A DNA stretch of 64,000 nucleotides, taken from positions 103,371,235-103,435,234 of the forward strand of contig CM026426.1 of assembly GCA_014871385.1 (NCBI GenBank). Direction: 5' to 3'. Origin of the DNA: Ceratodon purpureus. Taxonomy: Eukaryota; Streptophyta; Bryopsida; Pseudoditrichales; Ditrichaceae. The translations under genes were made by a program, and so were the position numbers. Each line of letters begins with the position of its first letter. Position 1 is the first letter of the stretch. The notes beneath the pieces were generated by a model. It was not told the origin of the DNA and ran no database searches. It worked only from the letters and a program-made list of their open reading frames with translations. This document shows positions 1 through 64,000 of the stretch, piece after piece.

Positions 1-260
1 TAGAGTTGTTCCAAGACGGGGAAATGTGTGGACTAAGTAATGTATAGAACATTGTATGATTTGCAAGTCCATGGATCAAGAGATCTTCCGATATAGTGCT
101 GTTTCGGAAGAACAAATGTATGGACAAAGTAATGTAATGAATAATGTGTGTTTTGCAAAACCATGGATAAGGAGATTTCCCGTTATAGGTGTCTTCCGGA
201 AGAACAACAACCATCTCACAATTGCACGAGTGAAATGGTATGGACAAACTAAGTAATATA
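1..260. repeat. degenerate tandem repeat, about 100-bp unit
   Basis: Two and a half imperfect copies follow each other. Each has a TTTGCAA start, a CCATGGAT-AGAGAT block, a TTCCGGAAGAAC or TTTCGGAAGAAC block and a GTATGGACAAA-TAAGTAAT end (compare about 60-147 with about 150-257; the partial copy at 1-58 shows only the last block). Short reading frames exist on both strands but show no domain. The stretch from 260 to 514 holds nothing I recognise. Confidence 0.5.
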
Positions 261-514
261 ACATTACAAATAATACACATAGACCGATGATGGTGAAATA
301 GTCATTTACATTACAAAAACGGGTTACATAAATATGAGGTATTGTCATGAAAGTCATTCGAATGAACGGTGCCATATTATTACCACTAATACATTGTAGT
401 ACATAGGGACACGGGATTGTAAGCAACTCACTGTATGTACTGTCTATTGTTCTACTCTACTGGTGTACCATTGCCGAAGTGATCTCCTACATAATTCCCC
501 ATCCATGGGAGTTT

Positions 515-1051
515 TCAAGAGGAACTCAGTAACGGAGTCATAATGAACCAAATCCATAATGAATGGAAGTAAGGCTGTGCCGACGTCTGGTATGACGTTT
601 CACGGATTAGGTAGGTGCATTTCAACCTTCCAAGGAGTCGGGAAATACAGGAATGATTTTCATTCATTACATTCTTCCATTCACAATCATCTACCATGAG
701 AACCTTACCCGGTTTGCAAAACCTGCGAGTTTTTTTATCCATACGAAGTCGTTGCAGGAACTTCTGGAAGAATGGATAAGGCTTCTGTCAAACACACTTG
801 TCCTGACCATACACAAAAATTAACTGCGATCTAAGCTCCAGTGGAAGCAGATGCGCTAAGACAAGGTCCAAGCGGGATGGGTGCATACATGACCATATTC
901 CGACATGGAAATCTTGAAGAAGCTTTCGAAAGAACGGTCGAATTCCAGGACGGCAAATGACATTCCCTAAGTCCAGCAACGGCGGGCTGAATCCTTTATA
1001 ATCCTCGAAGCACAGGACGCCATTAACCGAGAGAATTATCGCCTTCTGCAC
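515..1051 (-). pseudogene. FCP1/HAD-phosphatase-like domain, broken by one stop
   Basis: Read on the minus strand, one continuous frame from about 1051 to 515 gives an FCP1-like (NLI-interacting factor) domain. An N-terminal LSVNGVL strand stands where active members have DxDxT/V. It is followed by RPGIRPFFRKLL, then IWSCM, and near the C-terminus KVLMVDDCEWKNVM, which matches the VDDS/D HAD motif. A single TGA (788-790) interrupts the frame between the two halves, which are otherwise in phase, so no intron is needed to explain the gap. No ATG is evident at the 5' end; the first open codon is GTG. Both aspartates of motif I are absent (S and N), so even an unbroken copy should be catalytically dead. 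It is a paralogue of the domain at 1546-2574. Host gene family, local duplicate, decayed. Confidence 0.6.
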
Positions 1052-1545
1052 AGTTGAAATACAAATATCAGGACATTTCTACAGAGACTAAACATCCGGG
1101 GATCTTCCGATGTTTGTAAATGACGTATTCGCTAACATAGTTCATCGGGGGATATCTTGATGGCGCATCCCAACGCCATGGCACACAGAGGTGGTCAGAC
1201 CATGTCTTGAAAGAGTATTACCACAGCAAAGCGATTTTAAAACAAAACAAATTCAAAATTACAAAACTCCATTGCATTTAGGAAGACAAATGCAAATTTT
1301 AAAAAACTTGGTTAGTTTCATTTTGCTATCAAAGATGAGGGAGCTACAGCTTCATTACATGGTCATGTGAGAGAATGTATGTGTTGACAATAAGAACTCT
1401 GAATAAAATGAGTGTTCCATAATCCAAAGTCATTTGTACTAAACTACAATCTTCGCTTCATTACATGGTCATGTGAGAGAATGTATGTATTGACAATGAA
1501 GAACTGTGAATAAAATGAGTGTTCCAAAATCCAGAGTCAATTGTA
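1052..1545. other. spacer between two FCP1-like domains, with direct repeat
   Basis: No gene recognised. A roughly 85-bp direct repeat is visible: CTTCATTACATGGTCATGTG through TGAATAAAATGAGTGTTCC and a trailing TTGTACTAAACTACAA occurs at about 1349-1448 and again at about 1454-1555 with few differences. The second copy abuts the 3' end of the gene at 1546. Confidence 0.5.
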
Positions 1546-2574
1546 CTAAACTACAACGCCCCTCAATATCTTCACTGCCAAGTCCGACGATCGGTCCATG
1601 GGTAACTGATCAAACGGAAGCGGGGCCTGTTTCACATACTCTGTGACAACTTCGCCTGATTTGAATAGACCCTCCAGCCACGGTTGTAGCGTCATGGTAA
1701 TAAACCTATCCCTATCATCCCCGGACCAGGTTGGGGGGTGGACAGCGTTAGGAGGATCGTTGAGAAGGTTCTTCTGTGGACTATCATCCACTAGTAGGAC
1801 TTCCTCAACAGACTCCAATCCTAGCAACTTAGCGAAGACACGTTTCACATACTCTGTGACAACTTCGCCTGATTTGAATAGACCCTCCAGCCACGGTTGT
1901 AGCGTCATGGTAATAAACCTATCCCTATCATCCCCGGACCAGGTTGGGGGGTGGACAGCGTGAGGAGGATCGTTGAGAAGGTTCTTCTGTGGACTATCAT
2001 CCACTAGTAGGACTTCCTCAACAGACTCCAATCCTAGCAACTTAGCGAAGACACGGAGATCCTTTAGAAAGAACGGCTTGTTAGGTTTTGACGACTCTAC
2101 GTATGACGAACGTATGCAATTGTTCTGGCTAAGAACCTGCACATTTGGCAGCTTGAAGGAGGTGCCCTGAAGAACAACATGAAGAGTTTGAGGTACATTC
2201 TGAGCCGCGATGCTGGTCCAAAAGGCTACCATTGCATGATGAGAAAGCCAGTTCAGGAATTCCTGGCAGCCAGGTCTGATCATTATAGGGCGCTTTTTTT
2301 CCTTGACAAAATTCCTACGGGGAACGAGAACCCCGTTTAAGTCTAGTACAACCAAATACCTTCGACCGGGTACCTTTCCGATCACCTTTGCTGGAACGGA
2401 GGATGGGAGAGGGGGCCCTGGAAAATGCAACAAAAAAAAGGTCTCATTAGAATTCAGCATCGGGAAATCCCTTAATACAGATGTCCACTGTAAACAAGTC
2501 TCATCAACATTCAGCATCGGGAGATCCCTCGATATAGATGTCCACTGAAAATATGTCTCATCAGAATTCAGCAT
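1546..2574 (-). CDS. FCP1-like HAD domain protein with duplicated C-terminal block
   Basis: An ATG at 2574 opens a 342-aa frame. Residues 1-50 are three copies of a short unit (MLN-DET-QWTS-RD-P). An FCP1/NIF-type HAD domain follows: VVLDLNGVLV near residue 78, RPGCQEFLNWL, VAFWTS near 117 and EEVLLVDDSPQKN near 189. The block from RVFAKLLGLESVEE to VVTEYVK then recurs almost unchanged (about residues 175-245 and 246-316). In motif I the second aspartate of DxD is Asn, so phosphatase activity is doubtful. FCP1-like proteins with intact motifs dephosphorylate the RNA polymerase II C-terminal domain; here I infer only the fold. A longer gene may exist, because upstream reading on this strand is interrupted just before the ATG. 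It neighbours a broken paralogue at 515-1051. Confidence 0.6.
   Translation of the reverse strand: MLNSDETYFQWTSISRDLPMLNVDETCLQWTSVLRDFPMLNSNETFFLLHFPGPPLPSSVPAKVIGKVPGRRYLVVLDLNGVLVPRRNFVKEKKRPIMIRPGCQEFLNWLSHHAMVAFWTSIAAQNVPQTLHVVLQGTSFKLPNVQVLSQNNCIRSSYVESSKPNKPFFLKDLRVFAKLLGLESVEEVLLVDDSPQKNLLNDPPHAVHPPTWSGDDRDRFITMTLQPWLEGLFKSGEVVTEYVKRVFAKLLGLESVEEVLLVDDSPQKNLLNDPPNAVHPPTWSGDDRDRFITMTLQPWLEGLFKSGEVVTEYVKQAPLPFDQLPMDRSSDLAVKILRGVVV
1629..2054. repeat. 213-bp tandem duplication, near identical
   Basis: The 213 bp starting at 1629 (GTTTCACATACTCTGTGACA) recurs at 1842. I can see about one substitution (GCGTTAGG against GCGTGAGG). The unit is exactly 71 codons, so the frame of the HAD protein is kept. 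Such identity implies a very recent event. Confidence 0.85.
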
Positions 2575-2615
2575 CGGGAGATCCCTCGATACAGATGTTC
2601 ACTGAATTCCTCGAG
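2452..2615. repeat. 57-bp minisatellite, three copies
   Basis: ATTCAGCATCGGG starts at 2452, 2509 and 2566, giving a 57-bp period (19 codons). The first two copies and part of the third encode the N-terminal repeats of the HAD protein. The 178 bp beyond it (2616-2793) hold nothing I recognise. Confidence 0.8.
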
Positions 2616-2793
2616 CATCTACGGGAGACACTACACGATCTACACATGTCCAATGTGAGGACATGAAAACTATTACGTGGGTAAAACAAGTCTGTGGATA
2701 TACATATCAGTCCTACAATTAGAGTCCGACTAGATACCTTTCGCACTGTCGTCCGAATTCGGATCTTGGACTTCCGATGAAATGCCCACCGTC

Positions 2794-5435
2794 TTAGACG
2801 TCGGCATCTGGTAAAGGTTTTTTTTCAAAGTTATTAGTAAATGGAATGGTATCATTATAGTCCTTGTAAACGAACTCGTGAGCCTGTCTAACTGCTTCAA
2901 TATACTTACCACCGCGAGAGGGTGGGGTGTAATTCCCTCGCTGGGATATGTGCTGCCTTACTTGTTTGTCCAGACTAGCAAGAATTCCTGCTAGAGTGCT
3001 TTCTCCCTTAGCCTCTCTCTCAGCGCCGGTGCCTTTTCCCTTCCTTGACTCTCGTTCCGGAGCTAGGCCCAATCTTACCCTTGCCTCGTGTGGCCGGGGG
3101 GGCCGATGTTGCATGCCTTTACATCGTCGCACACCAGGGCTTCCGCGTCGCATGTCTTCTTCTCCGGGCTGAACGCGTCTAAATCCTTCAGAGTGTCGTC
3201 AACAACATCTTCGTTCATGTCAGGTGCCAGAGGGGGAGACTGATGGGTCTCCTCGGGAAATGTACTCGGAGGCGGGGGGCTGGATGGGATCACAGTAGGA
3301 GCGAGGGACTGCGAACTGTGATGAGTGCACTCCTCAGTTACGGGGGGTGATGGCTTGGATCAGGTGCAGTGCCTTCTATCATCGGGATATCTCCCGATGG
3401 TGGGATGCTCCGTGCATGGTGAGTATCAGCTACTCCTCCCTCAGTCTCCCGGCTGCCCTCTGAACTGGTTGCTGTAGGAATTCCTGGTCCCGATTGCTCA
3501 GTCTTCAAGCTATAATCAAGGGCATCTGAATCTGGAAACCCTGCCCACTCATTGTTCAGTAAATCGCCCTCAGCTGTGTCCTTAGCTGTTGGTGACTTGT
3601 CTGTTTTGGCCTGCTCTGCTGCTCTGGCCTCCTCCTCTTCCTTAAGTTGGATCTCCTTCAAGGCCTCCAACATAGAGTTCCTGAGTCGCTCCTCCTCCTC
3701 CTAGTCTTCTCTGGTCCTGGCCTTCCTTGGTTCTCGTACCTTGGACTAGTCTTCAATTGGAGGTAGTCCTACCTTCTTCCTTTGTGCTCTAGTCATGCTA
3801 GCCACGTTCACCTAGTCCTCGAGATCCTCCAGTAGTTCTATCTCTACATTATTGACCTGATGGTCTGGTTTATTGGTTCCCTCGTCCCCTTGTGCTCGGA
3901 ACTAGTCCCACTGGGCCTTCAGAGGGCAGTTCCAACTCCTGTGCCCTGTTCCCCCACACAAATAACAACATTCAGGCTTGTCACCATAACTTCATTGTTG
4001 GCCATTACCTGCTCTGGGGTTAGATGACCTCTGTTACCCCTGGTTGTAGTTACTGTTGTAGGTGGCTGTTGGCTTTGGGTCAGACACCTCATTCACCCCT
4101 ACTGGTTCATCTCCTTCTTTCTTCATACTTGGTCCTCTCTGATTTCCTGGGTTGTACCAGCAATTAGCATCGTCATGGCCCATCTTCTTGCATGTGCCAC
4201 AGATTCGCCTAGGGGCATCTTGACCTGGTTCCATCCTAATCACAGTTGTTGGCTTACTTGTGGTCTCCACCTTCTTGACTTCAATCTTGGTTGGCTTACC
4301 ACTAGAATCGGTGCAGTTTTCTTCACACCTCAGAGCAGCATCCACCAACTTTGTCATGGTCTTGACAGGTGCAATACTCGTTGTAATCTTGATGTACTCC
4401 AATAAACCTGCCCTGAAATTAGTAATCCAAAATCCCTCTCTAGGATCTGACTGCAGACACTTGATCAGGGTCATATACCTGTCATAGTAATCCTGCACCG
4501 TCTCCCTATCTGCCTGCTTGAAGGACTTCAACTCCCTGTAAACTGCTTCATCAGTTGTCTGATCCCCGTACCTCCTCCTGAAGGCAGCCTTGACCTCCTC
4601 CCATGAGCAATAGAGATGACTCTCTAGAAAATTCTCATACCAGACTCCAACCTTATCGAGTAAGGTGGTACCCATCAGGTTGATGATAACCTGCTCATCA
4701 GTTTCCTCATTGTGCCACAAGGTGCGCTCAAACTGACAAATATGAGCATCAGGATTTGTACCTTCTTTGTACTTGGAGTATGGCAGTGGCTTCCTATGTG
4801 CCATACTGACTGGTCCTAATACTAGAAGTCCGACTGGTCCTCGAGCTGGTGGATAGACTTGTGGTACGCCTTGTCTGCCCACTGGAGGGTAGACTGGTAA
4901 TACCCCTGGTGGATACGCTGGTGGAATGCCTGGTCTTCCGACTGGTGGGTACACTGGTGGTACCGGCTACTCTGGATAACTGCTGGCCGGAGAGGCCATT
5001 GGTACTCCGATTCCCATTGATGGTCAAGTCCCAATTCATGTTCCTCCAACTGCTTCTGGTGGTCTTCGAAACCCTGTACCTATACTGGGGGCTCCTGTTC
5101 CTATGTCTATTCCTTCTCCTGGCGAGTACCTCAACTGGGGTACCTCTGGCTAGTATAGATCACCAGTCAGGTGATCCACACAGGACGTTGCTGCTCCTCC
5201 TCCTGGCAATGGACATGCTAGTTGAGTCAGGGTTGGAAGTGGCTCTCTGCTAGTCCCTAGAATACAGTGGTTGCTTGAACCGGTACTCCCATTACCTCTG
5301 CTCCTCCTGAAGGACCAGCTCTTCCACCCTGTAACTCACACTATTCATATCCTCGCCACAGGTTCCCCTTCTACTGAGCCTGTAGCTTCTCGCTTTCTTC
5401 CCTCAAGACCTCCTGCCACGAGGGAGACTTGTATA
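2794..5435 (-). mobile_element. LTR retroelement fossil, gag-type part (fragment A)
   Basis: A minus-strand stretch coding for a Ty3/Gypsy-like gag. A proline-rich leader of repeated YPP-G units lies at about 4800-4954. A retrotransposon-gag domain follows (WYENFLE, EEVKAAFRRRYGD, QADRETVQDYYDRY), then a CCHC zinc knuckle of spacing CX2CX4HX4C at about 4160-4201, and acidic or charged tails down to about 2800. It is broken, with several breaks. No protease, reverse transcriptase or integrase is visible, so it is either truncated or a gag-only (non-autonomous) type. It ends at 5435 against the left heptamer array of the MULE. The same style of coding resumes on the same strand at 23217, so I infer that fragments A and B are one older element split by the MULE. 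Confidence 0.65.
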
Positions 5436-5490
5436 GGAGCGGAGAGCGGAGAGCGGAGAGCAGAGAGCGGAGATTTGGAGAGCAGAGAGC
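5436..5490 (+). repeat. left terminal heptamer array of the MULE
   Basis: GGAGC followed by three GGAGAGC units, then AGAGAGC, a GGAGATTT variant, GGAGAGC and AGAGAGC. The variant order (pure units outside, AGAGAGC and the ATTT variant inside) is mirrored by the right end, which supports common origin as terminal inverted repeats rather than chance low complexity. Confidence 0.6.
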
Positions 5491-5915
5491 AGGAAATGGG
5501 GTCTGGAATCTAAAAACAGTATTTTTTTACTAAAATTAGACACTAAAATTAGAAATTTAGAATATTTTGAGAATATTCTTTGACTGTTACCTATTAAAAG
5601 CTGTATTAAAGACCTATGACCGTGGAATTTTTTAGAATATTCAGGGAACTATACGACATTTTGATCCTATTACCGTTTTATTGTTTTAAATATTTTTGGT
5701 GGTGGATAAAAAAATTGACACATTCCTGTGAATTTCTGCTTGTTATTGATCCCATTTCGTCTGAATGTTTGTGTGTGGTGCAATGTCCGTGATCTTAGGG
5801 CGCCAAGTCAATGCCTTAAGATATTTAAGTTCAAGGTGAGAGGAATGTCTTCTTCATTTCCGCCTTCTTTTTGTTTTGTGTAAGGGACACTTCTGTTTTG
5901 TACCGATCCTCGATT

Positions 5916-6347
5916 ATGGAGGACATCGAGGTGGTTGCTGTTTCCCTTGGTGATGTTGTGTGCCCGTTTCAACCTTACGTGGAGGTTGAGGGGGAAGACG
6001 AGCTGTTTGAATGCGGCAAAGCACTTACACTTTCGGTGGTCGTGGATGATGGAGTAGAGTTGGAAGGATTCCCTTCAGTGTTACAAGATCCTAGGGAGAT
6101 CGTAGTGGTTGAGGACAAGGAGGAGAGGCCGTTGCCAGCTCATGCATACTCTAAGGTTGGAATGATCCCACCCGGGACTTATTCTAGGGAAGCACTTAGA
6201 GGGTCAAGTGGAAGGAGTCCATTGTTGAAACGTCTCTACCTAAGAGGATTGTCAAGAATGAGACCCAAAGTGGACAAGAATGTAGCTTCTCACGTAGTAG
6301 AGTCTGATGTTGGTGGATATGCTGAGAATGCAAAGGAGCAAAGCTAA
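5916..6347 (+). CDS. unknown 143-aa ORF in the MULE
   Basis: The first ATG is at 5916, and a longer frame without ATG runs from 5871. The product is acidic in its first half (EVEGEDELFECGK, VVEDKEERPLP) and basic in the second (SGRSPLLKRLYLRGLSRMRPKVDK), with no recognisable domain, signal peptide or membrane segment. It lies just inside the left end of the MULE and points inward. It could be a spliced first exon or a chance frame. The 560 bp from 6348 to 6904 contain another degraded plus-strand reading (around 6690-6905) that I could not identify. Confidence 0.3.
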   Translation: MEDIEVVAVSLGDVVCPFQPYVEVEGEDELFECGKALTLSVVVDDGVELEGFPSVLQDPREIVVVEDKEERPLPAHAYSKVGMIPPGTYSREALRGSSGRSPLLKRLYLRGLSRMRPKVDKNVASHVVESDVGGYAENAKEQS

Positions 6348-6904
6348 ACGCATTTCGTTCATAGAATGAAATAGCTATATGCAGCAGTTTCTTGGTTGAT
6401 TTAAAGTGATACCCTACTCTAATAATTCCGTGCTTAACGGGGTTTAGGGTACAAGTGGTCGAATGTAGTAATGTTACATGCATTGCATTATTAGTTGGAC
6501 CAATTACTAGGCGTATCAATCAATGTGAATAGTAGGACTCTATGTATTAAAAAAAACAATACAAATATGTATTGCTGATTCGATACAGAGAATAATTCAA
6601 ATAGCAACTACTATGCAATTTAGTTGCCACCGTCCACGTGAAAGAACATGGACTAAAAATAGCTTGCCCCATAGTTTCTTGCTAAAGGGTGTGTCAGGAT
6701 TCCGCTTTCAAGAAGTATCTTGACCTCGTTGAAGCTTTAGGTAGGCGCGTGGATGAAAAGGTTGGCGTCGGGATCACGGTTGCAAACCTTCAATAGGATG
6801 AAGTAGACGTGCTTACAATACGAGAATTGGACCCGCCAACGAAACTTAGTCATGGTCTTCCAAAATGCTGGGCAACTGCAACCGGGGTTGGAGCTGATGG
6901 TGAT

Positions 6905-9230
6905 CTAGTAGTGCGTGACATTAGGTGGAATGCCGGAATCCAACCCTATGATGCAACCATGGCCAGGATGAGGTATCATGGTGACAGAACGGAGGCGAGC
7001 TCTGAAGGTGTCGGAGGAGCCCATGGAAAGTCGCTGCGGCGGATTAGGGCGAGTGGCAGTGCGCTTCACCATCTTCCCGTCTCTCTTGCCTGGGTAGCGG
7101 TCAGCATCTGCAGGAACTGGCAAGGAACTTAGATTTGCAGGTGGCGGAGCGGAGGAGAGGAGGCGTCGTGGGGAGACCGGCCTCTTCTGCGGGAGCTGGA
7201 ATCCAGCCGCCTCTAATGCACGAATTTCTGTGATGTCCAGGTTTGTCCCGAGCTTGACAGGCCACACGGCTGGAATTGGAGGCATCTCCTGGGTTGCAGA
7301 GTACTTAGCAACCCACTTGCGCCTTGAGCCCTTCACGCACATTTCCATGTCGTCAGAACAGAAGAAGAATTCAGACCTCTCCAAAGTGTTCCGGCGGATG
7401 TTGGTCGAACTTTAGTGTAGGTTGGTGCAGCAGTAGCGTTCACGTTCGTCACAATTTTCTCCGTACATTCCTTCTTAGTGACAGCTCTCTGGGCCAAGCA
7501 GCACTTTGCAGAAGTCCTCAACAATCTTGCGATGTGCCATTCCTTGACGTCAACCTTGGTCTCCTGAACTGCATTCACCTAGCGGATCCCGATCTCATTT
7601 CGTAAAGTCTCCGAGATTGTCACGGCAACCTCTGTAGGAGACTGGACTTCGTCGACCTCCGTGTCATCTTTGGTGTCATCCTCAACAATGATGGGCATCT
7701 GGGAGGTCCAAGCCCCGACGTTACGACCAGGGGCTTTTGGATGGGAGTAGTTTACCTTGTCCGGACGGTGAGATTCTTCCTGAGCTCCAAGGGGTAGGTC
7801 GGGCTTCCGCTTCATGGATCCAAACACTTCCTCTCCAGCTAGGCATGGCAGACGTGTGCAGAACTCGTCTGCTCCAGGCATCTCTAACATGGGGTCTTCA
7901 AGCACATGCGGTCTCCCTATCAACTTCGCCCTGCGCTCTGCCGCTCTAAGCTTCAGTTCCTTCTTGGATGGACCCGTCCCTCCAACTTCCCCTTTCAGAA
8001 ACTGGTAGAAGTTGACAACTTGAAGAAACGCCCGAACGTAGTCATCAACTGTAGCCACGTAGAGGTCGCCGCACTTGTTACCAGAGGACTGAAGCCATTT
8101 GCTGTGAACGGTTTCAGCAAGGTTACACGTAGGCATTTCTGCAAGTTCTTCCTCGGTAAATTTCTGTACATGCAGGGGCTGTAGTGGTTAGATGTGGTTC
8201 GGCATTTAGTATGGTGGGGGTAACTGCGAAGTAGAAATAGGAGTGAATGAGTAAGGGAAAAAAATAAGGTACCTCAGTCATCAAGCCGCCCCACTGGCGA
8301 AATCTGAAGTACCAGAAACAGAGCCAGAGCTCCAATCTAGCTAGGGCCTTCTCTGAGACAGCTCCAGTAGAAACCCAACAACCTTTAATTGCGAGGTAGA
8401 GAGTATCCGCTTCCTCCATTGTTTTCGCTGCGCGGTAATGCTGGCACATTTTCTTGTGTTGCTCCCACAGTTCTTTAGAGATATTCTTCTCAGTGTTATT
8501 GACCATTGACTGCGTCCAATGGAATAGACAGGTCCTCTCCCGATCCTCCATACGGTCCTCCTTCTTCCCTCTCCCGTACACGATCCGTACTCCATTCCAG
8601 TTGGCCTGTGCGATGTCCGCCATGAAGCCCTTGAAGTTTGGCGCTGCAACGCCATTCCTCTCCATGACAGCATTTAGGTTTCTCCAAAACAGGATCTGGG
8701 CGTCGCAATCGTCGGACATCATGTCACAAGTAGCAATCGTCATGACCCGGCAGTACGTGGAGTCGTACACATGGCATGCCAATGTGGTCCAATCGCGAAC
8801 CCGCTTTCACGTGGTCAAACATCACCCAGGCATTCTAGAGATCACCGCCGGGCTGCATCCTGGACACGATGTCAACACCGCTTCCGGGACCCACTGCCGA
8901 CATCTTGAACAGGAACACCTTGTCCAGATTGGCCCTTTGGCCAGGGAATTTGTTCTCTTGGACATATGCCCAGAGACTGATTCCACGCAGCTTTGTCATG
9001 GCATCCATAACTTCGTAATTCCTCAACTGACGGCATGACATTACCTTGTTGCGAATGTTCGGAGATGCTATGTCCTTGCACCTGTCAAGGACTGGAATAA
9101 GCTCATCCATAGTGAGTTTCTTGGGAGGTGCATCCTCCGGTTGTAGCAAGTAATTCCCGATTAGAACCTTGCTCGCCTCCAGCACGACAGAGCTCTTCGT
9201 TGCTCGAGGTGTGTTTTTGACCTGTTCTGA
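6905..9230 (-). pseudogene. MULE transposase, catalytic and C-terminal part
   Basis: Minus-strand coding, in order from 9230 down: a linker (EQVKNTPRATK, PNIRNKVMSCRQ), VGPGSGVDIV at about 8870, then the MULE-type catalytic region with YCRVMTIATCDM, FKGFMADIAQANWN (a likely catalytic Asp) and ERTCLFHWTQS. A W/H-rich stretch ends in WFRFRQWGG-like sequence. A short intron (about 8170-8264, donor GAG/GTACC) is followed by AETVHSKWLQSSGNK at about 8100 and a charged tail. The last part (7333-7578, with ECTEKIVTNVN) and the final 6905-7384 segment are in different frames, so at least one frameshift is present near 7350-7384. The gene's 5' part lies at 13460-14632, beyond the inserted element. Mutator-family transposases cut and paste elements with about 9-bp TSDs. 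Confidence 0.7.
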
Positions 9231-12200
9231 TGTCGTAGCACGGTGGTAACGTATTCAGTTAAATAACCTAAATAACGCGTAACACGCTAAAACCGCGCCA
9301 AGTTCGTTCCCACGAAGAACCTGCGGCTGTAAACACAACTGAGAGAAGAGATAATCTAAAAGAAACACATAAAAATCCCAAACACAAACCCAAGAAACAC
9401 CCAAGGCCACAAAATCTAAGGGATAGAGAAATCCCAGATACTACCTATTACGGAAAATTCCACTATCCAAAGGTGGAAAGTGGAACACTATCTACCCCCA
9501 AAGACTACAAGAAACCTACCTTATCTTAACACAATCTACAGGTTCAGAATTCCGACCCTAGAGCCCATCACTATGTACACAGAAACATCCCAGAAGACCC
9601 ATCGTAGTTAGCTACTCTATGACAGCATCTCCGGGATTACTAGTGGAATCTTTACTGCTGCTCCACTTTTCCGTCACCAACCGACTTCCGTACCCGGAAT
9701 AATTCTAGCGGTTTAAGCTAGAATGCTCAAAGAGGCTTTGTAGTTATTTCCGGGGATTTCGCCCACTGATTTGTCAGGGTTTTCTCCCTACTTCACGTAC
9801 TCCTACACTAATACTCCCTCCGCCTGGTGTTTCGATGGGGGCAGCCTTCTCGCGGAAAACTGTCCCACTCAAGTCTCGTACCACTCCCCCAGAAGGGGTG
9901 GAAATGCGGAAGTGGGCCACTACCCTCACAACGGGTACAAATGCTGTGTTCCGCAGGTCACACAGAGTAGGGCCACGTTTCCACGTTTCCGATGTTGGGG
10001 TGGATTGTGGAAATGGTGAAGCTCAAATCCTTGTACCGAAGTACCCCCTTCGAATCCCCAAGTATCCTCGAGCCGGAGTACACCCTCCGCACCCAAGTCT
10101 GGTATCTGCCACTTCCACTTTCCGCCCTCTCCTCCTTTCCACCCTTAGTGTTCCTCCGTCTAACACCTTCCGCACAGGGGGTGATACCGAACCGATTAAG
10201 CAAGTACACCAATCCTAAACAGGGGCGGCTGCTAGCTCACCAAGTACCCCCTTGCATGAGAGCAACGGCTTGAATTAGGGATGTTTAAAACTTGCTTAAT
10301 AGAGGCTCACAGCCCGAACTGACCTAACACGGAATACTAGCCTAACTAACCTACACAGCGTTTATGGGGACCGGTGCAAACTCGGAAACAGCAAGAATGG
10401 GAAGGAGGGACCACTCACTTTGCTCATGCACTCAAGAAAACAACTCAAGACAAATGTGGAGTAAAACATAAAGCCTGAATTGCACAAAAGAACACAAACA
10501 TCGCAAAATGGTGAGAGAAAACCCCAAGGGTTCTCCCTTTTAAACTACTGAGCCACGGGCCGCGTGATCAGAATCACGGGCCACGTGGCAGCAGGTTGAC
10601 TTTCCGCTACCCGAAGAGCCAAGGCCCGAAACTAGGAAAAAGACAAAAACAATAAAGTCTAACTTCACCTAACTACCCTGGTCTACCTACCACGACTACT
10701 TGCATCTGAAGCTTCCTACCAAAAATATCTCCTAAATAGAGTCCTAAGATCTACCCACTGCCCCTCTTCTTCCTCTCCTTGGCCTCCATCTTCCTCAGCT
10801 TCCGCTTTTCCTTGCGGCCCAGCTTATCTTTCGCGGCCACTGAGGCTAGTGGCGGTCCAACTGTCGCATCGTGGCCAAGTGGGCCTGAGATCTCGGCGGC
10901 GCGCTCCCTCAGTTCCGAGGAATCCGGCGCAAGTGGGGCTGCCAGCTGACTGACTTCCGGCTGCCGCGGACCACGTGGCTGAGTGGCCGGTGTCACTTGC
11001 TCCTTCTCCGAGAAAAGTGGCGGCGGGTTTCTAGAAACTACCTGGAAAGTCACTGAAGGGCTGGCCGGTGATGCCTCTGCCACGTGGCCGCTTCTCAGGG
11101 TCTCCTTATCGCCGGCGGAAATAGCCGGGGTGGAATTCAGATCCACTGTCACAGGGGCAGAAACAGGGTCCGGGGCAGTAATGTCCGTAATATACTCTTC
11201 TTCTCCCGCTGCTTCGGTTTCCGCTTCTGCCCTTGTGCCTCCCGGGGTCTTCTCAGCTGAACTCGAGGAAGTCTCCTCATCATCCGAAGACTCATCTGAT
11301 GACGGGAACAGCTGATCCAAAGTAGCCACCAGAGTCCTCATTGCTCTTAGGGCCGCGTCCATCTTGCTCCCCTGATCCATAACAAAGGGAACCAACTTGG
11401 TCCCGGAGACGTGGCCCGCGTTCTTCAAATCTGCATCGAACATCTTGGCCTTGAGCCATACATCTCCGGGGACTCCCACGGTATCCATGACCTTCCTTGT
11501 GACGCTGGCTGCCTCCCTCATCTGTTTCTGGAGCTCCTTCTTCTCTGCCTCTACCTTCGCAAGCTTCTCCAAGACCTTCCGATTTTCCGCCGTGAGTTGG
11601 TCCACCTTCCCTTCCAGCTTCCGCTCGTGGCGCGGATCCTGTACCGCTTCCCGGACTGCTGTCACTAAGGTATCCCGCGGAGGATTCCCTACTATTGCTC
11701 CCAACTGCTGGAGCTGAACCTCATTAACCCTCCACCTATCTCTTACCCCCTCCAGGTCGCGGATGATGGCATCCAGTGACACTTCCCCTCTGGGCTGACT
11801 GTCCGTTCCAACTTCCACTACTCGGGTGGCGGACCTGGTCCGCGTTGCAGGTGTCCCTTCCGTCGTTTTCCTCTTCTTTGCCGCTGGCTGCTCCTCGGTA
11901 CTGACCTCTATAACCTCCTCTTCCTTTGATTCGTCCGGGCCGAGGTCGGGTTCCGAGTCAGTGGTCTGCAATTCCCTCATGATCTGGTGGCCCGCCCACT
12001 GGACCGTCTCCTCTTCCGTGAGCAGGTTTCCGTGCTCGTACAGGTGGTAGAGGAAAGGCCCAATGTATGAGGGCTTCCCACGCTTGGTGGCCGTGTCCAG
12101 CTTGTGTACCACCTCCCCTATGATACTCCCCCAGTCCACTACCCTCTCCCCCGAGAAGGAGAGAAGAATAGTAGTGGCTAGGGTGAGAGTTACATTGTAA

Positions 12201-13459
12201 GGCTTCTCAGGGCTCAGTATCGGCACTAGGAATGCCAAGACCCTCCTCTCCCTCTTGTCCTTACAGTCCTTCACATAATACCCATACTTCGCATCCAACT
12301 TCTGGGCAAACTTACCTCTGGTACAGTCGTCTTTCTTGGATGCCATGCCCTCACCTCCGGTTGGAAACCCGTAAACTCCTGTCCAGAGCTCCGCACTCCA
12401 TCGATCGGGCCGCCCCCGCACAGTAGTCGCGTACCGCGGATCCACCTTCCCGGTAGTTAGTTCCTTCACCATAGCCTCGCTCCGCACCCTCCAGGACTTC
12501 TTCAATAAACCACCGCAGCCCATCCTCTTAAGGTCCTCCTCTAGGTCACGGCCCTCCTCTGCATTGTTGGGGATACCCACGTGGATCTTTCGGAGACCCA
12601 CTGTCCCGTCTTGGCTTCGCTTCTTGGGCTGTGCGGCCATGGCGTCCCACTGTCGGTGCGTACTTCTAACCCTCCGGCTCCTCAGTCGCGGTCGGCGCTC
12701 CCAATCCTCCGCTTTCTGCTTGGTGACTGCTCCGCAGTGCCGCGATCCCCCTGTCGGTGCTGTCCACCTTGCTTGGGCGGCGCCGCGGCTAGGGTTTCCC
12801 ACCTCAGGCTGCTACCGACTACCACTAACCCGAGCTCCCTTCTAACACTATGCCGCGACCTAGGGTTTCTCCACACGACGTGCTGCCTACTGTGGCTGCG
12901 TCTCGACTACCGCTACCCCTCTAAGAGATGCCTCAATTCGGCGCTGTCCGCTGTCGGTGCTTCCCGCCTCCAGCGTTATCCGCTACCTGCCAAAAGTAAT
13001 TTCTACAGTGCGCTCCGCCTCTCTCGGATCCCACTAGTTTCTATCCCTCACCCTAGGCGGCCGCTACCGACTACTACTCACATCTCTCCTCTAAACCCTC
13101 ACCTCAGAAAGATGGAAAGAGAGAACTCCTCTCTCGAAGGAGGGGCTTCTAACCCTAGCCGCCGGTCCGATATCCGGGTCGAAACCCGGGATGGGTGAGA
13201 TCCGGGCTTCTGCATGGGCCGGGTATCACCTTTCCGCTTTCTACCTCTAAGTTTCCACCAAAAGGGCGGAAATCTAACTATCTCTAATTACTACTTTTTA
13301 ACATATTTAACTATTTTTATTTTTCCTTAATTTCTATTTCTATCATTCTAATCTAATGTCTACAATTAATTCTAACTAACTATAACTTCTATCCTTTTTA
13401 ACACTTTTAATCTAAAAACATAGACAAAACAATAATTCATGGAAAGTCGTGACACGACA
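9231..13459 (-). mobile_element. 4.2-kb element inserted in the MULE transposase gene
   Basis: Both flanks carry TCTGA (9226-9230 and 13460-13464; TCAGA on the minus strand), a clean 5-bp target duplication. The ends are TGTCGTAGCACG on the left and, read inward from the right, TGTCGTGTCACG, so TG...CA termini with 10 of 12 bases inverted. A 5-bp TSD with TG/CA ends suits an LTR-type element, and the minus-strand ORF at 10751-12640 resembles gag-like proteins of non-autonomous retroelements. However, I could not find a matching pair of long terminal repeats, so the class is unresolved. A TTTAAAAGG box near 10545 (minus) could be a promoter in the downstream end. It is younger than the MULE. 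Confidence 0.65.
10751..12640 (-). CDS. gag-like coiled-coil protein of the inserted element
   Basis: A GC-rich open frame. The first ATG is at 12640 (MAAQPKKRSQDG), giving about 629 aa, and the frame stays open upstream to 12802 without an ATG. The N-terminal third holds WSAELWTGVYGF, then LTLATTILLSFSGE and KPSYIGPFLYHLYEHGNLLT. This pattern reminds me of plant retroelement-associated 'mobile domain' proteins. The middle carries an acidic patch and KKRKTTEG (possible nuclear signal), then a coiled coil (about EGKVDQLTAENRKVLEKLAK). The C-terminal third is low-complexity, acidic and proline-rich, ending in a basic KRKLRKMEAKERKKRG tail. No zinc knuckle or polymerase is seen. The function is inferred only as structural or accessory to the element. 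Confidence 0.45.
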   Translation of the reverse strand: MAAQPKKRSQDGTVGLRKIHVGIPNNAEEGRDLEEDLKRMGCGGLLKKSWRVRSEAMVKELTTGKVDPRYATTVRGRPDRWSAELWTGVYGFPTGGEGMASKKDDCTRGKFAQKLDAKYGYYVKDCKDKRERRVLAFLVPILSPEKPYNVTLTLATTILLSFSGERVVDWGSIIGEVVHKLDTATKRGKPSYIGPFLYHLYEHGNLLTEEETVQWAGHQIMRELQTTDSEPDLGPDESKEEEVIEVSTEEQPAAKKRKTTEGTPATRTRSATRVVEVGTDSQPRGEVSLDAIIRDLEGVRDRWRVNEVQLQQLGAIVGNPPRDTLVTAVREAVQDPRHERKLEGKVDQLTAENRKVLEKLAKVEAEKKELQKQMREAASVTRKVMDTVGVPGDVWLKAKMFDADLKNAGHVSGTKLVPFVMDQGSKMDAALRAMRTLVATLDQLFPSSDESSDDEETSSSSAEKTPGGTRAEAETEAAGEEEYITDITAPDPVSAPVTVDLNSTPAISAGDKETLRSGHVAEASPASPSVTFQVVSRNPPPLFSEKEQVTPATQPRGPRQPEVSQLAAPLAPDSSELRERAAEISGPLGHDATVGPPLASVAAKDKLGRKEKRKLRKMEAKERKKRGSG

Positions 13460-14632
13460 TCTGAGATCAAACTATTGATCTCATCCTTTGAATCTCTGTA
13501 GTCGCCAACCTTAACAGGATGATCGTGAGTTTCAAGATGGATACACGTCCTGGTTTGGTTGACTGTACCAGACACATAAAAAATTTGGGCCCCACAGGTA
13601 GCAATGCAGGCGGGGGGTTCTTTGCATACCTTGCATACAACCGTGGAATCTTTTGGTGGTGGCATGTTCACACTGAAGGCTTGGAGTGTGCAGCCGTCGA
13701 ACTCGGTCTTGTTCACGTCACGAATCCGGGGCCGGCGTTCGAGAAATGGGCACTCTTTGTTGTTGCAGCGCAGCCATCCGAAGCAGCTGGAGGACCGAAA
13801 AGACAACCCCAAGTCGTTGGTGATGTTCGTGGTGATGGTCTTCGTCCAGACGTGGCCGTTGTACCGTTTGTCCATTCCTTGCATGGACTTTGCTTGCGAC
13901 CGTGATGCTCCTAGTGCGGCAGGGGGCAACTCGAAGAGAACTGGTCCATCAAAAACGGCAGGCAAGTACCCTACTCTCTCGTGTCGCATTCTTGAGTAAT
14001 TTATTTTTTTCAAAACGTTCTTACTACCAGGTCTCTCGGCAAGTTTGCGAAGTGAATCGACAATACTTATAGTACTATTCTCTGAAATTTGAGAGGAACT
14101 GGAGGACTTTATTAGAGGGGGGACTGCGGGCCTAGACTTCGCAACGTCCTGCGTGACAGGAGGGGACGACATAGCAGGACTAGTGTCCTCATTTGAAGAG
14201 AGGGTGATGACCGGAGTTTGAAGTGAAGCATCGACGCCAGACTCGACTTTGACTTTCACGTCTCGAGGAAGCGGAGTCCAAACAGTGCAAGTAGAGGAGC
14301 GACGGGGAGTAAGAATCTCTGTAGACGTCTGCATCTGAGATTCTATAAGTCCATGAACTCTATATGTCCCAGGATACAAGTGCCAGTACAAAATTCCATC
14401 TTCACCCCTCTCGGACATCTGACCTAGAGTGTGAGTGACCTCAATTGTTATTTCATCAAAAATCTCCTCCTCGACCCTGATTGTATCCTCTCTAAAAGTG
14501 AATCTCATACTTAGGTGCTGGGAGGACACGCTAGCCATACCATCGGCAGTGGTATGAAAGGAGAGGAATTCCAAAGCCGTGAGCGAACAGGAGGACCGTG
14601 CCTAGGACTTCTTGAGGAGCTGCGTACGCCAT
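13460..14632 (-). pseudogene. MULE transposase, N-terminal DNA-binding part
   Basis: A likely start is the ATG at 14632 (MAYAAPQEVLGT), whose frame is lost within about 35 codons. The main frame then runs from 14574. It codes for a conserved leader (RFTFREDTIRVEEEIFDE, GILYWHLYPGTYRVHGLIE) and a Ser/Pro-rich linker. A WRKY-GCM1-like zinc finger follows: GWLRCNNKECPF, VCKVCKEPPAC and CIHLETHDHP supply the Cys and His ligands. DSKDEINSLIS comes right up to the insertion site at 13460. The coding frames on the two sides of the inserted element agree across one copy of TCAGA, showing this was one exon before the insertion. WRKY-GCM1 fingers are usual DNA-binding modules of MULE transposases. Confidence 0.65.
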
Positions 14633-15228
14633 AGTGAAACGTAGAGTTAAAGGATATGACACTAATCGAGTGAGATGCACAAGAATGAGAGACTAAAGAG
14701 GTCGAGTACAATGATTATATACAGTTCTGGTTGCATCTTAGTAAATGAATCTGAATCACGAGTAATGGAAGTTAGTTAGGCTGTAAGTAACAGAGTTAGT
14801 TATCCTGGCGCCGTAATGAGAATTTAAGTCTTGTTATATCAACTCATGTCAGCACCATTTTAGATCGTGGTTTGATTTTTGTTCAAGAGAGCATGTCTAG
14901 GATTAGCTTTAGCCGTCAATTCATTCTAGAATTTTGGCCACGCCCTCAGTGATGGGTGACTCTTTGTCATCAACCCTATTAAAGTGGAGATTTTATTCAT
15001 TTCCGGATCAATTTAATCTATATTTATTTGCACATCAACTTTAATTCAAAATTTATTTATCTTTAGTTGTACAATGTCAGTGACCAATTTTAAAGATACT
15101 TGTCAGTGATCAATATTTATATGATAGAAGGAGTTTTTCAGCAGTAGTTAGGAATGATGAGTATATAAGCAGAGCTGAGTTCTAAACTGTCCTTTATTGT
15201 GAGGAGAGTCATTAGGTTACTTAGACAC
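14633..15228. promoter_or_regulatory. divergent intergenic region of the MULE
   Basis: About 600 bp of AT-rich sequence between the minus-strand transposase and the plus-strand ParB/methyltransferase gene. TATATAC at about 14715 (toward the transposase) and GTATATAAGCAG at about 15162 (toward the plus-strand gene, about 67 bp before its first ATG) are plausible TATA boxes. Nothing else is recognised. Confidence 0.4.
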
Positions 15229-17516
15229 ATGAAGGATAGTGGAGGGTCTAATCCCTCCACTTATGTCACTCCTAAACCGAGAAGAAAACCATGTAAGACA
15301 GATTTTACGAATAAGTTAGCGAGAAAGAGGAGAGCATCACGTAGGAAGGTTGATTTAAAAGTTGAGTAAGGGAGAGCTTCCGTGAAGGTTCGAGGAACTG
15401 GATTGCCTTTAGCTTTGAAGTTTTGTAGCATACGTAAACTTATATTAGACAGTGTAGAGGAGGTAAAAGAGGAGGTGATCGAAAACACCGTAACAAAGAT
15501 TCTGGAGCAGCACAGGCTACACCGTAGTGGGGAAGCACTTGTAGAGATGACGGACGAATTGGACTTTAATTGTAGTCAAAGAGCAGAGTCACCACAGCCT
15601 TCTATCAGATTCATTGACTCTTTGACAAGGGGCTCGGATTCTCAATTGGAGCATGATTTCAATTCCGTTGAAGTAAGTATACTGAGACCACGTTTACTAT
15701 GGTTTTCTTGTGTTTATTTTTAATTTGAAGAAAAATATGTCATTTATATAATGTAATAGTAGGGTGTGATTTATTCAAAGAGTAAGATTGATACTGTAGA
15801 CATCCTCCGACTCATAGTGTCCATTTTGGTATAATTTTACAAAGAGTGACAAGTGGATAAGGGAGGTGGGAGTTTCCACACCAGCTCCACTACTTGGAAA
15901 GGGTAGCGAAATCAAGCATTTGGTAGTTGTTGCAAGCCGGGCGAGGGAACAGATCTTGAAGGCTGGTGAAGGAGGGCTTGCAATGGCGGCATGGGAGCTG
16001 GGCGGGCGAGGGCGAGGCCAGGAGGAGGCACTCGGAGGCGGGGCGCCGGGCATGGGAGTGGAGGAGCTCGGGTTTGAAGAACCCGCGCCCTAGCCCGAGC
16101 TCGGGCTAGGAGCTGGAGGCGGCAGCGAGGGCAGCGAGGACGACGAGGACGAGGAAGAGGAGGACCCTGTCCACAACGACGAAGAGGAAGAGGAGGACCC
16201 TGTCCACGATGACGACAAGGAAGAGGAGGTACCTATCTCCACCTCAACCCACGTACCGAGAAGTTGACTAAATGTTCGTCTGGATTTTTGAATCTTGTGT
16301 GTTTTTAATCTTGGGTTTTTTGAATCTTTGATCGTACGGAAATGAGTAACGTCAAGAGGTCGTACGGCATGGATTGGGATAATCTTTCCGTACAACGTAC
16401 TTTGAATCGTGAGTTAGTGATGTTGGGATTAGAGGATTCGGAAAATGTTGTTGGGTTTAATGGATTTGGGTTCATGTTGTGGATTCGGGTTATGAGGACT
16501 CGAGATGTATGGTTGGTACTCGGGATTCCGCTTGTGCGTATTGGGGGTCTTTGGGGTCAGTAGGTGTTGATGATTCTTCCCAGTTCTCTGTTGGGTCCCG
16601 GAATGGGAGGCATTGCCCCCGCCCGAGGACGCAGTACCCTCCAAGGAGGCCGCGGGGGCTAGCTTTCTTCTTAAATGGATTGTAGGGCTTGTGGGGAATG
16701 TGGGGAATGCGGAGCTGTTTCAGAAGCCCCCAGCCGCGAGAGCGAGCTTTTTTTTTGATTCATTTGCACTTGCCTGGCATCGTGTCTGCTTTCGGAGCAG
16801 ACACGAATGCTTGGCCTGTGCATAAGCTCCCGGCCGAGGAGGCAGCAACCTCCAAGGAGGCTATTTTTTTTATTCATATCAGCTTTTTTATTTATTTATT
16901 TTAATAACTAAATTTAGTGCATTTCGTATGGATTTCAGAATACTTCACAGCAGAACATGGCGACCGATAGTGAAAGCAAGAGGCCTGAGGAGACTGAGGT
17001 ATACTTATTGTTGTGATAATTGTTTTCGTACACATGTACTGATTTTCCTTAATAATTTGAGTCAAGCATTAGAAAATTCTTTGAAATGATTTGAAACTTC
17101 TAAGTTACTTTTATGTCTTGTACTTGCAGGTAGGCTCTGATGCTTCTGACATGTCAGTAAACTCTCCAATCTCTGTGATCAACCTTTCAGACCTGTCAGA
17201 CCGAGAGGATGAGCATCTTTGTACCTGTGATTTAGGCATTCCTTTAGGTGTAGATACTGGACCTTTCGAGGTCCAGTCACCTCAGTGCATGCCTACATTG
17301 CTTGTTTATGAGCCCACCTCTCTAGTGTACATGCCGACGTGGCCACGTCTTGGTACACCGCCATCTTCGCCAAATCCTCCTGCTTCACCTTTGGTGTTGA
17401 GGAGGCCCGCCCATGTAGTCTTTGCCCGCCCATGTAGTCTTTTCCCTCCCCGCAATACTGCCCAGCGCTTGCAGTCAAACCAGGCCATTTTGGAGGAGGG
17501 GCCATCATTGAAATAG
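15229..17516 (+). pseudogene. 5' exons of the MULE-borne ParB/methyltransferase gene
   Basis: A first exon (15229-15672) begins MKDSGGSNPSTY and has a basic tract (KLARKRRASRRKV), a likely nuclear signal. One in-frame TAA (15367-15369) interrupts it, and a good donor ends it (GAA/GTAAGT). Further candidate exons are an acidic one near 16091-16229 (two copies of an EEEED-P-VH unit), 16939-16998 (flanked by CAG and GTATAC) and 17130-17516. The last begins with SPISVINLSDLSDRE, which looks like a SUMO-interacting motif (hydrophobic VINL followed by acidic residues), and ends in a proline-rich stretch. Linkage of these exons to the downstream ParB module is inferred from strand, spacing and splice signals, not proven. 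The GC-rich 15.9-16.2 kb part is unlike its AT-rich surroundings. Confidence 0.4.
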
Positions 17517-17708
17517 TAGAGAGGCTAGACAGTACTATGGAAGGGCCCCTCGTAGAGTGCCACGGCATTGATTCTTGGTGCCTTAGATGAAATTTGAGTT
17601 GTTGTTGTACTCTTTCATTTATGAGAAAATCTCTAAGTGATTGATAAATTCTATTATTCTGAATCCGCAATGTTGAGATTGATTATTCATTTTAATGGCT
17701 TCTGGCAG

Positions 17709-19195
17709 GTAACTCAGTTAACTCATATACTGGACGTGTTGCCATCATCATCAAAGCCTTCGGATTTGCAAGACGTTGTTCAAGGAGAATTGCTTCATCG
17801 AACACAGCATAAAGTTGACTCGATCAACGTCATCTGTCCTTGAAGAAGTCTCGCCTGCTTGTCCCATTGTGTAGAATGATTGCAATGGCAAAAGTCAGAC
17901 CGGTTGGCGAAATGGGCGTGCAACACCTGGAGAGGGCGTTCGTGAAGGGCTACAGAGATGGGGACCGCGTTATGTACATTTCTATGTTCAACTCTGAAGA
18001 GATGTCAACGGATGTCACAGAGGAAGTGAAGGCAAAGTGGAGCCCATGCTGGCGCATGGCAAACGAAGCCTTTGAAGCCGACCTCCAAGCAGACGATGAC
18101 CTCAATCAATTTAGTGGCAAAATGCTTTTTGTATATGAAGGTAATCATCGCCTTTCAGCTTGGTTACGACACATCAACAAGCATCATGCCGACGATCCCG
18201 CATGGCACATCTCCGTGCATTGCATCATATTGGACCCACGCAGCCAAGTGGGCAATCTTCTACATGCCATGTACGACATCAACTGGTAAGAATCTTTGTT
18301 GTTCAATGTTTCAATTTAAACTTTGAGAATGTTGATCACCCTTCTCTTACAAAGTTCATTCTGAACATGTATTTTTGTCCACAGGTCTACTGAGAATGAC
18401 CATGTGAAGAGTAATCTTCCAGCCAAGCTATTCCGCATCCGCTCTTTCGGTGTCATGAAGTTAGAAGAATTCAAGGATCTTCTAAGCCCAGAAGAGTTTG
18501 AAATCTGTGTGCAGAACAAACACGCAAAGGACCGATGGTTCACCTTAACAACAAAGGTTTTCATTGCGTTCCTGTACCAAGTAAGAATTTATTCCCTAAA
18601 TCAGCTAGTACCTTCGTCATATTCCTTACTTTAACTTGTGCATTTGAAGTAGTTTGTACACTGATATTAATACATTCTCTTTGTGCGGAGAGAGAGTTTG
18701 GTCGCCTCGGATCAGGCAGCTAGATCCTACATGGAGAACACGCCAAAGAGGATCAATTTGGATCTGGAGTTTGGGATGCGATGACGACGGCATCAAACAA
18801 CTTCGTCGATGCCATCAAAAAGAAGGACTTCACCAAATACTTGGCTGTTGCGAATCCCAAAAATGGTGACGTCTTGCTTGGGGAGTTGAGACCTTAACCA
18901 CAAATACTTTAACTAATTTGTTCCCATCTCTTTCTACTTCTAATTACATAATTCTAACTCTTTAGTTCTATTTGCAGATATATACCGCCTCTTCAGTGAT
19001 GTTTCGAAACCTGAGATGACATTTGACAAGCTGCAGAAGATTGTGCCGGCGGCAGTGGAGCTTAAGTACAAAGCTCGTTGGTTGAGGTGGTGGAACTCTT
19101 CTCCAACTTCAAGGCAGTCTTATAGATTCTTACCACTAGAATTCAAGGAAGCTGACCTCGACCGTTGCCTAAACAAGGCTTCATTCTAGGCAAGG
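17709..19195 (+). pseudogene. ParB-like module of the MULE cargo gene
   Basis: The exon ending at 18285 codes for IAMAKVRPVGEMGVQHLERA, then GKMLFVYEGNHRLSAWLRHI. This matches the ParB/Srx fold: a start-of-domain RPxxE-like strand and a G-N/H-R helix, where ParB has GxRR or GNHR. Its 5' edge (17709-17839) reads open in another frame and then stops, so the junction is damaged or spliced unusually. Exon 18385-18580 (RSFGVMKLEEFKDLL, with GTAAGA donor) follows in phase. Next come exon 18724 to about 18864 (EDQFGSGVWDAMTTASNN) and an exon from about 18978 (DIYRLFSDVSKPEMTFDK), which contains an in-frame TAG at 19187. ParB-like domains in phage and bacterial ParB-methyltransferase fusions are known. 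Here the domain stands N-terminal to a methyltransferase module in a transposon. Confidence 0.55.
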
Positions 19196-19286
19196 GTATG
19201 CTTCCCGATTTCCAAAACAGAAATTGTCGTTGTCATTCTACCACTTTCATTGCCATAGTCTAATTCTGCTGACTGTTACTTGTAGT

Positions 19287-21720
19287 TGGAAGAAGCGGTC
19301 ATTCATGAGTTCAAGGACATCTGTAAGGCTGAGGAGCTCATCATCAATTGGAATACAACCCCTGATGTTCAGCGTCCAGGCGATTACGTGGAGAGTTGGC
19401 GTATTCTCCTTTGGGATAGAGCATTCCCGGCGTTCCTTGGTTCCAAGGCTTCGAAGACTTTTGATAAGAAGGCGATTTTCACAAAGTTCCCAGGGAGGGA
19501 AGAGGTTGTCAAGCGAGGTACTTACTAGTATGAATCTTTACTCAAACATAAGTGCATTTTGAATCCTGCCGTTCCTCTCTCCCGCATACTTACTCATTCA
19601 AAATTGGCTTTCACTAGGTACTTCAAGAGGGAGCTTGTCCCCAAAGGCACCGTCACTGTCCAACAACTCCCGAAGTACTTTGCTTCATGGATCCAGAGAG
19701 GCTCGAATCAATGTATCTATTCTCCTCAGCAGTTGAAGAAGTACAAAGCTCCCCACTTGGAAGCAGGGTGTTGGTACCTGGATTGCCTTCGTGGTTTTAC
19801 AGTTGATTCTGAGGCCGATGTGAAATCACTACTGGATATCGGAGCGCCGGTGGTTGAAGACTCCAATGAAGCTTCTGAAGATGACGAAGTACATCAGAGT
19901 CAATCATCTGCACCTCAACCAAAGAGAGGGAGAGGGCGGCGACCGCGAACTCAGGGTTCGAAGTCCCAGGCGTCACAAGATATTGGGGCGGAGTCTTCCG
20001 CACCAGGGAAGGAGACACCGAACGCTTCTCCAACTACAGCCATCCCAAAGCCCACTTCGACCACAGCAAATGCGCCTTCATCGATTAGTGCTTCTGAGAT
20101 CACCAAAAGTCTCGTTCAGCAGAGGGAGGCCAAACTCTTTCCTCAAACCACTTCTTCCGTTGGGGCTTCGATTTCCACTCATGTTTCCATCTTCAACTCA
20201 TCTGTGGATTCAATGTTGCGGCAAAATAAGAGACTGGAGAGAAAAGGTGGCAACGACCCAGATTAAATCAAGACTCAAGACTTCATTCGCAAGGTATGTT
20301 CCGTTCTTTAAACATTTCTTGGATACATCCACTTCTATTAATTATACATTTCCTAACTCTGCTTTCTTGTTTCCTCAAGTTTGGAGCGGGCGGCCAAAAC
20401 AAAGTTCCGGACCGATGCAAACAAGAGAACCATCTGGGAGTCGACTTGATCATTGCCGACATCCCTGAGAATCTTCCCGTCTCTTCCCTTTCTGATCCCC
20501 CCACGAGTATTCCGCCATGGAACTCTCGCGAGAAGGATTATCTGTACGACATCTTCCATTTTGCAGAACAATACCTGCAGAAAGATGGTCCCCTCTGCCT
20601 CATCTTCACCAGTGATCAAAAGCTGGCTAAGGATATCAAGGAAGAAGCTGAGGGTGGTGACTTTGTGCTTTACAAGGACTGGTGGGGCGTCAATGTACTC
20701 GGCTTGACTTCTCCTACGAACCCCGAGAACTTGGTAATTTCATCAGAACATATCCTTCCCTTTACTTAGTGATAACCCTTCTCGTTATTTATACTCATTA
20801 GTTTTGCTTGAGTGCAGACTATTCGGTTCTGGATTCGCGTCTATGTTCGTGGTGGCAATGAGCCATCTAATTTCTCCATCCAAATGAAGAAATCCCATAT
20901 GATACATGGCGTCCTCAACATTACCAAGAGTGATGCCATTTTCAATTGGATCGATGCAGAGTCGCAACAAATGAATGGGGACATTCCGTGGAGAGGGCCA
21001 AGGGAGAAAACCCATGAGATGATGCAGAGCATAATTGGAGAGCTTCCGAAGCCCGGCGACATAGTCCTCGACTGGAATGCAAGAACATGCAACTATTCAT
21101 CCAAATGTCTGCTTAATTATTCCTCTCATTTTTTCCACAATTTCTCATTACTTCGTTACTCTCCGAGTTGCAAGGGCCTCCATCAAGGCTTGCCAGGCTA
21201 TTGGTCGTCACATTCTAGCTTTGAGGATGACGAAGGCATATTCAACGCCATTCTCAAACCGTACATGGCTAGACCATCCGCCATGGGCCCTCCTAAACAT
21301 CCTAGGCCGGCAGCAGCAGACGAAGCGCCTCCAAAGAGAGCAAGACCTGATAAGTGGTGTAAGTCTTCTATTATTTTTGCAAATTATCCAAGCATTGCTT
21401 CTCTTTGCAACTCTACGTACTCAATCTAACCACTATCGGTTCTCTATTGCAGAGTAGTTGCGGCAACACCGCCACGTGGGCCAAGAGCAGTGTCCACTCC
21501 ATCGTGGCGACTTCATTCCAGCCCGATTCAGCCCTTTTTACTTCCGGACTATGCAGAGGGCTTAGCACAAGCGCTTGAATCTGGTGCACTTAGATATGTT
21601 CCTAGTCGGCCCACTACTTTTGATCCCAGGGCCCTTCTATTTGTCGATTCAGAGGCTGTAGAAGGAGATTCAGAGTCATCAACCTCTGAGAGTGGAAGTA
21701 GCGATTGTAGCATGTTCTGA
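19287..21720 (+). pseudogene. amino-methyltransferase module (N4/N6, beta-class order)
   Basis: Exon 19287 to about 19517 reads VIHEFKDICKAEEL and WRILLWDRAFPAFLG. The exon from about 19619 to 20265 ends in a Ser/Pro-rich linker with an AT-hook-like KRGRGRRPR. Then comes VDLIIADIPENLP (about 20441-20480), which sits where DNA amino-methyltransferases have DPPY. EKDYLYDIFHFAEQYL, a tryptophan-rich strand (YKDWWGVNVLGL) and SDAIFNWIDAESQQMNGDIPW follow. GDIVLDWNA (about 21056) and ASIKACQAIGRHILAL resemble the SAM-binding FxGxG region. Catalytic motif before SAM motif is the beta-class order. The splice donor after DWNA looks lost and one base seems missing before DDEGIFNAILKPYM. The last exon (about 21453-21720) is acidic and Ser-rich. 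This copy is decayed. N4-cytosine methyltransferases exist in liverwort sperm, so a functional relative is conceivable. Confidence 0.55.
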
Positions 21721-22066
21721 GTCAAGGACTCGGTCTATCATTGTTTTCATTTGATTTAATTTGATTTCATTGGAGTTCATTACAGAATCCATCATCTACT
21801 CTATTGCAAACCACGTAAAGTATTCATGATTCTCATTTCCATTTTAATTTGGTGTATATAAAGGTCTACAATTGCAAGAGTTTTTGGCTCTCAATTCTCA
21901 TGTGCTTAAAGGGAAAACCACTTCAGTGACAAAGTTGTTTTAGTTTGCAAATTCTGTTCAGAAAACTAGACAACACTAACATGAACAACTAAAATGTTCA
22001 AAATATATACAATACTCTAATTTTATTTTTTTTCAATCAACAACATTTGAAATTGTCGTAGCTATA
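21721..22066. other. AT-rich spacer
   Basis: 3' flank of the methyltransferase gene. It contains TTTGATTT/TTTGATTTC short repeats and A/T tracts. No gene seen. Confidence 0.5.
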
Positions 22067-22640
22067 TTATCTATTCTTGGGGAAGATCCAGATACCATCT
22101 CTCGGAGAAATTTTCTCTCCTTTCGGCACATCCAAGACCTCATTCCCATTGGCCCATAGTAGTGTCCTCAACTGATCTAACTCAACGCAACTAAGCTCTC
22201 CAAGGGAAGCTGTCTCTAACCTCCCATGTATATAGTTTCCAAGAACTCCTAAAGACACTCCAGTTGATGTTGAACCGATTAACTTTGTATTCGTCCTTCG
22301 GACTCCAATGGCGACCCTCGTACGAAAAGTAATCCCACCTCGCTAGCCGCAGGCATGCATATTCAGGACTGCTGTCAATCTCACGCTTCCACCTCTTCGA
22401 CACAGCACGAGCGTTTTCGACGTCTTCAAACGTGATTACTTTCGGAGGAGTTCAACCCAGCGTTGCACTACTACCTATATGATCCCAGGGGTTAGGCCCA
22501 TTCGCCATCCGGTTAAGCAAATCTTGTAAAATCGTTTCACAAGCAACGACCTCAAATGACTCGCCCATACCTTCAAATAACTGCCCAGCAAGTTCAAGGT
22601 TCAGCTCTATAGAAATCATTGAGCTAATACAACATCAAGG
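22067..22640 (-). pseudogene. F-box-like relic
   Basis: Minus-strand reading gives LQDLLNRMANG, then DVENARAVSKRWKREI, which resembles the second half of an F-box (LLxRL...ARxVSKRWK), then LRLARWDYFSYEG. After at least one frameshift near 22250 comes ETASLGELSCVELDQLRTLL and SPRDGIWIFPKNR. A TGA also lies upstream of the VSKRWK block. F-box proteins recruit substrates to SCF ubiquitin ligases. Only about 190 codons are seen and the assignment is weak. It lies in the right arm of the MULE, on the strand opposite to the methyltransferase. Confidence 0.3.
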
Positions 22641-23144
22641 ACGTCCGCTAAGAATTATATAGATCGTTCGTTGACTCTAAAGGTAGCAATAGTCTTGTCG
22701 AAAGACCGAAATATCTTCGACGAAGACAGGCATTCTGACATGGTATACATCTTGGTTTCCGCAGCTCGATTATTGTACGCAAACTTTGAAATATTCCATG
22801 AAGTTTTCATACCATTCACTTTTGGTTCTATGAATTTTTTTTTCCTATAATTATCTATATTACCTATTCAATATTTAGTTTTCTGATTTCAAAACATCAT
22901 GCTGGAATACTCGTATCTAGATCCAATAAGGGACCAAATCTAAAGGATTGTATGCATGACGTCATTATGACATCAGCCCTAATTTGTACCTCAATAAACA
23001 AACGTAAAAAAAAATTACCACTAATAACCCTGAATTCGACAGAATTATACTCCTTTACTAGAAAAAGTAAAAAAATCATGCCTTTTTTTAGTTTTTTTCC
23101 ACGTTTATAGGGTTTACTTTGCTTTTGAAAATTTGGCTAAATGT
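22641..23144. other. AT-rich right arm of the MULE
   Basis: About 500 bp of AT-rich DNA with poly-A and poly-T runs. No coding or structural feature recognised. Confidence 0.5.
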
Positions 23145-23174
23145 CAAATCTCTGCTCTCCATTCTCTGCTCTCT

Positions 23175-23216
<42 letters not shown>
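23145..23216 (-). repeat. right terminal heptamer array of the MULE
   Basis: Read on the minus strand from 23216 there are six GGAGAGC units, then AGAGAGC, AGAGAAT, GGAGAGC and AGAGATTTG. The left array shows the same order of pure and variant units but only three pure units at the tip, so copy number differs between the ends. Confidence 0.6.
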
Positions 23217-25513
23217 ACTCACATGCTAACTTTCCCCCTCCTGCCACCTATACAAGGTTGCCTAACAGTTTGCTTCTTGTTTCTCCTCCTCCCTCTTCTT
23301 CTGGTCCTCCAGCCTCTAGGCCTCCTGCCACAGGCGCATAGCCTCCTGGCGTAACAGGTCCTGCTGCATAGCCTCCTGCTTTTCTGCTGCCTGCTTGATC
23401 TCTTCCCTCCTTTGAGCCTCCTGCCAGGATCTAAGGGCTTCCTACCTCTGTCTCTCCTGGTCCTGCTCTTCTATCTTCTTGGACTTCTACCATAACCTCA
23501 TGGCTTCCTTCATTTGAATTTCCTCCCTGTTTTTCTGCTCCGAAGCCTGCATGGTTTCTTTGAATCTGGTAGCCTGTTCTAATTCCTCCATCTGGCGCCT
23601 GTACACCTCTTCCATGGTCTGCTGGTTCCTTCTGTCCCTCTCAGTCTGCCTCCTAGCTTGCTGTTGGGCCTTGAACTGCTCTAGTTGCCTCCTATCCTCT
23701 TCTTCTTCATCCACTTCTGGTCCCTTGAATTGGACTGTCTACTTCCTTGTCGTCTGATGTCCCTGTCTGATGGTCCTGGTCGGGTCTGAAGTGGGTACCG
23801 CTTCTCCTATGACCCTGTCTTCACTCCTGACCTGGTCCAGTTTCTTCTTCAGTGACTCCAGCGTCTCCACCAAGTCCCCTGGTGTTTGTATTCCTCGTCT
23901 TGGTGTATTACGTCGGCTGGTATTTCTCCTTTCCTCCTCTTGAAACTGGTCATATGCTACTGTTGTCTCCAGTTGAGGATTCCAACTGTGATGGATGTCT
24001 CCACCTCATGGTCTTGGAAACTTCCTTCTGTTGGTCCTTGGTGATGGCATTGAGCCATCATGTTTCCTGATCTCCTCATCTTCCTGCCAGTTCTTGAAAC
24101 TAGGACTAGGTTCGCCCTTAGCTGATCTTGTCCTCCTGCTTATACCAAGCAGTGTCTCCTGGCTTGAATTTTCGCCCACTAGGTCCATGTCAATCAAGTC
24201 CCTAGTCTTTCCTTTGGCAATGCTCTCCTCCGAGCTGGGCTGTCCACCCATGTTCCTTCCTGGTTCAACTGCTCCTCTCTGATGCTCCCTGAGCTCGTAT
24301 CTGGGCAGCTTCTCTGTTGCCTGTCTTCTAGCCAATTCTTCCTTGTCCCACCCTTGATAGCCGCCTTCCATGTTAGAGCAATCGCTGCTTCTCCTTCCTG
24401 GTCCCTTCTGGTGGTGATCTTCTGGTCTGTCTGCTTCTCCAATAAGTCGAGTCTGCCCCTCCAGGTGAACTCTTTGGTAGGTACTGTGGATCTCTCTCCC
24501 AGTCCTCCTCTGGTCCCTGTGTGCTAGTCCTTCGTACTCCTGGTCCTTGTCAGTACATCCCTCTGCCACCCCAATCAGGTCCTTTGTGGATGTATTAGTA
24601 GCTACCAATCAGGTCCTTTAGGTTGAAAAATTTGTCCTTAGTCTAGATTTCTACCAGATTTCAAAGCAATTCAGTCTTAGAGTTTGTTTCTAAAGGATTG
24701 TCCTGGTTTTCCACTCCTGCCCCTTTAGTTTTTAGTGAAACTGGTCCAATTTTTCACACTCCTAGTCCAGTTTGACTATTTTTTACCTAGATCTAGTGAA
24801 TTTGAGGTCCAGTTAACTTTCCAGACTCCTATCACTGGTCTCTAGGTTCCTTTCTTCATTTACGGTTGGTTCTCGTTTTTTAAACCGCCATATTTTTACC
24901 TTAACTTTTTATTACTCCGTTTTTTAACCTCAATTTTTTACTACTTCGTATTTACGTCTCATTTTCACTACGTCATTTTTACTGTCTTCACATTTACCTA
25001 GATAGCAGATTTACAATTGTTTTACTGACTGTTCATTTTTTTCACTGCTGCTCAAAAATTCCTCCTACTGTTCATTGCACTGCAACCTCAAATCAGTGGT
25101 AAACAACAACTTACCTAGATCTGGCTGACTATCCCTCTTTTGTTGTAGAGCTGTCCTCAGCTCCTGAGATGCGCCTCCCCTCCAGCTTGCTCTTGACTGC
25201 TCCCACCGTATCTTGACTGCACATGTCCTACCGTCACTGTTGATTCGCTCCCCATCATTACTTAAAACTGCCACTGTTGCAAATCAGACTACTGCAACAG
25301 CCACGTTCGGGGATCTGGTCACTGTAACCTCTGTTGTCACATATCTAGTTACTGTGACAGTCACTGTCACAAATCTGACACTACCACTGAAGGATCTACT
25401 CCTGCCCTTCTAAATCGCCACTGTACCTACCACTCCTAGAACTGTACGGATCAGGTACTCTCCTGGCGTGTGCAGCTAGACTCACATGGTTTGAACTATT
25501 GCATGGTCGCCAA
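23217..25513 (-). mobile_element. LTR retroelement fossil, 5' internal part (fragment B)
   Basis: Minus-strand, glutamine/glutamate- and arginine-rich coding. A block around 24006-24608 and a coiled-coil block at 23487-23714 (EEEEDRRQLEQFKAQQQARR) have the same character as the leader of fragment A. The inner edge of the presumed 5' LTR is at 25513/25514. Next to it, about 25496-25513 reads TTGGCGACCATGCAATAG on the minus strand, which has the look of a primer-binding site of plant Ty3/Gypsy elements. Broken, with several breaks. Probably the same element as fragment A, with the MULE between them. Confidence 0.5.
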
Positions 25514-26400
25514 TGTGAAAGGAGGATTTTACTTACTCCTTAAAAAATAAATATTGTCCTAAAACTCTCTAAAATCCTACGAAAATTATTGTACTGTCCC
25601 CCTGAAACTGCCCCAAATCCTGCCCTAGATCTGCAACTGTCCACCTAGATCTACGAAAATTCTGGAAGTATATCTTCAGATCTGATACATATTCCTACTC
25701 TCTTTGGTCTGATCCACTCTTTTAAACACCAGATCTACTATACCCACCAAGTGAATTAACCAATCTGGTCCCTCAACCACTCATTACTGCAAATCTAAGC
25801 ATGTATATACAAAGGTAATCAATTCCTTTCCTTCACTCACTGTAAATCAGTACATCATCCTGCTCCCTATTGCTAGCACTCCCTAGACCCCCCAGGATCC
25901 TCAAACTGTCCTAGCAGCAACTCTCCTACCATCCTACAACATATTCTACACACACTAAAATCTGAGAGCTCCAAAGAAAACTCCCAAGGGGAGAGAGAGA
26001 GAGAGTGAGCTTTGCAGCCCCCTCCCTCACAACCCCACCCAAAACCCTAGCCGTCACCTCAAAAACCCTAGCCGCCACCCTAAACCCTAATAGTTTTCAC
26101 CCAACCACTTGACTTCATCCAACCACTAGATTTCATCCATCTAGCAGTTTTCATCCAAAATTGACAGTTCATCCAAAACAGAGTTACTGCAGGATAGGAC
26201 AATAACTTAACAGTTTACTGTCCCCCTCCAGTAACTGCAGTTTTACAGCTCCCCTACAGTTCTACTGCCCCTTTATTCTACTACCTTAAATACCTTGTTG
26301 TCGCTTTTAGTCATCGAATTGCAATACGTGACTAGTGAATCTCTGTACATGACGTTGCTTCTACAACTGCTTACTATTTTGCACGCTGAAGACTTCACGT
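25514..26400 (-). repeat. probable LTR of the retroelement fossil
   Basis: Non-coding, pyrimidine-rich on the plus strand, beginning TGTGAAAGGAGG (CA end of the LTR on the minus strand). It contains several CCCTAA/CCCTAG-type boxes (26040-26090). The outer end is not fixed; by 26430 CACTA-type coding begins. I found no matching second LTR near the other end of fragment A. Confidence 0.35.
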
Positions 26401-26589
26401 TCACTGTGGCCTCTTACTAGGCAGAGATGGAAGAGCGGTCAAGATGCGTGCAGAGATTCGATGTCGATTACGGGGTAGAATAGCGGAGTATCCATAGAAC
26501 GCTCGGAATCAGCTGTTTCCTGAGTGGTTTCCTGGTGCACTGCAATGGGATGTGGCGGCAGGCACACAGTGGGATGAAGATGTGCTAGC

Positions 26590-27110
26590 CCTTGTCCTGC
26601 CACCTTCATGTGACGCAAAAGCATATCGCAGCATGTATGCATACGGGAACCACATACGAGTGTGAGGAGCAGAGATGGACTTGGCAACGTGCGACAGCGG
26701 AGTAGCTGCAACATTCTCACAGTCTTGCCGGGCCAGCAGAAAGGACCAGAACCAAAGGCTCGCGAATGTGGAGTACGTGAGGTGGGTCGACGAGATCATT
26801 GGCGTTGATTATGGGAAGTTTGAGCTTCTCGTATTGTACTGTAAGTGGGTCCAAGCTACGTAGATTGGGCCTCGGACAACTATTAAAAAAGATGAGTATA
26901 GTTTCATCCTCGTGAAATTTGACCGCACCATTCTATACTTTTCAGATTCGTTTGCGTTCCCTCTTCATGCTCAGCAGGTCTTCTTTGTTGACGATGTAGC
27001 ACATCCTGGGTGGAAGGTTGTTCTACGCAAAGAGGCACAAAGTGTGAGAGTGACTTCCATGGATAAGAGAACTCCAGATCTACACTGTCAGCTTCCGTGA
27101 CAATGCTGAA
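26590..27110 (+). pseudogene. CACTA transposase C-terminal remnant (DUF4216-like)
   Basis: A reading around 26675-26860 gives VRWVDEIIGVDYGKFELLVL and YCKWVQA, ending at a TAG. A second piece (about 26890-27098) gives FILVKFDRTILYFSDSFAFP and AQQVFFVDDVAHPGWKVVLR. The order W-x-D...YGF/YSF-x-x-V...PF-FP...QVFFVDD..W.VV is the DUF4216 signature found downstream of Tnp2 domains. The pieces are in separate frames with at least two interruptions. Confidence 0.6.
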
Positions 27111-27420
27111 ACCCAGGGACTGATGGCACCGAATGTCACTGACGATACCGCAGCAATGCCGCCTGTCTTATCAAATGCCAGGGAGCTTTCTAGCAACGAG
27201 GTCCAGCTTGCTCTACAAATGGAGGATACGGAGGTGGATTACAATGATGAGTCACCTCAGCAGGATTGTGCTATATAGAGAACCTTGGTCCATCATAGGA
27301 GTACTTACAAAGATCGCGCAGTCTAAATGAGAGTTACCTGGACTTGTGTAATGAAATCCAACAACATTACGAGTATAAGCATCGTTGGAATTAAAATGCA
27401 ACTCATTACCACATTGAGTA

Positions 27421-27715
27421 AAGAAAACTGTTCACATGACTATGTTACTTTGCAACTTTATTAACAATTTTAGTAATGCAAACTGTCCACATGACTATGT
27501 TACTTTGCAATCATTACCAATTAGAGTGAAGAAAATTGTCCACATGACTATGTTACTTTGGAACTTTATTACCACACTGAGTAAAGAAAACTGTCCACAT
27601 GACTATCTTACTTTGGAACTTTAGTAACAGTTCTAGTAGAGAAAATTGTCCACGTGACTATGTTACTTTGCAATCATTGCCAATTTTAGTAAAGAAAACT
27701 TGCGTCATGACTACA
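27421..27715. repeat. 53-56-bp minisatellite in CACTA subterminal region
   Basis: About five and a half units, each starting ACTGTCCACATGACTATG or a close variant, at about 27427, 27481, 27534, 27590, 27644 and (partial) 27697. The unit contains CACATGACTA, the same motif scattered up to the CACTA end at 31090. Confidence 0.75.
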
Positions 27716-29166
27716 GAACAAGAGGCGCCTTCAAAATATAGGTTGGAATTGTAAGAATCTTAAATAATTTTCATTTCAGTATAGAAACAGAATTCAAAAT
27801 ATTCATTAAAATAAAATTACTTGTGTACAAGTCAATAAATTATGAATCAAAGTGGAAGTTATGTCATGATCGTCAAATGGAAACTGAATTTGGAATTAGA
27901 TTCCTTTAGACCGAGGTTTTATTTTATTTAATATGTGCTAACTTGATTATTAGTATGTATTTCAAAAACGGGTATGAAAAGTTAGTACATTCTACAAGTT
28001 TAAGATATGTAAATACTATTCATTGACCATATGTTTAATTTTACGTTTAACTATTAAACGTACTTAATTTAGAAAAACATAGTACCTAAACCAACAAATA
28101 ATGTATGCTCATAGGACGTGAAATGAACATAAAATCCACAAATTACCAAAAACATAGTTGAAGTGGAAGTAAATTAAACTCATTTAAGAATTCTCAATAT
28201 GTTCTTAAAATCTTGATTTACATAATGAAGCTCTAATTCTTTTAAAAATAGGAAAAAAATTTAGACATATTTATGTACAGATTTTCATATATTTAAATAA
28301 ACTGTGTGAAACTCAATATTATAATAAAAAAAAATTAATAATGATATTTTATATTCTGCTTAAGTCTCATGGTACTATAAAATTTTCTCTTGTGGGTCTT
28401 TCAATTCAATTAAATATGGAATAACATTTCATACATAGTTCGGTGAAAGTAGGGGAATTTAACAAACGCAATTATTTATTATTTTCTTATCCTTCTCTAC
28501 AATATTATAGTTTGAAAGTATATAAAATTTTCAATAATTAAAAAATGAACATTACTAAATGTGTTTCCGAATGAAAATCAAATTATATGAATTTAAAATA
28601 TGGAATATTGCTTCTGTACTGTCCTAACTATTTCAAATTTATTTCTATTTATCAAGTCTTTTCCTCTATTTCAATTTTTCTAATTATTCATTTTTTAAAT
28701 TATTTTTTAATAAAGTACCGCTGACATTAATCCTGAATTGTATGAATCTATTGTACTCCCCGTGTTGTAGTGTCCGAGTTCCTTATTCTATTCATAGAAA
28801 CACTGATTTAAGATTGAAATTTGACTCTCTGTATGATTCTATATTTTTTATCAATTAAACAAACAAAAATTAAGTATCCAATGCCTCATTTCTCATGACA
28901 ACAAATGATGCTGCCATTGTATGGAACATTTGCCATCTCAGGGAACTACTTGTGCAAGATCTACGCAAGGAAGGAGTGGGTCGATCCTCTTGTGTACGCC
29001 AACTCTGTAATACGTGTTGACGTGGAATATGACTCAGTGGAGACCAATATGATCACAAAATGAGGCTGACGTGGAATGTTGATGGTAATTACATTTTTAG
29101 TTGCCCTGCATTATGATTATGCACCGCTATAGTGTAGATGGCTACTTCCAGCTAGATGTACATGAC
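27716..29166. other. AT-rich CACTA interior without genes
   Basis: About 1.45 kb of very AT-rich sequence. No open frame longer than about 60 codons, no domain. A short piece near 28361-28420 (GGTACTATAAAATTTTCTC) has a diverged counterpart near 29888. Confidence 0.5.
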
Positions 29167-29885
29167 TAGTTTATTGGATATAACTCGAATAAATAATTTA
29201 TAAAAATCGTAGTCCTCGGATAGACGAATATATTGCGGACTGGAAATTGTAAAACAATGAGGACGGAATTGAGCACAAATTTTGAAGTCTAAATTTTCCC
29301 TTCAAATTGAAGAAGATATTAAAGAAGAATGTGAAGAAAATTTTTACCAAAACGGAAACATAAAATTATGAAAAAAGCATAGAAGAGACATGTGGCCAAG
29401 GTGGACCTTGCCCCCTTTTTTGTTTAGGGTTAGGGTTAGGGTTGGAAATATTAAGGGCGGCCAGCCGTCAGCCTCTTATTTTTTGAGCTCTTTCTCTCGT
29501 AGATGATTGTTGAAAGTAAGAGGTGTTGAGGAGTACTTCGAGGTTGCAGTTGAGAGGTATACATAGAGGGCAATTTCGAGATCCGCTGTTAGTGGTGTTT
29601 GTCTTTCAGTTGGGTTTGTTGGAAGCGTGTAATGGTTTTATGGAAGTTTTGGAAGGTTTACAATATATAGCTCGAATGAATAATTTATAAGAATTGTAGT
29701 CTTTGCAAACAGGAATATATTGCGGCGTAAATGTAAAACAATGAGAACAAAATTGAGCACAAATTTTGAAGTCCAAATTTTCCCTTCAAATTGAAGAAGA
29801 AATTGAGGAAGAATGTAGAGAATTTTTTTACCAAAATGGAAACCAAAAACTAAGAAAAAAAACATCGAAGAGAAACAATGAAAAT
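29167..29885. repeat. pair of about 220-bp direct repeats
   Basis: The segment at about 29167-29395 and that at about 29660-29885 share CTCGAATAAATAATTTATAA, AATATATTGCGG and TTGAGCACAAATTTTGAAGT, and the A-rich tail, at roughly 80 percent identity by eye. The 265 bp between them include the telomere-like box and a GC-richer piece. Confidence 0.65.
29422..29443. repeat. short telomere-like (TTTAGGGTTAGGG) box
   Basis: TTTAGGGTTAGGGTTAGGG occurs once. It is too short for an interstitial telomere array. On the other strand it is a telo-box-like AACCCTAACCCTAA element, common in plant promoters. Confidence 0.5.
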
Positions 29886-31080
29886 CTTGTGGTACTATAA
29901 GACTTATTGTTGTGAGGAGCGTGAATTCAATTATATCTGGATTAATCTTTAATCCATCATTCATGAAACTTTGAGAATAGTAACGACATGGATTACTTAC
30001 GGGTTTTCTGGTTTACTTGGTAGAATTGTAGTTTAATATATACATGTACAAACTTACAATAATGGAAAACTAAACAATAACAAATTTTATTCTCTATAAT
30101 ATCTCTGTTTTGAAGAAAAATAAAAGTACTATTTTCATAAATTAAAAATTATATATCGCACTATGTAAATTTTGGCAATAATCAGCATCTGATTTTTTAA
30201 AATGTTCACAGTGCAATGCTACAAATCAAAATATATGACTGTTATTAGTCAAAGTAATGACTACATGACTACACATAGTCACCCAGATCAACATTATTAC
30301 AACATGGAGTCATACACAAACCAATGACCAATATAAGTAAAGGAAACTGTCTATATGACTCTCAACATGACTACAATCTGTTGGGAATTAGTGTAAGTGC
30401 TCAAAATAGTATGGAGATGCAATTAATAAGGGTTCAATAATTCGCGATGGAAGTTTATAGCATGATTAATAGTACAAGCAATCTTCATGCATCTGGGAAC
30501 CCTAAGTAGGAAGGTAGAGAAAGTAGAGTCATAATATTTGGTGCATCTCATGCAAACACGTATTCTTTATTTAGAGTTGTATTCTAAATATCTAGTGATT
30601 GTAATTCTGTGAATATATATGTCTAGTATGTACCTGCAAATGAAGATGATGGACCTACCCCAACTTTACAGCACTTACCCATTGAGGCCTCGAGTAGAAG
30701 AATTCCTCGAGTCACTTGATTGAAATAAATGACTACGATTAGTGAGATGAATGACTCCATGACGACATGCAGTCACTCAAATGAAATTTGTTATGAAACA
30801 CAGTCATAGAAGAATCTAATACCAAAATCATATGACTATGTTAGTATGACTCCAGATAGTAAGCACTCAAAGCATGACTATGGGAACAGTGCCAGGGAAC
30901 ATATGGCCTGTTTCCAAAGACGTTTCCACCCAGGTCCTCAAAAAAATGACCAGGTATATGACTAGTCCATCACTAGTCCATGACTGGACTCTGTTGTGAC
31001 TGAATTTTGACTAAACTAATGACTGATGTGACTACGCGGTCACATGGGCCGGTTTACAACTAGTCACATTGGGCTGGATT
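29886..31080. other. CACTA right subterminal region
   Basis: AT-rich and without genes, but holding many ATGACTA/TAGTCAT motifs in both orientations between about 30234 and 31070, increasing toward the terminus. This fits the TnpA-binding subterminal repeats known in En/Spm. Confidence 0.5.
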
Positions 31081-31090
31081 CGTTGTAGTG

Positions 31091-32637
31091 TTAAAACTTT
31101 TTCTCCAACTTAGAATATTACGATCTCACAAATGATAAAGAGTTTAAATCGTCTTTGGAGGTACATGTACACATACAAGTAAGGTACTAGATCTTACGGT
31201 TACCCCCCCAAAATATTTCAAAACTTGAAAACTTACTCCTTATATTGAAAGAGTTTTGACGGATTTTGGCTGTTTTGAGGCCTTTCGACTTTAGAGGTTG
31301 ATATGTACATAGTCACAAAAACATAAAAGGTAGGTAAGTAGGTAGGTAGGTTGGTAGAAAGGTAGGTAGGCAGGAAGGAGTGCATGACACACGGACACTA
31401 TTTTCATATATATATATAGATGGTATGTACTTGTGTCCTTTAGACAATTACAAAAGATAAAAGATAGTAAATATCAATGTGAGTTAAGAATAGTATGTGA
31501 TATAATTCAAAAAGTAGGTATGATATTCACATATTTCCCTTGTCCTTTCATCTCCCTTGTCCTTTCGTCTCCCTTGTCCTTTCATTTCCCTTGTCCTCTC
31601 GGCTCCTCATATTTTGTTGTATATGTACTATAGAATAACGGGCTTGAACAAGTCGGCCAAATATTTTTGAACCGTACACGGACAAACCCGTGATTGTATT
31701 CTTTTATACGTATAGATGTGGATCAATTTTTGAGTCCTAAGCCCTCGTGGATTGCGAGATCATGACATATTTGTATTCAACAAAAAAAATCTATTTATTG
31801 CGGGGTAAAAATGCTACTTACAAACCAAAACCCTCCAACTAAAAAGTTCTTCAGCTTGATCTCAGAAACACTCTTGCACTAGAAACAATCATCAAAACAA
31901 ACTCTTTGCTCAATTCATAGCCTTGCAATGGTGAAAACTACCCTATGATTTACAAAAGAAGAAGAGTCCAAAACCAATTAAATACCTTGCACTAAAACGA
32001 AAACAATGTCATCTTCACACCTTGTATTGGACTAAACTTTCTACCACAAAAACTAGACTTAATTAGATTTTTAACCAAAAAGAATACTTGAAATCCAACA
32101 ATGGATGAAGGAGATGTAGCTCTTCAAAGAGGATGGATTTTTTGGGTTTTGTTCAATTCAAAGACATTATTGGACAAACAAATGATATTCAAACAAAAAA
32201 ACCTCCAACTAGAAAGTTGTGAAACTTGATCCTAAGATTAAACCTAAAGAGAGGAAGAGTTGTAGCAAATGTTTGCAAGGTAATCAGAGCACTTGGGAGC
32301 TGCTCTTAGATTGCTTTGGCAGGATATCCTCAACGCTGGGTTGTTACTAGGCATGGGGTTCATCCATCCGGGGGGCCTTTGTTTGGGGCTCATCCCAGCT
32401 TTCAAGCCAGGACCTGGACGTAGCCTCTCTCCCCCGCCTGCCCGCCACCGTGCCCGCCCGCCACCCTGCCCACCCCCGCTTCCGACATTGCTCTGGCTCT
32501 CACCCTCGCTTCCGCCTCCGATCAGAACCTCCTCCCTATTCGTGCCGTCTCCCCTCTCCTCACCTCTGCCACCGCGGCTCTTGAAGTCCAGCAGATATTG
32601 CACTTTTTGGCATGTCATTAGTTTCTTGGTTAGGGTG
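31091..32637. other. spacer with simple repeats left of the piggyBac
   Basis: Holds a GTAG/GGTA microsatellite (about 31328-31378), a short TA run (about 31408-31420) and four copies of a 17-18-bp TCCCTTGTCCTTTCA unit (31536 to about 31605). A diverged direct repeat CCTCCAACTA-AAAGTT...CTTGATC lies at about 31826 and 32201. A GC-rich stretch at 32290-32590 is open on both strands (141 aa plus, 184 aa minus) but low-complexity, and I do not call a gene. It could be an exon of a host locus into which the piggyBac landed. Confidence 0.5.
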
Positions 32638-32657
32638 TTAACCCCTTTAGGATGTTG
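32638..32657 (+). repeat. left TTAA target and piggyBac TIR
   Basis: TTAA then CCCCTTTAGGATGTTG. Just inside, TGGGT (32656-32660) and ACCCA (32666-32670) can form a short stem. The 12-bp subterminal repeat follows at 32725. Confidence 0.9.
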
Positions 32658-32736
32658 GGTGTCAAACCCAGAAACTGTACATGCTGTATTTTTTGACAAA
32701 GTTTGCATACAACAGTGAATTTGAGCACTTGGGTGA

Positions 32737-33927
32737 TTGAGTTTTGAAGTGATTTTTTTTTGAGACATAGAGGGTGAAGTGTGGAAAAGAAATATCAAAT
32801 TTAATTAAGAATCTAATATGTAGATAATTTTAGAGAAAATTCCAAGTAAGAGGGGGTGTCATGTGCTCTAAAATCAGTATCTGTAGAGGAAGAGAAGTAT
32901 TGTACAGGTGTTCAGAGTACAATTATTGGTCTGATCCAGAGATTCTCCGTCAGGGTTACTTTTTTTAGCCGGTTTTGGGGGGCAGTTGGTGACCTGTAAG
33001 ACCGGTCACTGCCAATGTGGTAGGTGACTGGAAAAACTGGGGGCCAATGGGGTGTGAGGTGTTGGATGTCACAAGACAATGGCGACCAACTGTCACAGCC
33101 CCCAGACTGCGGCATGGAGCGGTTACAAACATAGATCAGCAACTCAGAAAATGAAACTGACTAATACAAGTCCTTTGCCATAGATACGAACTTCATGCAC
33201 TCAGAGAACTCCCGGCCTATAAAGGCACATGCACTGTACTTGTAAACAATCAGCACCTTCTAAGATCACTGAACAGCAAGGAAATCAGACAACTATATGA
33301 ACAACTTCCACAGAAGAACCCTGCAATGTGAAAACACAAGAACTAAATAAACAATCCATTCACCAATAACCTATCAATGCTACAGACAGCAACTTCTCAA
33401 AATCCCCACTTTTCACTCACATACCCCAAACCCAGCCGAATGAAAAGCTACAAACTTCGCAAAACCGGAAAACGTGATGGAGACGGCGATGCAAGAATTA
33501 GAGCACCTCCTAGTCGAACAAGACTCCAAGAAAACTGTGAAGTCCAGCAGTATACTTGCAATTACACACAGAATGTACAAAGCATCAGCCCCCCAGCCCA
33601 ATCACGAACCCAAGTGCCAATGGTAACACTGATAAACCTACACAGGGTTCTTAAAAATTCAACAACAATGCCTGAAGCCGCTAACAAGAAGTTTCCAAAA
33701 AATTGCAAAGTGTCAACAACACAAGGAGCCAAATTCACATCATCCTAGTCCAGTATGAAGAAACGAAAGAAGTTTAGAAAATCCGTGTCTCCACAGCCCA
33801 AGGTCTGAACCGGTGCTCTCCTCCCCAGAGTCAGTAGAAGGTGGAAGCATAGTGTTTAGGGGGTGTACACGAGGTGTGAACACTAAGGAAACTGGGTAGA
33901 CTCCAATTGAAACAATGGACACAGACA
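32737..33927. other. piggyBac left arm, non-coding
   Basis: About 1.2 kb between the subterminal repeat and the B3 gene stop. It probably contains the B3 3' UTR. A plus-strand frame of 123 codons (33377-33748) is low-complexity and not convincing. A GGTGACxGT-rich piece near 32990-33080 with several GTGAC/GTCAC words may be a small inserted repeat. Confidence 0.4.
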
Positions 33928-35436
33928 TCAGACGAAGAGGTGGCTCCCGGGAATCTTCACTGAGACCTCGAAGGAGGCTGGTCCTGTCTTGGAGAAGAGG
34001 AGTGTATCCCCCAGCTTTAGCTCGTTCTTCTTGTAGAAGCTATACCAGCCTGAGGTGAAGAAGCAAAAGGTCTGCTTGGCGGTGACACATAGAGAGGCCT
34101 TGACAGGCATTTCGGCGATGGGGCCAGCCAGAGTGAAGAAGTGGTCATCGAATTGGTCGGTGCCGTACGTCCTCCAGTAGAGGGTAGGGATGTCCTGCGT
34201 AGGGGATAGAAGAAAGCATGTGTTAGTCCGGTAGAAGCTCATTATCAATTACAAAACAGTCTTCCCACACATACCAGAACCTGCGGAAAACAGACTACAT
34301 ATACCACCTCGAAAGCTGACCTCTATCTCCAAAAAATCAACAACAATTACTTCCGTAGCAACATTCCTACAAACTCTAATACAGCACTGAGTGCGAACAA
34401 GAACCAAAGGAAGGTCAGCAGTAACCCTAGGCCAAGATCACCTAAGTAGAGAAATCCACCTCCACAAGTACTAGCAATTTCACTTAGAGAACAACCAGAG
34501 CGACTGGAACTCCCCTCGAAGGTCACAGATCCACAGCAAGCCAAACAGAAGAGTTGGGAAAGTCTTACCAGCCTCGACCCGGTCCCTTTGTTGGTGTGGG
34601 AGGCTCGGAGGGTCTTGGAGAACGTTGGCACCCAAAGCTTCGCAGGGGCAGCGGCCGGAGCAGAGGTGGCGGCGGCCTCCACTGGCGAGTCCGATGTAGT
34701 CTTCGCAGGAGCCTTCGCCTTCGGCTCGCGATGGCGCTCGATTTGGACCGCGAGGGTGCAGTCGTCGGCTGGCTCGAAGGCTAGCAGATCTCCGATGGAG
34801 ATGTTGTTGTCCGCCACGAATTCGGCCCAGCCTCGGCCGATGCTGAAGGCCGTCATCCTCGACCCCGGCTCGAAGCGCTTGAGCTGCAGCGGCCAGGCCT
34901 TGGACCCCGTCATTGAGGTGAGAAGACGTACATCCAGGATCCCTGGCCAACCCGTCGCAGCTGTGAATTTCTTTGGAATTTCCTGCACAGGGCAAACCAT
35001 TGAGATTGCAGTCAGAAATCCCAAGGCGAATGAAAAAACAGAAGTGAATCTAATGTTTAGCTCTACATCACAACAAAAAGTTCAGAGGCCATCAACGATT
35101 CACCAAGCATAACTTTTACAGAGACGCCCTACTTCTCCGAGCTATGGCGGGCAGCGGCTAAGGCACTCTCTACAGGGGTCTTGGGTTCACGCCATGACTC
35201 CGGTCGCAACAACAGAAACCCTGACTCGCTAATTACATCGCAAAGGTCACTCAGTGTACGGCGCCTCTTGGTCCCGCTTACATCACTCTTTCATGGCTTA
35301 GGGTACTTACGATTCGGTGAAGATCCGTGGCGGACTCCACGCGAGTCGCGAAGAAAACCGCCCCGCAGTCGTCGAGCTCCCGGATCAGAGAGGGATATGC
35401 GTCGTCTTCCACCTCCCCCGGATTCACATCGGCCAT
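33928..35436 (-). CDS. two-domain B3 DNA-binding protein
   Basis: Three exons with good GT-AG junctions and consistent phase: 35436-35311 (ATG at 35436), 34982-34569 and 34194-33928, giving 268 aa. B3 domain 1 spans about residues 27-125: CGAVFFATRVESATDLHRI, then EIPKKF across the first intron, then SKAWPLQLKRFEPG, GRGWAEFVADNNISIGD and LLAFEP. A linker rich in Ala and Pro follows. B3 domain 2 spans about 160-268: PTFSKTLRASHTNKG, DIPTLYW, FTSGWYSFYKKNELKLGD and TLLFSKTG. Both show the IP..F/Y...GW..F...N.L..GD..LF pattern of REM-type plant B3 proteins, nuclear DNA-binding factors. No stop or frameshift is seen. The gene lies wholly inside the piggyBac, same strand as the transposase, so it travels with the element. 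Introns show it was taken from genomic DNA or is an original element gene. Confidence 0.8.
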
Positions 35437-35639
35437 GGCGGAGAGTGAGACGCGAGGCTGCACAATGCGAGGCAGGGCTGAGAGAAGGCGGGAGACAGAA
35501 AGAGGAGCTGGAGACAACAAGAAATCGAGAAGAGGAACGAAGGCGCAGCAGAGGGGCTATTGGGGAGGAGAAGTGCGGAATGGGGAAGAAGAACCCACCT
35601 GAAGAAAGGGAAATGCATCGCCCCCGCAGCCAAAATTCA
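35437..35639. promoter_or_regulatory. upstream region of the B3 gene
   Basis: GC-rich, purine-rich on the plus strand; probably the 5' UTR and core promoter of the B3 gene on the minus strand. No TATA box recognised. Overlapping short frames on both strands are low-complexity. Confidence 0.35.
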
Positions 35640-36760
35640 ATGCCGCGAGGGCTGCAACCGCCGTCGCCGAGTTATGGCCCCCCCGCAGCAAAGTACTGGT
35701 GACTGGGGGTGGGGACTGGGGACTGGGTGCGAATCACCAGCGTCTGCCCAATGCGGATCCTCCTGTGGTCTCCCCTCCTGAATCCTCTCCTCGACCGGCT
35801 CCGTGGCACCAATTTCAGCAAATGCATCATTAGCGTGAGGAACCCAGTCGGCTACAACGTTGTTGAGAGGTGCCTCGTCCTTCTCTTCCACGGGGGGGGG
35901 GCCTCCACCTCTGGAGCCGCGGCCACCTCCTCAGCTGCAGGAGCCGCTTCGGCCGGAGCAGCATGCTCCCGCTCCTCAACAATGGGAGCCTCCACACCCT
36001 CCGCTGGAGCAGCTGCGTCCTCCACAACTGGAGCTGCGGCTTCCTCAGCAGCTGCTGCCTCCACTACGGGGGCAGCGAATTCCCTGTCTTCGTCAATGGG
36101 GGCCTCGTCGGATGGGGCATCGGCCTCCTCCACAGCAGGGGCTGCCTCCTCCTCAGCAACCGGTGCCTCCTCAACCGGCGCTGCCACCTCCTTCTCCTCG
36201 ACCGCAGCGGCCTCCTCCGATGGAGCAGCTGCCTCCTCCACTACAGCCATAGCCTCCTCCGATGGCGCAGCAGAGTCCTCAGCAACAGCGGGTGCATCCT
36301 CCAATACTGCAGGTGCCTCCTCTACAGGGGCGGCCTCCTCCTTCTCTTCCAATGCAGGGGCGGCCTCCTCCTTCTCTTCCAATGCAGGGGCCTCCACCTC
36401 TGGAGCCGCGGCCACCGCCACAGCTGCAGGAACCTCTTCGGCCGGAGCAGCATGCTCCCGCTCCTCGACAATGGGAGCCTCAGCCTGCTCCGCTGGAGCA
36501 GCTGCCTCCTCCACAACTGGAGCTGCGGCCACAAATGCAGCTGGTGCCTCCACTACGGGGACAGCCAACTCCTTGTCCTCGTTGGTGGGGGCCTCGTCGG
36601 ATGGGGTAGCGGCCTCCTCCACAGCAGGCCGGGATGAATGTAAACTCGTTGATTCTCCATCTAATTTATACCTGTCCATGATTGTCCAAAGCTGCTTTCG
36701 TACATCTTGTGCCCTCCTCAATGACCGAGACTGCTCAAAGTTTTGAAAAGTTGAGCAAAC
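35640..36760 (-). pseudogene. PRP22 exon copy fused to Ala/Glu/Pro/Val-rich ORF
   Basis: Minus-strand frame 36721-35852 starts [20 protein letters not shown], a second copy of PRP22 helicase sequence found intact at about 37420-37480. It then runs for about 250 residues in repeats such as EEAAAPVEEAP, EREHAAP and ALEEKEEAAP. Against the other copy, about 105 bp of PRP22 sequence is missing between the GAATGTAAACT-GTTGATTCTCC part and the CATCTAATTTATACC part. A run of ten G at about 35891-35900 shifts the frame; beyond it another frame continues EEKDEAPLNNVVADWVPHAN to about 35640. The complementary strand is open for 345 codons, a by-product of the repeated composition. No known function; it could be a real acidic linker protein or a chance product. 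Confidence 0.4.
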
Positions 36761-37036
36761 GAGCTGCTACAACTGCTATAGTCGTTACTGTGCACTAATG
36801 ATCTCCACAGTATGTGCAGTGACGCACCAGGTCAAAAAAATGAAAAACATTTGGTGATGCTGTAAGCTCATGGTCGTCAAGCCTTCATGCAGCAAAGACT
36901 CGGCAGGTCAGAGAAGTCACCGCAACTGCTGATGCCAGGTTCTGCTTCATGTCATTCTTCCCCAACCTCTCTAAGGAATCATAAAGTTCGCCTCCATCCA
37001 GTACAAGGACTCCAGGGAGAAACTTGGCCTAAGAAC
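36761..37036. other. spacer between the PRP22 pieces
   Basis: About 275 bp. The minus strand near 36960-37020 (KFLPGVLVLDGGELYDSLER-like reading) resembles coding sequence but I cannot place it. Confidence 0.3.
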
Positions 37037-38177
37037 TCAAGCCCATCTTTTACTAAGACGCCATGAATTTGGCTCATGGTACCGATCATACAGAGGTTCA
37101 ATTCGCTCCTGTCGTTTTCTCTTGCTCATTTTTGTGGGATCAGCAACTTTGAAGAAACGCGGAGCCAATTCGACTAACCATTTGGGGTCCATCAGAGTCA
37201 CTTCTCGCATATACTCCTTCGTGGTCATAACTAACTCGTGATAGATAACCCAATCAGGTTGCCTCTGAAATAGAGCACTGTTGGGATGAATGTAAACTGG
37301 TTGATTCTCCACCAGAGTACGGTAGCCCTCCTGAGGATCCTTCCGCGCTGCATGAAAGAAAAACCCTGCTGCTATTGCTTTTCGTATCCGTGTAAAGTTC
37401 TTTCCCGCACTCACCACATCTAATTTATACCTGTCCATGATTGTCAAAAGCTGCTTTCGCACATCTTGTGCCCTCCTCAATGACCGAGACTGCACAAAAT
37501 TCTCAAAACACCAAGGACCTGAGAAGTTCTTCGCCTTCCAAGCTTCATAAACTGCCAGTAATGTCAAATGATCACCCTCTACTTGGAAAAACTTGGCCCT
37601 TTTCTGATCAGCCTGTGCTTGTTTCTCCCGTGGTCGGTAAAAGATATTCTGAGCTTGCAACATAGAAATAATGGTCAAAATTTCGTCGCTGCACCCCAAG
37701 TCTACACTGGCGAGAAGCATCTTAGACAGAGGCGGCTCTAGCGGAAACTCTGCCATCTTCCTTCCAAGCTTCGTCAGAAGACCTTCCTCGTCCAGGGCTC
37801 CAAGGCTGTATAGCTGTTCCATAGCAGAAATAAGTGCTTGGGGTGGAGGGGGGTCCATGAAATCAAAGGATAGAAGGTCGTTGATTCCCATTGCTTTCAT
37901 TGTCAATGTTGTCAAACCCAGATTAACCCTTTGAATTTCTGGGACTGTTGTAGGCAACATCTCATTCCGATAGGCACTTTCAGTGTACAACCGGTAGCAC
38001 TTGCCAGGTCCTGTTCTTCCTGCACGTCCAGGTCGTTGCCTTGCAGAGGCCTGTGATATAGGCGTGATCACCAAAGAGTCTAAGCCTAACTTTGGGTTGT
38101 AAACGTTCTGCTTCGCAAATCCAGGATCCACGACGTAGTATATTCCATCAATCGTGAGAGAAGCCTCAGCAATATTC
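37037..38177 (-). pseudogene. PRP22/DHX8 DEAH-box helicase, C-terminal third
   Basis: An open minus-strand frame of about 380 codons, intronless. It starts inside the helicase core at [20 protein letters not shown] (motif V region). Motif VI reads [10 protein letters not shown], where most DEAH helicases have QRxGRAGR. It then runs through the HA2 (winged-helix/ratchet) region ([20 protein letters not shown]) and the OB-fold region ([27 protein letters not shown]), ending with [20 protein letters not shown] and a normal-looking C-terminus. PRP22 releases spliced mRNA from the spliceosome. Full proteins are about 1,100-1,200 aa, so motifs I-IV are absent and this cannot be an active helicase. 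It lies in the piggyBac, joined at about 38178 to a GH3 piece across a 17-bp tandem duplication. Confidence 0.8.
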
Positions 38178-38211
38178 ACATGAACTAGTTTCCAACATGA
38201 ACTAGTTTCCA

Positions 38212-39440
38212 ACATGGCCACAAAGCTAGGAAACAATCACTGCCTTCACACATGCGTTGTACCATGTCAAGACCAGCGTGGATGCCAGCATACACAGAAT
38301 ACGTGTAGTTGGCTCCGGGGGGATCGGTGATGAGGTCGATGCCCATATAGTCCGAGATTATGAAGCCTTTGAATCCCAGCTCCTTCTTCAGCACACGGGT
38401 GAGCAGGAACTTGTTGCGTGCATTTTGACGCCATTCCAGTTGCTGTACGAGGCCATGACGGTCGCCACGCCCTTCCGGACGGCGTCCTTGTATGCCTTCA
38501 TGTGGATGTTCACCAGCACCCGTCGCAGCTCACTTGGGTGTTATTCCCGTTGAGTCCTCTGGTCGTGCCTCCGTCGCCCACGAAGTGCCTCGCACACGCA
38601 GCCACCTTGTCACTGCACCGCGGTTGCAGGAGTAGTACTCACATGATGAGAGCCTGAAAGCTTCGTTCAACCCATATTTCGCTAGTTATGTTGGAATAGT
38701 ACAAAGAGGCTCTTGTGGAGCGTACCTATCCTCGCACACGCAGCCACCTTGTCGCACGCAGCCACCAGTTTCTGGCATGGGATCTTCCCATCCCATCCAG
38801 CGGGCGCCCTGCCTTGCAACCCGTCGATCAGAGATGTCATGTCGCGCACGATTTCTGGATCCTCACTGTAACTCTCGTAGCATCGCCCCCACCTAGGATC
38901 CCGACATACCTGACAAACATCAAGCGTCATCTCTCCTCTAAATTTTCCGAATCCTTTTCAGAATTCTCGATAACGCAGTACATGTAACATAAACATCTGC
39001 AAATCCACTTCAACATAAACATCTGCAAATCCAGACTCAAACATCCCTCAAGATCAGGAGAGAAATTTAGAAAAGGCGAGGGAAGGAAAAAATAAAAAAT
39101 AAAAAATCAGACACAGCATGCTGTCCCACAGAGCCATGCGTCGACAAGCTTTTTCCAAAACCTGGCGATCAGTTGTGTAAATTGCGGAAGGCAGACCTGG
39201 TGCACCCGAGGCCGACATTGTGGGGGAAGATGGTAGCACCGTAGATGTTGTTGTTGCCATGCACGGCATCAATCCCGTAAATGAGAGGGCTGGCAAGGCG
39301 AGTGTTCGTCGCTGCTTTCTGGAAGTAGTTAGTCATGTTGCCCCATTGCAACCCAGTTGCATTCTCGACTGGACCACTGCCTCCCCCGCTCAGTATACTC
39401 CCTGCAGTCACGGCTCTCTGCAACGAACCATCAGGGTTCT
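38212..39440 (-). pseudogene. GH3 beta-glucosidase gene fragment
   Basis: Minus strand, exons in collinear order. First (about 39440-39195): GPVENATGLQWGNMTNYFQ and SPLIYGIDAVHGNNNIYGAT. Second (from 38909, after a clear TTTGTCAG acceptor): [20 protein letters not shown] and [18 protein letters not shown]. Third (about 38620-38212): [19 protein letters not shown], then after a frameshift [20 protein letters not shown]-like sequence and ELGFKGFIISDYMGIDLI, where the Asp of SDY is the GH3 nucleophile. Introns are kept, so capture was from genomic DNA. GH3 enzymes of plants are secreted exo-glucosidases or xylosidases; N- and C-terminal parts are missing here. It is sandwiched between two PRP22 pieces. 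Confidence 0.75.
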
Positions 39441-40000
39441 TCACAATCTTCAGCGGAGACACATCAACAGAATAACGAGTCTGACCCCGAAGAAAAGCCG
39501 GCTCATCTTCATGCAGCTCAATCTCGAGCTCCTCCTCGGCACCTTCATCATGATACAGCATTCCTCCCCCATCGTCATCATACAGCGGATAGTCCTTAAC
39601 GCCCAGCACACCCGACGCAATCTGGTGCTTCGCCTCCCACCGCTCAGTAGAGCTCATCCTCTTCCTCGGTCTCCGATGCGACGTATTCACATGCTCTTCC
39701 ACAATAGAAATCCCCGACAGCCCCTTCCGCATCTCCGGCGCCAAGCTATTGATTCCAAGGATTCGCACGCAAATTCTCCTCCTCCCCTGTCGTCCGCTTC
39801 ATAGGCAACAAATCCTCCCCTGTCTTCTGATCCACATCCCGCATACTAAGACTAATCTTCTTCTCGCTCACAGACAACACCTTCACCCAAACCTCCAGCC
39901 ACGGCTCTTACAGAGCACCCTGTTACGTTACAAAGCCGGCCAAGTAGACCTTCAGCATGTGAAGATCGCACGTAAATCCCATGCTCACAAACTGAAACAA
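39441..40000 (-). pseudogene. PRP22/DHX8 N-terminal part (S1 domain end and linker)
   Basis: Minus-strand readings give KVLSVSEKKISLSMRDVDQ and DLLPMKRTTGEEENLRAN (about 39770-39900). This is the end of the S1 RNA-binding domain and following region of PRP22. Then come STERWEAKHQIASGVLGVKD, EGAEEELEIELHEDEPAFL and QTRYSVDVSPLKIVKNPDGS (about 39450-39700), the linker before the helicase core. The order is right, but at least one frame change occurs near 39770 and the S1 start is degraded. Around 39440 the PRP22 reading passes directly into GH3 sequence in an open frame, a chimeric junction. The piece is on the same strand as the PRP22 C-terminal third, with the helicase motifs I-IV replaced by GH3. 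Confidence 0.75.
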
Positions 40001-40389
40001 AGTTAGTAAATTATCATCAGGTCGGAAAACAAATGCCTTGGTTTAGATTAATGTAGAACATGCTTTACAAAATTACAGTCCATCACTGATGGGATCCCTA
40101 CAGCGACAACAGTACACGGCGAACTAAGTCCTCCTGAGTCTGGAATGTGGGCCAGAAGTGTGAAAAAAAAATTAGCAAAAAACAAAAAACAAAAAAAAGC
40201 CATGCCAAGGGCTGGCCACGAGCATCTTCAGCATGTGTGCCGCGCGGTTGGTGCTGAGTCGCCGGTCCTCTCAGGTCGCCTAGGAGTGCTGAACTTCCCA
40301 TTTCCTTGAATCGTCGCTGCAACAAGTGCATGAAGTTTCCCCTGTACCCGCAACGAAGCCACAAAGATTTCAGCATGTGGAAAACAGAG

Positions 40390-43300
40390 TTACCGCTTCT
40401 TCCGACTCAGCCGCTCATGAACAATGTGGTAGCAGCTCTGACGGCACATCCACTGGTTCCCACAGGCAGGACAGTACCACCGCCCAACATGGCCACATTC
40501 TACACATTTACGCTTCAAGGCAGAGTGCCAGTGGGAGTGGACGAGGACAGATTGGGGCTGTCGTGGAGGGGGGCAAGCAGCAGTGCGAGGTCTGGATGCA
40601 AGCCAATCAGCCACCAAGTGCTTCCCAACAGCGATCTTGAACTGCATGTGGGTTCTCATTTTCAACCCGAGACTCTCCATCCGTGAACAGTAGACAACAT
40701 ATGAATTGACCATGGTCTGGTCCACAATGAAGAAAAAGAGTTTGTGCCACCATTTGTGGCTTCGAAGCTGTGATGAATAGTTCGCACGGATTTGATCACC
40801 AACATCCACACCTCTCATGTATTCTTGATACTGGAGGAGAATAGGACTAGCAGGCACGATGAGTTGCCCCCGCATCCCTGGCACTCTTCGCAATACAACC
40901 AGTCCCGGCTCCCAGGGGCTCGCCGCGGTGCTCAAGAGGGTCACCAGGCACTTGTCCTGCCATGACACAACTCCCATGTGTCTATGGCTGTGCATACGAA
41001 TTAGCATGGAACCCCTTTCCTCTTCCTTCGTCTCCCGGTACAGACCATAGGGCAAGTTCTTACTTGCTCGCCTAACTGTACCAGTAGCCCACATGCCCGA
41101 ACACATGAGCTCGTGGAATAGGTTGACTGAAGCAAATAGGTTGTCTACCACTAAGCAGTGCCACCGGTGCTCAAGCCCCGCCACCAAGCGCATCACAACG
41201 TGGTATCCAAGCCCGTGCAAACCAAGACCCGTGCCTTCTCCGAAATACACTTCGATGTTGGATACAAACCTTGACTTCGAACTAGCTAGCACCCAGCACT
41301 TGATTCCAAACCTCACTGGTTTATCCTTCATGAACTGTCGAATAAAACAGTATTGCCCCTTGTACGGGATTACACATTCATCAACTGTTATCTCGCGTTC
41401 CAGGCTGTAAATTTCCTTCGACACCCTCACAAACATTTCTATCACCCAGCGCGTCTTCGCAATTCTGTCAAACCTTGGAGACTTCACGTCCCTGACCACC
41501 TCCCGGTTGTTCACCAAGTGCAGACACCTGAGCAGCTCCTCCCACCTAGCAAGGCTCATAATGCTGGAGATCAACGAACAGTAAACGAAGCCTTCGCTGC
41601 GCATCCAGTAGTGCCTGACGGAGGCCAATCTCTTCACTCCCATCAGTATACAAATCCCCAGCCATGCCCGGAGTTCAGGCACGGTTAGTTCCTTCCACCT
41701 TGGCCCCCCTCTCGTCCTCGCGTCGCCTGCTGCCCCGCTTCTCTCCCCCGCGTATCGGTTAGTCTCCTCGACTATCCTGGCAAGCGTTTCTGGAGTCCAA
41801 TACAGGTCGAAGACTTCTTCAGGCCTCGGCATGGAACTCGACCCTCCCTTGTACCCTGGCTCTGGGCCACAAAAATTCTCCCTACTCCCCATGAGGCTCA
41901 CTGTGTCTGCGCTCCAAGACTCTGGTCTGTAGAAAGCCTTCAGTTGATCCATGTCGAGGTGTCGCGGCAGGAAAGAGTTCTCAGTGCCGCACCAGTCCGT
42001 GAAATCCAGTGGTACAGGCCGTCTCGGGGGGACATAGTCGTGCTCATCTTCGTAATCACTTGGGATTTCGTCCTCGAATTCTGGGATCCACTCCTCCCCA
42101 GAGGAGAACGCGGCCTCGCACTGCTGCCCGTCTTCACCCCCACATCCAGCACCCTTCTCTTCATCATACATGTAGTTAGGGAGAGTCCTGCTCACCTGGG
42201 GGAAGACGCTGCGTGCTGTTGAATCCTGTGTCCCGTCTGGCACCTCCTCCTCCTCTGGCTCTGTGTACTCGTGAAGTGGGCGTGTTTTCCACCGCTCTCC
42301 CGCAGGTGCATGCTGTCCGACCCCCTCTATATCCCTGCCCAGTGCATTGCCAGCCACCGCCCCTGACCCCTGCCCCACATGTCCTGTGACCTGGTACGCC
42401 GCGGCCCCCATACCGAGTCTCCTCTTACTCCAGCCATAGCCATGGCCTCCCTCGCTCCCCTGCGCCCGCACCCCCTTCCCCGTGGCCATGCGCACGTCGG
42501 TGGCTGGAAAATGAAGCAAATCCCTGAACCCGCCCAGCTCGCAAACCACCATCAGCTTTTTAGTCTCCACATCCTCGTATTCCGCCACGACATCACCCAT
42601 TGTCCAAGACGGCGTCTCACCCGTGTGAAAAGAGTACTCGGAGAGGAACCTATTCGGGATGAGAACCGCCCATCCCGCATGCTGCAAATCCCACTCTCCA
42701 TAGCCAGACGCCACATCTCCTCGGGGATTACCTCCACGTATTGTCTCTTCTCCAACTCCTCTACCCCCTGTCAAGGGCGTTGTCGCAGTCCACACCGGCT
42801 CCTCGTAAACATGCTCTGAGAATTCCATGTTCATTGTGCCCATACTGTCGCACGTCTGTTGTGATTCGGGCGCCTGGTAGCACTGCAGCACATCCCAGAT
42901 GTCGGCATCAGCGTCCTCCTTCTCCTGCAGCTTGAAATCTAATGTCCTCCGTGCTCGTGTGGTTACTCCTACCCCCGGATTTGGCCTGATGATGGTCGGT
43001 GGCTTCCAATTGTTAGGCTTTCTTGGTTTTCCAGCCTTCCCCTTCCCCTTCTCCTCTTTCGTTAGCCTTTTCTTCCTCCGCCCTGCAACGATTTCACACA
43101 CAGTAGCCAATTAGTCCAGTGTGCAAACTAATTGCACAGTGCCCCTTTCATTGAGTCCCCGTCCCAGTGCTCCTTCCCCTGTCCCACCGCTCCTTCCCCT
43201 GCCCCACATTCTCCGCAGCCCCAGCTCATACATACAAATAATCTTCAAAAATCACATAAACTCTCACCTGCTTCCCTTGCCCTCGGCTGCACGCACTCCA

Positions 43301-45586
43301 CAACTCCGGCGATGTCCACATCTTCCTCGCCCGGTGCTGTGGCTTTCTTCTTCCCTCCCCGTGGCCCCCTCTTCACTGCCTCGGTGGGAATTCCCGCAGA
43401 AGGATCCCCTTGGGCGTCCTGAAGTACCCCCGGGACTTCCTTCCGCTTCCTGGCACCCCTCGGCTTCGGTGGAGGCTTCGCTCTGTCGTCTGCAACCGTC
43501 CCCTCCCCCTGTGGACCATCAACTTTAGCCTTCTCCCTCGGTCGGCGAGGCCTTGCCACCTTCGGCACTCCCTCCGCTGCCACATGTTCGCCCTCGTTTA
43601 TATTAGCCTGAATCGCTTTTTTGTTTCTTCTGCGCTGCTCCGGTGGCTTCCTCAAGCACACCGTTTCCTCTGCTCCCAAGGACCCCGTCTTCCCACTGTC
43701 TCCCGCCACAGGTCCTGCAGGGGCCTCCCCCTTCTTTTTCCTCCTCTGCCTTGGTTTCTTCTCGCTCGGTATGTCTCCCAATCCCCCCGGCACTGCAATC
43801 GCAGGTTGCTTTCGAGGGCGACCACGTCCCCTTTTCTGCGCCACCACCTCCACCTCGATACCCTTCAACTGCTGGCTGATCTCCACCACCTGCTACAAAC
43901 ACACCCCCAACATCCCCCACCCCCCCCACAGCACCTAAACCGTCAGCAATTTCTTACCAATCCAGCACTCGTGATAGATAACCCTGCTTGGGCCAACCTA
44001 AACTCCTACCAAGGCTCGGTTCCACAAACAATGACACATACAAAACTGAAAAATAACCGGATCCCCACACAATATCCCAATAAAAGGCAAGAAGACTGGA
44101 CATCTTCTCAATTCACATGGATTCACATGATTCTGGCTGTACAAGGAATAGTTTCGAACTGATTGACATTGTGTGCAAATAGATCCAAGTATATGCACAT
44201 CCCAGACCCAGTGGCTCACACACCCATTGCCTCCCCTCCAGAATAAGAGTAAACCACCCCCACACACAAGAGTCACACTCACACTGACTGAGCAGAGAGG
44301 CACGACCATAATTCCCAAACAGGAGAAGATTACTTCACGAATTCAGTGTAATTAGATTAGTGCTCCATACTGCCAAACCAAATTACCCAATCGCAGACAG
44401 CACAAAACTCACGCATCCAAATGTAAATGTTCACCCAGCGCATATATATGAGCGGGCTCAGCAGCTGATCCCGACAAGCACTGGGAGTCACCAATCAAAT
44501 GCAAGCTCACCAGCTGATGTCCATCTCGACATTGAGATCGACCAGCCATAACTAGAATGCACGATCAGTGAATGAGCAGTCAGAAATCACAACAAACAGC
44601 AGGCTGATCGAAAAGAGGCACAATGGTGTGAGAGTCTCAACACATGTGTGCAAACAGATCCAAGAGCATACCACAAGCATCCTTACTCTACATGGGTCCA
44701 GGGCTGTGCAAGAATTCAGACAACAAAATCCGCCACAAATTCTGCTCTACAGATGAGGAAAATTCAGACACAGCATACTCCAAGAAACCACAACGTCTGT
44801 ACAGCAAGGACGGCAACCAAGTTGACACATATGAATGTAACCTTCAATTCAACCCTAAACCACAGGGACTCACTGCTACATGTTCACAGAATCCGGATTC
44901 ACAGACTGTTCCCCTGCACATGGGGTAAAAGATACTGTGGACCGAAAAACGACCCTGATCCACCAACCCAACCCGAAAACCCTGATCTAAAAACCCCCAA
45001 ACATTGTACAACCCTAAAACCCATACTTACCTGCTCTTCGAAGAGTCTTACGCCCACCATGTCCGGCGTCACCCTCGCCATGGTGTGGGCTGGTGGCGCA
45101 GAATCCCCCACCACCATCGACTCCGGTGTCTGCATCTGATGCGCCCGCGCCAGCTTCTTCAACGACAACCTGGCGGTGGACTCCATACCTCCGGAAGTTG
45201 TGATTCTTCAAGAGCCTTGAAACAAAGTCGGGAAATTTTTGCCTCTCCTTCCAACCGAGTAGTCTCGCAGCATGCCGATACCACAAGTACCGAAGTCTCT
45301 CGCCCTCTTCAAACTGCCCTTTTCGAAACCAAGTCCTGGGTCGCGGCTCCGACAACAGCCGATCCGCTTCTAACAGCGCAATAATCTTGGAAGCTGTCGC
45401 CTCCGAACGCCCTTGCCCTATCAGCCAAGACCGCAGATACTCCACACCAACCTCCCTCTCCGAAATCTCAGACTTCGTGAGCGCCTCTTGGTTCTCCATC
45501 AAACAACAGATCCACAGCATCCAGCGTCCAGGCAATACCCTGAAGCCTCCCTCAATCACCCACCCCCACGCGGATTTCTGTGCCAT
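40390..45586 (-). CDS. piggyBac transposase with AT-hook, three exons
   Basis: Exons 45586-45170, 43889-43268 and 43082-40390 join in phase (donors CAG/GTTGTC and GCAG/GTGAGA, acceptors TAGCAG and TTGCAG) for 1,243 aa. Exon 1: unknown N-terminal domain (VEYLRSWLIGQGRSEATAS, WYRHAARLLGWKERQKF). Exon 2: basic, with the AT-hook KRGRGRPRK and more Arg/Lys-Pro clusters. Exon 3: an acidic region, then the DDE_Tnp_1_7-type domain with LRAWLGICILMGVKRL, REITVDECVIPYKG (Asp codon 41380-41382), HCLVVDNLFAS (Asp 41143-41145) and YMRGVDVGDQI (Asp 40804-40806; a further Asp 40795-40797), the DDD/D set. It ends in a Cys/His-rich domain (CVECG, YCPACG, CRQSCYH). Another donor at 45031 would be out of phase. 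Typical piggyBac transposases are about 600 aa. All motifs are present, so it may be active. Confidence 0.88.
43890..45169. other. first intron of the piggyBac transposase gene
   Basis: About 1.28 kb, rich in CA and CACAC on the plus strand. Short open frames on both strands only. A second possible donor (GCAG/GTAAGTATG at 45031) is a stronger consensus than the one used at 45170 but breaks phase with exon 2, so alternative splicing or an unseen exon is possible. Confidence 0.5.
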
Positions 45587-46094
45587 CGTCGCACACTGGA
45601 TACTCAAAAGCAATTCAATTCCCTCATTGAAGAGGCGATCACCGCCACTGCTAGCAATCTCTACTCCCTACCGTCATTTCAAGAATCAGCCCCATCGATT
45701 TGAGAGCTCCCTTCCCTGAACCCGAAAGCACACTCTTGAAGCCGAGGGAGGGAAGAGCTGTTGGATCCAATGCTCCCTGGTGCGAGAGCCTAGAGTAGGC
45801 TAACCGCTTTGTCACCTGTCGGACAGGTCATTTTCCCAGGATTGGAATACGAAGTGTCAGGAGATCCGATGCGTAGATTCAGGGGGACTGTTCACTGTGT
45901 ATCACAGGGAATACGTAGAATACGACATTTGAGGCTGTCCACAGGGCGCGTTTGATTTTTTTATTTAAAAAAAAAAATTCATTCATGATCCTCACCCAAG
46001 TGCCCACAATTTCTCTTTGGCACCAACATGCAAATACAATGAATAAGTGCCCTTAAACTACTGAATACAACAAGCCGCAGCCCATATGGGGCTG

Positions 46095-46114
46095 CAACAT
46101 CCTAAAGGGGTTAA
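46095..46114 (-). repeat. right piggyBac TIR and TTAA target
   Basis: CAACATCCTAAAGGGG then TTAA. Immediately inside, GCAGCCC (46077-46083) pairs with GGGCTGC (46089-46095) around a 5-base loop. The subterminal repeat lies at 45992-46003. Confidence 0.9.
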
Positions 46115-48860
46115 TTGATTGTAGCTTTGTTAGGTCTGTACAAAGCTGGGGGAGGTTTCATAGTGGGTTCAATTTGCTTAATTTTTTTAGTTTGATACTC
46201 TTTGGCATAGTGACCATACTGCATATACTGTAAATTTTTTTTGCTGGACACCACTGACTAACTTAGGAAGAAAGGCAGCTGAGATTACTCTGCAGCTTTG
46301 TTTGTGCTTAATTTGTGGGTTTGATGAGTTTAATTTTTTCAGTTTGATATTGTGTAGGACAATGACTAATGTGCTTAATTTGTGAGTTCAATTCGTTTAA
46401 TTTTTTCAGTTTGATACTCTTTGATGTACTTAATTTGTATGATGGATCAATGTATTTAAAGACTGAACTGTAGTGGGAGGGTTTTGTTGATTGTAGGAGC
46501 TGCCGGTGGATGTGGTGGATATAGCTCGTTCTATGCAAACCTTATATGCCATTGATACTAAATTGGGTGAGTTTCTTCATGGAATTGGCTATTTGATTCT
46601 AAGTGCTTTATCTTTTCTAAAAATCGCATGGAAGCAGAGGTTTAAAGAATATTGCTTCGTCTTATTCTTCTTTGAAACCAAATTCATGTGGATGTGACAA
46701 AAATTGAAATTGTATCTCGTTAGTTGCACTTTTCTTTCATGAGTAGGGCATAGAGATTGGTAAGATTTTTCTTTTTGTCAAGTTTTTGTTACTTGAATTG
46801 GCTTTCAGCTTTTGGTGTTGCTCTATGGTTGTAATTATGAGTCCCTTTGTCTGCCCTTTATCTGTTCCTTTGTCCCCTTTAGCTAGATATTTGGAAATAT
46901 AATTTGATGTCATCCTGAATATTTCAAGTTCATACCTTGTTGATTGTCTTCAGATGTCATTTTACAATGCATTTATATTGTTCATTAAGTTTCTACTAGT
47001 CTATCCAGTGAAGTCCTTAAGTTATCTATGCTTCATGGTGCATAGTTTTGAATTCATGCTTTCTAGAATGAAAGGATGCTTGGAAAAGATTGGGGTTTTG
47101 CTGGAACTTTGAATCTTGGGTTTAAGGTTACAGCAGGGAGCTTTGAAGCTTGGAGTTTGCCTTATTGTTGCAAAATTATGGAAGCACTGAGGTAACATTT
47201 TAGCTAAATCATTGTTTCAATCAGACTTTAGTTTTCTTTTTGCTTATCTAATTAAAACGTGTTTGAGAAATCATTAAAATCTTCAACTGTATTTAAAACT
47301 TGTCATTTTTAAATTTGCCTAATTATATACTTATTCTTTCATTCATGTCTGCTTAGATTAGACTCTCTTTCAACAACGTTACTATGTTGCCGCTTCTAGC
47401 TCATCTTCTCCTTTTACCGACTCTGGCATCCACTTCAAAAACGCTAGTTCTCTCTTCAAGTTTAGGGTCAGCAATTGAGATCTCTGATGCTGAAGAGTCA
47501 CAAATGCATCTTCCTCCAAACATGAGGACAAATAATATTAAATTTGTAAAATTCTTTTAGTCAATTCATATTTATAGTTGCTATTATTTTGTAATTAGAA
47601 ATTTCACATGTCATTCATTAGAGTATGTGATAATGTATATTTCTTAGTATTATATTTATATAATACTTATTAATAAAATTCTATTATGTTTTTATATGGT
47701 GTAGAGGAAGGTTTACCTATTACAAGCTTCGGGACTCATTTCTGGTTTCCTCAAAGGCATGAGGACCTGGAAGACATTTTCCAAGTCTTTGAATGTCGGC
47801 ATGGAGACTGTACTCGCAAGTTCAAGAACTTGAAGAAACTTGAAGAATCATTGTGGACACGTGAAGAAAAAACACCATCTTTTTATTGAGAATACTGAAC
47901 TAGGGAGGCTAAGAACAAATCACCGACATCGTATTCGAGATCATAAGAGAATGAATTTCAAGATCATGGGAAATGTGGAGTAGCGGCTTCGAAAAATTCA
48001 TGGTCAACAAGTGGAGGTTTGGAAAAAAAAGGCTGTCACTTTATGGAATGATATTGAAGAAAATGCAGAAGATAGTGAGCCACTCTCTAAACCTCTTCTC
48101 TATAGCTTTCTTGATTCAAAGAAGGTAAATATTCTTGGAACTAGTGAATGAGGTATTGACTTGATTGATTCTGAGAAATGGACTTCATTGGAGACAAATG
48201 ATGTTTTCCCGCAAAAAATGACAACTATGAGGGCATTGAAATATGAAAACTTAATGGAAAAGGGAGGATTTACCACTAAATCCTAATCTTCACAACTCCA
48301 CCAAAGTCCTACAAAACCCAACTCAACCAAGGCTGGAAACATACAAAATACAAGTAAAAGGAGGCCAAATTTGTGTAGATCAAAGCAGAACAGCCCAATA
48401 CAATGGTGCAGCTCCTCCTAACAGCTCTCAGATCTCCCTGGCTCTACCTGCTCTAATGTAGAATGAATACAGAAAACCCTTTACCTATCTCTTAAACTCC
48501 CTAAAAACTGGCGGAACATATCCAGTGGATGATAGTAGAGTTCATCTAGGTCGATGATGGATGTCAGCGTAAGATACCTTATGACATCCTAGAAAGTGAC
48601 TAAAATGCTTAAAAACCACACCAAAATGCTCAAAATCAGCTTTGAGCTTTTAAAAACAGCACACTTTATATTCACTTCTCAATGATCACATTTTGCACTT
48701 TGTGGTCTACTTTATTATGCTCTCCTTCTATAGTCCACTTGAATGTTGGTGACAACCTCTATTACAGGGTTCTCGGCCTCGATTGAGAGCTCAAACGGTT
48801 CCCATGTTTGTATAGTGCCAGTTCGGTATTGCTGATGAATTCGTCAGGTACGACTTTGAG
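46115..48860 (+). other. unrecognised host-like fragments
   Basis: AT-rich sequence with plus-strand pieces that look exonic: ELPVDVVDIARSMQTLYAID (about 46498-46560, followed by GGTGAG), QQRYYVAASSSSSPFTDSG (about 47370-47430) and EEGLPITSFGTHFWFPQRHE to EESLWTREEKTPSFY (47704-47889). After a stop comes RLRKIHGQQVEVWKKKAV to LLYSFLDSKK (about 47981-48124, followed by GTAAAT). I do not recognise the family. From 48290 to 48860 there is a pyrimidine-rich, LTR-like stretch (GGAGGATTTACCACTAAATC) reminiscent of the LTR edge at 25514. This locus surrounds the piggyBac target site. Confidence 0.3.
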
Positions 48861-48866
48861 GGTGAT

Positions 48867-49456
48867 TTAGATTAGCATTTTGGTGCAGGTAGGTTTACCA
48901 GCATTAAATCCCGGAACCCAAGGTTGCATAATACATGTGCCCCATTTGGACAAGTGTGGTGTAAGCATGAGGAGCTTCTGCGTCGTCGTTTCTTCTGATG
49001 TTGTAATCTGAAAGAAAGCGTGTCCAAGTTCTCTTCCTGTATAACATTCACCATGCACCTCCTTAGCAATCGCAGTAATCCACTCACGTAGAGCTGGGGC
49101 TGGCACATGGCCTTCCACGAAGTAAGCGATTACTACTTTCTTCTAGAAAAAATCCATCTCCTTCTGAATCTTCTCCTTACACAGAGTGACCTTGCACAAA
49201 TCCGTCGTGATCAGAAATCTGGCCCTGCTCCTCTCGACCCCAATTGGCAGTGATTCTCCTTGGGACGCTTTCGTGGGGTGTATGGATGCGAATTGGCCCA
49301 GATGTTAGTCGACGCGACCAATTTGGGCTCGACGGCTTCATGACGCTTCAGCTTTTCCGCCAACACTTGGTCGTCGCTGGCGGTCTGTTTGATCGGGGCG
49401 TGTGCAAGGTGGGTCTTGAGCGTCGCCGCGTAGCTAGAGGTGGTCGATTCCTCCAT
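48867..49456 (-). pseudogene. LINE ORF1-like (DUF4283-type) fragment
   Basis: Minus strand: MEESTTSSYAATLKTHLAHA (49456 downward) leads to KENHCQLGSRGAGPDF. After a frame change comes VEGHVPAPALREWITAIAKE, then GRELGHAFFQITTSEETTTQ and WGTCIMQPWVPGFNAGKPT. The L/F-ring-x-F-x-F...W.P.F pattern is that of DUF4283 domains found in plant LINE ORF1 and derived proteins. No reverse transcriptase is nearby. Truncated and frameshifted. Confidence 0.45.
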
Positions 49457-50905
49457 GTTCGTGGTTGGTGACTGTCTTGTACCGCTCGCAAATGGGCTGT
49501 CCTAATGCAAATGTCTTCAACGAGCGAGATCCCAGTCCGCATTGGTGGAAATACTAACTCTCCCTTGACACACAGACGCAGCCCTAGCAGTAGATGAGAA
49601 CAGATTACGGAAACCGATTACGAAAAAAACTCGAAGGCGGAAAACAAAGTAGATTTGAGGCAAACCCTAAATTTTCTCCACGCTGGTTGCCAACTTTCTT
49701 CACCGATTCTTCTGAGGAGCTTGAATGCGATGTAGATGAGAGTTGGAACGTTAATGCATTGAGTAACGCCGATCTACTACTAAGGCAATAATGTGAGCAT
49801 TAGCTGGCATCGATTGATCCCCGCATTGACTCGTGGCGCTCTCGGAGCCTCATTGCGCCCTCCCATAAATTCGACGTTTATAGATTTTGAGGGCCGTAGA
49901 ATTGGAACTTCGATGCTGGAATGATGATGTGGTGATGTTATCATATCTTATGCGTATTGCCAACCTGGGGAACAAGCACTAGTGGGAATGCATGCCAAGA
50001 ACACCTGAATGGTCACCGAAATTTGAGCCAAATCTGGAATTTCCTTTTGGTGTTCATGAAACACTGTTCGGTGTAAACCGGCACTGACACTTGCCAAAAT
50101 CAGGTCATCGGAAATGAAGTTCACGAAAGTGGTCCCCACGAAGTTTCGGGTATTCCTGGCAATGCTCACGAGAGTCACGCTGCCTTTTTGCGAGGGTAAT
50201 TTGGAAGGACTGCTCATCGTAGTAAATCCACAGATGACAGATCCAGAGGATGAAGGTCGCCTCTGTACGTTCATCAATTTACGTGCATCTGGTGAATCGG
50301 TTTCACCTGGGGGGAATTCAAATAACCGGTGCGGCGATGTTGAGGACCTCTGACATCGTAACCGAACCGGATTAGTTATATACCCGCCGCCAGATACCCT
50401 TTTCTCTACCATTGAGGCCCGTAATTGGTATCCGACGTCATTGAGTAGTATCCGGCCCAAACCTGTTATCCGGTTTATTAGATATCTATACCCTTATCCA
50501 TCCCAGGACTGATATTTGCGTGACTTTGTAGAGCTGGATATCAATAACCAATCCATCCGGGTATATATGACGTGGAAACGGGACTGGGTGCGTTACTGTC
50601 GGTAGTACGATTCTAATTTTCTGCAGCATAGCCGCATTGTCGGTTTAGATTATTCATTTCTATATATGCTCCCCGCAGAATGTTGTAGACCAGACTAAAA
50701 CGCATGCAGCATGGCTCTTCGACCATAATAAGAAGCGGTCTACACAGGGAATAAATCACTAATTCCAAATGCAGAATTTGCACTTTTATTGCATAGATGA
50801 GTAAACATCGAAGTATTCATACGAAGATAAGTAATGCCCTTCCTGAAGAGGGCTGCTCTTATCTACAATATGATCTTTAAGTCGTCACTTGGCTTGTATG
50901 CGCAA
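49457..50905. other. spacer left of the CACTA genes
   Basis: About 1.4 kb. A minus-strand frame (49948-50460, 170 codons) and shorter plus-strand frames show no domain. From 50340 to 50560 there are repeated GATATC/CCGG and TATCCGG words, possibly a small decayed element. I looked for a CACTA terminus here (a CACTA occurs at about 50757) without convincing TIR pairing. Confidence 0.4.
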
Positions 50906-53900
50906 TCAAACCGCCTTCTTCGTGGTCACAGCTTTCGGCTTTTTGATAAGCATACGCGATTGCCACTTCACGTAGACACTGCTCCCCGACGATTTCACTA
51001 GGGCATGTTCCATAACAGTGAATGGCTGCCGATCCTCTATGAAAACGAGTCGCAGGTTTGGCACGTTGATCTTATGTAATTGTACCATTTGCTCGCCTTC
51101 TCCGCACAGATTTCCATATCTCTGAGAAGGACTCTTCCAGCTACCACCTGTTCGTCCTTCTGCGACAATCGTAGTGCCGGTGTCGGGATGTAATACGAAG
51201 CATAAGCAATTCGCAGCCAGTGCACCATCAGTTATTCTGGGCAGAAGTCCGTAATCAAAGCGAGGGCGGGGTACTCTCACCGGTGCTTCAGATTCAAGGG
51301 CGGTGGTCATTTGCCGGGTATTCACTCCATCATGACTATGAGTAGGAGAACGTGGTCGTGGAATGATATCCACAGAGCTCTTTGCCGGTGCACTTCGATC
51401 GGCAACCTTCTGCTGACCTCGGTTGTCAATGCTGGTGTGGGGAGAGTGCTCTCCAGCAGATGTGCGGATCGACGCTGACACTTCTGTCAACACTGCAGCA
51501 CCGATAGGCATGCTGTTAGTAAACTTTTGCAGAAATGAATTCGGAGTGACAGGTATGGTTTCACCAGAGGCCCATGATGGAGATGGCGACTCAGCGCCGC
51601 CCCCAAGTGTCACGTTCACTGGAATTGGAGGACCGCGCGCTCCTGCACCATCCTTCTCAGAACTGCATAACTCTCTCGGTGGAAGTGGACACAACGAAAC
51701 GACTGCCACCTCCGGAGATATCACCACTTCTGGGCTTCCACTAGGAGGTAACAAAGTGCCGTGGTCATCTCCGGCACATACACGGATTGAGGTGGGCGCT
51801 GCAGTTGACGTCGACGGTGGATTGGACTGCTGCGGATTTATTAAACGTAACAACAGTTCTTTCACTTCTGTTAGCTGGTCCTTGCTGCTGCGTAGGTCTG
51901 TTGCAATCCTCTGCACCGTGCACTCGAGTGCGTTTATTCTTGTAGCTTCCCGAATCACGTAAGGAGGTGTTGTAGGGCGCTGCAAAAAGAAACATATCAC
52001 CAGGATCGCGGTTAGCGCTACTGGTCTCTTGCTTTAAACACTAACTCCCTAGATACGTGCTCAATTAAAACCTACATGAGCATGTTCTTTCAAGAAACAT
52101 GACTGAACTTAGAAGGAAGGAGCTCACTAATTACCCGGGGAAAGCTCGGAGTCTGCTCTTCACCACGTGGCCCTTGGGCGGAGGCTTGGGTTCCGACATT
52201 GTTCGCGCCCGTCGTTGGGTTGCTGTTCTGGAATTCGGAAGACAGACTATTATTTGATTCTGAGAAAAAAGTTGAAGGGGTCTGTATGTTTTCAATGTGG
52301 TCACGACCAGAGCTGAAGCTTCGTACCTGCATCAGACAACATGATCAGCTACTACATTGAGAGGATTTAGAAACTGAATACAACATGACCCGTGGATGGA
52401 GAATCTGCAGAGTTCGTGAATTCAGAGCTGGATAACGCTATATGTAGAAATTGAACTGTTACTCGGGACAAAAGGTATAATCGTCACCGTCATTTCAGGT
52501 GAAAATCGACAATGGCTTACTCTGTTTGCAGATGGTGGCATCGGTGGAGCTGATGGGCTGCCGTGGTCTGCATCCAGGTACATTGCTTTTCTTTTTCCTT
52601 TTCTCATTTCTGACATCAGAAGTGATTCCTCCCTCCCTGCTGCACTCAACCAATATTTCTTCCACTCCATGAAAGCCTCTATCGGACATCGGGGGTGTCT
52701 CAAGCCCTTTGTTTTGATAAAATGTTTTTTCCACAGCTTCCTATCGTTTTTTAAACTATTTTTTAAAAATTTGCTAAGATATGCTATGTCAAGGGGCCGA
52801 GTGTACGTAAACATTTGAGCTAGTTTTTGAGCAATCAAATCTACTTGTGAATTCCAATATTCTCGTTTAGACTTACAGCTTCTAACTTTGAAATTTAATG
52901 TTTGTCTAGCACACAAACGTGGAGCCCTATGCCATGGGCTCTTGAGTCCGAGTACAGTACCTGATGAACAAACTGGGATCTGTATATGTGGATCTCTGTT
53001 TTCTGCATGCGCGGCTGCCATTTCTTTGAGATAGGGGCGTTGAACCTCCCGCAACAAGGTTCTCCGTCTGTTCTCCTCTTGCCGCAAGTCAGGTACCGCT
53101 GTTACCTGTGTGGTGAAGATGTCCTGAGATGTACTAGGTTGTGGTCCATCGTCAGATACAAAGTTTGTTGTGTGCTGGCTCAAAGTCGCTGCTCTTCCAT
53201 CTCGGACATGGTCCATGTTTAACGAGGACGATTGAAGACGACTCCCATCAAGCCATGGCCCTTGAGCTGGTATCGTACCGAACATGGTAGGGTACATCGG
53301 TCGCGCTGCATCCAACCTGTTTGGCATTCCCTCCGTAGAATATGTCGAATGCAGTGGCTGAGTTGGTGGACCTGCAGCTCCTGGAGTCTGGTCAAATGAA
53401 AACGGTGTCCGCTGTCAGGACGGGAGATAATCTAGTTAGCTGATACAATTGAATTTGAGTTAGGGTGACGCAATGTGATTACCGTGGACACCGAAAAGAA
53501 GAGAGTAGGGCAAACAGAAGTGCACGACAGTGTTCCATAGTAATGCAGAGTTCATGTACGAGTAGGTCGTATGTTGAAGTGTTTTACTAGAGCTCTGGCT
53601 ACATATCACTGCGTAAGTGAAGACGCTGCGTGCATAAAAATATTGTTCCATCATCGTCTATTATTTATGGAGAAATAATTTATGGAGGGAAGATAAGTAG
53701 CGAAGTACCTCGTTCCGAGTTGATTCAGACAGACGCTGGCCCTCAACGACGGGGCAATTCGACATTCTTGCGGGAAACGCCATCAGACTGTAGAACTTCA
53801 GCGTTTCGCTATAGGAAGGAGGAGACGTACCTCTTGAATCCGGGGAAGAGCAGCTACCAGTCGAGGACGAAGACGAAGGCCATGGATCTAGGTCGTCTGA

Positions 53901-53963
53901 CTGTCCCCTTGATCTCAGAGTTGCGGTGCCCATTAGGGTTTCAGCAGCGGCCGCGACCTCCAT
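50906..53963 (-). CDS. CACTA companion protein (TnpA-like position), four exons
   Basis: Exons 53963-53831 (ATG at 53963), 53371-52521, 52326-52135 and 51979-50906 join in phase with GT-AG junctions to give 749 aa. The N-terminus is Ala/Ser-rich. The middle is basic with FKVRSCKSKREYWNSQVDLI, LSKFLKNSLKNDRKLWKKHF and HPRCPIEAFMEWKKYW, which looks like the DNA-binding region of CACTA-associated second proteins. A leucine-rich coiled coil (RINALECTVQRIATDLRSSK to TEVKELLLRLI) begins exon 4, followed by Pro/Ser-rich linkers and a C-terminal domain (TDGALAANCLCFVLHPDTG, NVPNLRLVFIEDRQPFTVME). It is divergent from the Tnp2 gene. In En/Spm, TnpA binds subterminal repeats. That role is inferred only from position and composition. 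Confidence 0.55.
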
Positions 53964-54346
53964 AACCAATATGTTAGTAGGGGTGTGAAAATAGATTGCT
54001 ACAAAGTGTGGGCAATGGACGCACTCTGGAAAGTGGTTAGTCTACTAAACTGGAATGAAATGTCTGTCGACCTGACTTTGGCTGAGGGCGATCCGGTCTA
54101 TTTGTAAGAACCACCGCTGAGTCAAGTGTCGAAAACTTTGGCAAAGTATCCTAAATCGCCTGAATTAACAAGGACATGATCTAGTCGTGTTGGAGCGACA
54201 AAGGATCTCCTTCCACAGTCTGACGGCGCTGGTTGTGGGAACTTAGGGAACGGCGCTACGCAGCCTACTTCATGGAGCTCCGACATCGCAATTCGTCGTC
54301 TTGCTTTGGAGTAGTCGTAGCGTGTAGGTTGGTGCACGGTTTTTCG
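53964..54346. promoter_or_regulatory. divergent promoter region of the CACTA genes
   Basis: About 380 bp between the start codons of the minus-strand companion gene and the plus-strand ORF at 54347. No clear TATA box. Nothing else seen. Confidence 0.35.
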
Positions 54347-55375
54347 ATGGAGCCAATGAGTCCGCAGACGATGCTCCGTGTTGGTCTATGCACGTTGGAT
54401 GATGAGGGTAATATTGTGAGTATCTGGAATTTCGGTGAGTGGGGGAGGGTTCTGAATGATATTGAGTCACCTGATGTCATGCAGAATTCGAATGCTGGAA
54501 TCCTGGATGTAGCAGAGGGGTTAAGAGTTGTTGCGGATCCGTCGACTGATGGGGATAATCGTTCTACTTCCAGAGACGTTGAAGTACAGCCGCTCGAGGA
54601 TATGCCGTCACAGGAGGGATCAGATGGGTTGGTCGACGAGTTAGTGGGTCCGGAAAATCTCCAAAACTCAGAGGGGGGAGGTACTCCAGAAAGGGTTCTT
54701 CGACACGTCCCCTTCAGCTCTCGTTTGAGAGATCTATTTTGCACACCCATCGACGTAGCAGATTTCATGACATCGCTTCCAAGACAGTCCCTGAATTTGC
54801 AATTCTGCAACGTAGATTCTGACGAGGATTTAAGAGTAGTTGAAGTGCCTACGACGGGTTGGATCGACCAGATGATGCCGAATAACTTGGAGCCCCTTCC
54901 TGATTCCGTACAAGATGTGATCTCACATATTCTAACGCATTCAGCATGCGCGAGTGTCGACGGCGGAGTTCTATCGAGCAATTCTCTGAGATGGAGCTGG
55001 GATCGTGATTGGTTGGAGATGGAAGGTATACCGCCTCTAGAGGAGCCAGTTGTGTGGAGGCAGGAGTTAGCCGGTTTGCCTGAACTCGAACGAGCAGAAA
55101 CGTATTTACCGAGGAGAAGTGAGAATGTAAAGTACCCAGCATGCGTCCACATCCAGCCACTCAAACATCCAGTAGACGTCGACGAAGACTTCTCGCGTCA
55201 ATGGGCGACTTGCATGGAAGTAGCGGTCACTTTGTTGCTTGTCCATGCAATGTGTTCCAGAGCGAACTTACCTGATTGCGTCTGCACAGAGCTGATAGAG
55301 ACGATTCTCGTGATATATGGCGCATCGGTTCTCGGTGATTGTCGATCCATTGCATCAGGAGAGAAAGTGGGGTAG
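54347..55375 (+). CDS. unknown 342-aa protein next to CACTA Tnp2
   Basis: An ATG at 54347 (MEPMSPQTMLRVGLCTLDDE); the frame is open upstream to 54233 without a better ATG. The product is acidic, with GNIVSIWNFGEWGRVL, a polar linker, FSSRLRDLFCTPIDVADFM, SLRWSWDRDWLEMEGIPPLE and a C-terminal hydrophobic segment (CMEVAVTLLLVHAMC). There is no known domain. It lies between the divergent companion gene and Tnp2, 380 bp before the Tnp2 start, and reads in the same direction. It could be a third gene of the CACTA element or an exon of a longer one. The open length argues against chance. Confidence 0.45.
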   Translation: MEPMSPQTMLRVGLCTLDDEGNIVSIWNFGEWGRVLNDIESPDVMQNSNAGILDVAEGLRVVADPSTDGDNRSTSRDVEVQPLEDMPSQEGSDGLVDELVGPENLQNSEGGGTPERVLRHVPFSSRLRDLFCTPIDVADFMTSLPRQSLNLQFCNVDSDEDLRVVEVPTTGWIDQMMPNNLEPLPDSVQDVISHILTHSACASVDGGVLSSNSLRWSWDRDWLEMEGIPPLEEPVVWRQELAGLPELERAETYLPRRSENVKYPACVHIQPLKHPVDVDEDFSRQWATCMEVAVTLLLVHAMCSRANLPDCVCTELIETILVIYGASVLGDCRSIASGEKVG

Positions 55376-55465
55376 CAAAATGAGCCAGACTAGGGTCTTA
55401 GGTTCTGGGCAGTTTTCAGTGTGATAGTGCTAGCGTGATCCTAAGTGACGTTACGAACTGGTACG

Positions 55466-55723
55466 ATGTACCACTTCGCAGTTCCGTCGACCGGAATCAC
55501 TAGGGGGTTGTTTGTTATTGTGGACATCGTCTACTGGAATTCCAAGAGAAATAAAAACAAAGAAGTGTTGCATTCCGGTCTACTTGCGGACTCCATAACT
55601 GACTTTCCGTCGTTGACACGTGTGGATGAAATATTGTACGTTGGCAAATTCTGTTACTATCCTGAGAACATTAATGAACCCATTCTTGATATGAATGCGT
55701 TCTCCTGGTTGAGTGAAGCGTGA
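55466..55723 (+). CDS. small unknown ORF before Tnp2
   Basis: An ATG at 55466 gives 85 aa (MYHFAVPSTGITRGLFVIVD to NAFSWLSEA). It contains DEILYVGKFCYYPENINEP, which looks like real protein, but no domain is known to me. It might be a second exon of the preceding ORF or an independent small protein. Confidence 0.3.
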   Translation: MYHFAVPSTGITRGLFVIVDIVYWNSKRNKNKEVLHSGLLADSITDFPSLTRVDEILYVGKFCYYPENINEPILDMNAFSWLSEA

Positions 55724-55754
55724 GTGCACAAGCATAGGTGAAGGTTTATGAGCC

Positions 55755-58700
55755 ATGGCATCCGTGCCAAGGTTGCCTCTTCGCGACAGCAGACGCAGGG
55801 AAGCGAGAGACTTAAAACTCAGCATGCGAGAAGAGATCGTCGCTCAAAGGCAGGGAGTAACGAAGAGGGTATGCCCCTGCAATATCTGCATGGGCGAGAA
55901 TTTTTCCATTAGGTTCAGAGCCGTCGTGAGGGAGCATCTCAAGCTGTACGGGAGACACCCATGGCGGAGAGGAAGCACAGAGGTGAGTGACCTCGATTTC
56001 CAATCTCTGCTCCTTTAGTCGTTTTATGTATCTCAAATTATTTGCTGGGTGTAAGTGCAATCGAGGGCCTCGCAATAATTTTGATCCTAGTTTGCTCTCT
56101 TCTCTGTCCGTTAGGGTTTCGAACAAGATGAGTCCGATGGAGAGTGGGATGCCGATATTGTCCAGGAATTCGGAGCAAGAGGAGGAGGGTATGGTAGGGA
56201 TGCTGCTCGGAGCTTGGACGACGGTGCCGATATGGAAGGGCTCGTACAACATACCTTCAATTTATATGATGACTTGGTCGGTAATGCCTTCGATGTCAGA
56301 GATGGGATAGACGTGCAGGACGACGCAGATGGTGAAAACATGGGAGTGGGGGGCGGTGCATCTGATAATCAGGATAGGCGGGGTGATGAGGCTGCCATGG
56401 ACCGGGAATTGCATGATGAACCAGATGTCGTAGCCGAAGAAGAGGCGATGGCAGATGACGATCTTCCGGCAATGGAGTCTGTTCGACCCACAGCGCAGGA
56501 GTTGTCAGAGGAATCAGCACGTACCCCCTTGTTTGCGGGTTCAGGGCTAACTCAATTGGGAGGTACTCTACTCTTACTCAACTGCCTGCGTACCCACGGT
56601 GCATCCAATACCTTGGTCAATGAAATCTTTTCTATATTATCGAAGAGTATGTTGCCTACTATAAACTCTTTGCCACAGAACGAATACCAGGCATCTAAAG
56701 TTCTTAAACAGCTTGGACTTGCATACGACACTATACACTGCTGCCCTAGTCCATCAACGTGTGTTCTATTCAGGGGAGAAGAGTTTAAAGACCTTGTTAG
56801 ATGCCCAAAGTGTGGAGCTGATAGATACAAGCAGGTTGGGAAATCAAGAGTTCCGATAAAGGTGCTACGACATTTTCCACTTATACCTCGCTTGCAAAGG
56901 ATGTATAGCACACCACTTCAAGCTAGTTTCATGACATGGCATTCAAGACACGTTAGTGATGATGGGGTGATGAGGGGAGCAGTGGATTCTTACCAATGGA
57001 AGTTTATAGATTGGAAGTATCAGCAAGAGTTTGCATTTGAGCCTAGAAATTTGAGATTAGGTTTGGCAACTGATGGCGTTAATCCTTTCTCGATCAAACG
57101 TAGTACATGGAGTACTTGGCCTGTTTTAATTATGAATTATAACCTCCCGCCCTGGATGACCACAAAAAAGCATTTTATAATGCTAAGTCTAATCATCCCG
57201 GGGAAGAGGTCAGTGACCGGCGATAATTTTGATGTGTACTTGCTGCCGTTACTTGAGGAGCTGCAAATTCTGTGGAATACCGGTGTACCGACAGCTGATG
57301 CTTCAATGTATCAGGGAAGTAGAATGTTTAACATGAAGGCCATCCTTATGTGGACCATCCATGACTTCCCCGCGTACGGGGTAGTGGCAGGCTGTGTCAC
57401 AAAAGGCTATAAGGGTTGTCCAGTTTGTAGATTAAATACAGTGTCCAGGCGATCTTTGTCCTTGAAAAAAAATGTCTATGATAACCACCATCGCCGATTC
57501 CTACCTGCCAATCATGCCTGGAGGAGCCGGAGGGCTGAGTTTGAAGGTGTGCCGGAAAACAGAGGACCTCCTGGGAAAATGACCGCTGATCAGATATTGC
57601 ACTGGGGACGACTCAGAGAGTCTTGGGTGGAACTCGGTGCGACTCCAGCGGCGTCTGATCCAGCCCGGCAGTCCGGAATCAAGAGGGTATGTGCCCTTTT
57701 CAGCTTACCTTACTGGAAGGTATGTGCCCTCGTCAAACCTTATTATGCAATCGGTATCATTCCACGTTTGTTTGTTTTTTAATACCCTTCACGTTAGGCC
57801 AGTGGGAGTTGATTTAGAAATCCGTGCGTAGTGGTTTGCAGAAAATGGCAAGATTTCCAAAGAGTATGCCGTTGATTCAGATTTAGATGGAAATCCCTGG
57901 TTAGTCCACTATTCCGCGATTGCTTCTTTCACCCACATACTCGTGATCGACAGGTTCGGCAGAGAAATGAAGACTTAGACGTCTCTTGATCCCATTATAT
58001 TTATGTACATGCTAATCGTTATCCATGGTATTCAGATTTCGCTTCTACGTTTTCAGTTCTGTCCTAGCCTGTCAAGCTATGCGTCGGCCCCATGATTATT
58101 ATTTTATTCCGTTTTTGTTGTTTAGTATATGCGTTCAAAGTGTCCGTTTTGTAGCAGATTTGTGAGTTATATTCTTGTGTAATTTTTTCCATTCTCTCCT
58201 TGTTAGACACTGAATTGTAGAGTGCTTGGCACTGAAAACGACTAATCGTGTAGGTTTTGCTCTCCATTTATTCACATAGTGCCATGAATTCTGACCTTGA
58301 GGCTGCAGACCATGCACCCGTCATTGTTAGTAAGTTTGTATAAATGCCGGGCTCTCGATATTATTTCAAGTGCCATCAGTTGGATGTTGCATTCGCAAGT
58401 AACCATACTGTGCAAAATGTTTTCGTTCATAGCGAGGGCATCCAGTGAGTTAAGGTAGTCTTTCGTTCCTAAGTTTTTAAATATATGTTTCCCTCGCAGA
58501 TAGGAAATTCGGATATGGTCGATTGTATGACGGAACGGTCCGTATGCTAGGGGTTGTCCACTGAGTGCAGTTACGTTACAGATAGTCAGTTTTAAGTCAT
58601 GATATGTCTTACATTACAAATCAGAGCATCCGATTTCCTACTGTGTCACTGAGTCCATTGAATTGTCCCGGTATTGCTTTAGCTAGTGAACCTCCTAAGT

Positions 58701-60614
58701 GATAGTCAAAAAAAGCGCATCACTATATACAGTGTGGATGACGGAGGTCAGGTTGATTATTATCAGTATTGAGTATTGTAACCCTTCTCGGATTCTTCCC
58801 TCACATGGGTTTAGTCGAGCCCGCATGCCTTAATCGTTTTACTTTTCCCTACTGTCCTGACAAGGTCAATTGTCTGTAACTGATTTCTAAGATTACAATC
58901 AATTCGTGAAGTTGCTCTTCTGTAATGGTTTCACCATGTTAAAATTTACATATTTGCCATTTTTTTAAACACTGCGCTGAATTGTGTGACATACAGGAAC
59001 TGCCCATTTGTAACACCCTAGACATAATGCATATTGAGAGGAACGTTTCCGATAATTTGCTGCGTCATCTTTTTGGGGACAAGGATACCTTGGAGACGCG
59101 GCGCGACATGGCTCAGGCTGGGAGAATGCACTCCCTGCATCTGCGACTTGGAACATCCGGGAATTACATCAAACCTAGAGCGCCCTACACGTTCTCTGAA
59201 TCGGAAAAAGCAGACTTCTTGTCACGCGTATCAGGTACCCAGGTTCCTTCAGGTTTTAGCTCTACCCTAACCAAGCATATTGGTGAAAAAAGATTACTTG
59301 GTCTAAAGAGCCACGACCATCACATACTTATCCAGCAGATACTCCCCGCAGCCGTTCGAAATAGCCTCAGTAGGGGTGTCCGGGAGACAATTATCCGTTT
59401 GGGCAATTTATTTCAGAGAATTTGTGCCAAAGTCATTCGCACCTCTGAGATCCAGCCATTGCGAACGTGTGCAGCTGAGGTCCTATGTCTCCTTGAGATA
59501 CATTTCCCTCCAGGTTTTTTTGATATAATGACCCACCTCGTTATACACTTGGTTGATGAGATAGAAATTTGCGGTCCCATTCATGCTAGGTGGTGCTATT
59601 CTGTGGAGAGGTATTTAGGAGTGCTAACGAAATATGTGAGGGACAAGTCAAAACCCGAGGCCGGAATGGCCACGGGCTATATGATAGATGAGAGCCTTGG
59701 CTTTTGCACAGAATACTTTGAACTTTATAAGCACACAAAGAGTAGGGTATGGGATGCAGAAGAGGAATTGAGAGATTCCGGGGAATGTTTGCTTGGAAAG
59801 CCTAGATCGAAACTGCTGAGGGAAAACGAAATAGATCAAATACACGACTATATCCTAAAGCACTCTGTTCACACAGAAGAATTACTGGGGTAAGTACCCT
59901 TCTGTTTTTATTAGCTTGAATGTCCCCTTTTTGATTACATCTGAACTTCCAACTACAGACACATTTGTAGTTATATCCAATATCTCCCTTCTTTGTGATG
60001 TCTTCAGGGAATGGACTCGACAGAAGCAAGAATACAAGATGCGACGCCAGACATTTGCAAATGCTCACCGTCGTCACCGGGCAGCTCAAATTCAGTACCC
60101 GCAGGAGCTTGCAGACCCCTTTCCTCGTTTTGCAGTGTGGCTTAATGCGCACGTGCGTTCTTTAAAGGAAGCTGAGTTTCCAATTTCTGCAGAATTAGAG
60201 GCAATGCACTGTCCACCATCCCAGTATGCTTTGGCGTTTAACGCAATGTGGGCTTATGGCTGCCACTTCTCTTGTAACAATGAGACAGGGCCTACCTCAG
60301 TAGCATTTGATAGTGGGATCGCAGCAATTCCACCTTCGGCTCTGTGCACTGAAATTGACGTGGGGATACTCAGAAATATTTTGTTAGTGACATATGGAGC
60401 AGTTACCTGCGTGCTCATGGAGGGATCTTGGATTAAGACGCGGGACCAGGGTAGGCGTGTCGTACGAAAGGATCCATATGGTTTTTGGCTGGTTCAATAT
60501 CATTGCAGAGAACTCCCCGAGAAACATAATCCATATGTATTTCCAAGGTGCATTTCACAAGTATTTTTTGTTACTGACTCTGCAGACCCTACATGGAGGG
60601 TGAAAGCAGGCTAA
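55755..60614 (+). CDS. CACTA Tnp2-type transposase, four exons
   Basis: Exons 55755-55982 (ATG at 55755), 56115-57719, 58997-59889 and 60008-60614 join in phase with GT-AG junctions, giving 1,110 aa without a stop. Exon 1 has the transposase-associated zinc motif CPCNICMGENFSIRF...HLKLYG. After an acidic stretch, exon 2 holds the Transposase_21 domain: YDTIHCCPSPSTCVLFRGE, CPKCGADRY, LGLATDGVNPF (catalytic Asp about 57072), GCVTKGYKGCPVC and FSLPYWK. Exon 3 continues LDIMHIERNVSDNLL (second acidic site) and the DUF4218 region (PPGFFDIMTHLVIHLVDEIE, ARWCYSVERYLGVLTKYVR). Exon 4 has a DUF4216-like end (KDPYGFWLVQYHC, NPYVFPRCISQVFFVTD). It appears intact and potentially active. TIRs were not located, so element ends are unknown. 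Confidence 0.85.
57720..58996. other. second-last-but-one intron of Tnp2
   Basis: A 1.28-kb intron (GTATGT...ACATACAG). AT-rich, no coding seen. It is the largest intron of the gene; the others are 132 and 118 bp. Confidence 0.6.
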
Positions 60615-61663
60615 GGTAGTACAAAAATGGTGTCACAAACCACATTTTCAGCGGTACATTGATTTCAATTCGTTCTACATTGCATTATACATTGTTTTTT
60701 AGTGATTTGATAAAATAATATGGTTGTGGACTTCGCCTACCATCTATTTTTGTACTTGCTAATAATAAAATAGGTATGGTGTGATCGTCATGAGTATATT
60801 TGTATACTACAGTTTTCTGTCACAGAGTATATTTTTTGTGGAAATATACTTAGTTCTGTGGGTTCTATGTTTTTTTTTTCAATGCTTTCTTGGTGATAGG
60901 TGTGATACATGTATTAGATGCATATTCTGTTGTTAAATTTGTACAATTGCAATCCATACAATGATTTATTTACAAAATACCAAAATTTTTATCTGTGTTT
61001 AAAATGGGGGGTAAAAAAAAGTTTTTGCTCGTTTTTTTTTTTTGCCCTCACAGAATACAGTGAATACTATGTGGGCTTCTTGTATAGACGTCCGATAAAA
61101 CAGATTCCTTCGACATATAATACTTTATCAAAAAGGGCGAGCTGGGAGTTTGCACATACCATATGTACTGCCATAGTATCTTGATATACTCCGTCACCGT
61201 CATTCGGCCAATGGTCTAGGGACGCGTGGCATTCTGGATCCAACTTTTCCGCCGGCACTTACAGTCATGGGGCAGGGAAAAAGTAGCGACTCCAACTAAA
61301 TTGAGCATACGTTAATGGTGGTAACGTATCTTTCTAATACCTGGAGCAGACTTTAGTTAGGGTTTCCAAGTGGTTCCACTTCTCTCTCAATGCTAGGGCG
61401 GTTTGGTTTAGGCTGAATTATGTGGTTGCATGGAGATACTGTTCCAGATTCCTTAGTTCAGAGTTTGCTGCATGTCGCTTTGGGTTCTACCTTGGTTTTG
61501 CGAGGACCGGCTGCTACGTCGTTGGTGCTAGAACTCTAATCGACAACTGCTGTGGAACAACCAGGTACCATCGACTTCACACAAGTTTACTTCTGTTGTA
61601 TTGTTTCTGTATGCGAACGCTTATGACTTCGTACTGACTTGTTTTCTACGTGGTGCTTGGAAG
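60615..61663. other. 3' flank of Tnp2, with TATACT motifs
   Basis: About 1 kb of non-coding DNA. AGTATA/TATACT words occur at about 60800, 60811, 60827, 60845 and 61183, in both orientations. This could be subterminal repeats of the CACTA element or of the next one. A poly-T tract lies near 61031. No terminus was recognised. Confidence 0.4.
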
Positions 61664-64000
61664 ATGGGGAACAGCAGGGCTCAAGATCGACGTCGCGGTT
61701 TGAAACGGCCAGGACCCACCCAAAGAGCGTTGTTGCTGGCTCCTGAAGAACCTCCACCGTCTCTCCAGGCAGCAAGGGAGAATGCTGCCGAACGACAACG
61801 ACAAAGCAGGGCAAGGAAGAGACTGATAATTGAGAGGTCAGAGCACTTGGCCAGAGACGATGGGGAAGTGGAGATTTCGGCTAGACGGGATGTCCTTAGA
61901 GTATCGACCAGAATTTGCTCCTTCATTGTAGATGAGTTAGAGAACGAGTGTGACGGTCCGCGATTTCGTAAGGCAGTTTTGGAATCGGTTCTTAGGAATG
62001 CTGCCATTGTTCCACATTTGCCAGAATACTATAGCTCGGAGTTGGAGGCGAAGGCTGCTCATACGTTCATTCAGTCATACAAAAATGAATTACAGATGTT
62101 GAAAAACCCGTCTTCGGCAGATAAGCTCGTGAGGAGGACGACTTTGTTAGAAGCAGCAGTTAGTAGTGATGTTACTGGCTTAAGAGCCTTATCTAGAGTG
62201 TTGGGCACGAATCCCAAGAACGTTTCCTCTGCTATTCAACGTCGTCGGAGTCTTGAGATGAGCGGATTTTCCATTTTCAAGCTGCCTGAGAGGAGAAGGA
62301 GGGATGTAATTCCAAGCGTGACGAAGGAGCTCGTGTTTACTTGGTGGACAGCTGAAACTCGGGTGAGTCCGAACAAGAAAGATGTAACAAGAAAGAGGTT
62401 GGGTCCCAAAGTTTACAATCACCACGCTACACATCTTCTGCTGGAAAGCCAGGTAAACATTTTTACTTTACCATATGTTGTACGCTAGTAAACATGGAAT
62501 TATAAAGGCCCTGCCTTAGTCGTGATTTCAGGCATACTGCGAAACAGTGCATCTTCACAGTATACACTATACTTTTCGAATTTGCACATACTACTCATTC
62601 TATGATAGCAGTTGCGTATACCTTGATCTACATATAGTACCCACACACACTCTGATTTACAGTATTGCTAGTAGTTTGTGGCACACACCAATGTCCTAAG
62701 GATCAACCGTCAAAGTCTGTTTATGTTGTCATAGATACTCGTGCGGTACATTCATAGGACTACTAGTATACTTCTTTCCTCACTTTGGTATTCAGTACAT
62801 ACCTGAATAGTATTAGTACCCATTCCAAAGTCCTTCTAGTATGCATTCTTAAGTCATTATTGTATAAAGAAAGTAAAATCACATACTTTAGAAAGTTTTA
62901 ATTACACTTGATATACTTCGTAACTGTAAATTAACAGTAGTATGATATACTATAGAAATATTTCATTATAGAACATACACATCATATTAGCACTCTTAGA
63001 GTGAAATAATATACTTCGAGGGATTTTAATTATACTCAATATATAAATGGTATGTATTCTCTAGTACCCAGTAGTCCTTGGTATACTTTTAAGTACTAAA
63101 TTCCTTCCCAGATATACTCATATAGTACACAAAGAGCACTCGAAGTATGTGGTAGTACACTAACTACATACCGCGTCTTCTTATATGTTTTGCAGGCTTC
63201 ATTCTATGATCGTTTTCTTCAGTCTCATCCCGAGGCTACCATTTCCATGCGTTCCTTCGAGATCCTGAAGCCATTCTTTGTTAAGAAGTGTAAAGACCGG
63301 AATGTATGTCGCTGCAAGTACCACGTTGAATTGGACATGCTACGAGAGGCCTACAACACAATGAGGGATGCCATGAAGGGAGTACATACCTTCATTTCTT
63401 GTACTTGTCTCTGTTCTGTTTGTTCTGGTGCACCTGAGGATTCCTGTTCTGCTCATTTGACTAAATGTGATGGCGTTACTAAATTCTGGGAGCAGATTGT
63501 ATGCCCAAAAGGGGAATCAGAGGAGTTCCACAAACTTGAGTGCTTGATGGGTTTATGCTCGCAGTGCGGTGTAGATTCCCTTCAACTCTGCCCCAACGAG
63601 GAGGCAAATGCAGCATTTAAATTGAAGTGGCGGTGCTTCAGTTATCAAGTGGTTGGAGTCAACGATGATGGGGAACCAAGAAAGAGAATCCAGGAAGTTT
63701 TCATGGAAACCTCTTGTGTTGAGTTCATTGATTATTTAAAACCCAAGTTGAAAGAGTTTGTTAGACACAACTTTGTTGCTAGGTGGCAAGATGTACAGTG
63801 CAGAGTTAGTATGAAAGAATTACCTGCTGATGCTATTCTATCGCATGTTGATTTTGCCGAAAATTACTCGTTTGAGATCCAGAACGAAATTCAGTCCATG
63901 CATTGGCATTCCAGCCAAATTACAATCCTTGTTCACATTACGTACCGATTGGATCCGCTGACTAATAACATGGTCAAGGAGAGTCACTTCTATGTATCTG
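61664..64000 (+). CDS. transposase-like protein, VDFAENYS family, cut by window end
   Basis: Exon 1 is 61664-62452 (ATG at 61664) and exon 2 starts at 63196 and runs open past 64000, so at least 531 codons. The N-terminus is basic (RKRLIIERSE, AERQRQSRARKR). A helix-rich region ends in LSRVLGTNPKNVSSAIQRRR, likely a helix-turn-helix. Exon 2 has CRCKYHVELDML, Cys-rich SCTCLCSVCSG and GLCSQCGVDSLQLCP (zinc-binding candidates), then VDFAENYSFEIQNEIQS and a beta strand ITILVHITY. From memory, uncharacterised animal and algal proteins share a D-F-A-E-N-Y...E-x-Q-x-x-HW block and look like DDE transposases. The Asp would be catalytic. No family name can be given with certainty. The 3' end lies outside. 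Confidence 0.55.
62453..63195. other. intron rich in TATACT/AGTATA words
   Basis: A 743-bp intron (GTAAAC...TTTGCAG) between two in-phase exons. TATACT or its complement occurs about ten times (for example near 62559, 62567, 62778, 62911, 62947, 63012, 63032, 63081 and 63112), far more than expected, along with many TAGTAC words. Confidence 0.55.

Follow-up and report, generated by a model that had tools for sequence, protein, structure and literature searches.

T. ni piggyBac and Myotis piggyBat have TTAA, short TIRs, and a DDD transposase, all of which are also found in an element at positions 32638 to 46114 of a stretch of Ceratodon purpureus DNA (the window; 64,000 nucleotides, N count of 0). 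Like this element, T. ni piggyBac has ends that are organized asymmetrically and contain internal repeats, and it also possesses a Cys-rich domain at the C terminus (PMC7351741, excerpt), where the predicted C. purpureus protein shows a Cys/His-rich tail. At 13.5 kb, the C. purpureus element is longer than that of T. ni, which measures 2,472 bp (PMC10803768, excerpt), and it has a 12-bp subterminal pair, whereas piggyBat is described as being without obvious repeated subterminal motifs (PMC11707139, excerpt). Unlike both transposons, it encodes more than 600 amino acids ahead of the catalytic domain and contains about 6 kb of host genes.

Two animal piggyBac elements with cargo are among the closest described systems. 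Pokey, a piggyBac of Daphnia, carries rDNA IGS and ITS2 repeats beside its transposase (PMC3849761, excerpt) and resembles the C. purpureus element in bearing host sequence next to the transposase. However, Pokey is an animal element, and its cargo is noncoding rDNA spacer on the upstream side of the transposase, whereas the cargo here is protein coding, lies beyond the transposase stop codon, and includes one intact gene. Teratorn of medaka, in which piggyBac and a herpesvirus have fused, measures 41 to 182 kb (PMC6431247, excerpt). It similarly combines a piggyBac-like transposase and TIRs around very large foreign cargo, but that cargo is a viral genome in a fish rather than host genes. In plants, grapevine MULE, CACTA, PIF, and hAT elements hold host gene sequence, including introns, between their TIRs (PMC2528002), and the soybean CACTA element Tgm-Express1 contains five gene fragments (PMC1947982). 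These transduplications share with the present element host gene sequence between TIRs, but they belong to other superfamilies, and the excerpts of both reports describe fragments. A table of fern repeats includes a PiggyBac row (PMC6890710, excerpt).

The left end of the element (32638 to 32657, plus strand) consists of TTAA (32638 to 32641) followed by the 16-bp TIR CCCCTTTAGGATGTTG (32642 to 32657), and the right end (46095 to 46114, minus strand) consists of a TIR (46095 to 46110) that is its exact complement at 16 of 16 bp, followed by TTAA (46111 to 46114). Inside these ends, the 12-bp subterminal repeat GCACTTGGGTGA occurs at 32725 to 32736 on the plus strand, 83 bp from the tip, and its complement occurs at 45992 to 46003 on the minus strand, 107 bp from the tip. 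By analytic calculation, chance would produce 0.002 perfect inverted pairs of 20 bp across 64 kb, and 0.001 of 12 bp when two subterminal stretches of 130 bp each are compared, which indicates that the TTAA-plus-TIR pair and the 12-bp pair are both well beyond chance. With two mismatches allowed, GCACTTGGGTGA is found at six further places in the 64-kb window. Beyond the TIR and the 12-mer, the two ends show no clear likeness (score of 22, a value reached in 5 of 100 plain shuffles and in 50 of 500 dinucleotide shuffles), so the sequence does not link both ends to one copy. Other piggyBac ends also depart from a CC[C/T]T start, which is treated here as a common feature of piggyBac rather than a defining one. 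This start has been termed a piggyBac hallmark (PMC2872659, excerpt); the TIR of the C. purpureus element starts with CCCC, fitting the CC[C/T]T of the superfamily at three of four positions and thus departing from it at one.

The G+C content is 0.521 within the element, compared with 0.370 (26.0 to 32.6 kb) and 0.393 (46.1 to 50.0 kb) outside, although the step is blurred on the left, where the 400 bp outside the TIR have values of 0.52 and 0.615. When the flanks were joined as an empty site, the longest open frame was 158 amino acids. Of 200 random joins, 84 gave a frame of at least that length, and the insertion site thus shows no sign of a disrupted gene. A Transposase_21/DUF4218 element is located near the piggyBac element and, together with the B3 gene and the match of GH3 to a plant protein, indirectly points to plant nuclear DNA.

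The transposase gene adjoins the right end of the element and is predicted to comprise three minus-strand exons with GT-AG junctions, encoding about 1,156 amino acids and open throughout. In this model, exon 1 (45031 to 45186) starts with an ATG at 45186, exon 2 (43268 to 43889) is basic and contains GRGRPRK, which we take to be AT-hook-like, and exon 3 (40390 to 43082) encodes the catalytic domain with its DDD residues and a C-terminal Cys/His-rich stretch. The acceptor of exon 2 may be 43892 or 43889, giving 1,157 or 1,156 amino acids, respectively. The protein matched DDE_Tnp_1_7 (PF13843) at 5.7e-72, piggyBat (9c0f_C) at 1.5e-35, and T. ni piggyBac (6x67_C) at 1.9e-21, and three Asp residues (D827, D906, and D1019 in the spliced model) align with those of piggyBat and piggyBac. 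The Cys/His-rich tail had no separate domain match in the Pfam profile search. Exon 1 is overlapped by a 217-amino-acid open frame that is read in a different frame (45014 to 45667, minus strand) and matched nothing convincing (0.034 and 0.093 in Pfam; no match at 0.01 in a further search; best PDB E value, 0.64). Scans with the transposase yielded three pattern stretches in viral_contigs and four in genome_contigs, with no relatives among them, and a TIR 20-mer scan of viral_contigs returned none; neither is a plant collection. The perfect 16-bp TIRs with TTAA on both sides, the paired 12-bp subterminal repeats, and the complete DDD transposase of the original prediction were all recovered. 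It had also placed about 7.5 kb of B3, PRP22, and GH3 sequence in the interval that separates the transposase from the left TIR; this interval measures 7.7 kb to the transposase stop codon, and the recognizable cargo occupies about 6 kb of it (33928 to 39893).

Outward from the transposase, the cargo consists of the N-terminal part of PRP22, GH3, the C-terminal part of PRP22, a small PRP22 piece, a repeat, and B3. The PRP22, GH3, and B3 sequences, though not necessarily the repeat, all lie on the transposase strand. PRP22/DHX8 is present as two pieces in native order, with the helicase core absent and GH3 exons in between. Its C-terminal part (37037 to 38180, minus strand) is a single open reading frame running to the stop codon and was matched at 1.9e-200 over 381 residues, while the N-terminal part, from the end of the S1 domain to the prehelicase region (39403 to 39893, minus strand; outer limit approximate), contains one frame break and was matched at 7.2e-23 and 1.6e-6. 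The second small PRP22 piece (36631 to 36749, minus strand) shares 93% identity with the larger piece across 92 bp and lacks 105 nucleotides that the latter contains. GH3, for which barley ExoI was the best match (three pieces at 2.1e-26, 1e-16, and 2.3e-13), is represented by exon pieces at 38262 to 38910 on the minus strand, with intron-like remnants, frame breaks, and some exons missing, and by an exon at 39197 to 39402 on the same strand, which shares one open frame with PRP22 and has a donor-like AG|GT at its end. At the GH3/PRP22 joint, a 17-bp tandem duplication (38178 to 38216; 2.3 copies, 100%) is present. Such a duplication at a joint is a possible trace of error-prone joining. The repeat-rich stretch (35637 to 36628) contains two copies of about 269 bp that are 87% alike. 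Long open frames occur on either strand of it, the minus-strand reading being rich in Ala, Pro, and Glu.

The original prediction spoke of B3, PRP22, and GH3 sequence. PRP22 and GH3 are fragmentary, but B3 is an intact predicted gene of three exons with GT-AG introns, encoding 268 amino acids and two B3 domains. Exon 1 (35311 to 35436) starts at an ATG at 35436 and begins the first B3 domain, exon 2 (34569 to 34982) contains most of that domain, and exon 3 (33928 to 34194) contains the second B3 domain and the stop codon at 33928, all on the minus strand. Upstream of the ATG, the frame has an in-frame stop codon and no earlier Met, and the spliced gene matched PF02362 at 2.2e-18. The predicted B3 introns and the intron-like GH3 remnants indicate that DNA was captured rather than an RNA-derived retrocopy. 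The third-position G+C contents of B3 (0.751), the C-terminal part of PRP22 (0.464), and the transposase (0.636) differ, which is consistent with several sources.

Alternatively, two piggyBac copies could have inserted independently, leaving a truncated copy with the transposase on the right and, on the left, a left end that is solo or truncated. The host DNA between them, a normal B3 gene included, would then be resident, with no capture. A complete, intron-bearing B3 gene would be expected in such DNA; TIRs are common to members of a family, so matching ends need not mean one copy; and the boundary is blurred by GC-rich DNA that adjoins the left TIR on its outer side. In addition, a marginal 25-column match to the left end about 235 bp past the transposase stop codon could be a buried original left end. 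Its score of 28 was attained in none of 100 plain shuffles, in 5 of 500 dinucleotide shuffles, and in 2 of 90 host windows; the right end scores 27 in the same region, a value attained in 0 of 100, 10 of 500, and 2 of 90, respectively. However, this match is made up of 8 bases and then an A-rich stretch, and it does not extend to a TIR. Two insertions would also require both inner ends to have been lost, with both remaining TIRs perfect, and no further TIR copy was found at up to three mismatches anywhere in the window, including the interior of the element, where a second pair of piggyBac ends would have spoken against the original prediction. The shuffling of PRP22 and GH3 on the transposase strand would need an additional cause as well, and we consider two insertions unlikely.

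Helitron, Pack-MULE, CACTA, and hAT elements are the known gene shufflers of plants, and the cargo might have been built by one of them, which later inserted into piggyBac. The minus strand has two weak Helitron-like 3' ends, compared with 0.4 expected for each strand, and the plus strand has none. These two ends and one 8-bp TIR with a 9-bp TSD (one mismatch) at 35141 to 36254 would fit such a carrier. However, the Helitron-like sites have 6-bp stems and fall in a transposase intron and inside GH3, and although six TIR-plus-TSD rows were obtained against 2.75 expected from block-wise mononucleotide shuffles (20 rounds), five of the six represent a single A/T run and the remaining one would interrupt the B3 gene. 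Apart from the piggyBac TIR, the interior has no inverted repeat of at least 18 bp with high complementarity. The scans, limited to Helitron 3' ends and to TIRs with TSDs longer than those of the CACTA, PIF, and Tc1 types, revealed no termini of a nested Helitron, MULE, or hAT element at the edges of the cargo; decayed ends could escape them. A nested carrier is therefore regarded as quite improbable, and a mis-assembly joining unrelated pieces is scarcely credible, as random mis-joins would not be expected to place perfect ends exactly at the outer limits or to yield a coherent strand and order.

The matching ends, the lack of an internal TIR, the open transposase, the genes on one strand, and the absence of a detected nested carrier best support a single element. 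We therefore favor, with a probability of roughly 70%, the reading that 32638 to 46114 is one 13.5-kb autonomous-looking piggyBac insertion whose interior was rebuilt from host genes by repair copying. Host-gene sequence with introns lies between its TIRs, which is one of the features of a gene-capturing DNA transposon (transduplication). This agrees with the original prediction of one piggyBac with host genes inside; piggyBac cargo as such has precedents in Pokey and Teratorn. We infer that both ends derive from one insertion and that the parent genes of the cargo are still present elsewhere. Under the single-insertion reading, a resident piggyBac copy would have been excised or broken, leaving a gap, and its repair may have copied ectopic templates by synthesis-dependent strand annealing with template switches before being closed by error-prone joining. 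Host DNA would thereby have been taken up from at least three loci, namely, PRP22, a GH3 beta-glucosidase, and a B3 transcription factor, in addition to the repeat. The PRP22 stretch probably came first, and GH3 sequence may then have invaded and replaced the PRP22 helicase core. Since its TIRs and transposase are intact, the enlarged element could still move and would have landed at the present TTAA.

Capture by cut-and-paste elements is already known, but the capture of several genes, including an intact one, by a plant piggyBac appears to be new. Among the matches listed in open-licence literature, the titles and opening parts of abstracts mention no plant piggyBac with captured genes, and the excerpts of PMC6710886, PMC10175614, and PMC10619864 contain nothing bearing on plant piggyBac gene capture. 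A plant piggyBac that takes up whole intron-bearing genes would add a further cut-and-paste superfamily to the plant exon shufflers MULE, CACTA, PIF, and hAT. The excision of piggyBac is footprint-free, and very large cargo is tolerated when piggyBac is used as a tool. Such an element would be a testable case of an intact transcription factor gene being moved seamlessly, and it bears on how a transposon that excises cleanly acquires filler DNA. It is a more doubtful proposition that the element represents a plant piggyBac family with a habit of remaking its interior out of host genes ("Pack-piggyBac"), one that in the present case mobilizes a complete, expressible B3 regulator. If so, the B3 gene would travel with its own 5' region and introns, and the family would spread working regulators and PRP22::GH3 exon chimeras.

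The putative piggyBac element begins with TTAA-CCCCTTTAGGATGTTG at positions 32638 to 32657, and the exact reverse complement of this sequence forms its right end at 46095 to 46114. A 12-bp subterminal repeat, inverted between the left and right ends, lies 83 bp in from the left tip and 107 bp in from the right one. The analytic chance expectations are 0.002 for a perfect 20-bp inverted pair per 64 kb and 0.001 for a 12-bp inverted pair within two subterminal stretches. The perfect TIRs, flanking TTAA, and paired 12-bp repeats of the original prediction are thus confirmed. A near-palindrome, CAGCCCCATATGGGCTG, occupies 46078 to 46094, immediately inside the right TIR, and is absent from the left end. 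According to the partial text of PMC7351741, Trichoplusia ni piggyBac likewise has asymmetric ends with internal repeats, and its palindromic site at bp 17 to 33, bound by its own Cys-rich domain, matches the near-palindrome in position.

The 906-amino-acid (aa) minus-strand frame near the right end (40390 to 43110) matched PF13843 (5.7e-72). In its alignments to piggyBat (1.5e-35) and T. ni piggyBac (1.9e-21), all three Asp residues line up. Two more exons were predicted upstream through GT-AG junctions, with the ATG at 45186, giving a predicted spliced transposase of 1,156 aa with no stop, so the complete DDD transposase claimed earlier stands as a prediction. A 217-aa open frame (45014 to 45667) overlaps transposase exon 1 in another reading frame; it had no convincing match in Pfam and PDB searches and is possibly a second gene of the element.

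The stretch from the transposase stop to the left end contains the recognizable cargo, with PRP22, GH3, and B3 all on the transposase strand. Outward from the transposase, the order is PRP22-N (the N-terminal-side PRP22/DHX8 piece), GH3, PRP22-C (the C-terminal-side piece), a small PRP22 piece, a repeat-rich stretch, and B3. PRP22-N covers human residues ~319 to 353 and 367 to 480 with one frame break. The GH3 exons, searched as three pieces, best matched barley beta-glucan exohydrolase ExoI and contain intron-like remnants and frame breaks, with some exons missing. PRP22-C covers residues ~836 to 1216 and is open to its stop (1.9e-200); no helicase core between the two PRP22 pieces was seen in the frames searched. 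The small second PRP22 piece has 93% identity over 92 bp and lacks 105 nt, and the repeat-rich stretch has open frames on both strands, with no Pfam match among the frames searched. Damage is uneven, with GH3 and PRP22-N broken and PRP22-C and B3 open; B3 would be either a late arrival or a gene retained by selection. A single 209-aa open frame (39169 to 39798) runs from PRP22 straight into the first GH3 exon, a ready-made exon chimera.

Two phase 0 introns (328 and 374 nt), each GTAAG...CAG, separate the B3 exons (35436 to 35311, 34982 to 34569, and 34194 to 33928). The spliced frame has 268 stop-free codons from its first ATG, and its protein scored 66.5 bits over two B3 stretches in Pfam, versus 32.5 and 28.8 bits for the unspliced exon frames, the latter below the cut-off of 30.1. 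PDB matches were weak (ARF1, 7.5e-4; At1g16640, 0.019). Based on the stop-free frame, the spliced two-domain score, and the introns, B3 looks like an entire gene that was copied from genomic DNA, neither a fragment nor a retrocopy. All three predicted host sequences are present between the ends, and the main correction is that B3 is a complete predicted gene.

The presence of introns indicates that the cargo was copied as DNA. Since the PRP22 parts flank GH3 and keep their native order, PRP22 was probably captured first and a break inside it then patched from GH3. The GH3/PRP22 joint carries a 17-bp tandem duplication, which slippage during error-prone joining can produce. The GC fraction at third codon positions is 0.464 in PRP22-C and 0.751 in B3, a difference that fits separate sources. 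The one-strand bias is no more than suggestive, the chance that four independent pieces all share the transposase strand being 1/16. Scanning was limited to Helitron 3' ends and to TIRs with target duplications of the MULE/hAT kind, and within that range no nested carrier was found at the cargo edges. Weak Helitron-like 3' ends numbered two on the minus and none on the plus strand (0.4 expected per strand), and six TIR and target-duplication rows were obtained versus 2.75 expected, five of them from one A/T run. An inverted-repeat scan found no long inner inverted repeats with good complementarity.

Matched perfect ends, the open transposase, the shared strand of all recognized genes, and the GC content (0.521 inside versus 0.370 and 0.393 outside) favor one element over 32638 to 46114, short of certainty. 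In a scan of the whole window allowing up to 4 mismatches, the TIR occurred without mismatch only at the two ends, three further places having 4, so at this sensitivity there is no second end pair inside. Several points leave room for doubt. Beyond the TIR and 12-bp repeat, the two ends are not clearly alike (score reached by 5/100 and 50/500 shuffles), GC-rich DNA lies directly outside the left TIR, and a complete B3 gene would be expected of resident DNA as well. A marginal 25-column match to the left end also lies ~235 bp beyond the transposase stop; its score of 28 was reached by 5/500 dinucleotide shuffles and 2/90 host windows, and the alignment ends without reaching a TIR.

Elsewhere in the window, a plus-strand CACTA-like element (54224 to 60614) matched Transposase_21 (7.9e-74) and DUF4218 (1e-34), with a DUF4216 match (9.2e-5) below its cut-off. 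A frame for an NLI-interacting-factor phosphatase (1546 to 2598), in which PF03031 matched twice, lies in a region containing a near-perfect (99.5%) 214-bp tandem duplication (1629 to 2055). A retrotransposon gag frame with a Pro/Tyr-rich start (4034 to 4966; PF03732, 6.2e-11) and a tandem array of ~54-bp period with copies 81 to 86% alike (27397 to 27713) were also observed.

The original prediction held that gene capture is not known as a habit of piggyBac. Among the matches listed (open-licence literature, titles and abstract starts), none reported a piggyBac of plants whose cargo comes from three or more protein-coding genes, one of them intact. A fern assembly has repeats annotated PiggyBac (PMC6890710, in part). 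In the partial texts of the sources, soybean Tgm-Express1 carries five gene fragments, likewise host gene sequence as transposon cargo (PMC1947982); Pokey is a piggyBac whose host-derived cargo is rDNA spacer repeats (PMC3849761); Teratorn is a piggyBac fused with a herpesvirus, whereas the cargo here is host genes (PMC6431247); and a transduplicate origin was suggested, unproven, for coral piggyBac MITEs (PMC2872659). Because of these precedents, the mechanism class and host-derived cargo in animal piggyBac elements are already known.
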